Source: Ornithodoros turicata (lineage: Eukaryota > Arthropoda > Arachnida > Ixodida > Argasidae). Taken from it: 64,000 bases of DNA. A program made the position numbers and the translations under genes. Of the stretch, positions 1 through 64,000 are shown in pieces. The DNA lies in contig NW_026999298.1 in assembly GCF_037126465.1 (NCBI RefSeq), positions 1-64,000 on the forward strand. Direction: 5' to 3'. Below the pieces are notes generated by a model that ran no database searches, was not told the DNA's origin, and saw nothing but the letters and a program-made list of their open reading frames with translations. Every line of letters begins with the position of its first letter. Position 1 is the stretch's first letter.

Positions 1-3000
1 GGTCTTTCTCTTCGTTTTTGGTAAAACGCACTCGTCAGTTGTCGCCCCGTGGTGGCATACGAATTGCTGCGGTGTACTGTTGCTTTCTACTTAGATGAAC
101 GAAGACGAAACACAAAGTAAAGACAAAATTTATCCATGTCATACTGTAAAGGATTTGCAGTGAAGCATTACAAATTCCACTCCCAAACTACCATGTAGGG
201 GCCTCACATCAGACAGCATAACAAAAAAAAAGAGAACGCTCAAAACTAATAACGAATCGTGAGCAGAAGAACAAAACATGAAACAGGAAATCATTAGAAA
301 TAACCCGCGCACTTCCGTTGCCCGCTCGCCCTCAAGGCTACTGAGCACCGACAACGGCGAGACTCTACATATTCGACGAAGCCCTAGGTCTTTCTCTTCG
401 TTTTTGGTAAAACGCACTCGTCGGTTGTCGCCGCGTGGTGGCATAGAATTGCTGCGGTGCACTGTTGGTTTCTACTAAGATGAACGAAGACGAAACCCAA
501 AGTAAAGACAAAATTTATTCATGTCATACTGTTAAGGATTTACAGTGAAGCAATACAAATTCCACCCCTAAACTACCACGTAGGGGCCTCACATCAGACA
601 TCATAACAAAAAAAAAGGAAAACGCTCTAAACGAATAACGAATCATGAGCAGAAGAACAAAACATGAAACAAGAAATCATTAGAAATAACCCGCGCACTT
701 CCGTTGCCCGCTCGCCCTCAAGGCTACTGAGCACCGACAACGGCGAGACTCTACATATTCGACGAAGCCCTAGGTCTTTCTCTTCGTTTTTGGTAAAACG
801 CACTCGTCAGTTGTCGCCGCGTGGTGGCATATAATTGCTGCGGTGCACTGTTGGTTTCTACTACGATGAACGAAGACGAAACACAAAGTAAAGACAAAAT
901 TTATTCAAGTCATACTGTAAAGGATTTGCAGTGAAGCATTACAAATTCCACTCCCAAACTACCATGTAGGGGCCTCACATCAGGCAGCATAACAAAAAAA
1001 TAAAACTAAATAAACAAAAAAAAACGAAAATAAACAGAAAAAAGGAAAACGATCAAAACGAGTCACGAATCATGAGCAGAAGAACAAAACATGAAACAGG
1101 AAATCATTAGAAATAACCCGCGCACTTCCGTTGCCCGCTCGCCCTCAAGGCTACTGAGCACCGACAACGGCGAGACTCTACATATTCGACGAAGCCCTAG
1201 GTCTTTCTCTTCGTTTTTGGTAAAACGCACTCGTCGGTTGTCGCCGCGTGGTGGCATAGAATTGCTGCGGTGCACTGTTGGTTTCTACTAAGATGAACGA
1301 AGACGAAACACAAAGTAAAGACAACATTTGTCCATGTCATACTGTAAAGGATTTGCAGTGAAGCATTACAAATTCCACTCCCAAACTACCATGTAGGGGC
1401 CTCACATCAGACAGCATAATAAACACACTCAAAACGAAAAAGGAATCATGAGCAGAAGAACAAAACATGAAACAGGAAATCATTGGAAATAACCCGCGCA
1501 CTTTCGTTGCCCGTTCGCCCTCAAGGCTACTGAGCACCGACAACGGCGAGACTCTACATATTCGACGAAGCCCTAGGTCTTCCTCTTCGTTTTTGGTAAA
1601 ACGCACTCGTCAGTTGTCGCCGCGTGGTGGCATACGAATTGCTGCGGTGCACTGTTCGTTTCTACTAAGATGAACGAAGACGAAACACAAAGTAAAGACA
1701 AAATTTATCCATGTCATACTGTAAAGGATTTGCAGTGAAGCATTACAAATTCCACTCCCAAACAACCATGTAGGGGCCTCACATCAGACAGCATAACAAA
1801 ACAAAAGGAAAACGCTCCAAACGAATAACGAATCATGAGCAGAAGAACAAAACATGAAACAGGAAATCATTAGAAATAACCCGTGCACTTCCGCTGCCCG
1901 CTCGCCCTCAAGGCTACTGAGCACCGACAACGGCGAGACTCTACATATTCGACGAAGCCCTAGGTCTTCCTCTTCGTTTTTGGTAAAACGCACTCGTCAG
2001 TTGTCGCCGCGTGGTGGCATGCGAATTGCTGCGGTGCACTGTTGGTTTCTACTAAGATGAACGAAGACGAAACACAAAGTAAAGACAAAATTTATCCATG
2101 TCATACTGTAAAGGATTTGCAGTGAAGCATTACAAATTCCACTCCCAAACAACCATGTAGGGGCCTCACATCAGACAGCATAACAAAACAAAAGGAAAAC
2201 GCTCCAAACGAATAACGAATCATGAGCAGAAGAACAAAACATGAAACAGGAAATCATTAGAAATAACCCGTGCACTTCCGCTGCCCGCTCGCCCTCAAGG
2301 CTACTGAGCACCGACAACGGCGAGACTCTACATGTTCGACGAAGCCCTAGGTCTTCCTCTTCGTTTTTGGTAAAACGCACTCGTCAGTTGTCGCCGCGTG
2401 GTGGCATGCGAATTGCTGCGGTGCACTGTTGGTTTCTACTAAGATGAACGAAGACGGAACACAAAGTAAAGACAAAATTTATCCACGTCATACTGTAAAG
2501 GATTTGCAGTGAAGCATTACAAATTCCACTCCCAAACTACCATGTAGGGGCCTCACATCAGACAGCATAACAAAAAAAAGGAAACGCTCAAAACGAATAA
2601 CGAATCATGAGCAGAAGAACAAAACATGAAACAGGAAATCATTAGGAATAACCCGGGCACTTCCGTTGCCCGCTCACCCTCAAGGCTAGTGGGCACCGAC
2701 AACGGCGAGACTCTACATATTCGACGAAGCCCTAGGTTTTTCTCTTCTTTTTGGGTAAAACGCACTCGTCAGTTGTCGCCGCGTGGTGGCATACGAATTG
2801 CTACGGTGCACTGTTGGTTTCTACTAAGATGAACGAAGACGAAACACAAAGTAAAGACAAAATTTATTCATGTCATGTTGTAAAGATTTGCAGTGAAGCA
2901 TTACAAATTCCACTCCCAAACTACCATGTAGGGGCCTCACATCAGACAGCATAAAAAAGAAGAAAGAAAACGCTCAAAACGAATAACGAATCATAAGCAG

Positions 3001-3467
3001 AAGAACAAAACTTGAAACAGGAAATCATTAGGAATAACCCGCGCACTTCCGTTGCCCGCTCATCCTCAAGGCTAGTGAGCACCGACAACGGCGAGACTCT
3101 ACATATTCGACGAAGCCCTAGGTTTTCTCTTCTTTTTGGGTAAAACGCACTCGTCAGTTGTCGCCGCGTGATGGCATACGAATTGCTGCGGTGCACTGTT
3201 GGTTCCACTAAGATGAACGAAGACGAAACACAAAGTAAAGACAAAATTTATCCATGTCATACTGTAAAGGATTTGCAGTCAAGCAATACAAATTCCACTC
3301 CCAAACTACCATGTAGGGGCCTCACATCAGACAGCATAACAAAACAAAAAGAAAGAAAACGCTCAAAACGAATAACGAATCATGAGCAGAAGAACAAAAC
3401 ATGAAACAGGAAATCATTAGAAATAACCCGTTCACTTCTGTTGCCCGCTCGCCCTCAAGGCTACTGA
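1..3467. repeat. 387-bp satellite array, about nine units, open at the left window edge
   Basis: The same unit recurs with anchors (the GAGCAGAAGAACAAAAC block) at about 253, 643, 1070, 1445, 1834, 2221, 2605, 2993 and 3380, so the spacing is mostly 384-390 bp, with one 427 and one 375. Units differ by point changes and by the length of an A-rich stretch (for example 225-232 and 989-1042). The first bases are mid-unit, so the array continues to the left. It stops abruptly at the 3' tail of a LINE near 3467. Each unit has an open frame of about 66-70 codons on each strand, but these look like by-products of the repeat. Most likely a tandem satellite; no similarity to a known family was recognised. 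Confidence 0.95.
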
Positions 3468-3488
3468 GCTGATGATGATGATGATGAT
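3468..3488 (-). repeat. (GAT)n / (ATC)n tail of the LINE
   Basis: A short trinucleotide run lies exactly between the satellite and the end of the minus-strand LINE. On the minus strand it reads as an ATC repeat after a GCCATAAAAACTCGA-type end. Simple-repeat 3' tails are typical of several non-LTR retrotransposon clades, including I-like ones. Confidence 0.75.
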
Positions 3489-3616
3489 TCGAGTTTTTAT
3501 GGCGCATGAGCAACTAAGGCTATAATGCGCCAATACTGTGATATATGATCTCTTTACCGGCTAAAAGATAACGATCAATTTAAAACTGATATAAACATAA
3601 AAAAATATATGTGAAT

Positions 3617-6537
3617 TCATATATCTCTTAGGTATCCAGTGTCCCTAAAAACCTTGTAAACTCTGCTAAAACTTACAAGCGGCTCATCGCCCAGCAAAAG
3701 GGCTCGGTGAAGAGGAATTCTATACCGGTAGAACTCAGAAAAATGAGTTTGGCGATGATGTTCCTGGAGAGGGCAGCTGATGAGAATGTGAAGAATAGAC
3801 AACTGCTCAGCACAGTGCACACACTGAGGTGGGTCCCTCTGGAGAATTAAAAATCCATGTGTGAGAAATGTGTTGGCGATACGCAAACGAGACATGACTA
3901 CTTCATAGAGCCTCTCTTTGAAAACTCCTGCGGATAACTTCGTACTTTTAGGGCATATGTGGAGGCAAGGTAAAATCTCCGCCTTTCTAATGACCACTCG
4001 TTGCACTCCACATAGAGACTCTCGACCGGCGATGTGCGAAACGCTCCCAAGACCAGTCGCAGTCCCTGGTGGTGGACAGGGTCTAGAGCTTTCAAGACGG
4101 ACTTTCGTGCAGAGCCGTACACGACAGATCCATAGTCAAGCTTGGAACGGATGCAAGATCTGTAGATGCGGCGCAGAACCTCACGGTCTGCACCCCAGGA
4201 TCGATGTGACAAGATTTTGAGAATGTTCAGAGATTTCCCACATTCACTTTCTAGGTTGCTTATGTGAGGGTTGAAAGTGAGCTTGCGGTCAAAAAGTATA
4301 CCCAGGAATTTATGCTCAGATTTGACCGTAATATCTTGGCCATTCATTTTAAGTTCTGGCTCAGGAAACATACCCCTTACTCTTGAGAAGGGTACGCAAA
4401 CCGTTTCCTCAGGTGAGAAATTAAACCCATTCTCACATGACCATTTTGCTAATTTGTTTACACAGAGCTGGAGTTGTCTCTCACATCTTGAAATGCTTGT
4501 AGACGAATAAGATATCTGTACATCGTCAACGTATAGTGAGTACATGACGGATGGCGGAATAGCGTGAACAATAGAGTTAATTTTGACTATGAAGAGTGTG
4601 ACACTCAGAACAGAACCCTGTGGTACACCGTTCTCCTGAATAAAAGAACGTGAGAGTGATGTGCCCAACTGGACTCTAAAAGTTCTGTCCTGTAGAAAAT
4701 TTGCGATGCAGCGCGACCGCGTACACCGAAATTGTACAAGTCACGAACGATACCATATCGCCATGCCGTTTCGTGTGCTTTTTTTAGATCGAAAAATATG
4801 GATATACAATGCTGTTTTCTGACAAACGCCTCCCTGATGACAGTTTTCAGCCGCAACAGATGATGCGTGGTTGAGTGGACGGCTCTAAATCCGCACTGAT
4901 ACCTGTCGAGACATCCATTTTCTTCGAGGAAGTACATCAGGCGGCAGTTAACCATGCGCTCGAAGGTTTTGCCTAAACAACTTGTAAGGGCTATAGGCCA
5001 GTAGCTACATGCATTGGAAGGATCTTTCCCTGGCTTCAAAAGTGGAACGACTGTAGCCACCTTCCAACGAGATGGGAGTTCACCCTGATTCCAAGCTGAA
5101 TTGAAAAAGTGCAGGATAACTTCTAGTGATGTTTTTGATAAGTGCTGCAACATGCTGTACGTGATTCGATCTGGCCCAGGTGCTGTTTGTCTTGGAGACG
5201 ACAGAGCACGCAGCAGCTCCATCATACAAAATGGTTTATTAAAAGCATGGCTGTCACTTGTGCCATATGTGATTTTGAATATCTCAGCATTATCTTTGAC
5301 TTTTAAGAAATCCCTGGTGTAGTGAGAGGAGGAAGAAACACTCTGGAAGTGTTCTCCCAACACATCTGCCTGTTCTTCCAAACTTTGGCACACCGCACCA
5401 TTCCTCTCCAAAAGGGGAATAGAGAAGCTTGTGTAATTGCCCTTTATTTATTTTTTTTGTCGATCCCACACAACCTTAGTTGGGGTACTGCTATTCAAGG
5501 AGGAGACAAAACGCTTCCATGATTCGCTCTTTGCTTGTCGGCGTGTCCACCTAGCTTTTGCTCGAGCTCTCTTAAACGCCAGTAGATTTGCTGGGGTTGG
5601 ATACCGCCGGAACCTGCCCCAAGCACGGTTCTGCTCTTTTCGTGTATTTCCACAGTCCTCCGACCACCAGGGCTTGCAACGTCTGGGCAGTTGACCCGAT
5701 GACTGTGGAATGGACTTGGTTGCTGCTTTTACAAGAACGTCTCTGACATAGTTATTTGCATCATTAATGTTCAGCCCAAGGAGGGACTCTATAGAAAGTG
5801 TGGCTTCTTGTTTAAAGAGGTTCCAGTCTGCTAACTGTGTCTTCCAACGAGGTGGGCGGGTTTTAATTGCACCTGATGGTCGATTGATCTCTAAAACGAC
5901 AGGGAAGTGATCGCTACCATAGGGGTTTTCGTCCACTGTCCATGAAATGTCCTGAAATACAGATGGACTGCACAGCGAAATATCAATGGCTGAAAAGGAC
6001 TGCGAAGCAGCATTAACATGAGTAGCGTTTCCTGCATTGAGCATGCAGGTTGGCAAGGATGCTAATAATTTCTCAAACATTTTACCTCGGGTGTCAACTT
6101 TGGAACAACCCCAGAGCAAATGATGCGCATTGAAATCTCCCAGTACTAGAAAAGGCGATGGGAGTTGATTAATAAGATCCTCAAGCTGGTCTCTGTTCGA
6201 CCCTGACTGATGGCGGTAGGTATAAAGAGCATACCGTCACTACACGGTCAGTGCAGATCTGTACAGCAATGGCCTCAAGATTTGTGGAAAGTGGAACGTC
6301 TCTCGTGGGAAGTGTTCTAGCCGTGAGAATGGCCACACCTCCGGAAGCACGTGCCGTGTTCGTTCGGTCCTTACGATAAACGTTCCACCGTCGGAGGTGG
6401 AAAGGGGTGTCTGAAATCAAATTTGTTTCTTGGAGACAGAAACAGACAGCATGATGTTTGTCTGCCAAATCATGGACGTCATCAAGATTTTTCAGCAAAC
6501 CCCGGTAGTTCCACTGAATAATGCTCTGGGAACTCAT
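3617..6537 (-). pseudogene. LINE ORF2: endonuclease plus reverse transcriptase, frameshifted
   Basis: Successive open pieces on the minus strand make one broken polyprotein. Piece 6537-6181 has the endonuclease start (IIQWNYRG, then CLQETNL with the catalytic Glu). Piece 6119-5448 has SAIDISLCSP and GSDHFPVVL (Asp-His). Piece 5411-4605 has RT blocks TAPGPDRITY, GFR and FFDLKKA with the first catalytic Asp. Piece 4668-3898 has NGVPQGSVL and the intact YVDD box. Piece 4006-3617 has a C-terminal Cys/His segment. The GDFNAHHLLWG motif lies across the break near 6120-6180. A usual Arg in the RT is Trp (SYWPIALTS), and no RNase H domain is visible between thumb and C-terminus, so it may be deleted near 3920. 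Not functional as it stands. Confidence 0.85.
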
Positions 6538-6676
6538 GAGAAATGTACAGAAGAGGAAAAAGAATATGGACTGAACCAGTACTCTAAGGTGTAAAGACCT
6601 TGTGGAACAACTGTCTATGAATGCGGAGGGATTAAGGAGCTTGTATTCTCGGTGGAGGAACCCTTTGTTGTTGTTC

Positions 6677-7846
6677 CTAAGCTTTTCCTCCTCGTCCTCG
6701 GCCAGCTTTTTTTGACCAGCTTGGTAGACTCGAAGACGACTTCTGAGAGCAGCAGTCGTCGTCATCGAGATCCATGCTCTGACTCGTGTTCTGAGACAGG
6801 CCCATGGCAATCCCGTCCCAAACGGAGGGGGATGCAACAACCTCCTTTGAGGTTAACATTGCATCTCCCTGGCTGTTCGTCTGAGAGGCCACTGGAGGAG
6901 AACCCTCAGTGCCCCTCTCTTTGTGTTGGGGAGTGTGGAGGGGAGCCCCAGAGGTCTGGGTCTCCACCGATACTCTGAGTGGTGCCACTCCCCTGCGCAC
7001 CACATCAGAGAAGGTTCCTTTTTTCTGGAACGCCAATTGTGCCTTTGCTGCACTGTATGTGATATTTTGCTCCGTTTTTAGCTTGAGGATCTGTTTCTCC
7101 TCCTTCCAACAAGGACATGATCTAGAGTAAACAGGGTGGTTACCCTTACAATTGGCACACTGAAAGTCATTGCTGCACGACTCTGACGAATGGTCTTTGC
7201 CGGTGCACTTAGCACAGACGGGCTGCCCACGGCATACCTGAGAACCGTGGTCAAACCGCTGGCACTTGTAACAGCGACTCGGATTTGGGATGTAAGCCCT
7301 CACATTGCAACTGTGGTAACCGGCTTTGATTGTGTCTGGCAGCTTGTGGAGCTTGAAAGAAAGGATGATGTGTTTTGTTGGGATTTCTTTCCCATCCCTA
7401 CGCATGACTATTCGCTTTATAGCTACCACACCGTGCTGTTGTAGGCCTTCTTGGAGTTCCGATTCCGAACAGTCAAGAAGGTCGCTCTCAGAAATTACTC
7501 CTTTAACAATGTTGAGACTCCGGTGTGAACTTACTGTGACAGATATCCCATTGATGTTTGTCAGTGAAAGAAGCGCACTGCTTTGCTCTCGCTTTTCAAC
7601 ATGGACCTGGATATCTCCAGAGCCCAGTTTCTTGGCATTGTATTCTTTACCTATCAGCTGTTCAACTGCTTTCGCTATTACAAAAGGAGATACCTTTGAC
7701 AGTGGTCTTATGTCATCATTAGAGTGGACAACCAGAAACTTTGCAAACCATGGCTCGGGTGTTGAGGTATTTAAATCAATTTGCTGGTACTCGGTGCGGA
7801 ACCGTTTCCGATTCCGATCTCGGGGTTTTAAAGAAGAGGAAGCCAT
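6677..7846 (-). CDS. LINE ORF1: gag-like nucleic-acid-binding protein with three CCHC knuckles
   Basis: An open frame of 389 codons starts at the ATG at 7844-7846. I chose this ATG over the upstream one at 7912 because the basic MASSSLKPRDRNRKR start looks like a genuine gag N-terminus and the upstream part is leader-like. The middle third looks like an RNA-recognition-type fold. Three Cys/His knuckles follow at about residues 210-265: C-x2-C-x4-H-x4-C twice, then a C-x2-C-x3-H-x5-C variant. The C-terminus is Ser/Asp rich and ends in a Gly/Arg/Lys tail. In this family ORF1 binds element RNA in the ribonucleoprotein. The frame is intact, in contrast with ORF2 downstream. Confidence 0.8.
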   Translation of the reverse strand: MASSSLKPRDRNRKRFRTEYQQIDLNTSTPEPWFAKFLVVHSNDDIRPLSKVSPFVIAKAVEQLIGKEYNAKKLGSGDIQVHVEKREQSSALLSLTNINGISVTVSSHRSLNIVKGVISESDLLDCSESELQEGLQQHGVVAIKRIVMRRDGKEIPTKHIILSFKLHKLPDTIKAGYHSCNVRAYIPNPSRCYKCQRFDHGSQVCRGQPVCAKCTGKDHSSESCSNDFQCANCKGNHPVYSRSCPCWKEEKQILKLKTEQNITYSAAKAQLAFQKKGTFSDVVRRGVAPLRVSVETQTSGAPLHTPQHKERGTEGSPPVASQTNSQGDAMLTSKEVVASPSVWDGIAMGLSQNTSQSMDLDDDDCCSQKSSSSLPSWSKKAGRGRGGKA

Positions 7847-8340
7847 AAAGGTGACAATACAATTCGATGCAAGGGTCCTGCCGCCCACCACGGAGCCCAA
7901 CCAGGGGACCACGTTTGACGCAGTAGCAGGTACGCCTACACTATACCCAAGTGCAGCTTCTGGAGAGTGAAAGACTGCCCAAGGTTAACCCTTGCTGCCA
8001 AAGAAGGTGAAAAGAGGAAAAGGAGAGAAAGAAGGAGACCAAGGAAGAGAAAGTAATGAAAAGGGAGATGGCGACTAGCTGAATAATCCTGGCCGGGCCT
8101 TCCAGGACCACCCGACTATGGGAAGCAGGGGCCAAAACGGTGTATTGCTTTCCCGGAGGGGCCCGGAAGGGTCCGAAACAACCTCCGGGTCCACTCAACC
8201 GCCAGGATCCCCTTTTCCCCCGACACGGGAAAGCCACGCACAACTATACGTGGGGGTCTCCTTCCTGCAGCGACCCAACCGTTGGTGCAGGAGGGGGCTA
8301 CTGCGGCTGCTGTCGGGCGATGGGGGCGCCACATTTATAT

Positions 8341-8609
8341 ATAGTAAAATAAAATGATTAGAGCTGTATAAGTACTCGAGCGTCATCGTACGTGATTTTA
8401 CCATAAAATTGCTTTTGTACCGCTCTCGCTGGATGAGCCCTCGGCCATTCCCCGCTAACGGGACTTTGCCAATCTGTCTTCCCGCACACAGACCTAGCAC
8501 TAATTTTTCCGCTGTTTCACCTTTCTTGGTGCCGACGACAAATCACTTTTCTGAATCGAGCGAGCGTGGTTTGAGTCAGCATGAGCTACGCTGGCACGGC
8601 AGGCTCAAA
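8341..8609. other. Short unique stretch between LINE and inverted repeat
   Basis: Nothing recognisable was found here: no long open frame and no repeat shared with the rest of the window. It separates the 5' end of the LINE from the outer edge of the large inverted repeat. Confidence 0.5.
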
Positions 8610-8611
8610 GC

Positions 8612-9340
8612 CTACGGTAAGGTACACGCTTTGACTTCTGGAACACGACTGCTGACTCCGAAAAACTGACTCCGATTGAAGTGCTGATTCCGACTGAAAG
8701 GTCGAATATTTTAGTGAAGTATGCATGAACCCCCTCTAATAAAGCAAGGTACACTGAAGGAAACGAAAAGAAAAAAAAAGAAGCCAAGAACGCAAACACA
8801 CAGAAACGAAGAGCAAAACGCAGCACTGAGCATTAGCCTGAAAGGTGCACTCGCACTTGCACCTCTCAATAGGCTGTTGTGGCATCTAAAAAACGCTGAA
8901 AAAGGCTACAATCCAACAGAGTCGACATGATGATGCAGGCAACCGCGAAAATGCTGCATGCTGCATTTAGGCGTTTATAGGCATTTATAGGCAAGAGCGT
9001 CAAAATCCCAGGCCTTAAAAATTCAGTCCTTAATAATTACCAGTAGACTTTTTTATTTTTATTTTTATTTTTTAAGAACAACAGCAGTGCTTGAGAAGTT
9101 CGGTTTAAACTGTCAAAGTTTGTAACGTCCGAGTTCCGTGCCTGCGAAGTGATCTGCGCCATCTGTTGGCCTTTCTCTCTCTCCGCGTCTCTGTGTCGTG
9201 TGCTCGCTGCTGTTTGCAAAATCTCGCATCCGAGTGATTTCAACGAATGTGTGGTTGACGTTCCTGTGTTTTGGAATATACAAACAGTGTACCTTCGCAA
9301 TAAAATGCTTGCTGCACTCGCGACAAATGCACTGTCTCGT
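8612..9340. other. Non-coding outer part of the left arm
   Basis: No gene was recognised. At 8645-8700 there are short CTGACTCCGA-type micro-repeats, and an AATAAA lies near 8739. An A/T-rich stretch with a poly-T run lies at 9048-9075. The same sequence is in the right arm at about 47960-48655. Short open frames in both orientations are not conserved in length between arms. Confidence 0.5.
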
Positions 9341-9344
9341 CTGA

Positions 9345-10700
9345 TGTATCGTATAATCACCAACGGTGGGGTTGAAGACAGAAGCATATGTTGGAGAGTG
9401 GGGCTGCTGGTGTGAAATCAAAATACTAGACTCAAGTGCATTCTCTCCCTGATGACAAGCTCCCTTGCTTTGCTCGCGAAGGGTGGCTTGGTTTGGCACG
9501 AAGATATTGGAGGAGTAGCAGGAAGATCAAATGTATCACACTTTACAGAGGTTGTGATACCCGCGTGGCAGAGTTTTAAATTGTGACCAGGTGGCGCCGT
9601 CGTGGACTTCAACTCAAACTGTCGCAGGAGAGGGCATCTTCTAGATGGAGCGCGCCTCCAGTCCACACTCGTCTTCCTTCGCTCTTTGATGGAACGATGC
9701 CATCTTGAAGGCGTAGAGCAGATGCAGACGTCATACAGCGTTGCACGTCACAACTGCCGATCGGCAATGTTATGGGAATGTTTCGGAGGGACTCAGAACA
9801 GCTTAGAGATTCTGCAAAGGGTGCCTACTTGAAACTTCTCGGTGTCTTCCATCTGCTGGGTGACTGACGTGGTTTCCACAAGGAGGTGGCCGAGAAAGCC
9901 AGGACAGTAAAATTCTTGCTTTGGAGGCAGTGCATGAAAAGGAATTCACGAACATGTAGTAGCACTTCCAAGCGCTTTAACGAGGTGCTGTAAACGACTT
10001 GTAGAGGAAGACCATGGACGTCAAGACACTGTCGATGGAAAGCAGCACCAACGGTAGAATCAAAAACTGTTGCGTGTGTTGGAGTATCGGGCGAAGACAG
10101 TGCAGGAGGTAAACAGGAAGATAGAAGGACGTGACAGACCTTGTGGTGGCTGTGTGGCAAAGGTATATTGTCTGAACAGCTGGTGCCGTCGTGGGCTTCA
10201 GCTGAAACTGTCGCCGGAGAAGGCATTTTCTAGATGGAGCGCGCCTCTAGTTCACACTCCTGTTCCTTCGCTCGTTGGCGAGATGACATCTTGAAGGCGT
10301 AGAGCAGATGCAGACGTCCTAAGGCGTTGCATGTCACAACTGCCGATCGGCAATGTTATGGGAGTCTTCGGGAGGGACTCAGAACAGTGGAGAGATTCTG
10401 CAGAGCGTGCCTTCTGGAAACTTCTCGGTGCCTTTCATGTGCTGGATGCCCGACGTAGTTGGATAGTGAAGCGCTTGTATTCGAGGTAGTGCATGGAAAA
10501 TCTTTCACGAGCAGCAGTTCCAAGAGCTTGAACGAAGTGGAGTCAACAACTCGAAGAGGAAGGTCATAGACATGAACTCACTGTCGATGCAACTGAGCTG
10601 CGCGGACGATGTCATTGAACACCGTTGCATATGTTAGAGTATCGGCCTACTGGTGGTAAATCAATATCATATACGTGGGTAAATGACGACTCAAATGGCA
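9345..10700. repeat. Degenerate tandem repeat, about 590-bp units, left-arm copy
   Basis: The block around TAGATGGAGCGCGCCTC (9642 and 10232), followed by CTTGAAGGCGTAGAGCAGATGCAGACGTC (quoted only as a landmark: the first ten bases occur at 9707 and 10293), recurs about 590 bp apart. A third partial unit is suggested by the TGTTGGAGT-type landmark at about 9390, 10060 and 10632. The same array is in the right arm at about 46700-47960 with 588-bp spacing, so it predates the inverted duplication. No function was recognised. Confidence 0.75.
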
Positions 10701-10934
10701 CAGCAGATGTTACAGTGAGACAGGCAGGTGCTTTAAGTCCACCAAGCAGTTTAGCATAGTTTTACTCAGTCGTTGGCGCCGTAGAAGTTGAACGCACTTG
10801 GAATTTGGTGACGGGAAGACAGATAATCTATAGTGCCTGCGGTGGTGGGCGTAGAGGGGGGCGAACCCCCTCTATCCTTCCTCCCAACCCCCCACCACCG
10901 CCAACGGCACCAATAATTTCGTGTGTGATGGTAG
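10701..10934. other. Spacer with a C-rich tract
   Basis: No gene was recognised. A polypyrimidine CCTCC/CCCCC-rich tract at 10860-10905 separates the degenerate repeat from the membrane-protein ORF; the right arm has the complementary G-rich tract at 46455-46500. Confidence 0.5.
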
Positions 10935-11171
10935 CTACACGCAAATCATTGGTGCCGGTCGTAAGACCCGCTGCCATTTACAGAGGCAGCAGATCTTACA
11001 CAAGAAAATGACTGCCGCTAGGAATACCAGAAGGAGCATCCGGTATTCCAGCGGCTGAGACGGCCGCTCGACCGAATATCTTGGCCACGGCGGGTTTATA
11101 CGGACCTCGAAGGACGCGCATAAACCCGTGGCGTGAAACAGCAGCGCAACCAGCAACACTTTGGAATACAT
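10935..11171 (-). CDS. Small predicted signal-peptide/single-pass membrane protein, left-arm copy
   Basis: The 78-codon frame starting MYSKVLLVALLFHATGLC has a hydrophobic signal-like N-terminus, a short Pro-rich extracellular part (about residues 19-43), a hydrophobic segment MLLLVFLAAVIFLCKICC (about 45-62) and a short basic Cys-containing tail. The frame extends 19 codons upstream to an ATG at 11226-11228; I prefer the internal ATG because the signal-like segment begins there. The right-arm copy (46185-46421) has the same length and a stop at the same codon. Differences in the last two thirds are mostly third-position changes, which suggests past selection on the protein. It could be a host gene caught in the duplication or an accessory exon of a transposon; no family was recognised. 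Confidence 0.45.
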   Translation of the reverse strand: MYSKVLLVALLFHATGLCASFEVRINPPWPRYSVERPSQPLEYRMLLLVFLAAVIFLCKICCLCKWQRVLRPAPMICV

Positions 11172-11228
11172 TGAAACCAAGAAAAGAGAGCACCATTTTA
11201 ATATCAAGGGGGTACTTCCCATCGTCAT

Positions 11229-11684
11229 CTATGGTGAACGCGTCGTTCACTAAATCACCGCGTCGTGGCGTGTTGTCTTATTATAAATTTTTTAAATGTG
11301 TATTGCACGAAGCACATGTTGGTTTGGCCGTTTTGTCCCTTCTGTTCATGACTACTTCGGAAACCTAAACCTCACTGTATATAACGTGATCCGACAGAAA
11401 GCTACCCAACGAAAACCGGTGTGTCCTGCTAATGCGAACTGAAGCCGCTGCAAACAAAGAACAGGAAATCACTAAAACACTGTACTCTTTGGTGCACTGC
11501 CAAACGCGTAAGAAATGCGCATTGCAACGAGAGGAAGGACGGTGCCTGCACTGTGACTATGGTGAGCTCTCACGTACGTCACGCAATGACGTCATGCACA
11601 TGTGGTCCCGCCCACTGGTGGTCACGCTTCTGGAGCCAGCTGAACTCTGTCCTCGTGGTATTTGTTTTTGTACCACTCGACGCT
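11229..11684. other. Region upstream of the THAP gene, left arm
   Basis: No gene was recognised. The stretch up to about 11605 has a counterpart in the right arm (about 45760-46110). From about 11607 to 11978 the left arm has sequence absent from the right arm, which includes the THAP start exon and a MITE. Confidence 0.5.
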
Positions 11685-13786
11685 ATGGTAAACTGCGCTA
11701 TTTACGGTTGTAACGAGAGAAGTTTCCGCAAGAAAAAGAGGAAAGAGAAGAGGGAGGCGAGTATTCACGTGAGATGTCGCTGGTAAACGAATACAGTCAA
11801 ACTCCTTTATAGCGAACACCTTTTTAACGAAAATACCACTACAGCAATTTTTTTTTGCAGTCCCGCTGGAGCCTATAGGTCCAATAATGGACATCCTTTT
11901 TAACGAAAATTCCTTTACTGCGAATTTTTTTTGCTGTCCCCTGAGCTTCGTTGTAAAGGAGTTTGACTGTATTTGCAAAATGACGACGACGAAAATGGAA
12001 GTGAGAAAGTCCGATTCTTTCGGCTGCCGGCAATCAACAAAAGGGACTGCGTAGAAACGATCATTTTGCAGAAGAGGAGGAGGGACGAGTGGCTCTCACG
12101 GATTAACCGAAAAGACATGCAAGCAAGTGCCACTCATCACAGAATTTGCAGCAAACACTTCATATCTGGTGAGCTGATGTTTTGATCTGGTATGCTTCAC
12201 ATTGCGTGCAAAAATATTCAGTGTTTACATCATATGAGCGGCAGCGACAGCTAGAGTTTAGAAGAACATAACTGAAAAGGCCAGTGTTATTTCAGGTGAA
12301 CCATCACTTCTGTACGATGTCAACATCCCGGACTGGGCACCAAGCGTCCAGCTTGGTCACGACAAGCCGACTGCACTGCAATTTAGACAGAAACCTGATA
12401 CTTGTTCATTGTGTCTGCCTTCAAGCATATCTCATACTGTGTCATTGCAATTTCATGTAGATACAGTAGGCGCAAGAATAGGGCAGCATGCCAGGCAGGA
12501 GTTGCAAGGCGCCTCACAGAACTCTAAAATGTGCCTGTGGCTGACAGTGCTGGTACATACACAGGAGCATCAGAGTGTGGACTCAGTTTAGGTAGGTAGT
12601 GGTATTCTTACAATTAAACTTACTAACATATTAAGTACTTTAATCCGGATAATTTGCAAAAGGAAATGCTTTTTGTGACTTAAATGATGTGAAATTTTGA
12701 TTTAGGCATTTCGGTGGATCACCCATCTGAAGATAATTATGATGAAGCGGGACAACTACAGGATGCGCTTTCACATGACAAGGCAATTGCATAGGGTAAG
12801 TTTCAAGTTGTGCGTGCCAATTCATTGCTAGATAACTGTCAGGACCTGTTCACGTTTCTGCAGATATCTCCATGGCTGATATTCTCCGACTTGATGAAGA
12901 AAACTGAAGGTTAAGCCACGAGGCCTACAAGCTGAAGGCACATATGGGCGCACGTGAAATGACACAAGCGTATTTTCAGAATGACTCTGCTGCAGTGAGG
13001 TTTTACGCTGGACTTCCCAACTATGCAATGTTGCTTGCAGTTTTCGATTTGGTTGAGAACGATGTCCACCATACATCTTGCAATTCTTTGACGACATTTC
13101 AGGAGATGATGTTAACTTTCGTTCGGCTTCGTTTAACGTTGCCTCTTCAAGATCTCGCTTACAGGTTTTCGGTGTCATTATCAACAACATCTCGAATAGT
13201 TGAGAAGTGGATAAATGCGATGTATGTCTGTCTAAAGGGTCTGATAACTTGGCCGTCACGAGAACGTTTGAGAGAGTCCATGCCCATGACTTTCCGAAGC
13301 ACGTTTGGCGTGCAAGTTGCTGTAATATTACACTGCTTCGAGATGTTTATCGATACACCATCGTCATATCTGGCAAGAGCGCTAACATGGTCTCATTATA
13401 AGCATCGCAATACTGTCATGTACCTGATGGGTCGGGCGGAAGGACAAGCGATAAAACAATCACAGAGTCATGTGGTGTATTGGACAATCTGTTGCCAGGA
13501 GATTCTGTTCTGGCAGATCGTGGTTTCACAATTGCGGACAGCGTTAACCTTCACCGTGCAAGGTTGGAAATTCCTGCGTTTACACGAGGGAGGGAAGGCA
13601 CAGCTGTCACCCTGGGAAGTGGAGTCAACGAGGAAATTGGCTAATGTTAGGATAGAACGAGTTATTGGGCTTGTGCGTTCCAAGTATTCTATTCTCAAAG
13701 GCATGGTACCCGTTGAAATGTTCACAAAGAAAAATGGAGATGATGTCCCCGTGCTAGACAAAATTGTGTACATCAGTTGTGCTTGA
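11685..13786 (+). pseudogene. THAP-domain / DDE transposase of an ISL2EU-like transposon, left-arm copy
   Basis: Exon 1 starts at 11685 (MVNCAIYGC, the first half of a C-x4-C THAP finger) and can end at 11782 or 11768. Exon 2 is 12002-12168, with FFRLPAI, DEWLSRI and the C-x2-H pair in RICSKHF, ending at a GTGAGC donor. Exon 3 begins after TTATTTCAG at 12296. A further exon lies at about 12704-12795. The catalytic exon runs from about 12865 to the stop at 13786. It has the family's [34 protein letters not shown] (Asp) and [11 protein letters not shown] blocks. It is broken: an in-frame TAG at about 12792 where the right arm has TCG, a TGA near 12904, His instead of the first catalytic Asp (ILHCFEMF), and a deletion near 13428 that shifts frame. 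It would have bound and cut transposon ends in the nucleus. Confidence 0.83.
11794..11969. mobile_element. 176-bp pogo/Tc1-type MITE inside a THAP intron
   Basis: The ends are inverted repeats of CAGTCAAACTCCTTTATAGC type, with the complement ending AGGAGTTTGACTG. Both sides are flanked by TA (11792-11793 and 11970-11971). An internal imperfect repeat, CTTTTTAACGAAAAT, occurs twice. There is no coding capacity. TA duplication and CAGTCAAAC termini fit non-autonomous Tc1/mariner-pogo elements. The right arm lacks it because a larger deletion removed the segment. Confidence 0.85.
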
Positions 13787-14004
13787 TCAAACCTTTGAAA
13801 TTCTGTTGTGCCACTAAACTGATACCGTAAGTAACTCAGGATAGTTGTTTTGTACAGTTTACACTCATATGTTGTATCTATGTATATATGCTGTCGTTTT
13901 TTGTATGTGTCCTGGGTCAATAAAGCACTCTACAACTTTAACCAGATGTAACGTTTCATTCGCAGATACGACACATTCAATCACTACAAAAATAGTAAAC
14001 AACA
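13787..14004. promoter_or_regulatory. Intergenic 3' region between convergent transposon genes, with polyadenylation signal
   Basis: After the transposase stop, an AATAAA lies at about 13919 in the plus direction. The convergent PHD exon ends, on the minus strand, in sequence that was contiguous with this before the PLE inserted at 14019. The same arrangement is uninterrupted in the right arm (37303-37572). Confidence 0.55.
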
Positions 14005-14018
14005 CTTGTACGGAAAAG
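14005..14018 (+). repeat. 14-bp target-site duplication, left copy
   Basis: The 14 bases CTTGTACGGAAAAG are repeated exactly at 23483-23496 on the other side of the PLE cluster. They occur once, uninterrupted and in reverse complement, at 37341-37354 in the right arm, which is therefore the empty site. Confidence 0.95.
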
Positions 14019-14505
14019 AGTTCCCTCAGGACAGAAGCCGCCGATATTTCGAACAGAGACTGTTCTTCTTCTGGGCACCGTCCTCATCATTGGCATGGTA
14101 TTTAAAGGGTTAGGTGTGACGTGTTTAAAGGTTCATGCGAATTGTGGGTCAACAGCCCGGAGGGAAGAAAGGTTCCGTACGGGTTTTTACGGGCGGAGTG
14201 AATGGCTGCTTTTTTAGAGTGTGGAGGGGATTATGTGAACGTTGTGATCTAGGCTACAGACCGGTTACAGAAAAATGGAAGGTTCACGAACACGTGGATG
14301 AAACGGGACAACAGTCAAGAATTGGCAAGCATAGCGAAAGATAAGGAGGTTAGTGGTTACGTGGGGAAAAATTCCAGAACCAGCAAAGGGTTTTTTTTTT
14401 TTAATATTTGTAATGCAAAGTTGTGGCATGCAATAAAGAAAGTAGAAAGCAGTGGCCATGCATAACATGACAGATGATAATGGAGGTAGAAGGGAAAAGC
14501 ATATT
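14019..14505 (-). repeat. PLE pseudo-LTR and 3' UTR of the minus-strand copy
   Basis: Reverse complement of the 3' region of the plus copy (22951-23450), including a T-run at 14390-14401 that corresponds to its A-run. The outer end is truncated about 40 bp earlier than the plus copy's right end. No coding potential is needed to explain it. Confidence 0.85.
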
Positions 14506-17214
14506 TTATTTGTGAAGTGTTTCTAGGGTGCCTTGTGATTTGTTGATACCGGACGGGTGAAGAGCGTTGAACTTGTATATGAGATAAGACTCCCTATCAC
14601 GTCTGTCACGTGTGGATCTAAACCCGGTTTCTAGAATATATAGTTTAATGTTGTCAAAATTGTGACCCGGAACGTTAAAGTGTTCGGCGACTGCTTTGGG
14701 GAGTTTGTTGGACGTGTCGGTTCTGTGTCCGGTAAGGCGGTTGTTCATTTGTTGGCCGGTTTCACCAATGTATTGCATAGAGCAGTCGCCGCATTCAATG
14801 CAGTATATGACATTGGAGCTTGTGCATGTGAATGCGTGGTTAACGGGGTGGGTGTAATTGCTCGCAGTGCTTTTGATGGAGTTAGCGTGTTGAACGTGCT
14901 TGCATGTTTTGCAGCGCGGGAGGTTGCAGGGTCGTGTTCCCGTGTACGGGGTGCTTGTTTTGCTGATTTTGGCATTGACCAAGGAGTCTGCCAGGTTTTT
15001 TGCACGTCGGTATGTCACCTGTATAGGATTTGTGAATATATTGCTAAGTCGGTCACTGCTTTGGAGGAGGGGCTCGTGCTTCTGTAGAATGGCTTTGATG
15101 TTTGGAAGTGCGTTGGAATATCTTGTGATGAAGCTTATTTGGCACGCGTCAGGATTTTTTCGGTTTTCCAGAACCTCGTCTCGATCGAGTATAAGTGCCT
15201 TGCGACGGAATTCGGTTAGGAGGGAGTCTGGATAGTCCCTTTGGGCAAGTGTACTGCAGAGTTCGTCAAGCTTCTCAGCGTAATCTGTGTCGTTTGAACA
15301 AATTCTGCGTAGTCTTACACTCTGCCCATTAGGAATTCCAACCTTACAGTGACGCGGGTGGTGACTCTTGAAGTGAAGGTATTGTTGTTTGTCAGTTGGC
15401 TTTTTGTACAGGGTTGTGATGAGGTTGCCGTTGTCTAGTGATATTGTGGTGTCGAGGAAGTTAATTAAGTGAGTTGACTGTTGTGATGTGAACTTTATGT
15501 TGCTATGCGCGGTGTTCAGTAGATCTATGAACTTTTGAAATTCATGTTCCCCGTGTTCCCATATTATCAGTATATCATCGATGTATCGAAGGTACACCGT
15601 GGGTTTCAATGAGAGGGCGCTGAGAACTTTGTTTTCTAAGAACCCCATGAAAATATTTGCGTATGTGGGTGCAACAGGTGTGCCCATACTTGTACCGTGT
15701 ACTTGTAGGTAGTGTTCGCCATTGAACTCGAAGTAGTTCAGTTTAAGGACCAAGTCCATTAGAGCGAGTATGGTTTCCGTGTCTTTTCTGGTGTTTGTTG
15801 TAGAAAGGGTATTGCAGAGGGCTGTGATTCCGTCGTTGTGTGGGATGTTAGTATACAGTGATGTCACATCCAGCGTGGCTAGTATTGTGTCCCTACCAAA
15901 TGTACGAGTGTTGTTTATATCTCTGATTATTCTGAGGAGGTGGGGTGTGTCTTGTACATGCGATGGCAGTGTTGTCGGAATATGGTTTAAATAGTGGTCC
16001 AGGAATTTCGAGAGTCTTTCTGTTGGTGTGTTGTTATTAGATACAATTGGCCTGCCGGGGATGTCAGCCGTATAGAGCTCGTTGGCGTGTACCTTGTGGA
16101 TTTTGGGCAGTAAATAGAAACGACCTGCGCCTGTGTTTGATGGGGTGAGATATCTGAGGTCATCACGTGTGATGAGCTTTCGTTCGTGGAGGTTTTGTAT
16201 GGTATGGGTTATTAGCGCCGTGTACTCCTTTGTTGGGTCATGGTCCAGTTTGAGGTAGTGTTGCGTATTGTTGAGTTGCCTCTGAGCTTCAGAAACATAT
16301 TTATCTGTGGGCCAGATGACGATACTCCCACCCTTATCTGCGGGCTTGATAATGATATCATCTCTGTCAGCTAGCGCTTTGATGATGTCACGCTGTGTTT
16401 TAGTGAGGTTGTGACCACGCGAGCTTTGGGAAATACCGCGAACGATGTCGTTGCTTACTTGTTTAATGTACAGGTCTAATGCGGGTTCTCGGCCGTGATT
16501 TGATGTCCAGGTTGATGGTAGTCGGAGGTCGTTGTTGTTTTCTTGTGTTGTATGAGCGAAGAATTCTCTAAGGCGTAGCCGTCTCGCAAAGTCTGATATG
16601 TCTTTGTGGATTTCGTATTCGTTAACAGAATTGAGTGTAGGGCAGAATGTTAACCCCCTAGAGAGGACTTGTAGTTCGTCGCTGGTTAGTGAGCGTGATA
16701 TATCTATCACGGTGCTTGCGTCAGCGTTTTCTCGGGGTGACTCAGCGATGTTGCGGAGAGTTGTGGTTGTGGTGCTGGAAATTATTTGTTCGGCTGCTGC
16801 GTGTGTCGTGTTAGTGGGTCCGGTATCCGTGTCGTTGTTGGAATTAGGTTTTCCGAGTTTTGAGTGTTCCTTGTTAGCTAGCTCGCGGTTGAGTTGTTGA
16901 ATGTGTAGTTCGAGAGTGTTTGCCTCCGCGTCGGTGAGACTGATATTGTTCATATGGGCCTGGATCGTAGCGAGTTGCGCGTGGCACTGTTTCTTTAATA
17001 TTTCTAGAAACGTACTGGCTGTGTTGTTAAGGGCTGATGCCCACTCTAGCTCTAGTTCAGGTGTCAGTTTTCCTAATGCAGGAACTGTTTTAGGGGTGAG
17101 GCCTTTAGGTACTGTGTTGTGAGCCAGGTGGTGGGTGTAGATCCGTAGATGATGTAGGTATCGGCTACGTTTCTCCATGAGTTTTCGCATTCGTAGAAAG
17201 TTCGTTGACTGCAT
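14506..17214 (-). CDS. PLE ORF2: reverse transcriptase with GIY-YIG endonuclease (minus-strand copy)
   Basis: Intact 902-codon frame, nearly identical to the plus-strand copy at 20242-22950. I see three substitutions (for example TSNHGRE versus TPNHGRE, DIVRG versus DILRG, ITALCN versus ITAVCN). It has the same RT blocks, YIDD catalytic box, Cys-rich linker and C-terminal GIY-YIG domain described for that copy. Its upstream partner ORF1 is broken by a nonsense mutation, so if a fused or co-expressed ORF1 product is needed, this copy would depend on the other one. Confidence 0.93.
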   Translation of the reverse strand: MQSTNFLRMRKLMEKRSRYLHHLRIYTHHLAHNTVPKGLTPKTVPALGKLTPELELEWASALNNTASTFLEILKKQCHAQLATIQAHMNNISLTDAEANTLELHIQQLNRELANKEHSKLGKPNSNNDTDTGPTNTTHAAAEQIISSTTTTTLRNIAESPRENADASTVIDISRSLTSDELQVLSRGLTFCPTLNSVNEYEIHKDISDFARRLRLREFFAHTTQENNNDLRLPSTWTSNHGREPALDLYIKQVSNDIVRGISQSSRGHNLTKTQRDIIKALADRDDIIIKPADKGGSIVIWPTDKYVSEAQRQLNNTQHYLKLDHDPTKEYTALITHTIQNLHERKLITRDDLRYLTPSNTGAGRFYLLPKIHKVHANELYTADIPGRPIVSNNNTPTERLSKFLDHYLNHIPTTLPSHVQDTPHLLRIIRDINNTRTFGRDTILATLDVTSLYTNIPHNDGITALCNTLSTTNTRKDTETILALMDLVLKLNYFEFNGEHYLQVHGTSMGTPVAPTYANIFMGFLENKVLSALSLKPTVYLRYIDDILIIWEHGEHEFQKFIDLLNTAHSNIKFTSQQSTHLINFLDTTISLDNGNLITTLYKKPTDKQQYLHFKSHHPRHCKVGIPNGQSVRLRRICSNDTDYAEKLDELCSTLAQRDYPDSLLTEFRRKALILDRDEVLENRKNPDACQISFITRYSNALPNIKAILQKHEPLLQSSDRLSNIFTNPIQVTYRRAKNLADSLVNAKISKTSTPYTGTRPCNLPRCKTCKHVQHANSIKSTASNYTHPVNHAFTCTSSNVIYCIECGDCSMQYIGETGQQMNNRLTGHRTDTSNKLPKAVAEHFNVPGHNFDNIKLYILETGFRSTRDRRDRESYLIYKFNALHPSGINKSQGTLETLHK

Positions 17215-17235
17215 GGTAGGCTGGTGATTAGATAG

Positions 17236-18279
17236 TCAACGGTGTTTTCTGCGTGATGTGCGCGTGCGTCGTGTCTGTGGGGTCGGTGGCTGTGGGGTCA
17301 GTGGCTGTGGAGACTCGCTGTGTTCCTCGATGTCATCTGTCTGTGTTTGCGTGCTTGTGGTTTTCCGTGTCACAGTTTGCGTGAACTTTGTGTGTGTGCG
17401 GGTTGTGTTCGGAGTGTTGTCGTTTGCCGCGTGTGTATGCGTGGGTGCAGTGGTCGCTGTGGTCCCCTTTGATGCCATCGTGTGTTCTGGCGTGTTTGCG
17501 GTGCTGGCACTTAAAGTGTAAGCTGGTTGATGATGTTGTGTTTGAGCGTTTGTCAGTGCAGGACGGCATCTATGAACCATTAGGTGTTTGATGTTGTGTG
17601 CCATAGCTCGTACGCCTGCGTGGTTTGGGTGGATGCCGTCCCGAGCGAGGTGTGCTTCAGCGTGGTATTCGAAAGCTGCGTGTGTGATAACCATAACGTT
17701 GGTGTGTACCTGACGCATGTGGATGAGGTGGTTGTTGACAGCGTGCGCCTTCCTGTCGAACTCATGTAGCCATGTGTCCTGGTATATGTGTGCTCGGTGT
17801 TTGTTCTGTCTTCAGGGAAGTATCGTTGTCAGTACTATTTCAGCGCCTGGTCTGTTGTTTGTGATGTAGGAAACTAGTGCTTCGAATTCCTGGATGACAT
17901 GTTGTGCTGTCGACCGTGCGATGTCGTTGGTCCCTACGTGGAGTATGAAGTGCGTGATGTTCGGTGGGGCGGCGGTTACATGTGTCATGATGTCTCGTAT
18001 TTTTGCGCCGCTTGAAAAGTGTATGTGAGGTCCGTGTTCTCCGTGTGGGATGTGTTCGTGTATGTACTTGTAACAGCTATCCCCGAGGAGTGCGACATGT
18101 GAGAAAGAGAGGACGGGTTGCTTACCTCCTGAGGCCATCGGATCGTCAGTAGCGAACGTAGATGGGTAGAAATCCAGCGAACCGGTAGAATGTAGGAAGG
18201 GAGTTGCCTCAGGACAGAAGCCGCCGATATTTCGAACAGAGACTGTTCTTCTTCTGGGCACCGTCCTCATCATTGGCAT
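17236..18279 (-). pseudogene. PLE ORF1: SGNH-hydrolase-like protein with one nonsense mutation (minus-strand copy)
   Basis: Same 347-codon frame as 19177-20220, but the codon after ILP (residue 155) is TGA where the plus copy has CGA, a C-to-T transition that splits it into 18279-17812 and a downstream remainder (an internal ATG gives 17718-17236). There is also a FEALVSYI versus FEARVSFI difference. Ser, Asn and the Asp-His motif are all still encoded, but on different sides of the stop. The ORF1 stop TGA-CTA context before ORF2 is preserved here too. Confidence 0.88.
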
Positions 18280-18399
18280 GGTATTTAAAGGGTTAGGTGT
18301 GACGTGTTTAAAGGTTCATGCGAATTGTGGGTCAACAGCCCGGAGGGAAGAAAGGTTCCGTACGGGTTTTTACGGGCGGAGTGAATGGCACAGTGAATG
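18280..18399 (-). repeat. 5' pseudo-LTR of the minus-strand PLE copy and inversion junction
   Basis: The pLTR sequence (GGGCGGAGTGAATGG at its inner edge) stops at 18389 and is followed by about 10 bases, CACAGTGAAT, before plus-strand PLE coding sequence begins at about 18400. This marks the head-to-head junction of inverted copies. The filler is almost a repeat of the adjacent GAGTGAATGG, suggesting a template switch. Confidence 0.8.
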
Positions 18400-18766
18400 A
18401 AGCACTGCGAGCAATTACACCCACCCCGTTAACCACGCATTCACATGCACAAGCTCCAATGTCATATACTGCATTGAATGCGGCGACTGCTCTATGCAAT
18501 ACATTGGTGAAACCGGCCAACAAATGAACAACCGCCTTACCGGACACAGAACCGACACGTCCAACAAACTCCCCAAAGCAGTCGCCGAACACTTTAACGT
18601 TCCGGGTCACAATTTTGACAACATTAAACTATATATTCTAGAAACCGGGTTTAGATCCACACGTGACAGACGTGATAGGGAGTCTTATCTCATATACAAG
18701 TTCAACGCTCTTCACCCGTCCGGTATCAACAAATCACAAGGCACCCTAGAAACACTTCACAAATAA
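18400..18766 (+). pseudogene. 5'-truncated PLE ORF2 fragment (GIY-YIG domain only)
   Basis: Matches the last part of the full PLE ORF2 from the codons for STASNY onward (frame set by AGC at 18401), through the YCIECGDC and YIGETGQQ blocks to the same C-terminus and stop, which overlaps an AATAAA. There is no RT domain or start. The truncation fits the usual 5' loss during target-primed reverse transcription of the upstream member of a PLE tandem. Confidence 0.92.
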
Positions 18767-19176
18767 AATATGCTTTTCCCTTCTACCTCCATTATCATCT
18801 GTCATGTTATGCATGGCCACTGCTTTCTACTTTCTTTATTGCATGCCACAACTTTGCATTACAAATATTAAAAAAAAAAAAACCCTTTGCTGGTTCTGGA
18901 ATTTTTCCCCACGTAACCACTAACCTCCTTATCTTTCGCTATGCTTGCCAATTCTTGCCTGTTGTCCCGTTTCATCCACGTGTTCGTGAACCTTCCATTT
19001 TTCTGTAACCGGTCTGTAGCCTAGATCACTACGTTCACATAATCCCCTCCACACTCTAACAAAGCAGCCATTCACTCCGCCCGTAAAAACCCGTACGGAA
19101 CCTTTCTTCCCTCCGGGCTGTTGACCCACAATTCGCATGAACCTTTAAACACGTCACACCTAACCCTTTAAATACC
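18767..19176 (+). repeat. PLE pseudo-LTR (internal copy, serves as 5' region of the full element)
   Basis: Near-identical to 22951-23360 at a 4184-bp offset. It includes an AATAAA overlapping the upstream stop codon, an A-run at 18870-18882 and the conserved block just before the ORF1 start (CCTTTAAATACC). It is expected to carry the element's promoter, but no TATA or initiator could be assigned with confidence. Confidence 0.8.
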
Positions 19177-20220
19177 ATGCCAATGATGAGGACGGTGCCC
19201 AGAAGAAGAACAGTCTCTGTTCGAAATATCGGCGGCTTCTGTCCTGAGGCAACTCCCTTCCTACATTCTACCGGTTCGCTGGATTTCTACCCATCTACGT
19301 TCGCTACTGACGATCCGATGGCCTCAGGAGGTAAGCAACCCGTCCTCTCTTTCTCACATGTCGCACTCCTCGGGGATAGCTGTTACAAGTACATACACGA
19401 ACACATCCCACACGGAGAACACGGACCTCACATACACTTTTCAAGCGGCGCAAAAATACGAGACATCATGACACATGTAACCGCCGCCCCACCGAACATC
19501 ACGCACTTCATACTCCACGTAGGGACCAACGACATCGCACGGTCGACAGCACAACATGTCATCCAGGAATTCGAAGCACGAGTTTCCTTCATCACAAACA
19601 ACAGACCAGGCGCTGAAATAGTACTGACAACGATACTTCCCCGAAGACAAAACAAACACCGAGCACACATATACCAGGACACATGGCTACATGAGTTCGA
19701 CAGGAAGGCGCACGATGTCAACAACCACCTCATCCACATGCGTCAGGTACACACCAACGTTATGGTTATCACACACGCAGCTTTCGAATACCACGCTGAA
19801 GCACACCTCGCTCGGGACGGCATCCACCCAAACCACGCAGGCGTACGAGCTATGGCACACAACATCAAACACCTAATGGTTCATAGATGCCGTCCTGCAC
19901 TGACAAACGCTCAAACACAACATCATCAACCAGCTTACACTTTAAGTGCCAGCACCGCAAACACGCCAGAACACACGATGGCATCAAAGGGGACCACAGC
20001 GACCACTGCACCCACGCATACACACGCGGCAAACGACAACACTCCGAACACAACCCGCACACACACAAAGTTCACGCAAACTGTGACACGGAAAACCACA
20101 AGCACGCAAACACAGACAGATGACATCGAGGAACACAGCGAGTCTCCACAGCCACTGACCCCACAGCCACCGACCCCACAGACACGACGCACGCGCACAT
20201 CACGCAGAAAACACCGTTGA
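19177..20220 (+). CDS. PLE ORF1: SGNH/GDSL-type hydrolase-like protein
   Basis: Intact 347-codon frame. After a basic N-terminus it has the blocks of an SGNH esterase: block I VALLGDSC with the nucleophile Ser at about residue 68, block III HVGTNDI with Asn at about 118, and block V DGIHPN with Asp about 214 and His about 217, followed by a helical NHAGVRAMAHNI segment. The last 110 residues are low complexity, rich in Thr/His/Pro and basic residues. SGNH esterase domains are known in ORF1 of CR1-like LINEs and in rotifer Terminons; finding one in a compact GIY-YIG-bearing PLE is unusual as far as I know. The role may be RNP or membrane related (inference). The frame is the same as ORF2, 21 bases downstream, with only one stop between. 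Confidence 0.88.
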   Translation: MPMMRTVPRRRTVSVRNIGGFCPEATPFLHSTGSLDFYPSTFATDDPMASGGKQPVLSFSHVALLGDSCYKYIHEHIPHGEHGPHIHFSSGAKIRDIMTHVTAAPPNITHFILHVGTNDIARSTAQHVIQEFEARVSFITNNRPGAEIVLTTILPRRQNKHRAHIYQDTWLHEFDRKAHDVNNHLIHMRQVHTNVMVITHAAFEYHAEAHLARDGIHPNHAGVRAMAHNIKHLMVHRCRPALTNAQTQHHQPAYTLSASTANTPEHTMASKGTTATTAPTHTHAANDNTPNTTRTHTKFTQTVTRKTTSTQTQTDDIEEHSESPQPLTPQPPTPQTRRTRTSRRKHR

Positions 20221-20241
20221 CTATCTAATCACCAGCCTACC
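20218..20241 (+). promoter_or_regulatory. Candidate stop-codon readthrough context (UGA-CUA) between PLE ORF1 and ORF2
   Basis: ORF1 ends in TGA followed directly by CTA. The seven codons after the stop are open and lead in frame into the ATG of ORF2 at 20242. UGA followed by CUA is the best established leaky stop context in animals and alphaviruses. The same arrangement is kept in the minus-strand copy (17215-17238). Confidence 0.5.
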
Positions 20242-22950
20242 ATGCAGTCAACGAACTTTCTACGAATGCGAAAACTCATGGAGAAACGTAGCCGATACCT
20301 ACATCATCTACGGATCTACACCCACCACCTGGCTCACAACACAGTACCTAAAGGCCTCACCCCTAAAACAGTTCCTGCATTAGGAAAACTGACACCTGAA
20401 CTAGAGCTAGAGTGGGCATCAGCCCTTAACAACACAGCCAGTACGTTTCTAGAAATATTAAAGAAACAGTGCCACGCGCAACTCGCTACGATCCAGGCCC
20501 ATATGAACAATATCAGTCTCACCGACGCGGAGGCAAACACTCTCGAACTACACATTCAACAACTCAACCGCGAGCTAGCTAACAAGGAACACTCAAAACT
20601 CGGAAAACCTAATTCCAACAACGACACGGATACCGGACCCACTAACACGACACACGCAGCAGCCGAACAAATAATTTCCAGCACCACAACCACAACTCTC
20701 CGCAACATCGCTGAGTCACCCCGAGAAAACGCTGACGCAAGCACCGTAATAGATATATCACGCTCACTAACCAGCGACGAACTACAAGTCCTCTCTAGGG
20801 GGTTAACATTCTGCCCTACACTCAATTCTGTTAACGAATACGAAATCCACAAAGACATATCAGACTTTGCGAGACGGCTACGCCTTAGAGAATTCTTCGC
20901 TCATACAACACAAGAAAACAACAACGACCTCCGACTACCATCAACCTGGACACCAAATCACGGCCGAGAACCCGCATTAGACCTGTACATTAAACAAGTA
21001 AGCAACGACATCCTTCGCGGTATTTCCCAAAGCTCGCGTGGTCACAACCTCACTAAAACACAGCGTGACATCATCAAAGCGCTAGCTGACAGAGATGATA
21101 TCATTATCAAGCCCGCAGATAAGGGTGGGAGTATCGTCATCTGGCCCACAGATAAATATGTTTCTGAAGCTCAGAGGCAACTCAACAATACGCAACACTA
21201 CCTCAAACTGGACCATGACCCAACAAAGGAGTACACGGCGCTAATAACCCATACCATACAAAACCTCCACGAACGAAAGCTCATCACACGTGATGACCTC
21301 AGATATCTCACCCCATCAAACACAGGCGCAGGTCGTTTCTATTTACTGCCCAAAATCCACAAGGTACACGCCAACGAGCTCTATACGGCTGACATCCCCG
21401 GCAGGCCAATTGTATCTAATAACAACACACCAACAGAAAGACTCTCGAAATTCCTGGACCACTATTTAAACCATATTCCGACAACACTGCCATCGCATGT
21501 ACAAGACACACCCCACCTCCTCAGAATAATCAGAGATATAAACAACACTCGTACATTTGGTAGGGACACAATACTAGCCACGCTGGATGTGACATCACTG
21601 TATACTAACATCCCACACAACGACGGAATCACAGCCGTCTGCAATACCCTTTCTACAACAAACACCAGAAAAGACACGGAAACCATACTCGCTCTAATGG
21701 ACTTGGTCCTTAAACTGAACTACTTCGAGTTCAATGGCGAACACTACCTACAAGTACACGGTACAAGTATGGGCACACCTGTTGCACCCACATACGCAAA
21801 TATTTTCATGGGGTTCTTAGAAAACAAAGTTCTCAGCGCCCTCTCATTGAAACCCACGGTGTACCTTCGATACATCGATGATATACTGATAATATGGGAA
21901 CACGGGGAACATGAATTTCAAAAGTTCATAGATCTACTGAACACCGCGCATAGCAACATAAAGTTCACATCACAACAGTCAACTCACTTAATTAACTTCC
22001 TCGACACCACAATATCACTAGACAACGGCAACCTCATCACAACCCTGTACAAAAAGCCAACTGACAAACAACAATACCTTCACTTCAAGAGTCACCACCC
22101 GCGTCACTGTAAGGTTGGAATTCCTAATGGGCAGAGTGTAAGACTACGCAGAATTTGTTCAAACGACACAGATTACGCTGAGAAGCTTGACGAACTCTGC
22201 AGTACACTTGCCCAAAGGGACTATCCAGACTCCCTCCTAACCGAATTCCGTCGCAAGGCACTTATACTCGATCGAGACGAGGTTCTGGAAAACCGAAAAA
22301 ATCCTGACGCGTGCCAAATAAGCTTCATCACAAGATATTCCAACGCACTTCCAAACATCAAAGCCATTCTACAGAAGCACGAGCCCCTCCTCCAAAGCAG
22401 TGACCGACTTAGCAATATATTCACAAATCCTATACAGGTGACATACCGACGTGCAAAAAACCTGGCAGACTCCTTGGTCAATGCCAAAATCAGCAAAACA
22501 AGCACCCCGTACACGGGAACACGACCCTGCAACCTCCCGCGCTGCAAAACATGCAAGCACGTTCAACACGCTAACTCCATCAAAAGCACTGCGAGCAATT
22601 ACACCCACCCCGTTAACCACGCATTCACATGCACAAGCTCCAATGTCATATACTGCATTGAATGCGGCGACTGCTCTATGCAATACATTGGTGAAACCGG
22701 CCAACAAATGAACAACCGCCTTACCGGACACAGAACCGACACGTCCAACAAACTCCCCAAAGCAGTCGCCGAACACTTTAACGTTCCGGGTCACAATTTT
22801 GACAACATTAAACTATATATTCTAGAAACCGGGTTTAGATCCACACGTGACAGACGTGATAGGGAGTCTTATCTCATATACAAGTTCAACGCTCTTCACC
22901 CGTCCGGTATCAACAAATCACAAGGCACCCTAGAAACACTTCACAAATAA
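20242..22950 (+). CDS. PLE ORF2: reverse transcriptase with Cys-rich linker and GIY-YIG endonuclease
   Basis: Intact 902-codon frame that copies element RNA at a nicked target. It has an N-terminal extension with a coiled-coil-like region (about 85-125), then RT blocks: KPADKGGSIVIWP (about 290), FYLLPKIHK (366), GRPIVS, LDVTSLYTNIPH (448), GTSMGTPVAPTYANIFMG (about 510) and the catalytic YIDD (544). A Cys cluster, CNLPRCKTC, starts at about 763. The GIY-YIG nuclease has IYC at about 803, YIGETGQQ at 815, the RLTGHR arginine and the RESYLIYKFNALHP glutamate region. Length and domain order match canonical GIY-YIG Penelope-like elements. The stop overlaps AATAAA. It probably could still be active. 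Confidence 0.95.
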   Translation: MQSTNFLRMRKLMEKRSRYLHHLRIYTHHLAHNTVPKGLTPKTVPALGKLTPELELEWASALNNTASTFLEILKKQCHAQLATIQAHMNNISLTDAEANTLELHIQQLNRELANKEHSKLGKPNSNNDTDTGPTNTTHAAAEQIISSTTTTTLRNIAESPRENADASTVIDISRSLTSDELQVLSRGLTFCPTLNSVNEYEIHKDISDFARRLRLREFFAHTTQENNNDLRLPSTWTPNHGREPALDLYIKQVSNDILRGISQSSRGHNLTKTQRDIIKALADRDDIIIKPADKGGSIVIWPTDKYVSEAQRQLNNTQHYLKLDHDPTKEYTALITHTIQNLHERKLITRDDLRYLTPSNTGAGRFYLLPKIHKVHANELYTADIPGRPIVSNNNTPTERLSKFLDHYLNHIPTTLPSHVQDTPHLLRIIRDINNTRTFGRDTILATLDVTSLYTNIPHNDGITAVCNTLSTTNTRKDTETILALMDLVLKLNYFEFNGEHYLQVHGTSMGTPVAPTYANIFMGFLENKVLSALSLKPTVYLRYIDDILIIWEHGEHEFQKFIDLLNTAHSNIKFTSQQSTHLINFLDTTISLDNGNLITTLYKKPTDKQQYLHFKSHHPRHCKVGIPNGQSVRLRRICSNDTDYAEKLDELCSTLAQRDYPDSLLTEFRRKALILDRDEVLENRKNPDACQISFITRYSNALPNIKAILQKHEPLLQSSDRLSNIFTNPIQVTYRRAKNLADSLVNAKISKTSTPYTGTRPCNLPRCKTCKHVQHANSIKSTASNYTHPVNHAFTCTSSNVIYCIECGDCSMQYIGETGQQMNNRLTGHRTDTSNKLPKAVAEHFNVPGHNFDNIKLYILETGFRSTRDRRDRESYLIYKFNALHPSGINKSQGTLETLHK

Positions 22951-23482
22951 AATATGCTTTTCCCTTCTACCTCCATTATCATCTGTCATGTTATGCATGG
23001 CCACTGCTTTCTACTTTCTTTATTGCATGCCACAACTTTGCATTACAAATATTAAAAAAAAAAAAATACTTTGCTGGTTCTGGAATTTTTCCCCACGTAA
23101 CCACTAACCTCCTTATCATTCGCTATGCTTGCCAATTCTTGCCTGTTGTCCCGTTTCATCCACGTGCTCGTGAACCTTCCATTTTTCTGTAACCGGTCTG
23201 TAGCCTAGATCACTACGTTCACATAATCCCCTCCACACTCTAACAAAGCAGCCATTCACTCCGCCCGTAAAAACCCGTACGGAACCTTTCTTGCCTCCGG
23301 GCTGTTGACCCACAATTCGCATGAACCTTTAAACACGTCACACCTAACCCTTTAAATACCATGCCAATGATGAGGACGGCGCCCAGAAGAAGAACAGTCT
23401 CTGTTCGAAATATCGGCGGCTTCTGTCCTGAGGCAACTCCCTTCCTACATTCTACCGGTTCGCTGGATTTCTACCCATCTAC
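22951..23482 (+). repeat. PLE 3' pseudo-LTR
   Basis: Direct repeat of 18767-19298. It contains the first 40 codons of a second ORF1 copy (from 23361), truncated by the element end at 23482, where the 14-bp target duplication begins. A-run at 23054-23066. Confidence 0.88.
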
Positions 23483-23496
23483 CTTGTACGGAAAAG
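23483..23496 (+). repeat. 14-bp target-site duplication, right copy
   Basis: Exact repeat of 14005-14018; see that entry. It defines the right edge of the PLE cluster. Confidence 0.95.
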
Positions 23497-23534
23497 TCAT
23501 GCACACAAGGGGACAAATATTAAAAACAAGCTCG

Positions 23535-23702
23535 TCAGCTCAAGCTTTTGCAGTCTCTACAAAACCAAACTTTTGCACGAAGTACTCTCTTCAGATTTTC
23601 GCATGCGAAGTGGAACCATTTTTTTCTTACACAATTTGTTATCGCACTCTATCATTTTACCATATTCGTCACCACCACAGTGGCAAAATTTCTGGGTGCT
23701 TT
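23535..23702 (-). pseudogene. PHD-finger exon of the convergent ISL2EU-like gene, left-arm copy (frameshifted)
   Basis: Reverse complement of the intact right-arm exon at 37136-37302. A run of seven T at 23609-23615, against six A in the right arm, puts a one-base frameshift in the middle of the PHD finger. The CHCGGDE start and the CRDCKSLS end are both still readable. See the right-arm entry for the domain. Confidence 0.78.
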
Positions 23703-23896
23703 CTGCAGGTGCAGCGTCACTTTCAGTACCGGTTACTGCAACTCTTGTGCCGACATGTCATCCTGCCGGAGACGAGGATCCGCAACGACCCAGGCCGGCG
23801 AGAAGTCGGTTGCCAGTGGGAAGGAAAACAAGCGAAGATGCTGTATCTGTCTCACCGAGTACTTCACGAACCGAGCTTCTTACTGACCTCGGCTCC

Positions 23897-24670
23897 ATGA
23901 GCGCGGCATTTCACGAGCAGGACGATATTCACCAGCGTGTGGAGGTTCAGTCTTCTGACCTAACTCCAGTGGATGACTGCAAAGTGCCTCAGGATGGGTT
24001 TCAAATAGTACGGTATAAGAAGAGCCGTGCCGACGGCATCGCGGTTGTTTTTCGCTGTGAGAACCCTCTGGCCTCTTTCTGGGATGTGGACCCTAACTTC
24101 GTCGCGCGCAACATCCTGTCGACAACACAAGAGACGGCGCTCCGTCACCGCATCAGTAAACAGGGTACCCTCATTGTGCATGTGTCATCTGAAGAATCTG
24201 CGCGCCGTCTCGTGGCCCTCCGGTCACTTGCTGGAGTCGACGTTCTCCCATACATTTCCCAATCATACCTTCGCACCACGGGCAGAATAGTTGGTGGTCC
24301 ACGCCAGTACAGCGATGCACAGCTCCTCGGTTTCTTCCGCGCCAGCGGCGTTATTGAGGTGAAGAGAGAGGTGACCTATTCCCGCGAGAGCGACGGCTCG
24401 GCCAACGTTGCCGTTAAGTCAAGTGTTCTTCTCACTTTTGAGCCTGGCCGCGTGCTCCCTGCCAAGCTACAACTTGGCTTCGCTTACTATCCAGTCTCGG
24501 AGTATATTGACCCCCGGTTCAGTGCTTTAACTGCCAGAAATACGGCCATTATGCCAGGAATTGCCGAGGCTCCCAGCGATGTAAAGTGTGTTCGGGACCG
24601 CATGATTTCAAACAATGTCTCACCTGACGAGAGCCGATGTGCGCCGACTGGGGTGGACAGCATACTGTGA
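23897..24670 (+). pseudogene. Gag-like ORF1 of the second LINE, left-arm copy
   Basis: The frame from the ATG at 23897 (MSAAFHEQDD) runs about 200 residues of RNA-binding-like sequence (FQIVRYKK, RNILSTTQET, SSEESARRLVALRSL, LRTTGRIVGGPRQYSD). A frameshift near 24510 then garbles the zinc-knuckle region. The right arm still reads CFNCQKYGHYARNY and CKVCSGPHDFKQC at the equivalent place. The frame extends upstream to 23573, but that part is antisense to the PHD exon and is unlikely to belong to the LINE. Confidence 0.75.
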
Positions 24671-25096
24671 CTTACCGTGCTTGTAGAGTTGCCAAGGCCG
24701 CAGTCGCTGCGAACCGACGACGTGTCCTGAGTGCAGCAACCTTACCTTCGCGGCGTCCTCCCCCTGGAGAAGCCCACTTCCCACGGCTTCCGTGTAGCGC
24801 CGAGCAGCCGACGCACCGTCCCCCGAGACCGTTAAAGACCTTTGCATCTGCTGTCAAGACTCAAGAGCCAGCTGGAAAACCGGCGCCTCAAGACAGCCTC
24901 CCGCGATCGCCTAAGGCGTCCCAAGCTCGACCGGAGAAAGAGGATCACGCATTTGGCGCAATAACCGCTATGATGTTCACTGCACTGCGCGCCATTGTCC
25001 AATAAATTCCTGCTTCGGGAGATCTACCGGCTGTTCAAGCAGTACTAGCACTTGAGCCTCTTCTGCGTCAGCGTCATCTTCCCTCTCCACCTGTGA
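24671..25096 (+). other. Remainder of LINE ORF1 and inter-ORF region, left arm
   Basis: GC-rich sequence encoding, in shifted frames, the Pro/Ser/Arg-rich C-terminus of the gag-like protein, then about 90 bp to the endonuclease ATG at 25097. Equivalent to 34904-35390 in the right arm. Confidence 0.6.
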
Positions 25097-26077
25097 ATGG
25101 CTAATCACACGCCACTTCCTCCAACAGCCCCTTATCGCCGCACGACTATTTTTCAATGGAATGCTCGAAGTCTCCAGTTGATGACGCCTGATTTTCGCCA
25201 GTTCGCATGGCGGCACAAATTCCCCTTGCTCTGCGTCTCCGAATGCGGTATCACAGAATATTTTCGGTTCTCGAATTACCTTACCTTCCTTTCTGAACCC
25301 CGAGGACGAACATGTCGTGTCGCGCTTTTCGTCCGGTCTGACATCCCCGTAGTCCGCCGGACAGTGCGCACGCAGGGGACTGGTGACTACGTGGCCTGCT
25401 CCGTTCGTCTAGGCTCCCTTGACCTCACGGTTGCCTCTCTTTACTTGCCCCCTGGTGTTCCCTACGACATTGCTGAATTGGACACACTTACTGCCGGCCT
25501 CCCATCGCCGCTTGTGCTTTGTGGCGATTTCAACGCGCATAATGCCGTCTGGGGTAGCCCACGTACCGACGCAAGAGGACAGCGCCTTGCGGACCTCTTC
25601 GCCGACAGAGCTCTAAGTGTATTAAACGACGGTTCCCCAACATTTCTTCAAGCCACATACCTCTCCTCGTGTCTTGATCTTACCGCTGTGTCCACATCAG
25701 TGGCTCGTCTTTTCACATGGAGAGTAGATGCCGACACCCTTGGAAGCGATCATTTGCCCGTTCTTATCGGCATCCGACGATCGCGTCAGCCGGCTATATC
25801 ACGTTCCGTCAAGCGAACCAACTGGCACCTCTATCAGGCCACACTGGAGTCAGCTTCGTCAAACGATGCACTGGGAAACCAGCAGGATTTTGCTGGTACT
25901 GTAGCAGGTGCTGCGCAGGCTGCTACTAACTGCTCCCGTGTCCCGGTGTGCTTCTCTGCCGTCGATGCTAAGTACGAGCGGCTTCGTGCTCTTCGTCGTC
26001 GCGCGGAACGCCGTGCCCGACGCACTGGTCAAGCTCCTGACCGCCTCGAAGCCCGGCGGCGTATTTACAAACCCTGA
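25097..26077 (+). CDS. AP-endonuclease domain of second LINE ORF2, left-arm copy (3' truncated)
   Basis: The 326-codon frame begins with IFQWNARSL (metal-binding Asn), then LLCVSECGI (catalytic Glu), SLYLPPGVPY, LVLCGDFNAHNAVWGS (Asp, Asn), SCLDLTAVS and LGSDHLPVLIG (Asp-His), so the exonuclease-endonuclease-phosphatase core is complete. It ends in an Arg-rich segment just where RT would begin; the last residues (IYKP) come from a 30-base insertion absent from the right arm. It would nick target DNA for reverse transcription, but without RT it cannot work alone. Confidence 0.82.
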   Translation: MANHTPLPPTAPYRRTTIFQWNARSLQLMTPDFRQFAWRHKFPLLCVSECGITEYFRFSNYLTFLSEPRGRTCRVALFVRSDIPVVRRTVRTQGTGDYVACSVRLGSLDLTVASLYLPPGVPYDIAELDTLTAGLPSPLVLCGDFNAHNAVWGSPRTDARGQRLADLFADRALSVLNDGSPTFLQATYLSSCLDLTAVSTSVARLFTWRVDADTLGSDHLPVLIGIRRSRQPAISRSVKRTNWHLYQATLESASSNDALGNQQDFAGTVAGAAQAATNCSRVPVCFSAVDAKYERLRALRRRAERRARRTGQAPDRLEARRRIYKP

Positions 26078-26100
26078 CCGATAAGCGACCTCGGCGGCGG

Positions 26101-27420
26101 CGCCAGCTTGGAGCACCCAAAACCTGAAACGGGCGCCTCCGCCAGTCTTGGAAATACGGAGGAAAGATGGTGGCTCGCTAACCAAGCGCACTGTTGAAAA
26201 GTTTGACGCGATCGCGGGAGAGATGATTTTGTGCTGCTGTGTGGAGCGTTTTCGCACGTTCAGGTGCATAATGCTGACGTTATTGGTGCTCTATGGAATG
26301 TCGAGGAGAAACGCGTCAATTGCGCGAAGAATAACAGCCTGATGGGTTGCACTCGCCGTGGTGGTTGAGCTAGTTGAACGGACAGCCGAAGAGGCCACTT
26401 CGGTGGTTTCATTCAGTGCCGGGGTGCTCAGCGTTTGATGTGAACAACGTCAGCTTTCTGTTGTGAGCCTGGCCATACATGTGTGCATCTGAGGTATACT
26501 TTTTACCGGCTGATGGATGACATGAAGTAATCGAATCTGCTCCTTAGCCAGAGAAATGGAAGGCAACAGACTTGAACATTAGATCATGTGCATGAGATAC
26601 GTGCACCTCAACAGATGATCACCGTTCTGTTGGAAAATCACAACGTGTATTACATGTGACCGTTAATGTGTACACAGCCCGTCCTGATACTGAAGTTGGC
26701 GTACGCCAGCTGACGGCCTTCTTTTCTTTTGTCGTTATTTACGCAATATGTTAATTTTTCCACATGAATCTGCATGCATTTCTGATAAATTAATTGGCCC
26801 GACGTCTACCTGTACCCTAAATTAAAAAAAAAAGAACAGTTCTGGGTCTCAACACTGCACTAGCAAAAGGCCCATTCTCATCTAAGCACTGCAAGAAAGA
26901 TCTTGCGTGTGTGTGTGTGTGTGTTTGTGACACCATGAAGACATCACTAGAATAGTGCGAGAATAGAATAGAACAGGTGATCGTGATGAAAAACTGCATA
27001 TCTACTTTTCTGACTACTTTTTATTTCAAGGAAGCTGCAGCATCTGAATTGCAGTGTGATATATCATTTCTAAGTGCTGAGCGTCTCTAGCACAGATGAA
27101 CACAAGCTTGCTAGTTGGCTAACTGGATCGCAGTAATACATGTTTGGACGGTATTGCTCTAGCAGCCAGGGAATGTCTGTGCGCAAGTGTGTGAAGTAGA
27201 GTCTAGTGTGAAGCACTCTTACCTACGTGAGGATTACTGGACGTATTGTGTGTGTGTGTGTGTGTAGTGAGTGAATTGCACACAGAATGCATGCGGTTGT
27301 TGCGGAAGTGTCCATCGCTAACACATTGCAGTGCAGTGCTAGAGATTCGCTTTCTGGGCTTAAAGTAATGAGTATAGGGCGAGGGCGGATTTAAGGTTCT
27401 GGTATGGCACAGTATCATCC
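26101..27420. other. Inner part of the left arm, no gene recognised
   Basis: Matches 32565-33900 in reverse complement. It contains (GT)n tracts at 26903-26924 and 27247-27264, and a CGGAGGAAAGATGG block near 26158, where the right arm reads AAGATGGCGGC like a transcription or translation start. No long conserved frame lies between the two arms. Confidence 0.55.
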
Positions 27421-27495
27421 AGGAGATCGGGTTTTTACGTAACGAACACAGCCACTTGGGCCCCCCCCCCCACCCCACCCCTTAAATCCGCCCCA
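27385..27495. repeat. Short inverted repeat at the inner edge of the left arm
   Basis: GGGCGGATTTAAGG at 27385 is mirrored by CCTTAAATCCGCCC at 27481, with a C-run at 27461-27471 between. Only one of these boxes is present at the matching right-arm edge (32573). Possibly a small foldback element or the end of a retroposon. Confidence 0.55.
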
Positions 27496-28794
27496 CGGGG
27501 AGCTGTATCACTGCAATTGGCAGTAAGTAGTAATAACGGAGTCTATACTCGTGTGTAAATCGGCAGTACCATCCACTCAGAAGTACAACACTATGTGCTC
27601 AACTAAAATGGCACATAGAAGCTTCATGCACACTTTGCAGGCTGATATTGTGCCAAGTGTGCGACTTCTAGCTGGTCCACTATGAGCTAAGGATATTTAA
27701 ATATGACACTTAGTCAGTCATCTGCAGTAATGAGCTATGAACTGTTTTGCTAACTATTAACATATAATTGAGGCAATGTTAATATTTCATGCAATGTAAG
27801 TGCAGCTACATGACGGAATCCTCCTCCTTGAGTGAGTTCCACCAACCCCAAGATACCTGATGCTGTGTATTCAGAACAAAAACATACAGCATACTTCACT
27901 TAAGAGTGATCCAAATTTTTTCTTTCAAGTTTTTTTCAAGCTGAATTAGGATAGTTGGGCTAATTAATGGGAAATGCTGATGTTCAGTGCCAGCTGCTGT
28001 TTATCACTGTACATCCTTAATTGGCCTAATTATCTCAATTGAATTGAAAAAAATTGAAAGAAAAAAATTGGGTCACTCTTAAGTGAAACAACCATTATAT
28101 ATAACCGCAAACCTGCCAAGTGCTGGCAATCCCGTAGACTCATTTCCTTTTTTTTTTCAATAAACTTGCACCTCCATGCTTCCTGAATCCTATGTGTGAA
28201 AATCCTGACCTGTGACCTGACCTGATCTATGTAAAGTTAAGAGAGAATCTGCTACTGAAAGGCAGGCTGTCTCATAACAATAAAGCTGCAAAAGAGAACA
28301 GCAGTGTTGACGGTACCTTAGTGCTGCCACTCAAGACTTCAATGTTGTGTTTCTTATGGGCAAATGACAGGTGTTCCATCACCTGCCGTTACTACATCAT
28401 CCCATTTACAACTGGTTCCTCATTTTTGATGATGGGTCCAGGGGTGATGAGCAGATCCCAGAAACAGACCACACCACCTTACGTAGTGAGCTAGTAACCT
28501 TTAGTTGCACAGTTGCACAGTCTTCACTCTGATACCTCTTCATAGACATATACTCAAGTCTGAGAATCACGAAACATTCCAATCAGGAGGACAGCAGCGA
28601 CCCTGATGCAAGACCATAGAGCCACAGTGTAGCAGGCAACCTCAAAACACTGGTTCAAAGACTGGTACTTTCAGCGACCACTTGCTTGCCAAACATAGTA
28701 ATTTGCATGTCCATGGTGATAAGAAGCCTGAGCTTGGGCAAGGAAACCAACACACACACACAACGAGCTCGATCTGCCTGTACATTCGCTGGTA
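27496..28794. other. Spacer of the giant inverted repeat, first part
   Basis: No gene was recognised. AT-rich; near 27900-28090 there is an imperfect inverted repeat (ACTTAAGAGTGATCC and GGTCACTCTTAAGTG) about 180 bp apart, which may be a small MITE. AATAAA at about 28159 and 28279. Confidence 0.45.
27897..28090. repeat. Possible small MITE with ACTTAAGAGTGA termini
   Basis: CACTTAAGAGTGATCCAAAT at 27898 and its near-complement ATTGGGTCACTCTTAAGTG ending near 28085 form inverted ends of about 20 bp, and the inner sequence is also partly self-complementary (CTAATTAAT and TTGGCCTAATTA). No coding. Target duplication not clear. Confidence 0.55.
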
Positions 28795-28802
28795 CATGGT
28801 AG

Positions 28803-29618
28803 CTGGGAAGGGTAACGGTAATGGTAATGGAAACAGAAACGGTGTATTATCGAAATTGGAGATGGTAACGATAACGGAAACGCATACCACGGTCCTCCAT
28901 TACTGAAAACGGAAACGAATTTATCGTCCGGTATTGAATTTGGGTAATGGCTATTCCTGTTGTGCGATAGAAGTTGAGTGACTTTTCATTTTTTGCTTTT
29001 GTGTTTTGATGACTTCATTCCCTGTAATGCTCTACACAGTACACGAGAGCATGGAAAGAAGGCACAATAATGGATCTCGAGGGTGCATCCGTCACTTACC
29101 TCATCCCAGTCCTCATAACTCCATGACATCACCACATGACTATACTCCACCATAGCACGAGGGTGACAGCATACGATTTTTAGTTACTGATTTTGTACTT
29201 TTTGTTCTTTTTTTTTTCACCGTGGCCATGACAGTATTATTTGCTACTGAGAGCATCCGCTTATAAATGCGACATTGGATGAAGGTTATGCCCATCTGGA
29301 GTTGCTGGACTCCGAGTGACTGAATGCTGAAGACATGTTCCTACTTTTTTTTTTCTATCTTGCAAGATGGGCGCATCCCAACGACGTAAAAGTACTTGTA
29401 TAGAGTGTATGCGTGACTTCGAAACAGCACTTGGGCAAACCAGGGTGCTGAGAGAGCCGGAAGGGCCGTCCTCCCGCAGCTCTGTAACCGTTCCATTACC
29501 GGAAACAGTAACGGAAACGAAATTGAAAGGCCGGTATCAGAAACGGATAACGGAAACGAAAATATAGCAGTAAAGAAAATGGAAACGGTAACCAAAATAT
29601 GTCCGTTATCCTTCCCTG
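28803..29618. mobile_element. Non-autonomous hAT-like element with subterminal repeat arrays
   Basis: Ends are CTGGGAAGGGTAACGG on the left and, reversed, CAGGGAAGGATAACGG on the right. The flanks form an 8-bp target duplication with one mismatch (CATGGTAG at 28795-28802, TATGGTAG at 29619-29626). Both termini are followed by about 110 bp of irregular GGTAACGG/GGAAACGG repeats, as expected for hAT transposase binding sites. Only short frames lie inside. The 8-bp TSD and CAGGG ends fit the hAT superfamily. Confidence 0.8.
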
Positions 29619-29626
29619 TATGGTAG

Positions 29627-30079
29627 CATACAACGAATCTGAAAACTCGCTTTTATCACGTATGGTGCCAAAGTTTCTTCGTAACTTAATCACTTGAATT
29701 ATCAAATACGCATAGTTTGATTTTGTCCACACATAATAGCCACAAAGATCCCTAAAACAACCACAGCATCATTTTCATTTTCATACTCATTTTCTATTGT
29801 AATTCAATTACGATTACAATTACTGAAAAAGTAATTGCATTACACGGAATTACATTCACAAAGTTGACTGCAATGTGCAAGATTTGACGTTCACATTTAT
29901 TGCACATGTTCTGAAAGATGGTGCTAGTTGTGCTTGTGATAGAAAAATAAGTTAGAGAAGTCTTACACAAGGACAAGTCTCTTGCAATGTTAAAGAAACA
30001 CCGAGCATCACAATCAAACAGCTTTCTTTCTTCAGTAATGTGAACAAAGTGCAGATCGTGAATGCAGCTTGCAACGTCC
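29627..30079. other. Spacer with TAATTACAATTAC-type repeats
   Basis: From 29797 to 29856 there are several GTAATTCAATTAC/GTAATTGCATTAC motifs resembling those at 30475-30640, in opposite orientation on either side of the hAT fragment. They probably are subterminal repeats of one decayed element. Nothing else was recognised. Confidence 0.5.
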
Positions 30080-30250
30080 ATTGGCTTTCAAGAGTAAGGT
30101 ATTCTCAAAGTTCTTGTTTGCAAGGCTGCCACGTCTCCTTGTCATAACAAGACCATCAACCGAAAACAGACGCTCCACTGGTGCTCTGCTGGGCAGCCCA
30201 ACATTGTACTTCATGAACACCTCGAGCACACAAGGAATATCTTTCAAGCA
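30080..30250 (-). pseudogene. hAT transposase C-terminal dimerisation fragment
   Basis: A stretch of about 57 residues on the minus strand reads CVLEVFMKYNVGLPSRAP, then VERLFSVDGLVMTRRRGSL, then LLLKAN. This is the conserved C-terminal dimerisation block of hAT transposases (the usual pattern is a short helix, Pro-Ser-x-x-x-VERLFS, then R-x-x-L and a final LLL-x-x-N). The surrounding 120-codon frame (30032-30394) has no recognisable upstream catalytic part. It lies between two arrays of ATTAC motifs, so it is probably the relic of a small hAT element. Confidence 0.78.
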
Positions 30251-30474
30251 CCCTAACGACCCTGAAGTGCGGGTCAATACCCACAATTCGTACTCCTTTT
30301 CCCATGGTGCAAGAGTTTTGCTCCTTCCACATTCGAATGTAAAAAATCTGCACCGAAAAATGTACGGATCTGAATTGAGTCTTTGGGTAATCACTGTGAA
30401 AAAAAAGAAAGAAAAAAAAACGGTGTGGAACTGACCCTAACTTTAAACATTGGGCCTTCCCAGATAGCATTCTA

Positions 30475-30640
30475 AGTAATTCCGAAAGTAATTCAAAATG
30501 CGTTACGCCTTACTTGTAAAAGTAATTCAATTACAGTTACAATTACATAAAACCTAATGTAATTGTGTAAGTAATGAATTAGTCAGAAAGTAATTAATTA
30601 CAGTAATTCAATTACTTGTAATTAATTACTTTACAGGTCT
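30475..30640. repeat. Subterminal ATTAC-motif array of a hAT-like relic
   Basis: Dense GTAATTCAATTAC and GTAATTAATTAC motifs, ending with ATTACTTTACAGGTCTGC. The reverse reads GCAGACCTGTAAAGTAAT, which resembles a hAT terminus. The partner terminus on the left (about 29800) lacks the outermost bases, so the element is truncated. Confidence 0.6.
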
Positions 30641-32564
30641 GCTTACAACTCACTACGCATGCATTCCCTGTGGCTGTATAACTGTTGACACGGTCGTTTT
30701 GATATAATAAACTGCCTCTAGCAGCTTTCCATAGCAGACACGAGCATTGGTCCTAATTTCTGTGCTGTGATCCGGTACAATTGTCTATTTTCTGGATGCA
30801 GTGCTTGAGATTGAGACAATTTCGCTAGTGAAGGACTGTGTAATCATGTGTACAGTTATGCTGGCGCGCTCAGATATGGCCGAGTTGCTACCCGTCCCCC
30901 TTTTTACAAGACTATAACCCGTTCTCGCAGCTACAATGATTATGCATACTTCACGGGAATTACTGTGCCGTGATCATAACGTTGTCTGTCACACAACATG
31001 GGATGAATGTGAGAAAGAAGAAGAAGGTAGATATACAGACACAGTGTTAAAATATGTTAATGTGAATGTTTCTTCCTCATGTTCACCCCACAGTGTCAGA
31101 TTCGCTTGCATACACCTACGCATCATCACAGACTGTGTAGAAAAACAGCTACCACAGGCGCCTGTGTACATTCTTTCGTTCAGGACTTCGTTAGTGATAC
31201 GACGATTGTTGACACCCAATGGAAATCATTCACATTTTATTTGTAAGTTATATATGAGCTCGGAAGCACTGCCTACGTTCACTGGATGTTGTGTACCTCC
31301 CTTGGTTTTAATGCACAGTGCTTCACTTGCTAAAAAATATGGTCAGGAAAGATAACCTTGTAAATGGCAACGTACACTTACAACCTTCATGTTTTGCTTT
31401 GATGTTCACTCAATGGCTTCATGTCCTGTAATTCTGACAAACAGAATGTGAACTGCAATTCTGCCGCCCTCAGATGTCAAGCATGCCTGATAATGCATAT
31501 ACAAATGTTCGATAAGCTGAAGGCGTCCACGCAAGCCCACTCTGCCATGTTTTGGGGAAACATTGGCCTTTCTTGCACTGTTCACATTTTGCACACTATT
31601 ATGAATGCTGGGTAGCAGCATTGTCAAATGCTTGTCTTTGCTAAACGCAAAGAGTGGGATGACACGGTTGTAAATTTGTCCTGCCATACAAGGTATGAAA
31701 GTGAGTATACTTCATGGATAGCTAAGACATCACTACATGATCACGTGGTGAGCACAACAGTATTTTCTCGGTGACTGTCAACCACGTGCGTCCAGTGGTG
31801 ACATCCTAGCCCGACGTCTGTTTACCAGCTGAGCTCAATGAATGTAGCCTGATGATGATATTAGCTTACCATTATTCATGATCATAATACAATTCGTCTC
31901 TACTACACACCGCAAACAGCAGTAAGGCACCAGAGGCAGATCTCAATCGGGATGTGCACGATGTACATGGGCAATAATATACACATATACATAATATACA
32001 TAATATACACGCAATAATATTCACGCGATGCACAGCCCACGTATGTCCTTCAACGGAATGCATTTTCACCTTGCAGTACCCCATCAGCGTCCATGGCACG
32101 TCCAAATTTGTTTTTCCCTCACAAATCATACAGTGGCATGTGCTTGAATACATCGTGCCACCATATTTCCATTTGTTCAATGAGGCAGACTGAGTTTGCT
32201 CAAGCAAGTACAGCCATCTATCAGATTGCAAAAATATACAGCAAATGCACACATCTGTGACCACCACAAGTGAAAAATGTTATTCTCCACATTCCTTCCA
32301 AATAATCCCTTTGCCCTTCTGTTATATCGCGACCATGTGACATTCCAACAGCACAAACAATGCCAGCATTATGCTTTGCAAAAGGTGAAAATACTCCGCA
32401 CAGTTTCACAAAAACATTTCTTTCACACTCACTCGCGTAAAACATGACAAACGTTGCAATGGCTGGCAAGCCGCCCTTCACCATCTTGCCTTCTATGCAA
32501 CGTTGTTTCTAGGCGGGCGACGGTGCCCAATTTTCTTACGACCGCCCCGCCCACAGAACACCAT
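30641..32564. other. Spacer of the giant inverted repeat, second part
   Basis: No gene was recognised. Frames at 30936-31355 (plus) and 31872-32484 (minus, two overlapping) have no motif I know and lack a partner copy elsewhere in the window. Alternating TATAC/ACATA sequence lies at 31975-32015. Confidence 0.45.
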
Positions 32565-32699
32565 ACCAGAGTCTTAAATCCGCCCTTGCCCTATACTGAT
32601 TCCGTTAGGTCCAGAAGGCAAATTTCTAGCGCTGCACTGCCACGTGTTAGCGATGGACACTTCTGCAACAACCACACGCTTTGCAATTCGATCACCACA

Positions 32700-32808
32700 T
32701 ACACACATAATCATACAATCCACAGAACAACCACTGTGGCGTCGCTTATGACTGTAGTTGTCTCGTGACGTAAACCCTGAATTATATATGTAAAAAAAGA
32801 TAGGATCA
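32700..32808 (+). mobile_element. SINE 3' fragment in the right arm
   Basis: The sequence AATCCACAG, then CTGTGGCGTCGCT, then GTTGTCTCG and GTAAACCC matches, in order, the tail of the tRNA-derived SINE at 63033-63275. The left arm has no equivalent at its matching position (about 27245), so it inserted, or was retained, in this arm only. Confidence 0.65.
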
Positions 32809-33910
32809 TACACAGAATACGTCCAGCAATCCTCACGTAGCTAAGAGTGTTTCACACTAGACTCTACTTCACACACTTGCGCACAGACATTCCCTGGCTG
32901 CTCGAGCAATACAGTCCAAACATGTATTACGCAGATCCACTTAGCCAACTAGCAAGCTTGTGTTCATCTGTGCTAGAGACGCTCAGCACTTAGAAATGAT
33001 ATATCACACTGCAATTCAGATGCTGCAGCTTCCTTGAAATAAAAAGTAGTCAGAAAAGTAGATATGCAGTTTTTCATCACGATCACCTGTTCTATTCTAT
33101 TCTCGCATTATTCTAGTGATGTCTTCATGGTGTCACAAACACACACACACACGCAAGATCTTTCTTGCAGTGCTTAGATCAGAATGGGCCTTTTGCTAGT
33201 GCAGCGTTGAGACCCAGAACTGTTTTTTTATTTGGGGTACAGGTAGACGTCGGGCCAATTAATTTATCAGAAATGCATGCAGATTCATGTGGAAAAATTA
33301 ACATATTACGTAAAGAACGACAAAAGAAAAGGAGGCCGTCAGCTGGCGTACGCCAACTTCAGTATCAGGACGGGCTGTGTCACATGTAATACACGTTGTG
33401 ATTTTCCAACAGAACGGTGATCATCTGTTGAAGTGCACGTATCTCATGCACGTGATCTAATGTTCAAGTCTGTTGCCTTCCATTTCTCTGGCTAAGGAAG
33501 AGATTCGATTACTTCATGTCATCCATGAGCCGGTAAAAAGTATACCTCAGATGCACACATTTATGGCCAGGCTCACAACAGAAAGCTGACGTTGTTCACA
33601 TCAAACGCTGAGCACCCCGGCACTGAATGAAACCACCGAAGTGGCCTCTTCGGCTGTCCGTTCAACTAGCTCAACCACCACGGCGAGTGCAACCCATCAG
33701 GCTGTTATTCTTCGCGCAATTGACGCGTTTCTCTTCGACATTCCATAGAGCACCAACAATGTCAGCATTATGCACCTGAACGTGCGAAAACGCTCCCCAC
33801 CGCAGCACAAAATCATCTCTCCCGCGATCGCTCAAATTTTTCAACAGTGCGCTTGGTTAGCGAGCCGCCATCTTTCCTCCGTATTTTCAAGACTGGCGGA
33901 GGTGCCCGTC
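32809..33910. other. Inner part of the right arm, no gene recognised
   Basis: Counterpart of 26100-27230 in the left arm, with an (AC)n tract at 33137-33152. Near 33870 the sequence reads GCCGCCATCTTTCCTCC, the complement of an ATGGCGGC-type start context; nothing open and long follows it in either orientation. Confidence 0.5.
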
Positions 33911-34903
33911 TCAGGTTTTGGGTACTCCAAGCTGGCGCCGCCGCCGGGCTTCGAGGCGGTCAGGAGCTTGACCAGTGCGTCGGGCACGGCGTTCCGCGCG
34001 ACGACGAAGAGCACGAAGCCGCTCGTACTTAGCATCGACGGCAGAGAAGCACACCGGGACACGGGAGCAGTTAGTAGCAGCCTGCGCAGCACCTGCTACA
34101 GTACGAGCAAAATCCTGCTGGTTTCCCAGTGCATCGTTTGACGAAGCTGACTCCAGTGTGGCCTGATAGAGGTGCCAGTTGGTTCGCTTGACGGAACGTG
34201 ATGTAGCCGGCTGACGCGATCGTCGGATGCCGATAAGAACGGGCAAATGATCGCTTCCAAAGGTGTCGGCATCTACTCTCCATGTGAAAAGACGAGCCAC
34301 TGATGTGGACACAGCGGTAAGATCAGGACACGAGGAGAGGTATGTGGCTTGAAGAAATGTTGGGGAACCGTCGTTTAATACACTTAGAGCTCTGTCGGCG
34401 AAGAGGTCCGCAAGGCGCTGTCCTCTTGCGTCGGTGCGTGGGCTACCCCAGACGGCATTATGCGCGTTGAAATCGCCACAAAGCACAAGCGGCGACGGGA
34501 GGCCGGCAGTAAGTGTGTCCAATTCATCAATGCCGTAGGGAACACCAGGGGGCAAGTAAAGAGAGGCAACCGTGAGGTCAAGGGAGCCTAGACGAACGGA
34601 GCAGGCCACGTAGTCACCAGTCCCCAACGTGCGCACTGTCCGGCGGACTACGGGGATGTCAGACCGGACGAAAAGCGCGACACGACATGTTCGTCCTCGG
34701 GGTTCAGAAAGGAAGGTAAGGAAATTCGAGAGCCGAAAATCTTCTGTGATACCGCATTCGGAGACGCAGAGCAAGGGGAATTTGTGCCGCCATGCGAACT
34801 GGCGAAAATCAGGCGTCATCAACTGGAGACTTCGAGCATTCCATTGAAAAATAGTCGTGTGGCGATAAGGGGCTGTTGGAGGAAGTGGCGTGTGGTTAGC
34901 CAT
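33911..34903 (-). CDS. AP-endonuclease domain of second LINE ORF2, right-arm copy
   Basis: 330-codon frame nearly identical to the left-arm copy, with the same motifs IFQWNARSL, SECGI, GDFNAHNAVWGS and FGSDHLPVL. Differences are scattered single residues (for example YFRFSNYL versus DFRLSNFL, PYDIAEL versus PYGIDEL). It ends in an Arg-rich segment where RT should start, so it shares the pre-duplication truncation. Confidence 0.82.
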   Translation of the reverse strand: MANHTPLPPTAPYRHTTIFQWNARSLQLMTPDFRQFAWRHKFPLLCVSECGITEDFRLSNFLTFLSEPRGRTCRVALFVRSDIPVVRRTVRTLGTGDYVACSVRLGSLDLTVASLYLPPGVPYGIDELDTLTAGLPSPLVLCGDFNAHNAVWGSPRTDARGQRLADLFADRALSVLNDGSPTFLQATYLSSCPDLTAVSTSVARLFTWRVDADTFGSDHLPVLIGIRRSRQPATSRSVKRTNWHLYQATLESASSNDALGNQQDFARTVAGAAQAATNCSRVPVCFSAVDAKYERLRALRRRAERRARRTGQAPDRLEARRRRQLGVPKT

Positions 34904-35832
34904 TCACAGGTGGACAGGGAAGATGACGCTGACGCAGAAGAGGCTCAAGTGCTAGTACTGCTTGAACAGCCGGTAGATCTCCCGAAGCAGGAATTTATTG
35001 GACAATGGCACGCAGTGCAGTGAACATCATAGCGATTATTGCGCCAAAGGCGTGATCCTCTTTCTCCGGTCGAGCTTGGGACGCCTTAGGTGATCGCGGG
35101 AGGCTGTCTTGAGGCGCCGGTTTTCCAGCTGGCTCTTGAGTCTTGACAGCAGATGCAAAGGTCTTTAACGGTCTCAGGGGACGGTGCGTCGGCTGCTCGG
35201 CGCTACACGGAAGCCGTGGGAAGTGGGCTTCTCCAGGGGGAGGACGCCGCGAAGGTAAGGTTGCTGACTCAGGACACGTCGTCGGTTCGCAGCGACTGCG
35301 GCCTTGGCAACTCTACAAGCACGGTAAGTCGCAGTATGCTGTCCACCACAGTTGGCGCACTTCGGCTCTCGTCAGGCCAGACATTGTTTGAAATCATGCG
35401 GTCCCGAACACACTTTACATCGCTGGGAGCCTCGGTAATTCCTGGCATAATGACCGTATTTCTGGCAGTTAAAGCACTGAACCGGAGGGTCAATATACTC
35501 GGAGACTGGAGAGTAAGCGAAGCCAAGTTGTAGCTTGGCAGGGAGCACGCGGCCAGGCTCAAAAGTGAGAAGGACACTTGACTTAACGATAACGTTGGCC
35601 GAGCCGTCGCTCTCGCGGGAATAGGTCACCTCTCTCTTCACCTCAATAACGCCGCTGGCGCGGAAGAAACCGAGGAGCTGTGCATCGCTGTACTGGCGTG
35701 GACCACCAACTATTCTACCCGTGGTGCGAAGGTATGATTGGGAAATGTATGGGAGAACGTCGACTCCAGCAAGTGACCGGAGGGCCACGAGACGGCGCGC
35801 AGATTCTTCAGATGACACATGAGGGTACCCTG

Positions 35833-36669
35833 CATAGGCGCCGACTGCGGGGGGGGGGGGGGGCGCGGGGGCCCTTGCCCCCCCAGAACAAGAACTAGGG
35901 GGGGGGCCGCCTCCCCCGGGAAGTCAGAGACTGACACCAACCTTTGGGGCTCGGAGCGCCCGGGTCAAAAGAGCGAAGAGGCACCAACCCCAAAAATGCA
36001 TCTTGCAATTTGTAAAATATGTATCCGCCCACCATGCTCATTATCACAGTAGAAGGTGAGGCGAAGAACAGAGAGGATGACACAACGCATTGCCTGAATT
36101 TCGCCCAAAGCAATCAGATCAATGAAACGAAAGCAGTCGAAAAGGTACCTGCCAGTGAGGTGCAACGGTAGAATCTTCGGAACGCATATCCGTTGGGAGT
36201 TGGTTCAACTCCCGCTGGTCCATTTCATTGACCATATTCATAATATTGCGCGCATTTCGGGTCAAACACCGAGGATTCAATGCATTTTGTTCCTTTTGCA
36301 CTCGGTTTTCAAAGGCGTAATGCCTTCAGTTGTGCACATGTTCACTGTTTACGTTCTCTCTGTTTTTCTTTTTTTCTGTTCTTCCTTCCTCTTATTTCTA
36401 TACCAGTTCTGCATACATCATAAGATCCCGCCAGAGTGTGTGATTAGTTTTGTGTTCTTCATTTTTCTTTTCTTTTTTTCTTTCTTGTTTTCTTTTCCTT
36501 TTTGTCTTCCCCCTTTCACTTTTTTTAATAACACGCCGACATCCATCTGGCTTACCTTTCTTTTACCTTTTTCTTAATAAACATATCCCCCACCCCCGCC
36601 AGAGTACTTATTTCGCGGTGCGCCCTTGCCCCCCCCCCCCCCCTGGGAAAATGAAAACTCTCCGCCTCT
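35833..36669. mobile_element. 837-bp insertion with G/C-run ends and a tRNA-like core
   Basis: Flanked by the 9-bp duplication GGTACCCTG (35824-35832 and 36670-36678), which is single in the left arm at about 24164. Near each end there is a homopolymer run: G at about 35850-35863 with a CCCTTGCCCCCCC block, and C at about 36630-36644 with a similar CCCTTGCCCC block. A tRNA-like A-box/B-box pair (GTGCAACGGTAG and GGTTCAACTCC) lies at 36160-36222, followed by a T-rich stretch. Probably a short retroposon or the 3' part of an RTE-like LINE on the minus strand; no protein domain was seen. Confidence 0.75.
36155..36225 (+). other. tRNA-like sequence inside the 837-bp insertion
   Basis: GTGCAACGGTAG resembles box A, and GGTTCAACTCC is a good box B in a T-arm-like stem (GGGAGTTGGTTCAACTCCC). 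The acceptor stem pairs poorly (5' GCCAGT versus 3' GCTGGTC), so this is more likely a tRNA-derived retroposon head than a functional tRNA gene. Confidence 0.45.
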
Positions 36670-37135
36670 GGTACCCTGTTTATTGATGCGGTGACGGAGC
36701 CCCGTCTCTTGTGTTGCCGACAGGATGTTGCGCGCGACGAAGTTAGGGTCCACATCCCAGAAAGAGGCCAGAGGGTTCTCACAGCGAAAAACAACCGCGA
36801 TGCCGTCGGCACGGCTCTTCTTATACCGTACTATTTGAAACCCATCCTGAGGCACTTTGCAGTCATCCACTGGACTTAGGTCAGAAGACTGAACCTCCAT
36901 ACGCTGGTGAATGTCGTCCTGCTCGTGATATGCCGCGCTCATGGAGCCGAGGTCAGTAAGAAGCTCGGTTCGTGAAGTACTCGGTGAGACAGATACAGCA
37001 TCTTCGCTTGTTTTCCTTCCCACTGGCAACCGACTTCTCGCCGGCCTGGGTCGTTGCCGTTGTCGTCTCCGGCAGAATGACATGTCGGCACAAGAGTTGC
37101 AGTAACCGGTACTGAAAGTGACGCTGCACCTGCAG

Positions 37136-37302
37136 AAAGCACCCAGAAATTTTGCCACTGTGGTGGTGACGAATATGGTAAAATGATAGAGTGCGATAAC
37201 AAATTGTGTAAGAAAAAATGGTTCCACTTCGCATGCGAAAATCTGAAGAGAGTACTTTGTGCAAAAGTTTGGTTTTGTAGAGACTGCAAAAGCTTGAGCT
37301 GA
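37136..37302 (+). CDS. PHD-finger terminal exon of the convergent ISL2EU-like gene, right-arm copy
   Basis: After a CTGCAG acceptor at 37130-37135 the frame reads STQKF, then a PHD finger: CHC, KMIEC, NKLC, KKKWFH, FAC, KVWFC, RDC, ending SLS and TGA at 37300-37302. The spacing C-x1-C-x10-C-x4-C-x5-H-x2-C-x13-C-x2-C is a complete C4HC3 set. ISL2EU-type elements carry a second gene, often with a YqaJ nuclease, and similar proteins can end in a PHD finger (recalled, not checked). It is convergent with the transposase at 37573-38514. Upstream exons are not visible because the LINE was inserted there. Confidence 0.72.
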
Positions 37303-37572
37303 CGAGCTTGTTTTTCATATTTGTTCCCTAGTGTGCATGACTTTTCCGTACAAGTGTTGTTTACTATTTTTGTAGTGGTTGAATGTGTCGTATCTGCGAA
37401 TGAAACGTTACATCTGGTTAAAGTTGTAGAGTGCTTTATTGACCCAGGACACATGCAAAAAATGACAGCATATATACATAGATACAACATATGAGTGTAA
37501 ACTGTACAAAACGACTATCCTGAGTTACTTACGGTATCAGTTTAGTGGCACAACAGAATTTCAAAGGTTTGA
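37303..37572. promoter_or_regulatory. Intergenic 3' region of the right-arm transposon, including the PLE empty site
   Basis: Contains the uninterrupted 14-bp PLE target (37341-37354) and, on the minus strand, the transposase polyadenylation signal (TTTATT at about 37436). No frame of note. Confidence 0.6.
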
Positions 37573-38530
37573 TCAAGCACAACTGATGTACACAATTTTG
37601 TCTAGCACGGGGACATCATCTCCATTTTTCTTTGTGAACATTTCAACGGGTACCGTGCTTTTAAGAATAGAATACTTGGAACGCACAAGCCCAATAACTC
37701 GTTCTATCCTAACATTAGCCAATTTCCTCGTTGACTCCACTTCCCAGGGTGACAGCTGTGCCTTCCCTCCCTCGTGTAAACGCAGGAATTTCCAACCTTG
37801 CACGGTGAAGGCCAACAATGTCCGCAATTGTGAAACCACGATATGCCAGAACAGAATCTCCTAGCAACACATTGTCCAATATACCACATGACTCTGTGAT
37901 TGTTTTATCGCTTCTCCTTCCGCCCCACCCTTCAGAAATGAAGGTAACTACACCTTGCGGCGCAATGCCTATGAGGCACTTGACAGTATTGTGATGCTTA
38001 TAATGAGACCATATTAGCGCTCTTGCCAGATATGACGATTGTCTATCGATAAACATCTCGAAGCAGTCTAATATTACAGCAACTTGCACGCCAAACGTGC
38101 TTCGGAAAGTCATGGGCATGGACTTTCTCAAACGTTCTCGTGACGGCCTAATTATCAGACATACATCGCATTTATCCACTTCTCAACTATTCGAGATGTT
38201 GTTGATAATGACACCGAAAACCTGTAAGCGAGATCTTGAAGAGGCAACGTTAAACGAAGCCGAACCAAAGTTAACATCATCTCCTGAAATGTCGTCAAAG
38301 AATTGCAAGATGTATGGTGGACATGGTTCTCAACCAAATCGAAAACTGCAAGCAACATTGCATAGTTGGGAAGTCCAGCGCAAAACCTCACTGCAGCAGA
38401 GTCATTCTGAAAATACGCTTGTGTCATTTCACGTGCGCCCATATGTGCCTTCAGCTTGTAGGCCTCGTGGCTTAACCTTCGCTTTTCTTCTTCAAGTCGG
38501 AGAATATCAGCCATGGAGATATCTGCAGAA
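37573..38530 (-). pseudogene. DDE transposase exon of the ISL2EU-like transposon, right-arm copy
   Basis: Reading the minus strand from about 38516: MADILRLEEEKRRLSHEAYK (a coiled-coil-like start), [37 protein letters not shown] (first catalytic Asp present), [24 protein letters not shown], then LAYRGF, where the second Asp is Tyr, and [11 protein letters not shown] at the end. Two frameshifts break it (near 38165 and 37715). Its lesions are not the same as in the left arm, which keeps LADRGF but has lost the first Asp. Confidence 0.83.
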
Positions 38531-38775
38531 ATGTGAACAGGTCCTGACAGTTATCTAGCAATGAATTGGCACGCACAACTTGAAACTTACCCGATGCAAT
38601 TGCCTTGTCATGTGAAAGCGCATCCTGTAGTTGGCCCGCTTCATCATCATCTGCAGATGAGTGATCCACCGAAATGCCTAAATCGAATTTTCACATCATT
38701 TAAGTCACAAAAAACATATCATTTTGCAAATTATCCGGATTAAAGCACTTAATATGTTAGTAAGTTTAACTGTAA
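38531..38775. other. Transposase upstream exon and intron, right arm
   Basis: Counterpart of left-arm 12615-12860. It retains the small exon between ATTTCGGTGGATCAC (complement at about 38670) and GCATCGGGTAAG (complement at about 38592) without the stop codon present in the left arm. The insertion of the Polinton-like element follows at 38782. Confidence 0.6.
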
Positions 38776-38781
38776 GATGAC
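38776..38781 (+). repeat. 6-bp target duplication GATGAC, left copy
   Basis: Identical to 44898-44903. The left arm of the giant repeat has a single, slightly diverged version of this site at about 12602-12608. Confidence 0.88.
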
Positions 38782-39418
38782 AGTAGTAAGTAGGGGTTGG
38801 GAGGGAGACCGGTGTCCAGTTAGAAACATGGACCCCCTGAGCCCTGCGCGTATTTTTCCCTGCGCGGCATGTGTGCGGAGGGTTTTCAGCGCGCTTATCG
38901 GCGGGGGGAGGGCTGCGTGCGCGCTTACTAGCTCACATTTTTCAGCCGGGGCCAACTTCTTTCGTCACTTTTCAATCTGCGCCGAATTTTTTCGCGACTT
39001 TTTCCCGTGCGCGACAGGTGGCGCTCGGGTGGAGGGCTGCTGCGGTGGGCGGAGCGCGGCCGGAGGGTTGCTTGAGGGCTTACTTGCTCACATTTTTCAG
39101 CCTGGGCCGACTTTCAGCCGACTCAGCCAAAAATCTGATGCAATAGTATTGATGTGGTATTTTATTAGTGATAATCACGCAAGTTTTCAATTAAGCAGAA
39201 GGAGTAGCACATTTTTAATAAAAGAAGATATTTTTAATCAATACGATTACAATCAAAATTTAAAGTTTTATTATAAAAAGTCTAACATGACCACCATATC
39301 GGAGTTTTAATTACATTGTTCTAATATGTAACTTCATGCGCAGCTTGCCGCACCGCAGCTACGATCCCCCATATCATCGAGGACTGTGAGTGGTACACGT
39401 GTGAGCGCCGGGTACTTA
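38782..39418 (+). repeat. Left terminal inverted repeat of the Polinton-like element
   Basis: Matches 44178-44897 reversed. It has a GC-rich outer third with repeated GCTCACATTTTTCAGC blocks (38930 and 39088) and an AT-rich inner part. Its inner edge (39345-39418) encodes on the plus strand a LINE C-terminus-like CERY-type motif, showing that a retroelement fragment was part of the TIR before it was copied to both ends. Confidence 0.88.
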
Positions 39419-39834
39419 TGCACTATAAACATTACCTTGACAGAGCTATCCAAACACGCACCACAGCTATGCTTTACACAGTACAACAAAACTCGAGACC
39501 CGGCGGGGTCACTCTCTCCCTCTATGCAGCCCTGTGGGGTCACTCTCTCCATCTATACAGCCCAAAGTATGGAACCTGTTGTCAATCTGTGGGTGGGGAA
39601 ATCCTCTCTCTTTTTCGCATTCTTTTCTCCAAAAGGAAATATTCTTAGGTTCAGTGTACAGAGGCGAAATTTTTTATTGATTGCAAATAGACATTGGAAT
39701 TATTCGATTCTCAAGAACACAATAAGAATTCTATCAAAAAACAATAGCACACAAAAAAATCTAGGAATACACTTTCTAAGCAAACGAGAAAGATTATCGG
39801 CGCAAACAATACCAAACGAGAAACGATGCATTTT
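39419..39834. repeat. Internal direct repeat A (5' part) of the Polinton-like element
   Basis: From 39541 this matches 40671-40985 closely (CTCTCCATCTATACAGCCC, then CAATCTGTGGG, then GAGGCGAAATTTTTTATT). It continues at 40248 after a later insertion. No gene. Confidence 0.75.
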
Positions 39835-40237
39835 AGCATGAAAGGTCTTTGTCTAGTGCGGACACGCGTCATTTGCCTATGCATGTTACCAAATGTAAGT
39901 GTACTCGGCTATTCAGTCAGATAGTCGTGCTATCTAGGAGCAGAGATAAGGGTGCGCAGGAGTTATCTGAAGCGTTTTTTATCGGGGATAGAGGCGGTAG
40001 GTGTGTGAGCCAAACTTCTGTGTCTTTGTTATCGGGGGAGAGGAGGATGTTGTCGAGGCGGTAGTGATTGTGTCTGTCTGAGCGTCTGCGCTTTTGGACC
40101 AAGGTGGGGTGACTGGGTTGGCGGCTGTGCGCCTGCGTACTGGTTTTTGTGTTATTAAACTGTTCGTTGGAGTCAGCGCCTGTCCTGTCCTCTCTTCTTC
40201 CGTCGTGTCTTCTCGCGCTGTGTTTTGGATCTTCATG
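39835..40237 (-). mobile_element. 403-bp retroposed fragment inside the Polinton-like element
   Basis: Flanked by the 10-bp duplication GATGCATTTT (39825-39834 and 40238-40247) and absent from the second internal repeat. On the minus strand it holds an 85-codon Thr/Ser/Pro-rich frame from 40236 (MKIQNTAREDTTEEERTGQ), which resembles the 5' end of a retrotransposon gag region. I cannot name the family. Confidence 0.72.
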
Positions 40238-41420
40238 GATGCATTTTAATGTATTTCAAATCTGACACGACTATTATATGGATACATTATTCTCAACTCA
40301 CAAAATATCAATCGAGTGAAAGTCAAATTTATTCAATGACAGAAACAATACTGAATACTCACTCGAAAACGAAAATCAAATTTAATTACGTCGTTTTATG
40401 TTAACTTTGCAATACATGCAGAAGCCACAAACAACTCATCTGAAGTGCAAATTATGGTGTTTGCTATAGCGGAAATCAACGCACACAACATTCCCAAATA
40501 GTAGAATATTTTTTATTAATATCAATCGGGTGATCACCTGAAACAAAGTCAAAGCAGTAATTAATTAGGCAAACATTTTCCTAGCCACGCGCCCAAATAC
40601 AACACAGAAACACGTATTTTTCATTCAGGACCCACTGGTGGATTCGAAGTGGTAGGGGGAAACGGCGGGGTTACTCTCTCCATCTATACAGCCCAAACTG
40701 AACGTCCTTTGTCAATCTGTGGGGTGGGGAAACCCTCTCTCTTTTTCAAATTCTTTCCTTCAAAAGGAAATATTCTTAGGACCGGTGTACAGAGGCGAAA
40801 TTTTTTATTGATTGCAAATAGACATTGGAATTATTCGATTCTCAAGAACACAATAAGAATTCTATCAAAAAAACAATAGCACGCAAAAAAAAATCTAAGA
40901 ATAGACTTTTATGTCAGTGCAAACTGGTTTTAGAGATGCATTATCTAAGCAAACGAGAAATATTATCGGCGCAAACAATACCAAAGCGAGAAACGTTGCA
41001 TTTAATGTATTTCAGATCAGACACAACTATTATGCATTCATTATTCTCAACTCACAAAATATCAATCGAGTGAAAGTCAAGTTTATTCAGTGATAGAAAC
41101 AATACTAATTCGAAAACGAGAAACAAATTTAATTACGTCATTTTATGTTAACTTTGCAATACAAACAGAAGCCACAAACAACTCATCTGAAATGTAAATT
41201 ATTGTGTTTGCTACAGCGAAAATCAACGCACACAGCTGAAAAATACATTCCCAACTAGTAGAATATTTTTTATTAATATCAATCGAGTGATCATCTGAAA
41301 CAAAGTCAAAAGCAGTAATTAATTTAGGCAAACATTTTTTCGTAATCACGCAGCGCAAATATACATCACAGAAACACATCTTTTTCATTCAGGGCCCACC
41401 AGTGGAAACGAGGTGAGAGA
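40238..41420. repeat. Internal direct repeats A (3' part) and B of the Polinton-like element
   Basis: 40248-40650 matches 41003-41410, and 40671 onward repeats 39541 onward, so a unit of roughly 0.7 kb is duplicated in tandem. AT-rich with TTTTTTATTAATATCAATC-type stretches. Short frames only. Confidence 0.75.
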
Positions 41421-41716
41421 GGGAAGCTGAGTTCCCGTACACTTTCGTTAAGGTTACACCCACAGGGAGTAGGGGAATCCAACAACAGTCTTGGTATACA
41501 AAGCCATAAACTCCCTCCTACAAGTCAAGTTAGGGAAGGAGGGGCTCTAGCGCTGTCTTGTACGTAGAATTACTGAAAGCACACATTTTTTTTCATTACG
41601 CATCACATCTTTTTTTTTTGTAAATTGACTTCCATAATTCTAACGTCAGGTAGAAGATTATGAACCTGATAATAAAATTTTAATAAATAAAATTAGCACC
41701 AATATGATTTAATTAA
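41421..41716. promoter_or_regulatory. Upstream region of the two Polinton-like ORFs
   Basis: AT-rich sequence ending TAATAAATAAAATTAGCACC just before the ATG at 41717. It could hold the promoter, but no defined motif was confirmed. Confidence 0.35.
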
Positions 41717-42199
41717 ATGTCGAGGCGCACTACAAAACAGAACAGACAACTGATATACATTGAAGAGATGGACAGATTTTGTACTCGTTACCATTCGTCA
41801 TGGGAGGACCTGATAAAAAGTTGCTTCGAAAAGGAGGAGCCACGAAACGATTCATTTATCGCTGCATTTCAATACGTCCTAGACATGGTCGTATTCAGAG
41901 ATATGGTGCAAATTATGGAATTCAACATGCGAGAACTTGTATGCCGAATCTACAATAGTTATAAAAATATTTGCACGTCAACATCGGAAGGACCATTTGG
42001 ATTGATGGTGGAGTTTGTGAGATTTGCTAACGAAGAATTGAAATACACTAGACCAAACGTAATTGTAATCATTGCAATGGGCATCGCATTAATCAAGAAA
42101 GCAATCAGATCAAATTATCATATACAAGCAGTCTATATCGCACGATTCATTACGGATTTGTTGAAATTACACCTAACGGTTGAAATGGGAAGTACATAA
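41717..42199 (+). CDS. Unknown helical protein in the Polinton-like element (160 aa)
   Basis: Intact frame with codon use and AT-richness unlike the rest of the window. The predicted protein is mostly amphipathic helices with a long hydrophobic central helix near the C-terminus (about residues 112-130, NVIVIIAMGIALIKKAI). There is no signal peptide and no enzyme motif. The order (amphipathic helix, then an acidic FANEELKY-type run into a hydrophobic helix with an internal Gly) faintly resembles a Bcl-2-type fold around BH1, and Bcl-2 homologues have been reported in some adintoviruses, but this is a weak guess. It is followed after 68 bp by a second ORF in the same direction. Confidence 0.6.
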   Translation: MSRRTTKQNRQLIYIEEMDRFCTRYHSSWEDLIKSCFEKEEPRNDSFIAAFQYVLDMVVFRDMVQIMEFNMRELVCRIYNSYKNICTSTSEGPFGLMVEFVRFANEELKYTRPNVIVIIAMGIALIKKAIRSNYHIQAVYIARFITDLLKLHLTVEMGST

Positions 42200-42267
42200 A
42201 AAATCTTATCACGTGGTATATTCCACCCTAGAACCTCTACACATTTATTTTATTCTACAAGTCAAGG

Positions 42268-42561
42268 ATGTCGAATGAACAGAAGTTAAATATTGTCGTG
42301 CAAGGTCTGATGTATCATCACTTATTGAAACTCAACGAACATATCAATTGCGGAGGGCCACCGGACGATTTTCATCTAATACTCTCTTGTACGCCATTCA
42401 AGAATCTTCATACAAAGAAAGGAAGCATCAATAAGAGACTGTGCAAGTTCGTCGCAACAAAGTGCAAGTTGTTGAAGCAATACAAACACTTCTCAGAATT
42501 CATACATTCTTCAGAATTCATCAATCAAGACAACAAACGAAAACTTCGGAGTTTGGAATAG
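42268..42561 (+). CDS. Unknown basic protein in the Polinton-like element (97 aa)
   Basis: Intact frame starting MSNEQKLNIVV. Lys-rich C-terminal half (KRLCKFVATKCKLLKQ) and no recognisable domain; predicted helical. An AATAAA at 42579 follows the stop by about 15 bases, which supports transcription as a single- or two-ORF unit ending here. It lies 68 bp after the 160-aa ORF. Confidence 0.55.
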   Translation: MSNEQKLNIVVQGLMYHHLLKLNEHINCGGPPDDFHLILSCTPFKNLHTKKGSINKRLCKFVATKCKLLKQYKHFSEFIHSSEFINQDNKRKLRSLE

Positions 42562-44177
42562 AATTGTAATTTATCGAAATAAACAAGTGTATAATTGAAA
42601 TAATAATTGTATTATTTGTCATCATTGTAATGTATTCTACACAGTGCAACGAAAACAGCTTATGAACAGGTTGAAGATTGCTAAGGAGACACTACATACA
42701 AGGATCTTCGTATGGAATCAGCGCTGGCAATCAAAAAGATTTTTTACACGACCACACTCTATACAGCACCAACACCCGAAGGAAAGAATTGTAGAAGAAT
42801 CGATAATAGAAATTTAGAGGCATGTTACATCAATCTTTGTTTATAAAGAGGATCACTAATATTTTGCGAAAGCTTATTTTACGAATTAAATTGCACAGTG
42901 TATATATTTTCTCAAACTATTGGACAGTTGACAATACTATATTGAAAGGAATCTATTGTCAAACGACGCGAAGGTGGTGTCTACAATTCTAATCATCATA
43001 ACATGCGGCACACAATTCCAATAAGATTTTGGGAGAATCAAATCACCCAACTGTCATCAGAAATGTTTAATTGCTATACAATCAAGATGAGCACTACGCA
43101 TAAGATATGTAATTATAATAAGTAAATATTCCTTTTGTAAACTTAACCAAAGCAGCACACATAAACGTAGCTTCAATTCACAGAATGTACCCGAGGTTTT
43201 TAATTAGCCATACTGAAAAACTATGAGTCTATTCAGTATGTCACGGCATATAAGGCACTACAAATGGAAGGACATACATTAATTCTAGAAGATTTTAGCT
43301 CATAATGAATCAAAACGCAATCTCCAACACCAAAGGTTCGTGTTTAAATTACTTGATAAGAAATCGATTAATTGTGTAATGTTGGAATAATCTTCCCTAT
43401 TGCGCTCGAAAATGTTCATAACTGTCAGGTGTACGCATCCCGTCTTCAACAAATCATGGCAGATATTATTAGATCTGATTGTTGGCTAGGAGCGTGCTAT
43501 GTGTTGATGTTCATTTTTTAATATATTTTCTGTGTTGAATTCATAAAACAAAGTAAGGTTTGTAGTGTCTCTTAGAATGAAAAATGTATGGGGAAGTCAC
43601 GAGGATGATTTTATGATAGTTAAAATGATAAATCATTCTCCTCCTCTGTTGTTTTGATTAACCAATGTATTGTTATAGATTTTATTTCCTCTCGTGTTCG
43701 TGTCTCATGGTCTTCCAGGTTCTCTGCTGTCCACATACATCTATCGGCACTTGTAATTAAAGCTTTACTATGGTGGTCATGTTAGACTTTTTATAATAAA
43801 ACTTTTAATTTTGATTGTAATCATATTGATTAAAAATATATTCTTTGATTAAATGTATCATAATGGAATATTAGCTGTTGCACATGAACAACAACAACAA
43901 CAATAAATGAAGAGGTGATGATGACATGGGATGTTTCCCCTTGGTAGCCACAGGACACTACCCCACTTCACAGTGGTTAATATGAGAGGATGAATTATGG
44001 TGAGATTGAAGCGACGACAGGTCGGAGTTCTGTTTAGAGCTCTTCGAGGAGTCCAGTGGCCTGCAGGAAAGCAAAAAGGGAGCGAAGAGCCCGGCACTGA
44101 TGTGCAGGGGAGCTCCATGGGCCAAGTACTTTGGACAGGCTGAATGGTCTATGGTCGAGGAGTTCAAGTTGGCGTCG
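42562..44177. other. AT-rich non-coding right half of the Polinton-like element
   Basis: No frame longer than about 80 codons that looks real. Near 43730-43860 there is an extra degraded copy of the TIR segment (GGTGGTCATGTTAGAC, also at 39280 and 44300). At 43858-44177 the minus strand contains a LINE 3' end: a motif of type CERY, LGPW and a helical ALRSLFAFL stretch, followed by a 3' tail ending in GTT repeats (complement AAC at 43888-43903). Confidence 0.6.
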
Positions 44178-44897
44178 AAGTACCTGGCGTTCACACGTGT
44201 ACCGCTCACAGTCCTCGATGATATGGGGGGTCGTAGCTGGGGTGCGGCAAGCTGCGCATGAAGTTACATATTAGAACTATGTAATTAAAACTCCGATATG
44301 GTGGTCATGTTAGACTTTTTATAATAAAACTTTAAATTTTGATTGTAATCGTATTGATTAAAAATATCTTCTTTTATTAAAAGTGTGCTACTCCTTGTGC
44401 TTAATTGAAAGCTTGCGTGATTGTCACTAAAATACCACATCAATGCTATTGCATCAGATTTTTGGCTGAGTCGGCTGAAAGTCGGCCCAGGCTGAAAAAT
44501 GTGAGCAAGTAAGCCCTCAAGCAACCCTCCGGCCGCGCTCCGCCGCGTTTTTCTCCTTCACATGGAGTCATAATTCCTGACACTAATGACTTTAATGTAT
44601 ATATTTTCACTTGTATTTTTGTGTATGGCTATCCTTTGCATGTAAATCGCCTACTGCACACCTGCTGTAGCGGGGAAAAAGTCGCAAAAAAATTCGGCGC
44701 AGATTGAAAAATGACGAAAGAAGTTGGCCCAGGCTGAAAAATGTGAGGTAGTAAGCGCGCACGCAGCCCTCCCCCCGCCGATAAGCGCGCTGACAACCCT
44801 CTGCACACATGCCGTGCAGGGAATAATACGCGCAGGGCTCAGGGGGTCCATGTTTCTAACTGGACACCGGTCTCCCTCCCAACCCCTACTTACTACT
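44178..44897 (-). repeat. Right terminal inverted repeat of the Polinton-like element
   Basis: Reverse complement of 38782-39418, with an extra segment of about 120 bp at 44545-44665 that replaces a GC-rich part of the left TIR. Ends ...CTTACTACT at 44897. Confidence 0.88.
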
Positions 44898-44903
44898 GAT
44901 GAC
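44898..44903 (+). repeat. 6-bp target duplication GATGAC, right copy
   Basis: Exact repeat of 38776-38781, directly after the CT terminus of the element. Confidence 0.88.
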
Positions 44904-44914
44904 CACTGCCTCAA

Positions 44915-45365
44915 CTCAGTCCACACTCTGATGCTCCTGTGTCTGCACCAGCACTGTCAGCCACAGGCACATTTTGGAGTTCTGTGAGGCGCCTTGCAAC
45001 TCCTGCCTGACATGCTGCTCTATTCTTACGCCTACTGTGTCTGCATGAAATCGCAATGACACAGTATGAGATATGCTTGAAGGCAAACACAATGAACAAG
45101 TATCAGGTTTCTGTCTAAGTTTAATTGTAAGAATACCACTACCTACCTAAACTGAGTCCACACTCTGATGCTCCTGTGTCTGTACCAGCACTGTCAGCCA
45201 CAGGCGCATTTTGGAGTTCTGTGAGGCGCCTTGCAACTCCTGCCTGGCATGCTGCCCTATTCTTGCGCCTACTGTATCTACATGAAATTGCAATGACACA
45301 GTATGAGATATGCTTGAAGGCAGACACAATGAACAAGTATCAGGTTTCTGTCTAAATTGCAGTGC
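44915..45365. repeat. Two-copy tandem duplication of a THAP-gene segment, right arm
   Basis: A block beginning GAGTCCACACTCTGATGC at 45149 also occurs, with a few differences, at about 44917, and both copies run about 200 bp to CAGGTTTCTGTCTAA. The left arm has one copy (12385-12600). The Polinton-like element inserted at the boundary of this duplication. Confidence 0.85.
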
Positions 45366-45760
45366 AGTCGCCTGTTGTGACCAAGCTGGACGCTTGGTGC
45401 CCAGTCCGGGATGTTAACATCGTACAGAAGTGATGGTTCACCTGAAATAACACTGGCCTTTTCAGTTATGTTCTTCTAAACTCTAGCTGTCGCTGCCGCT
45501 CATATCAGGTAAAGACTGAATATTTTTGCATGCAATGTCAAGCATACCAGATCAAAACATCAGCTCACCAGATATGAAGTGTTTGCTGCAAATTCTGTGA
45601 TGGGTGGCACTTGCTTGCATGTCTTTTCGGTTAATCCGTGAGAGCCACTCGTCCATCCTCCTCTTCTGCAAAATGATCGTTTCTACGCAGTCCCTTTTGT
45701 TGATTGCCGGCAGCCGAAAGAATTGGACTTTCTCACTTTCATTTTCGTCGTCGACCACAT
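45366..45760 (-). pseudogene. THAP-domain exons of the ISL2EU-like transposon, right-arm copy (first exon deleted)
   Basis: The minus strand keeps the second THAP exon (FFRLPAI, DEWLSRI, RICSKHF; about 45735-45568, with the GTGAGC donor) and the following exon start. The MVNC-bearing first exon is gone: left-arm sequence 11607-11978 is missing here, with the join at about 45752. A THAP domain without its first Cys pair cannot fold, so this copy is dead. Confidence 0.82.
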
Positions 45761-46184
45761 GTGCATGACGTCATTATTGACGTACGTGAAAGCTCCCTAT
45801 TGTCACAGTGCAGGCACCGTCCTTCCTCTGGCTGCAATGCGCATTCCTTACGCATTGGGCAGTGCACCAAAGAGTACAGCGATTCAGTGATTTCTTTCTC
45901 TTTGTTTGCAGCGGCTTCGGTTCACATTCACAACACACCGGCTTTCGTTGGGTAGCTTTGTGTCGTATCACGTTAGTACAGTGAGGTTTAGTTTTCCGAA
46001 GTAGTCATGAACAGAAGGCACACAAGAGGTAAACCAACATGTATATCGTGCAATACACATTTACAAAATATATGATAAGATAACACGCCACGACGCGGTG
46101 ATTTAGTGAACGACGCGTTCACCATAGATGACGATGGGAAGTACCCCCTTGATATTACAATCTTGTTCTCGTTTCTTGGTTTCA
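45761..46184. other. Region between THAP remnant and membrane-protein ORF, right arm
   Basis: Counterpart of left-arm 11172-11605. No gene was recognised. Confidence 0.5.
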
Positions 46185-46421
46185 ATGTATTCCAAAATGT
46201 TGCTGGTTGCGCTGCTGTTTCACGCCACGGGTTTATGCGCGTCCTTCGAGGTCCGCATAAACCCGCCGTGGCCGAGATATTCGGTCGAACAGCCGACTCA
46301 ACCTCTAGAATACAGGATGCTCCTTCTGGTGTTCCTAGCGGCAATCATTTTCTTGTGTAAGATCTGCTGCCTCTGTAAATGGCAGCGGGTCTTACGACCG
46401 GCACCAATGATTTGCGTGTAA
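46185..46421 (+). CDS. Small predicted signal-peptide/single-pass membrane protein, right-arm copy
   Basis: 78-codon frame identical in length and layout to the left-arm copy (10935-11171): signal-like start MYSKMLLVALLFHATGLC, Pro-rich short ectodomain, hydrophobic segment with ending CKICCLCKW, basic tail, stop at the same codon. From residue 1 to the stop I count four amino-acid differences (V/M, R/Q, S/T, V/I) against about eight silent ones. The upstream 19 codons to an ATG at 46128 are less conserved, which argues for the internal start. Confidence 0.45.
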   Translation: MYSKMLLVALLFHATGLCASFEVRINPPWPRYSVEQPTQPLEYRMLLLVFLAAIIFLCKICCLCKWQRVLRPAPMICV

Positions 46422-46700
46422 CTACCATCACACACGAAATTATTGGTGCCGTTGGTGGCGGTGGTGGGGGGTTGGGAGGGAGGGTAGAGGGGGTTCGCCC
46501 ACCATCGCATGCACTATAGATTCTCTGTCTTCCTGTCACCAAATTCCAAGTGCGTTCAACTTCTACGGTGCCAACGACTGAGTAAAACTATGCTAAACTG
46601 CTTGGTGGACTTAAAGCACCCGCCTGTCTCACTGGAACATCTGCTCTGCCATTTGGGTCGTCATTTACCGACGTATATGATATTGATTTCCCACCAGTAG
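46422..46700. other. Spacer with a G-rich tract, right arm
   Basis: A GGTGGCGGTGGTGGGGGG-like tract lies at 46455-46485. No gene was recognised. Confidence 0.5.
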
Positions 46701-47960
46701 GCCGGTACCCCAGCATATCGTCCGCGCAGCTCAGTTGCATCGTCAGTGAGTTCATGTCTATGATCTTCCTCTGCGAGTTGTTGACTCCACTTCGTTCAAG
46801 CTCTTGGAACTGCTGTTCGTGAAAGACTTTCTATGCACTACCTCGAATACAAGCGCTTCACTATCCAACTACGTCGGGCATCCAGCACATGAAAGGCACC
46901 GAGAAGTTTCCAGAAGGCACACTCTGCAGAATCTCTACACTTTCTGAGTTCCTCCCAAAGACTCCCATAACATTGCGATCGGCAGTTGTGACGTGCAACG
47001 CTGTTGGACGTCTGCATCTGCTCTACGCCTTCAAGATGTCATCTCGCCAAAGAGCGAAGGAAGAGGAGTGTGAACTAGAGGCGCGCTCCATCTAGAAAAT
47101 GCCCTCTCCTGCGACAGTTTCAGCTGAAGCCCACGACGGCACCACCTGCTCAGACAATAAACCTTTGCCACACGGCCACCACAAGGTCTGTCACGTCCTT
47201 TTATCTTCCTGTTTACCCCCTGCACTATCTTCGCCCGATACTCCAACACACGCAACGGTCTTCGATTGTACCGTTGGTGCTGCTTTCCATCGACAGTGTC
47301 TTGACGTCCATGGCCTTCCTCTACAAGTCGTTTACACCAGTTCGTTAAAGCGCTTGGAAATGCTACTACATGTTCGTAAATGAGTTTTCATGCACTGCCT
47401 CCAAAGCAAGAATTTTACTGTCCTTTCCTCCTCGGCCACCTCCTTATGGAAACCACGTCAGTCACCCAGCACATGGAAGTCACCGAGAAGTTTCCAGTAG
47501 GCAGCCTTTGCAGAATCTCTACGCTGTTCTGAGTCCCTCCCAAACATCCCCATACCATTTCCGATCGGCAGTTGTGACGTGCAACGCTGTATGACGTCTG
47601 CATCTGCTCTACGCCTTCAAGATGGCATCGTTCCGCTAGAGAGCGAAAGAAGACGAGTGTGGACTGGAGGCGCGCTCCATCATGAAGATGCCCTTTCCTG
47701 CGACAGTTTGAGTTGAAGTCCACGGCGGCACCACCTGGTCACACAATAAACCTCTGCCACATGGGCATCACAACCTTTGTAACGTGTGACACATTTTATC
47801 TTCCCAATATCCTCGTGCCAAACCAAGCCAACCTTCGCGAGCAAAGCAAGGGATCTTGCCATCAAGGAGAGAATGCACAAGCGTCTAGTATTTTGATTTC
47901 ACACCAGCAGCCCCACTCTCCAACATATGCTAATGTCTTCAACCCCACCGTTGGTGACTA
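46701..47960. repeat. Degenerate tandem repeat, about 590-bp units, right-arm copy
   Basis: Landmark TGCGACAGTTT occurs at 47109 and 47699, and GGCGCGCTCCATC at 47079 and 47669. Corresponds to 9345-10700. Confidence 0.75.
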
Positions 47961-48655
47961 GACGATGCATCAGACGAGACAGCGCATTTGTCGCGAGTGC
48001 AGTAAGCATTTTATTGCGAAGGTACACGGTTTGTATATTCCAAAACACAGGAACGCCATCCACAGATTCGTTGAAATCACTCGGATGCGAGATTTTGCAA
48101 ACAGCAGCGAGCACACGACACAGAGACGCGGAGAGAGAGAAAGGCCAACAGATGGCGCAGATCACTTCGCAGGCACGGAACTCGGACGTTACAAACTTTG
48201 ACGGTTTAAACCGAATTTCTCAAGCACTGCTGTTGTTCTTAAATAAAAACAAAATAAAAAGTCCACTGGTAATTATTATGGCCTGGATTTTTCGCTCTTG
48301 CCTATAAATGCCTATAAACGCCTAAATGCAGCACCATCGCTGTTACCTGCATTATTGTCGACTCTGTTGGATTGTAGCCTTTTTTAAAGTTGTTAGATGC
48401 CATAACAGCCTTTTGAGAGGTGCGAGTGCACATTTCAGGCTGATGCTCAGTGCTGCGTTTTGCTCTTCGTTTTCGTGTGTTTGTGTCTTTCGTTTCGTTT
48501 CCTTCAGTGCAGTTTGGTTTCTTAGAAGGGGTTCATGCATATTTCACCAAAATATTCGACTTTTCAGTCGGAGTCAGCATTTCAATCGGAGTCAGTTTTT
48601 CGGAGTCAGCATTCGTGTTCCAGAAGTCAAAGCGTGTACCTTACCGTAGCCTTTA
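47961..48655. other. Non-coding outer part of the right arm
   Basis: Counterpart of 8612-9340, with the complementary A-rich run near 48240-48262 and CGGAGTCAG micro-repeats at 48569-48610. No gene was recognised. Confidence 0.5.
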
Positions 48656-49523
48656 AACGAGCAAGCTTTCCCGGAAGGAGAATTCTGAAGCACCCAAAGC
48701 AAAAGAGAGTAAGAGATTAACACGCGTATTTTTGCGTTCTATTGCCTGTTAAGGGGTTTGGGGGCCTAAACGCCTGCCTATTACCGATTTTTCTAGTGCC
48801 AAATTTGGTAGGCCCGAGTAATTAGTAATTTCTCTCAAATGCGTTACGCAGTACTTCAATACCACGTGATGTCCGTCGCCAATCCGGGACCGACTCGAAG
48901 CTTGTTCTTTGCGAAAGTTAAAGGAGCAGTCTAGAGGCATACAAGTTTGTTTCTCTTTTTGGTCGGTATGGAATGTTTGGTGGCCGAACACAGTTTTTCC
49001 ATAATTAGTGCAACCTTAGCGAAATTGGGACGCCTGCAATAGCCCCGTGATTCTCCCGTGCGTGAAACACCCTCTTTCGCCTTCAAGATAGACACGTGAT
49101 GAGCGCCGCCACGCGCGTCACTATGTGACACAAGTGGTACGGACGCTCCCCAATGGACCTGAGATCACACGATCGAGGTGAGCAACATCGCTTCGGAGAC
49201 GCCAGGCGTTCTCCGGCTGCGTGATGTCCGAAACGGAGGGTTTGAAGGCTGTCAACGACACGGCAATGATTTTTGGGACCGCTGATACCACGAGAGGAAC
49301 GAGTGGTGCAGCTGGAAATTAACTGTCTTGTACAGCGAAACCCCAGCGCTTCCCGCAGTGTACAGCCGTGCAGCCTCTCCGACACTTGGCCTTCGGGAGA
49401 GGAAAATCAGTTGCGCTGCGCATGCGCTAGAAGTGATGTCACGTGTCTCTCTTTGCCGCCGCAGTGCCGTCTGCTCGCTTCGCGTGCGCACGCGCTAGCA
49501 GACAGCGGTTTGTTTGCCTGAGG
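48656..49523. other. Region upstream of putative exons; CpG-rich near its end
   Basis: No gene to 49380. From about 49390 the sequence is GC- and CpG-rich (TGCGCTGCGCATGCGC, GCGTGCGCACGCGC), unlike the surrounding AT-rich DNA, and would suit a promoter for the exon at 49524. Confidence 0.45.
49390..49523 (+). promoter_or_regulatory. Candidate CpG-rich promoter with NRF1-like palindromes
   Basis: Contains TGCGCATGCGC (49417-49427) and TGCGCACGCGC (49485-49495). The first is a near-perfect NRF1-type site. It lies just upstream of a putative start exon. No TATA box. Confidence 0.4.
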
Positions 49524-49621
49524 ATGGGATTTGTGGTTTGTGGTAGCGGTGAAGCAACTTTGCCAAGTATTCCGTTCAAGTTCCTCGCTGGATGTCCCGC
49601 TCGTCCGTCGATGTTCAGCAG
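49524..49621 (+). CDS. Putative first coding exon of an unknown gene
   Basis: ATG at 49524 opens a frame beginning MGFVVCGSGEATLPSIPF and ending at MFS with a good donor (AGCAG|GTGAGG at 49621/49622), downstream of a CpG-rich stretch. It joins in phase to 49721-49782. The product fragment is about 53 residues: a Cys-containing start and CNKCQSTFSQ, a possible half zinc finger. The second half of this exon is also present in the inverted repeat copy at 61975, but the first half is not, so that copy lacks the start. Gene identity unknown; later exons were not found. Confidence 0.4.
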
Positions 49622-50583
49622 GTGAGGGGACGTTTCAGCAACGCCTGCGAGTTTCATGGTCGGTTGAAAAGGTAAGGGCGTCTGTACAAAATTGTTCAAT
49701 GGGCCGCTCTGTTACTACAGATGCAACAAGTGCCAGTCCACTTTTTCTCAGCTGCACCTTCTCAGTCCAGCAGCAGCACCAGGTGAATGTAGGTACACAA
49801 CTTCCAAGTGAATTAAGACGCACGAGTGCAATTCTGGTAAGTACGTCTCATGCTCTGTTACACTATAGTACACACATACCATTCGCATTCAACGCCCTTA
49901 TTTTGCATGTGTTGTAGCAAATGATTCAGTGGCATAAACCGGCAGGCTGGTGCGTAATGTACGCCCATAGTGTCGAGTTGGACTAATTCGGGTGGCGTGT
50001 TCGTACAGTCTGTGCAATCGGACTGTCTAATTACTACCTGTTCTATCTTAACACCGAAGTCGGTATATGGGTAAGAAATATCGTGGTTTCGACAATTATC
50101 AGTAATCTTTCGTTGTGCTTAGTGATTCCTATTATTTTATACTTGTGTTTTTACTCAGAATTCTAATATTGTATTCTTAACTGGAGCAACAAAATTAGGA
50201 AACACATGAGGATTGTGTTGAAACTGAGGACATTGCTTATTTTTACTGAGTTCAGATTTTCAGGCATGGGGAGAAGAAATGCAGGATGCAGCCAAGAGTC
50301 ATTTTACTAAAGGCACAGGTGTAAAAAGATTGAAAGATGGAAGTTTAAAGTGTTCTTATATTTGTTACTGATCGGGTGCTTTTACAGAGAAGAACATCAA
50401 AGGAAAAAGGTCCAAATAAAATCATAAGGTTCCATTAGGCGTGGGGTAACCTGCATTGATGATTCGTCTGCAACGTTCCAGACTGGCAAAGTTCCAGGAC
50501 ATAACGGGACGGGGCCCCATCTCGCGCATGATCAGAGCCGACAGTTAAGGCATAATGGTTTCAAATTTCCAAAGACTGCAGTT
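49589..50583 (+). repeat. Left arm of the 1-kb inverted repeat pair
   Basis: Reverse complement of 60986-61975 with high identity. Outer landmark GCTCGTCCGTCGATGTTCA; inner landmark CATAATGGTTTCAAATTTCC. It includes the end of putative exon 1 and all of exon 2. The arms lie 10.4 kb apart around satellites and MITEs. Confidence 0.92.
49721..49782 (+). CDS. Putative second coding exon of the same unknown gene
   Basis: Acceptor TTACTACAG at 49712-49720 and donor CCAG|GTGAAT at 49782/49783. 62 bases, in phase with exon 1, giving CNKCQSTFSQLHLLSPAAAP. Preserved with one or two changes in the inverted copy (about 61855-61795 on the minus strand). Confidence 0.4.
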
Positions 50584-52089
50584 GCTGACTGCCCCCTGAC
50601 TGATTGTATTGTTTTCTTCAGCTGCAACAGATGCTTTTTACCATGAAAATACTAACATCAGTTGGCATTGCACGCATAAGGCCTTTGTGAGCTCAAAGCC
50701 GCTGTGTGTATTCTTGTGAATGATTTATCTAAGGAAATGTACACCCTTCCAACAACCACGAGCAAACTCTTCATGACTATATAACGCATAATTATTTAAT
50801 TAGATTAAAGGACAAATATATAGCCATCACACCAGCTCAGTTGCAGTCTTTCGTTGTCATCAAAAGTATGGTGGCCGGGGTACATGACTCTCATCAACAT
50901 TCTGATAATGTAATCCACATACAATGCTCAGTCATTTTAAAATTTTTCATGCACATCAGTACGCCTTGTATATTCAAGTTTGCTTCTATCTTGTCTCATG
51001 CTAGCGTTTGCTATCCGTGCGGTAGCCAGAAAATATTATGGGAGGTTCTATGGGGACCTCCCAGATGCACTACCAAAGGTACGATCTTGGGGGTTTGAAC
51101 CCGCCTGGCTATGCCCCTGTTGGCTATGCTATGCTAAACATGCTGTGACACCACTGAACAAAAATTGCCAAACAACTCCGCTTTGTCTCAACAAAGATGC
51201 AAGGAGTTAAAACGGGTGCAGCTATATGAAAGCCAACCACTGCAGAAATGCAAATAAGAACAACAGTTCTGGAACCTGATGTTCGAACAGCTACTGGGAA
51301 TTCAGAAGATCATACTATATGCGTGAAAATAACTAGCACAATCACATATGTTTGTATGTTCATGCATTTTGACTCAGCAGCTGAGTTCCAATGTATGCTT
51401 GATTGCATTTATTTAGCCAATCCCAAAATTCGCGGTCACCCCCCCGCCGGCGCACTCCGTCACTATACTCAGCCGCTATGCGGGAAGCTGCCTTACAGGA
51501 TGTTAATTCAATGGAGGACAGCGTTTATGCCAATTAACAGCAAAACAGAATAAAATTTTTAAGATGTCATCGCCTAATAGAGAAGAACACCATGTAAAGA
51601 ACCCCTGGAGACATGAAAGGCACCAGCAGAATATAAGCCTAGTGCACCCTGGCCAAATGAATTTTAATGCATTGCGCCTATGGGGATTCCGTCGATTTTT
51701 GCACATCGCCCATGTTTAGATACGATTTTTCGACAAAGCGCAGTCAAATTCTGCAAATGTCATCGCCTATTTTCGTTCAGTACGTCCTCCAGGCCACATA
51801 CCAACCACGGCACGATGTGTGAGTGTTAATCCTGATGCACCCAGGGCCTTCAAAGTTGCGACTCAGACAGGGTTCCCCTCCTAGGCGCTCGACGGACTAA
51901 GTCCCAGTATTATCGTAATACGCATGCGCTGAGACTGTACGGCCGGTCTGAAGGAGTTCGAAACGAGAACTGTCATTTTTTCCAGAACTCGAAGTGGCTG
52001 ACAGAACAGACAACATTTTCAGTGAGTAATATACAAATGATACCGTCTTGTATTTTATATCGCTTTTATATTAAACTATACAACTTGAT
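50584..52089. other. No gene recognised
   Basis: Short frames at 50841-51098, 50980-51210 and 51248-51553 have no recognisable domain. GGGGGTTTGAACCCGCC at 51090 is a B-box-like palindrome similar to that of the satellite downstream and may be a stray related repeat. Confidence 0.45.
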
Positions 52090-55000
52090 AAAACTGTCCA
52101 TTTCGAGTGCCGTTTTCGAAGTGATTTTGTCAAACGCGACCTTTCAGGGTGCAACAGGAGAACAAGGTACGGGGCTCAAACCCCGTGATCGTACTTTCAC
52201 ATATACATACACATATCCATTACGTTATATAATCAGCTTAGGATGATGAAATTCGCCATTTGGCCGTTTTGGAAGCGATTTTGTCAAACGCGACCTCTCA
52301 GGGAGCAACAGGGGAACATACGGGGTTCTAGCCCCGTGATCTTACTTTCACGTATACATATTATAATATCAGCTTAGGACATCTTTAATATTAATTTTAT
52401 ATCAAATGATAATAAGTCCCGACGTTTACGAAATTGGCCACTTGGCCATTTCGAGTGCCGCTTTGGAAACGATTTTGTCAAACGCGACCTCTCAGGGTGC
52501 AACAGGAGAACAACGTACGGGTTTAAGCACCGTGATCATACTTTCACGTATACATATTACAAAATTAGTTTAGGACATTTTTAATATTTTTATATCGAAT
52601 GATATTGAGCCCCGAAGTTGACGAAATTAGCCATTTGGCCATTCCGAGTGCCGTTTTGGAAGCCATTTTGTCAAACCCGACCTCTCAGGGTGCAACAGGG
52701 GAACAAGATACGGGGTTCAAACCCCATGATCTTACTTTCACATATACATATTACAAAATTAGCTTAGGACATCTTTAATATTATTTCTATATCAAATGAT
52801 ATTAAGCCCCGAAGTTGACGAAATTCGCCACTTTGCCATTTCGAGTGCCGTTTTGGAAGCGATTTTGTCAAACCCGACCTCTCAGGGTGCAACAGGGGAA
52901 CAAGATACGGGGTTCAAACCTCGTGATCTTACTTTCACATATACATATTACAAAATTAGCTTAGGACATCTTTAATATTATTGTTATATCGAATGATATT
53001 AAGCCCTGAAGTTGACGAAATTCGCCACTTTGCCATTTCGAGTGCCGTTTTGGAAGCGATTTTGTCAAACCCGACCTCTCAGGGTGCAACAGGGGAACAA
53101 GATACGGGGTTCAAACCTCGTGATCTTACTTTCACATATACATACTACAGAATCAGCTTAGGACATCTTTAATATTATTTTTATATCCAATGATATTAAG
53201 CCCTGAAGTTGACGAAATTCGCCACTTTGCCATTTCGAGTGCCGTTCTGGAAGCGATTTTGTCAAACGCGACCTCTCAGGGTGCAACAGGGGAACAAGAT
53301 ACGGGGTTCAAACCCCATGATCTTACTTTCACATATACATATTACAAAATTAGCTTAGGACATCTTTAATATTATTTCTATATCAAATGATATTAAGCCC
53401 CGAAGTTGACGAAATTCGCCACTTTGCCATTTCGAGTGCCGTTTTGGAAGCGATTTTGTCAAACCCGACCTCTCAGGGTGCAACAGGGGAACAAGATACG
53501 GGGTTCAAACCCCATGATCTTACTTTCACATATACATATTACAAAATTAGCTTAGGACATCTTTAATATTATTTCTATATCAAATGATATTAAGCCCCGA
53601 AGTTGACGAAATTCGCCACTTTGCCATTTCGAGTGCCGTTTTGGAAGCGATTTTGTCAAACCCGACCTCTCAGGGTGCAACAGGGGAACAAGATACGGGG
53701 TTCAAACCTCGTGATCTTACTTTCACATATACATATTACAAAATTAGCTTAGGACATCTTTAATATTATTTTTATATCCAATGATATTAAGCCCCGAAGT
53801 TGACGAAATTCGCCACTTTGCCATTTCGAGTGCCGTTCTGGAAGCGATTTTGTCAAACCCGACCTCTCAGGGTGCAACAGGGGAACAAGATACGGGGTTC
53901 AAACCTCGTGATCTTACTTTCACATATACATATTACAAAATTAGCTTAGGACATCTTTAATATTATTTCTATATCAAATGATATTAAGCCCCGAAGTTGA
54001 CGAAATTCGCCACTTTGCCATTTCGAGTGCCGTTTTGGAAGCGATTTTGTCAAACCCGACCTCTCAGGGTGCAACAGGGGAACAAGATACGGGGTTCAAA
54101 CCTCGTGATCTTACTTTCACATATACATACTACAGAATCAGCTTAGGACATCTTTAATATTATTTTTATATCCAATGATATTAAGCCCTGAAGTTGACGA
54201 AATTCGCCACTTTGCCATTTCGAGTGCCGTTCTGGAAGCGATTTTGTCAAACGCGACCTCTCAGGGTGCAACAGGGGAACAAGATACGGGGTTCAAACCC
54301 CATGATCTTACTTTCACATATACATATTACAAAATTAGCTTAGGACATCTTTAATATTATTTCTATATCAAATGATATTAAGCCCCGAAGTTGACGAAAT
54401 TCGCCACTTTGCCATTTCGAGTGCCGTTTTGGAAGCCATTTTGTGAAACCCGACCTCTCAGGGTGCAACAGGGGAACAAGATACGGGGTTCAAACCCCGT
54501 GATCTTAATCTCACATACACATACTACAAAATCAGCTTAGGACATCTTTAATATTATTTTTATATCAAATAATATTAAGCCTCGAAGTTGACGAAATTTG
54601 CCACTTGGCCATTTCGAGTGCCGTTTTGGAAGCGATTTTGTCAAACGCGACCTCTCAGGGTGCAACAGGGGAACAAGGTACGGGGTTCAAACCCCGTGAT
54701 CTTCCTTTCACATATACATATTACAAAATTAGCTTAGGACATCTTTAATATTATTGTTATATCGAATGATATTAAGTCCCGAAGTTGATGAAATATGCCA
54801 ATGGCCATTTCGAGCGCCGGTTTGGAAGCGATTTTGTCAAACTCGACCTGTCATGGTGCAACAGGGGAACAAGGTACGTGGTTCAAACTCCATGATCTTA
54901 GTTTCAGATATACACATTAGAAAATCAGCTTTGGACATCTTTAATATTATTGTTATATAAAAATATATTAAGCCCCGAAGTTGATGAAATAGGCCATTTG

Positions 55001-55140
55001 GCCATTTCGAGTGCCATTTTGGAAGCGATTTTTAAAACGCGCCCTCTCAGGGTGCAACAGGGGAACAAGATACGGGGTTCAAACCCCGTGATCTTACTTT
55101 CTCATATACATACTACAAAATCAGCTTAGGACGCTTTTTG
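52090..55140. repeat. 197-bp satellite array, about 15 units, each with a tRNA T-arm-like hairpin
   Basis: Successive GAAGTTGACG anchors at 52614, 52811, 53008, 53205, 53402 and 53599 are exactly 197 bp apart; the first two or three units and the last two are more diverged, as expected at array edges. Each unit carries ACGGGGTTCAAACCCCGT (or a variant), a hairpin matching the box-B/T-arm of tRNA genes. A block of units at about 53010-53430 is repeated almost exactly 985 bp (five monomers) later. Short frames across units are not conserved. Confidence 0.95.
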
Positions 55141-56475
55141 CTTAGGGAGTGTCGTTTCGGAAGCAGTTTCTTCAAACGCGACCTCTCCATGTACGGCCTG
55201 GCACCAGGATTAAAGGGGCTTCGCACGTTTTAAAGGGCTCGATCTGCTGCCGAGCGTTGCGGTATCCTCTGTTACAATCCCAGTACAAGCCGTTCGTAGT
55301 ATCTTTTTGGCACAATGATACAAGTCATTTGAGTCATTGTAAAGGGCCCTGCTGCTGCCTTTTCCAAATTTTGCGGTGGTTTCCGATGCAATCACAGGAG
55401 AGGGGCATAACATAAGCCGTCGCGTCTTTATAGGTGTGTAAAATGTCGGCCACCATGATTAAAGGGGTTTTTGTCCGTTTTGCTGTAGCCTTTTATGGAG
55501 TTTGCGGCGTTATAATTCCAGTAGAACGGCAATAGCATGCATAACCCGTTGCGTATACTTATATGACTTTGGAACTATGATACAAGGGGTATCGACCGTT
55601 TTAAAGGGCTCTGCTGCCGTATTTTCTGTATTTTGCGGTTGTCTCTGTTACAATCCCAGTAGAACGGCATTGCACAAGCCATTGATGACATGTCATCGGC
55701 AGCATGATACAAGAAGTCTCGCCCGTTCTGAAGGGCTATGCTGCATCCTTTTCCCGATATTTGCGGTCGCCTGTGTTATGATCTCGGTAGAATGACATAG
55801 TATAAGTTGTTGATAATATGACTGTGATAGCATGACACAAGGGGTTTTGCTCGTTTAAGAGGGCTCTGCTGCCACGTTTGCCGAATTTGGCGATCGCCTG
55901 TGTTATAACTCCAGCAGAATAGGATTGCACAAGACACTGGTAACTTTCTTTCTTTCGCTCCATGATACAGGGAGTTTCGCCCGTTTTATAAGGCCTTGCT
56001 GCTGCCGTATCCAAATTATGCGGTCTCCTCTTGCGCAATTCCGGTAGAAAGGCACAGCGTAAGCCGTCATTAATATGCCTTTGGTACCATGATACAAGGG
56101 GTTTCGTACGTTTTAATGGACTCTGTTGCTGCCTTTTCCGCATTTGGTGGTCGCTTCTGTTGCGATCCCTGTAGAAGAGCATCATAAGCCGTTGATAGTA
56201 TCTGTTTGGAACCATGATTAAAGAGGTTTTGCCCGTTCTAAAGGGCTCTGCTGCGATCTTTTACGGATTTTGCGGTCTCCTCCGTTACAATCCCAGTGGG
56301 AAGGGCAATAGCATAAGCCGTCTCGAATATACCTTTGACACCATGATACAAAGGGTTTTGCCCGTTTTAGAGGGCTCTGCCGGCGCCTCTTCCAAATTTT
56401 GCGGTCACCACTGTCAAAATCCCAGTACAAGGGCCTAGTATAAGTCGTTGATAATGGCTTCGCTATGCAGAATAC
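55141..56475. repeat. 126-bp satellite array, about 10 units
   Basis: The landmark CATGATACAAGG or variants recurs at about 55314, 55456, 55577, 55704, 55832, 55962, 56089, 56213 and 56341, so the period is 120-142, mean near 126. Unit contents: AAGGGCTCTGCTGC, TTTGCGGT and an AATCCCAGTA box. Units are quite diverged. It begins within about 60 bp of the end of the 197-bp array, with only TCAGCTTAGG-type remnants between them. Confidence 0.92.
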
Positions 56476-58319
56476 ACCAGTGACTCTTTGTGGTGTATTC
56501 CATGGGTGCCCCTGCCATCATCGGGGTTGCAGAAAGGTTACTTTTTACTTTTCTCAAAGAAGTTGGCAAGTGATGCAATGTTTCAGAAGGATACTGTGGT
56601 GGTGATGGTGAAAGGGCTTGCCGTTGTCGGCCTCGCGTATATGGGCAACGTCACGACTGGCGCCCTGGTGAAATGTGCGTCCTGGGCAGACTTCTAGGGT
56701 CACAGTGGGTCATTTCTTGCAGGTCGAGGTGTAAGCATACCATGGACTTGTTTATGCGTGCTGCACTTCGAGAAAAATTGGTTGATTACCATGAACAGTG
56801 AAATTCAAAGGGCTTCGTAACGGATATGTTCTCAAGCGGTGAACCACCCCAGGCCATAGTCATGAACTATTTGTTGTTGTTGTTGTAACGGATATGTATT
56901 TTCATCTATGATGTCTTTTCCTCAGACTTTAGCACCAGTGCTCGTAGGTGTCTGTTGCCGTGTAAATGTTCGGAATGCCGGCGATTTGCTGTGCAAGTTC
57001 ACTTTTGTGCCCCGTATCTTGGCAAGTTTTTTTCCTTGCCGTCGCGGCTCTCTCATGCTGAATTCAAACGGAAGGTATCAGCCTTTGGTCCGTTGCGCAA
57101 CTCGTATCAGCAGCGAAGAGGAACGACAATTTCTTCTTTGTCATTGTTGTTGCGGCTGGCACTATCATCAATGCGCATAGAAGCCAAGATGCGGTACCCG
57201 GCGTGATAAGATGTCTGCGTGATTTCGAGTGGAGAGAACCATAGGGTGGTATATCTATATGGATACATATCTATGCGTATGCATTGGTGGCCAAGGTGTA
57301 TCGGGAAATCTCATGAATTACAGGGGAGTGGTTGGAAAAATTCAGGGGGAGCGTACACCTCCCTGGGGGGTGGGGGTAATCACCCTGGAAAGGACCGCAA
57401 TTATCGCAAAGTACCTTAGCGTAAACAGCTGAGCGGTATAGTTATTAGGCATTCGCATATACAATTCGTCAATGAGAAACTTCACTTGACACACCAGCAG
57501 AGACAAATGAGCTTCTTTTCCAAATTAGACATTGAAAATTTGAAAGGCGTTGCAAGTTATTCGTACATAGTTCTTCGCGAACGATTATCCCAACGTCCAG
57601 GAGCACTGAAATTGTCGGTTTACACACTGTATTGCTGATTTTGCTTGCATTTTCAACGTGAAAAAGAAAAAGGAAATCAGGGAAAGAGAAATAATTAAGA
57701 ATATTCACACAATGACCCTCGAACATAACTACTCCATCTATTTTTTTTTCTTTTTTCTCACTGCGCCTCTCTGTGCTCAGTATACAGTTTTTCGCGGATG
57801 ATATCCGGAGAGGCTGCTGCTATGCTGTAAGCCCATAAACTTAGTGTAATAATTAAGATGATGTCATTCTCTGCACTTGTCTCCACTATAACTTCTCAAT
57901 TATCATATTACTTACAGTGTAGCTTATCAAAATGCACGTTCAGACCAGATCGCTAATCGCTATAACTACTAGCTGAGGTTCATGAGTCACAAGAACTGCT
58001 CGAATGTGAATGTCCTTCCTAACGTCGACAGGAGCAACACTACATCGAGCAAGGGTAAAAACAATGACTGAAAACCTGGTTTCATTCCCACTTCTTCATT
58101 ATTGGTGTGCGTGCGTGTGTGGGGGGCAGCTTTATTCTATTTAGTGGTCAAGAGCCCTCGGGACACAGAATAGCTGACTGCAAGCCATGCACATGCGGCC
58201 CGCGTGTGTGAGAGCCCTGATTGCCCTGATCTAAGCATTACTTCATCTTAAGCGAGAAATAAATAATGTACTCGAGGGCGCGTAGCACTTGTTTAGCGTT
58301 ATCTCCAAATCTGGTATTT
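56476..58319. other. No gene recognised
   Basis: Frames at 56488-56697, 56908-57206 and 57219-57432 (plus) were considered; none shows a domain or a second copy. There is a GTT run at about 56866-56884 and a pyrimidine run at 57739-57757. The AGGGTGGTATATCTATATGG stretch near 57243 is low complexity. Confidence 0.45.
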
Positions 58320-58990
58320 AGTTCTGCTCCAAAATATCTGGTCCAAAGAAGTCGCGTTTGATCAAACTATTGCCACTCGCATCGCCACAGCACTCGCAGA
58401 CGCCAAACTGTCCGTATCTTCCATTTCATTTAGTAATAATTCTGGATATAAACGTGATATCGAAGATGTCATCACTTAATTACGTAGTCTGTGTATCCAT
58501 GCTTAATAGCTATGAGTCCGCGGCCCATACCTGATTCCCTTGCCAGAGCCCGCGAAGTAGCGTTTGGTCAAATCATTCATTTTCAAGCGACCAAGCGACC
58601 AAGATCAGACACAAGTCGCTCTGTTGTTGTTTCGTGTTTGTTCTTTGGTCGCTTGTGGATTTACACCAACCAGCCCAATCTATATACTTCAGACATTTTG
58701 CCAAATCGTCGCCGAAGAGGCACTCACTGGCACCAATTTGTCAGTTTCCTCTATTTTAGCTCGTAATAACTCTTGATACCAATTTGATACTGATGGTATC
58801 ATCATAAAATTACGTAGTCTGTGTATCGTCTGTGGATCATAGCTGCTGTCCTTGCTGCACTCTTAGAACTCGCATTTAGTGAATTTGTCGTCCAGAAGGC
58901 TATCACAGGCGCCAACCTGCCAATTTCATCCGGCAATCTCCCGATATCTGGAAAGTCTCATGCTCGTTCCCACAGTTATACATCAAGTCT
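58320..58990. repeat. Degenerate duplication, about 333 bp
   Basis: ATTACGTAGTCTGTGTATC occurs at about 58479 and 58812. The preceding stretches also align (GTTTAATCAAA-like, CGCCAAACTG or CACCAATTTG, TCTTCCATTTC or TTTCCTCTATT). A third partial match starts near 58885. Probably an old tandem duplication. Confidence 0.5.
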
Positions 58991-59479
58991 TATTCTTTAT
59001 CTTACGCGAATGCTCCCGGGCGTGTTATCGGTGTTGTTATCAGGTCGGGGCGCGGAAAGGGAATTGTTCGCCTCAGATATGTCCTCCTCTCCCTGCCCAG
59101 ATCTGTTCCTCCTCACGTACTCACGCACCACCCTGTAAACTTAGCTTCCTTGCGTAGTCCTCTGCTATCAGGTCAAGCCGGGTTTCAGAGGGGGTGTCCC
59201 TGAATGCTGCTCTTGATTTGTTTCAAGAGAGGCAAAAGTCCTCAAGATATTGCAAATCTATATTGTAAATCTACTCAGTATTGGCAAGTTAGATCACACA
59301 ACTTGGTTGATTCATTTTATCAAGCTTTGTTTCACACCTCAAGGAAACGCTCTTCGGTAACCTCAGTGAGCCAAACACGCAGTCCAGGTCCAGTTTTGGA
59401 TATTTTTACTGGTCTCGTTAGCAATACATTGTTCCAAAATACCACAAACTCCAGCTGGACACCATATCAATGAGCCTGT
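58991..59479. other. No gene recognised
   Basis: Short frames only; nothing conserved elsewhere in the window. Confidence 0.4.
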
Positions 59480-59690
59480 TGCCTTGCACTTCATCGGCGC
59501 GGCCCCCTGCTGGCTAGCAGGAAGGTATCGAATAAGAAACAGGTGACTGGCTGTTCTGTGCACCTCTCAGTGTGTGTGGCCGCTTCTGTTTGCTGCTAGG
59601 GTGTCACTCCCATAAAGAAATGCAACACCCCGGTGCTCCATAAACTTTTGTCCCAATCTGTTCGAATATTGATGCACAGATGGCGTGAAG
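59480..59690. mobile_element. Palindromic MITE, copy 1
   Basis: Contains ATCGAATAAGAAAC, CTAGGGTGTCACTCC and AACTTTTGTC, which recur in reverse complement at 60760-60960. Each copy is itself imperfectly palindromic: an outer CTTCATCGG/CCCCTGC part mirrors the GTGTCACTCC/AAAGAAATGC part. About 190-200 bp, non-coding. Confidence 0.55.
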
Positions 59691-60759
59691 AAAGCCATAG
59701 CAGCAGGGCAGTTTTCAGAAGCAGCTTTTCAACCAGATTCCAAGAGTGTGCCAAGCAGCAGGAAATACACCCAGCCAGAGGATTTCTGTTGAATTCATGC
59801 TTAAGGACCTTCACATCTACATCATTTACTCATGAATGCAGCACTGTCATGTGACAACACATGACAGTCCATTAATGCTTTGAACATGAATTGAGCTTTA
59901 CCCTCTGGTTGGGCGTGAAACAATGAATCTTTCAACAGCTCATGACCCATTTGGGGGTCATGACCCACAGTTTGAGAAACACTGCCCTACGCATTCATTC
60001 CAACAATAATCTGGCATCCTTCAAAAACACCATCAAACAGGACTTTTCTGCTGATACGTAGGGTGACATGCAATTACTTTTTGATTATGTGCATTTCTCT
60101 GCTGTGCAATATCTTTGCTATTTGTTTCTTATACTTGTCATGTGTTCTTGGTATTTCTGTTCCCCTCAAATTGTGTAGACATTTGCATTGACTGTGTCTT
60201 GGACTGTTCAACAGGGCTTCCCAGTATCAGTATCACAGTATACTGTCATGAAATAACAATAAAAACCTCAAAACTGAAAAAAAAATCATCTGAAACACAT
60301 CTGTCTGACTGATTCCTCTAACGATCTCCTCACAAATGCTCGATGAATGATAGTTCATGTAACCACTCCTCTGGTTGCATGGCACAGAATATGCACCTTG
60401 AAGATGTGGACAGAAACAAGCTGTAACAGGCCGAGGAAGTTTAGATGATGTGGTGAACCTATGAGTTTGTTGTTGCCTTGAATGGGCCATCATCGCTCAG
60501 AGCTAAAACTTATTTATGTTGACTACTGCCTTCAAAATCTAACTATACTAAGGCATACTATAAATTACTATATAGTCTAACTATACTACTATAAATTTTT
60601 TGTTCTGCACTTTTCTTGGTACACCAGAGTTCACCCAAATGACTTTCTTAAGCATTTTTGCAAGAGCAGCCTTTTGGGAAGAAATAGGCAGCAAAATCTC
60701 AAATTGGAACACTGACCTTACCGAGCAGTGTTTGTTAGTTGTCGAGGTTGTACAATGTA
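59691..60759. other. No gene recognised, includes one hAT terminus
   Basis: Apart from the hAT end at 59940-59984, only short frames were found. CAGTATCAGTATCACAGTATA near 60221 is low complexity. Confidence 0.4.
59940..59984 (-). mobile_element. hAT (Charlie-like) terminal inverted repeat
   Basis: The reverse complement reads CAGTGTTTCTCAAACTGTGG, then GTCATGACCC twice. This is the conserved terminus of a widespread hAT family (CAGTGGTTCTCAAACTGTGGG). The opposite end was not found, so it is a truncated relic. Confidence 0.7.
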
Positions 60760-60960
60760 CAGTTTGGTACAAATGTTTACAGACCACCATGGTGTCACAT
60801 TTCTCCATTGGAGTGACACCCTAGCATCAAACAAGAGCGGACGCACATACTGAGAGATAGACCCGTTTCTTATTCGATCTTTTGCTGGTAGCTGGCAGGG
60901 GACCACTCCGATGAAGAAAAGCGCAGTGCCGTGAACTTTTGTCTCGGGCTGTACACGCTG
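60760..60960. mobile_element. Palindromic MITE, copy 2 (opposite orientation)
   Basis: Reverse complement of 59480-59690; see that entry. It ends next to the inner edge (60986) of the 1-kb inverted repeat. Confidence 0.55.
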
Positions 60961-60985
60961 TTGTGTTGTACTCATACAAATTCTG

Positions 60986-61975
60986 AACTGCAATCTTTGG
61001 AAATTTGAAACCATTATGCCTTAACTGTCGGCTCTGATCATGAGCGAGATGGGGCCCCGTCCCGTTATGTCCTGGAACTTTGCCAGTCTGGAACGTTGCA
61101 GACGAATCATCAATGCAGGTTACCCCACGCCTAATGGAACCTTATGATTTTATTTGGACCTTTTTCCTTTGATGTTCTTCTCTGTAAAAGCACCCGATCA
61201 GTTACAAATATAACAACACTTTAAACTTCCATCTTTCAATCTTTTTACCCCTGTGCTTTTTAGTAAAATGACTCTTGGCTGCATCCTGCATTTCTTCTCC
61301 CCATGCCTGAAAATCTGAAATCAGTAAAAATAAGCAATGTCCTAGTTTCAACACAATCCTCATGTGTTTCCTAATTTTGTTGCTCCAGTTAAGAATACAG
61401 TATTTGAATTCTGAGTAAAAACACAAGTATAAAATAATAGGAATCACTAAGCACAACGAAAGATTACTGATAATTATCGAAACCACGATATTTCTTACTC
61501 ATATACCGACTTCGGTGTTAAGATAGAACAGGTAGTAATTAGACAGTCCGATTGCACAGACTGTACGAACACGCCACCCGAATTAGTCCAACTCGACACT
61601 ATGGGCGTACATTACGCACCAGTCTGCCGGTTTATGCCACTGAATCATTTGCTACAACACATGCAAAATAAGGGCGTTGAATGCGAGTGGTATGTGTGTA
61701 CTAGTGTAACAGAGCATGAGACGTACTTACCAGAATTGCACTCGTGCGTCTTAATTCACTTGGAAGTTGCGTACCTACATTCACCTGGTGCTGCTGCTGG
61801 ACCGAGAAGGTGCAGCTGAGAAAAAGTGGACTGGCACTTGTTGCATCTGTAGTAACAGAGCGGCCCATTTTACAATTTTGTACAGACGCCTTCACCTTTT
61901 GAACAGCGATCACGAAACAGCGTTGCTGAAACGTTCCCTCACCTGTTGAACATCGACGGACGAGCCGGACATCTA
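60986..61975 (-). repeat. Right arm of the 1-kb inverted repeat pair
   Basis: Reverse complement of 49589-50583. Differences are small indels and substitutions, including in the exon 2 copy (CTCGGTCC for CTCAGTCC). A long minus-strand frame (61701-62414) crosses its outer edge and is probably fortuitous. Confidence 0.92.
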
Positions 61976-62594
61976 CCCAGTAAACCATATATATCCCAGG
62001 TACATCCTGGAGATATCGCAAATTGGATGTTAGGATATCCATGGGAGCTTCACAGAGAGCCCGTTTACATAGAAAGTACATCCATGCGACTGCCAGATTC
62101 CTACTGTTTTCACATCCCAGAACCGTCGCATAGACTCTATTTTGGATATTTGGATGTTCCGGGGATATTTTAAAATTTATGCAATTTTTCGTTGAATCAA
62201 TTTGAAATTGATAGTTATTGACTGCTGTAGCAAATAAATGCTGCACACAGTAATTAAACAAAAAGGCGTCTACTTTTGGCAGCACGCCCCGCTTGTGGAG
62301 GGGTGCACAGCGATCTTTCGGCCCTAATCCAAGACCAATGTGCTCCCTTTTTGGCCCCTGCACCGCGTACGCGGATTTCAAGAGATACGAGAGCGAGCAT
62401 ATACTGAAATACAAATTGTTGGAGTACGTTCGTCAAGTGTAGCGTGGCGTATCACATTTGCAACGGTGACAACGTCTTTACAGTTAATTTGTGAGTCTGC
62501 AACCTACGTCAGCTTATACCTGCGAACGTTCCTGACACCCCATCCTAGCAGCTATCGTGTTTTTAACTCAAGCTACCGCCTATAGTGTGATTAC
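61976..62594. other. No gene recognised
   Basis: 61980-62170 contains repeated GGATATTT/GGATATCC/TGGATGTT motifs, partly mirror-like, as in a MITE or minisatellite relic. Nothing further. Confidence 0.4.
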
Positions 62595-62815
62595 TTGGTA
62601 AATAACGTCCCAGGGAACACATGGTAGTCAACTAGACGTCCAGACCTGTTCTAGCCCTAGACTTTAGGGATAGTGCCCAAACTAGACGTTGACTAGACGT
62701 CTAAAAGTCTTACCATTATTTAGATGTCTAAAATTAGTGATTTACTAGACATCTTGTAGACATTTAGTAATTGACGTCTAATTGTAGACGTCTTGTAGCT
62801 GGCCTTGTATATAGC
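62595..62815. repeat. TAGACGTC-rich motif cluster
   Basis: TAGACGTC and TAGACGTCTA or near matches (TAGATGTCT, TAGACATCT) occur about ten times in both orientations within 220 bp. It probably is a MITE with subterminal repeats, since such short palindromic clusters bind transposases, but no clear ends or target duplication were found. Confidence 0.55.
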
Positions 62816-63032
62816 AGATATTAGAAATCATCAAGATTTTGTTTTATTAGCTTTTTAAGAGGTGTGAACACATTCACACATCAAATACAGTCACTATATT
62901 TTAAGAGGTGGTTCTAAGCTTAGCTTTCAGGCTTACAAAACTGAAGTTCAATTGCTACGAAACATATGCAGGAAACTGAATTACTTGATGGCAGAGTTAA
63001 CATAATTGTGGTGTTCAAGTTGTCCGTGAACC
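62816..63032. other. No feature recognised
   Basis: AT-rich unique sequence. Confidence 0.4.
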
Positions 63033-63275
63033 GGCCCTGGTGACTGAGTCTGTTCGCCTTCTGATCCCGAGATCGCTGGTTCGAACCCGGCCAAAAACAC
63101 CAGCAACTTAGTGCCAGGATACAGGTTGCTTGGACATGCCATCTTCCACAAGGGACATTAAATACGGTGTGTTGTGTGGTGAGCTTTCATTGCGTGGGCA
63201 ATCCACAGACCGACTGCTGTGGCGTCGCTCATGATCTCAGTTGTCTCGCAATGTAAACCCCAATTGTTATTAAGT
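63033..63275 (+). mobile_element. tRNA-derived SINE
   Basis: The head (63033-63092) has box A TGACTGAGTCTG and box B GGTTCGAACCC closing a stem with GGCC at the start, the shape of a tRNA-derived promoter. The body continues to a tail GTTGTCTCGCAATGTAAACC, whose 3' part also occurs at 32715-32777. No A-tail is obvious. Its RNA would be made by RNA polymerase III and retroposed by a LINE. Confidence 0.72.
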
Positions 63276-63357
63276 CTTCCATGCTGGTATCTGTCCACAA
63301 GAGTCGTCACAAGAAGTCTAAAAAATGTAGCCAAATGCAGAAAGGGAACTGGAATTA
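63276..63357. other. Short spacer ending in the TA target of a mariner element
   Basis: TA at 63356-63357 precedes the mariner terminus. Confidence 0.5.
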
Positions 63358-64000
63358 GGAGGGTCATCCAAAAATAAGTTTCCCCGATATTTGTTATTCA
63401 AAGGAAACACCACTAGGACAAACTGAATGGTGTAGTAGTTGGGTGTGACATCCCGGCACTGCAGATGTTGGTTAATGGAGTGCCGTTCACCTATGTGTCA
63501 GGCATTCAAGCATGGATGTAATATTTCCGAGTACGTCTGACTATCCTAGTAAGGAAGAGTTATCCTATTTTTCGTTAAAGAAAAAAAGAGTGCTTTAGAG
63601 AATATCCACTGACAGTTAACACCTGTTTATACAAAACACTTTACAGGCATTGAAATGGTGTGTCCTCTATATAGAGTCGTGAAAATCTGCACAATGAACA
63701 GTTCAGTGGGAGATCAGCTATAACACCACGAAACGACGTTTCTTTTCTGAAATTCCGAGAATTGTTAACGGAGACTGGCGGGTCACTGGTACTGCACTCT
63801 GATACTAATGGGAACAAATTTCCTTCAGCTTGGTCAACGAAAATTATGCGAGATGGGGGCCACATTTGCTCGGTAACGTTCGTAAAGAGCAACGAATGAA
63901 TGCAGCTTGCATTTTCCTTCAATGGTATCAAGACGGTCAAGATGAATTTCTTGGAACAATTATTATTAATGAAATGTGGGTGCATTATGCAAGTGCTGAG
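63358..64000 (+). mobile_element. Mariner-like element, cut by the window end
   Basis: The terminus GGAGGGTCATCCAAAAATAAG begins right after a TA and resembles a mariner inverted repeat. Downstream on the plus strand the frame from about 63838 reads NENYARWGPHLLGNV, then RKEQRMNAACIFLQWY, then DEFLGTIIINEMWVHYASAE. This matches the mariner pattern in which a CARWVPR block is followed by FL-x-x-IVTGDETWVHY. The catalytic Asp is Asn here (INEMW for GDETW) and upstream frames are shifted, so it is inactive. Confidence 0.78.
63640..64000 (+). pseudogene. Mariner transposase fragment
   Basis: See the element entry. Only the region around the first catalytic residue is readable; further upstream, pieces such as FSGRSAITPRND are consistent with the linker before the catalytic domain. 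The downstream D and D/E residues lie outside the window. DNA transposase that would excise and insert mariner DNA at TA sites. Confidence 0.65.

Follow-up and report, generated by a model that had tools for sequence, protein, structure and literature searches.

The analysed stretch of Ornithodoros turicata DNA (contig NW_026999298.1, positions 1 to 64,000; 64,000 nt, called the window) carries one compound insertion at 14019-23482 with a 14-bp direct repeat on both flanks, as found by blastn self-comparison of the window. The insertion consists of an inverted element copy, a 5'-truncated tandem piece and, as third part, a full plus-strand copy (Table 1). The inverted copy and the plus copy are 99.5% identical (14007-18389 versus 23449-19067), and the left and right direct repeats are 99.3% identical. 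According to the spacing of these repeats, the element unit is 4184 bp long (about 4.2 kb). In tblastn within the window, the truncated piece encodes ORF2 residues 782-902. Direct and inverted pLTR repeats together with a target-site duplication (TSD) are the arrangement of Penelope elements in the text available of PMC3846280, and the same arrangement is found here. No matches of the ORF1 and ORF2 proteins were found outside the pieces of the insertion by tblastn against the window at E<=1e-3.

Table 1. Features of the compound insertion in the window.
Feature	Position	Strand	Basis or remark
Left 14-bp target-site duplication CTTGTACGGAAAAG	14005..14018	.	identical to 23483-23496
Inverted element copy, 3' end outward	14019..18389	-	blastn self-comparison; inverted repeat I1
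Intact ORF2 of inverted copy, 902 aa	14506..17214	-	3 aa differences from plus copy
ORF1 of inverted copy, broken by one nonsense codon	17236..18279	-	split over two listed ORFs
5'-truncated tandem piece upstream (ORF2 end, UTRs, ORF1 start), left pLTR-like direct repeat	18400..19298	+	
ORF1, 347 aa	19177..20220	+	open reading frame list
Hammerhead-like fold overlapping ORF1 start	19187..19250	+	stems fit, core altered
SGNH/GDSL hydrolase domain, residues ~56-240 (S68, G91, N118, D214, H217)	19342..19896	+	Pfam, AF2, Foldseek, VIA-align
Low-complexity basic tail, residues 241-347	19897..20217	+	low pLDDT, pI 10.5
ORF1 stop, context TGA-CTA	20218..20223	+	frame open on into ORF2
ORF2, 902 aa, reverse transcriptase and GIY-YIG endonuclease	20242..22950	+	Pfam
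Cys-rich linker into GIY-YIG start (Neptune-type feature)	22528..22692	+	pattern match, ORF2 residue 763
Right pLTR-like direct repeat (ORF2 end, UTRs, first ORF1 codons)	22584..23482	+	
Right 14-bp target-site duplication CTTGTACGGAAAAG	23483..23496	.	identical to 14005-14018

An earlier note, made from the sequence alone, had described an open frame of 347 codons on the plus strand directly upstream of a full RT/GIY-YIG frame in a Penelope-like element (PLE). Both frames are confirmed, the second with 902 aa, and the repeats and the TSD confirm the position of ORF1 inside the mobile unit. The same note regarded ORF1 as a regular part of the element, as it is present in two copies. A second copy does exist, but the minus-strand ORF1 differs from the plus-strand ORF1 by 5 nt, one of which makes a nonsense codon, so the insertion holds one intact ORF1 and not two; both also lie in one insertion and are weak evidence of regularity. 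It is very improbable that ORF1 is a host esterase gene, carried along in one insertion without any function for the element. Host DNA can be enclosed between the pLTRs of PLEs (PMC3846280, text available), but ORF1 and ORF2 share a frame and are separated by 21 bp, codons 1-42 of ORF1 are repeated inside the pLTR-like repeat that ends the insertion on the right, and metagenome contigs encode ORF1 homologues of the same layout, esterase then tail.

ORF2 matches Pfam RVT_1 (E 1.1e-11) and GIY-YIG (E 1.4e-4; 22.5 bits, 0.1 bit below the cut-off of 22.6), and none of the PDB sequences at E<=1. A PLE-type RT is thus joined to GIY-YIG and, judged by its coding sequence, the element is an EN+ Penelope-like element. 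According to the Cys-rich linker, ORF2 is marked as Neptune-like. The RT search with ORF2 residues 230-730 gave at least 2046 hits at E<=1e-10 among 7993 scored candidates. A recognisable EN motif was present in 97 of the best 120 RT homologues, and 95 of these 97 have the Cys-rich linker. In a tree of 33 rows (29 of the best 120 hits, the window and loci L001-L003 described below; database sequences without named Neptune references), the window RT and P0002 (74% identical) form a pair (support 100/99), with P0004 and P0005 next to them (96/91), followed by P0048 and P0013 (100/99). The sister group of all these consists of Ixodes and Ornithodoros PLEs (P0014, P0021, P0024, P0053; 95/90), which are the closest named RT relatives. 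Neither genus name appears on any of the 30 ORF1 hits, though the majority of these hits come without an organism name.

ORF1 matches Pfam Lipase_GDSL_2 with E 3.6e-7 and 31.3 bits, just below the curated cut-off of 32.9, which its homologue P0001 clears with 37.7 bits. Its best PDB sequence match is 4c1b, the ZfL2-1 ORF1 esterase (E 5.9e-7). The AF2 model has pLDDT >90 across most of the domain, and its best structural matches in Foldseek and VIA-align are acetylesterases and PAF acetylhydrolase. All these lines agree with the SGNH/GDSL domain proposed in the earlier note, and the blocks lie where they had been placed: GDS with Ser68, GTND with Asn118, and DGIH with Asp214 and His217. Gly91 of block II, which had not been named there, is also present, so that the fold together with blocks I, II, III, and V places ORF1 in the SGNH superfamily. 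Conservation was read from an alignment of 29 rows, the window protein and 28 of 30 homologues (P0145 and P0146 left out). The N118 column has Asn in all 29 rows, H217 has His in 28 and one gap, S68 has Ser in 27 and two gaps (the Ser of P0127 being read as mere alignment placement), G91 has Gly in 27, and D214 has Asp in 24.

The first ORF1 search found one homologue among 1577 candidates, and the ORF1 alignment search found 30 at E<=0.01 among 3554 candidates. The closest are P0001, P0123-P0125 (JGI), and P0122, followed by Rhipicephalus sanguineus P0126 and Haemaphysalis longicornis P0127, so that, for ORF1 as for the RT, the nearest relatives with a name include tick sequences. P0126 and P0127 are SGNH proteins from tick genomes, and P0126 lacks the block II Gly. 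The remaining 23 have E values of 1.4e-7 or weaker, and several of them, by our own reading, appear to have N-terminal coiled-coil-like or Cys-rich segments as in LINE ORF1p. The tail, measured as the residues beyond block V plus 25, is 106 in the window ORF1 and 73-155 in P0001 and P0122-P0126; the short P0127 has 45. It is 0-26 in 19 of the 23 proteins P0128-P0150 and 208 in P0146; P0131, P0145, and P0149 have no block V match. The comparison of 30 ORF1 homologues at E<=0.01 with at least 2046 RT matches at E<=1e-10 means that many RT relatives may lack ORF1, or that theirs diverge too fast. Scans of viral contigs with the ORF1 and ORF2 proteins, and with an alignment for each, found no relatives.

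In an esterase tree of 26 rows, the window ORF1 is grouped with P0001 and P0122-P0127 at 99/98, apart from 4c1b. Six long rows of 32 (P0129, P0132, P0133, P0136, P0137, P0144) are omitted from this tree; with them kept, the window group has 93/94, and the window ORF1 with five metagenomic rows has 87/78. The ORF1 homologues of the window group may likewise precede a PLE RT. The best PDB match being a LINE ORF1 esterase, ORF1 could belong to a different, CR1/L2-like LINE lying upstream by chance, but this is hardly credible. ORF1 occurs in both element copies within the TSD-bounded insertion, and its esterase group stands apart from 4c1b, although the AU test is compatible with a joint clade with L2 (p-AU 0.324). 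The LINE ORF1 esterases (ZfL2-1, CR1, L2, RTEX) share with the window ORF1 an SGNH domain in Gag position upstream of the RT, but differ in element class, domain order, and tree group. The window esterase (56-240) precedes a tail of 107 residues, and the AF2 model has no helix of at least four residues before residue 96 (DSSP). By DSSP on the model and by domain order, ORF1 thus does not have the order of coiled coil, then esterase, described for CR1/L2-type LINE ORF1p in PMC3905857.

Genome contigs were scanned with the RT alignment only, which gave four loci, L001-L004, in records labelled as bacterial; because they carry PLEs, these records appear to include eukaryotic contamination. The PLE of L001 (Bathymodiolus symbiont record) has the Cys-rich linker. 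The contig ends of L001 overlap by 77 bp, which indicates a collapsed tandem, and no SGNH ORF was found in the approximately 590 bp between the tandem units. In L002 (Epulopiscium record) and L003 (Enterovibrio record), a compact PLE with RT and GIY-YIG is immediately preceded by an SGNH-type ORF1, as in the window. They differ from the window element in that the SGNH-like domain is at the C-terminal end of ORF1 (tail measure 0 in both), ORF2 is in the -1 frame, and ORF2 is without the full Cys-rich pattern, so these elements need not be Neptune-like. The Pfam SGNH signal is weak, with no hit for L002 and 0.0043 for L003. Profile comparison with the window ORF1 family gave 97.6% probability, and the domain model of L002 (pLDDT 76.5, two-row alignment) matches SGNH enzymes at 4e-7. 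The window and L002/L003 esterases may have been captured by PLEs separately or only once: the branch length is 3.4, but one clade of them is not rejected by the AU test (p 0.352).

The earlier note suggested that a compact GIY-YIG PLE with an esterase ORF1 may be undescribed. This does not hold, as such ORF1s in PLEs are reported in PMC3905857 (2013) and PMC5408684 (2017), and L002 and L003 are further cases. According to the text available of PMC3905857, esterase ORF1ps occur 'even in Penelope-like elements' (RepBase). The clades given there are CR1, RTEX, and Penelope, and the phyla are chordates, cnidarians, and sponges. Those Penelope esterases, like the window ORF1, are SGNH esterases with a conserved active site in a PLE, but that text names no arthropod and describes esterase ORF1ps generally with coiled coils preceding the esterase, in contrast to the basic tail last in the window. 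Canonical Neptune-like PLEs of fish and molluscs with esterases are mentioned in the available part of PMC5408684. Both they and the window element are canonical GIY-YIG PLEs with an esterase, compared here by that mention, which comes without layout or sequence. In the available text of the 2019 review PMC6431247, compact PLEs have either one ORF for RT and EN together or two ORFs and no EN, and the text of PMC5718144 gives GDSL esterases for rotifer LTR elements only. Terminons (Athena PLEs of bdelloid rotifers) also combine a PLE-class RT with GDSL ORFs (PMC5408684 and PMC6431247, as far as available). They are up to 40 kb, telomere-associated, and EN-deficient, unlike the window unit, which is compact, has GIY-YIG in ORF2, and is TSD-flanked, and so is not a Terminon. 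No description of the layout with the esterase first and a basic disordered tail last, nor of a PLE with ORF1 and ORF2 in one frame split by UGA-CUA, was found in the literature covered, mostly main texts of open papers. The kind of element, a PLE with an esterase ORF1, has therefore been known since 2013, and the window element is a well-preserved further example with a layout not found described.

Two further readings concern what the domain does. It is rather doubtful that the main task of the esterase is enzymatic, directed at a lipid or an acetylated substrate of the host (such as to release RNPs or to counter a host barrier), and not Gag-like RNA packaging. Conservation of the catalytic blocks in the window protein and most of the aligned homologues agrees with such an enzyme, as do the acetylesterases and PAF acetylhydrolase among the structural matches, but the long basic tail kept in P0001, P0123-P0125, and P0126 suggests nucleic-acid binding as well. 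Slightly more doubtful still is a catalytically idle binding fold, like Oskar or the insect PAF-AH homologues in the text available of PMC3905857. Weak Pfam OSK similarity of ORF1 (E 0.0083) and the missing block II Gly of the tick homologue P0126 point that way. Against it, the window ORF1 has the full set of Ser, Gly, Asn, Asp, and His, and the L002 and L003 domains retain GDS and a block V Asp/His.

ORF1 and ORF2 of the window element form one frame of 1257 codons, in which the sole internal stop is a UGA with CUA behind it; both copies agree in this. The basic C-termini of P0001 and P0123-P0125 resemble the window ORF1 tail, which speaks against a recent lesion as the origin of the ORF1 stop. 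TGA is followed by CTA in 23 of 2390 cases in the window on both strands. According to the available text of PMC4207609, CUA after UGA is sufficient for efficient readthrough. From the stop onward, at 20218-20290, the RNA shows ordinary folding (z -0.19); at 20224-20320, z is -2.3. The junction is one evolutionary sample, noticed after the fact, and ideas of recoding drawn from it are suggestive only.

In L002, ORF1 and ORF2 overlap by 85 nt, with ORF2 in the -1 frame. A UUUAAAC heptamer is present at 3119 and 8560, in ORF1 phase and 12 nt before the ORF1 stop in both tandem copies. An in-phase slippery heptamer was found in the overlap in 7.6% of codon shuffles, a second in-phase heptamer of L002 ORF1 is at 1859, far from the overlap, and the TTTAAAC totals are 2 in L002 and 3 in L003. 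The downstream stem in L002 has -22.4 kcal/mol (z -1.3). No heptamer was found in the overlap of L003, where an ATG overlaps the ORF1 stop. The arrangements in the window element, L002, and L003 may point to a coupling of translation like that of Gag-Pol systems. As a speculative extension, some PLEs might use an SGNH esterase as the Gag-position protein and express it in Gag-Pol manner by recoding, with UGA-CUA readthrough in the window element and a -1 frameshift at UUUAAAC in L002. If true, these PLEs would be a further retroelement class with a Gag-Pol-like system, on an enzyme-based, lipid-binding Gag.

A hammerhead-like fold overlaps the ORF1 start, with stem II GAACAG/CUGUUC followed by GAAAUAUC. 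Hammerhead ribozymes occur in the pLTRs of many PLEs. The hammerhead core motif is CUGANGA, and the core is CAGAAGA in all four copies of the fold (at 19187-19250 and at 14.1, 18.2, and 23.4 kb). The fold at 19187-19250 has z -1.73, with 11 of 200 shuffles folding equally well, and the Rfam scan gave three matches up to E 5, with hammerhead absent. It is possibly a decayed or divergent ribozyme.

Other mobile elements were recognized in the window. Directly to the right of the insertion, at 23573-26077 (+), there is a LINE-like unit in which one ORF has no Pfam match and another (25097-26077) encodes an Exo_endo_phos_2 endonuclease. Further LINE debris, made up of fragmented endonuclease and RT sequences and of an Exo_endo_phos_2 ORF, is at 3898-7912 (-) and 33911-34903 (-), and a DDE transposase ORF (DDE_Tnp_4 with HTH_Tnp_4) at 12944-13786 (+).

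Taken from domain content and layout, the ORF1 protein is most likely Gag-like, membrane- and RNA-binding, and with esterase activity, probably made in small part as a readthrough fusion with ORF2; we hold this with fair confidence. The element would be a Neptune-like Penelope element of two genes, in which ORF1 encodes an SGNH esterase that ends in a basic, disordered tail and ORF2 an RT with a GIY-YIG nuclease. In PMC3905857, as far as its text is available, the ZfL2-1 esterase is active and binds liposomes, but its esterase domain does not bind oligo-(A) RNA, so RNA binding here would be the task of the tail alone, which presumably binds the RNA of the element. The esterase domain would bind, and maybe hydrolyse, phospholipid and hold the RNP at membranes, the role suggested for ZfL2-1 ORF1p. 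As only one UGA-CUA interrupts the frame that both ORFs share, readthrough by a minor fraction of ribosomes is probable and would give an ORF1-ORF2 fusion; alternatively, reinitiation may occur at the ORF2 AUG 21 nt downstream. ORF2 would then cut the target and reverse-transcribe. An intact esterase ORF1 in Gag position, in one frame with the RT, is a concrete case for membrane-binding esterases in the RNP assembly of PLEs, as has been proposed for LINEs, and the element also bears on how two proteins arise from one RNA.
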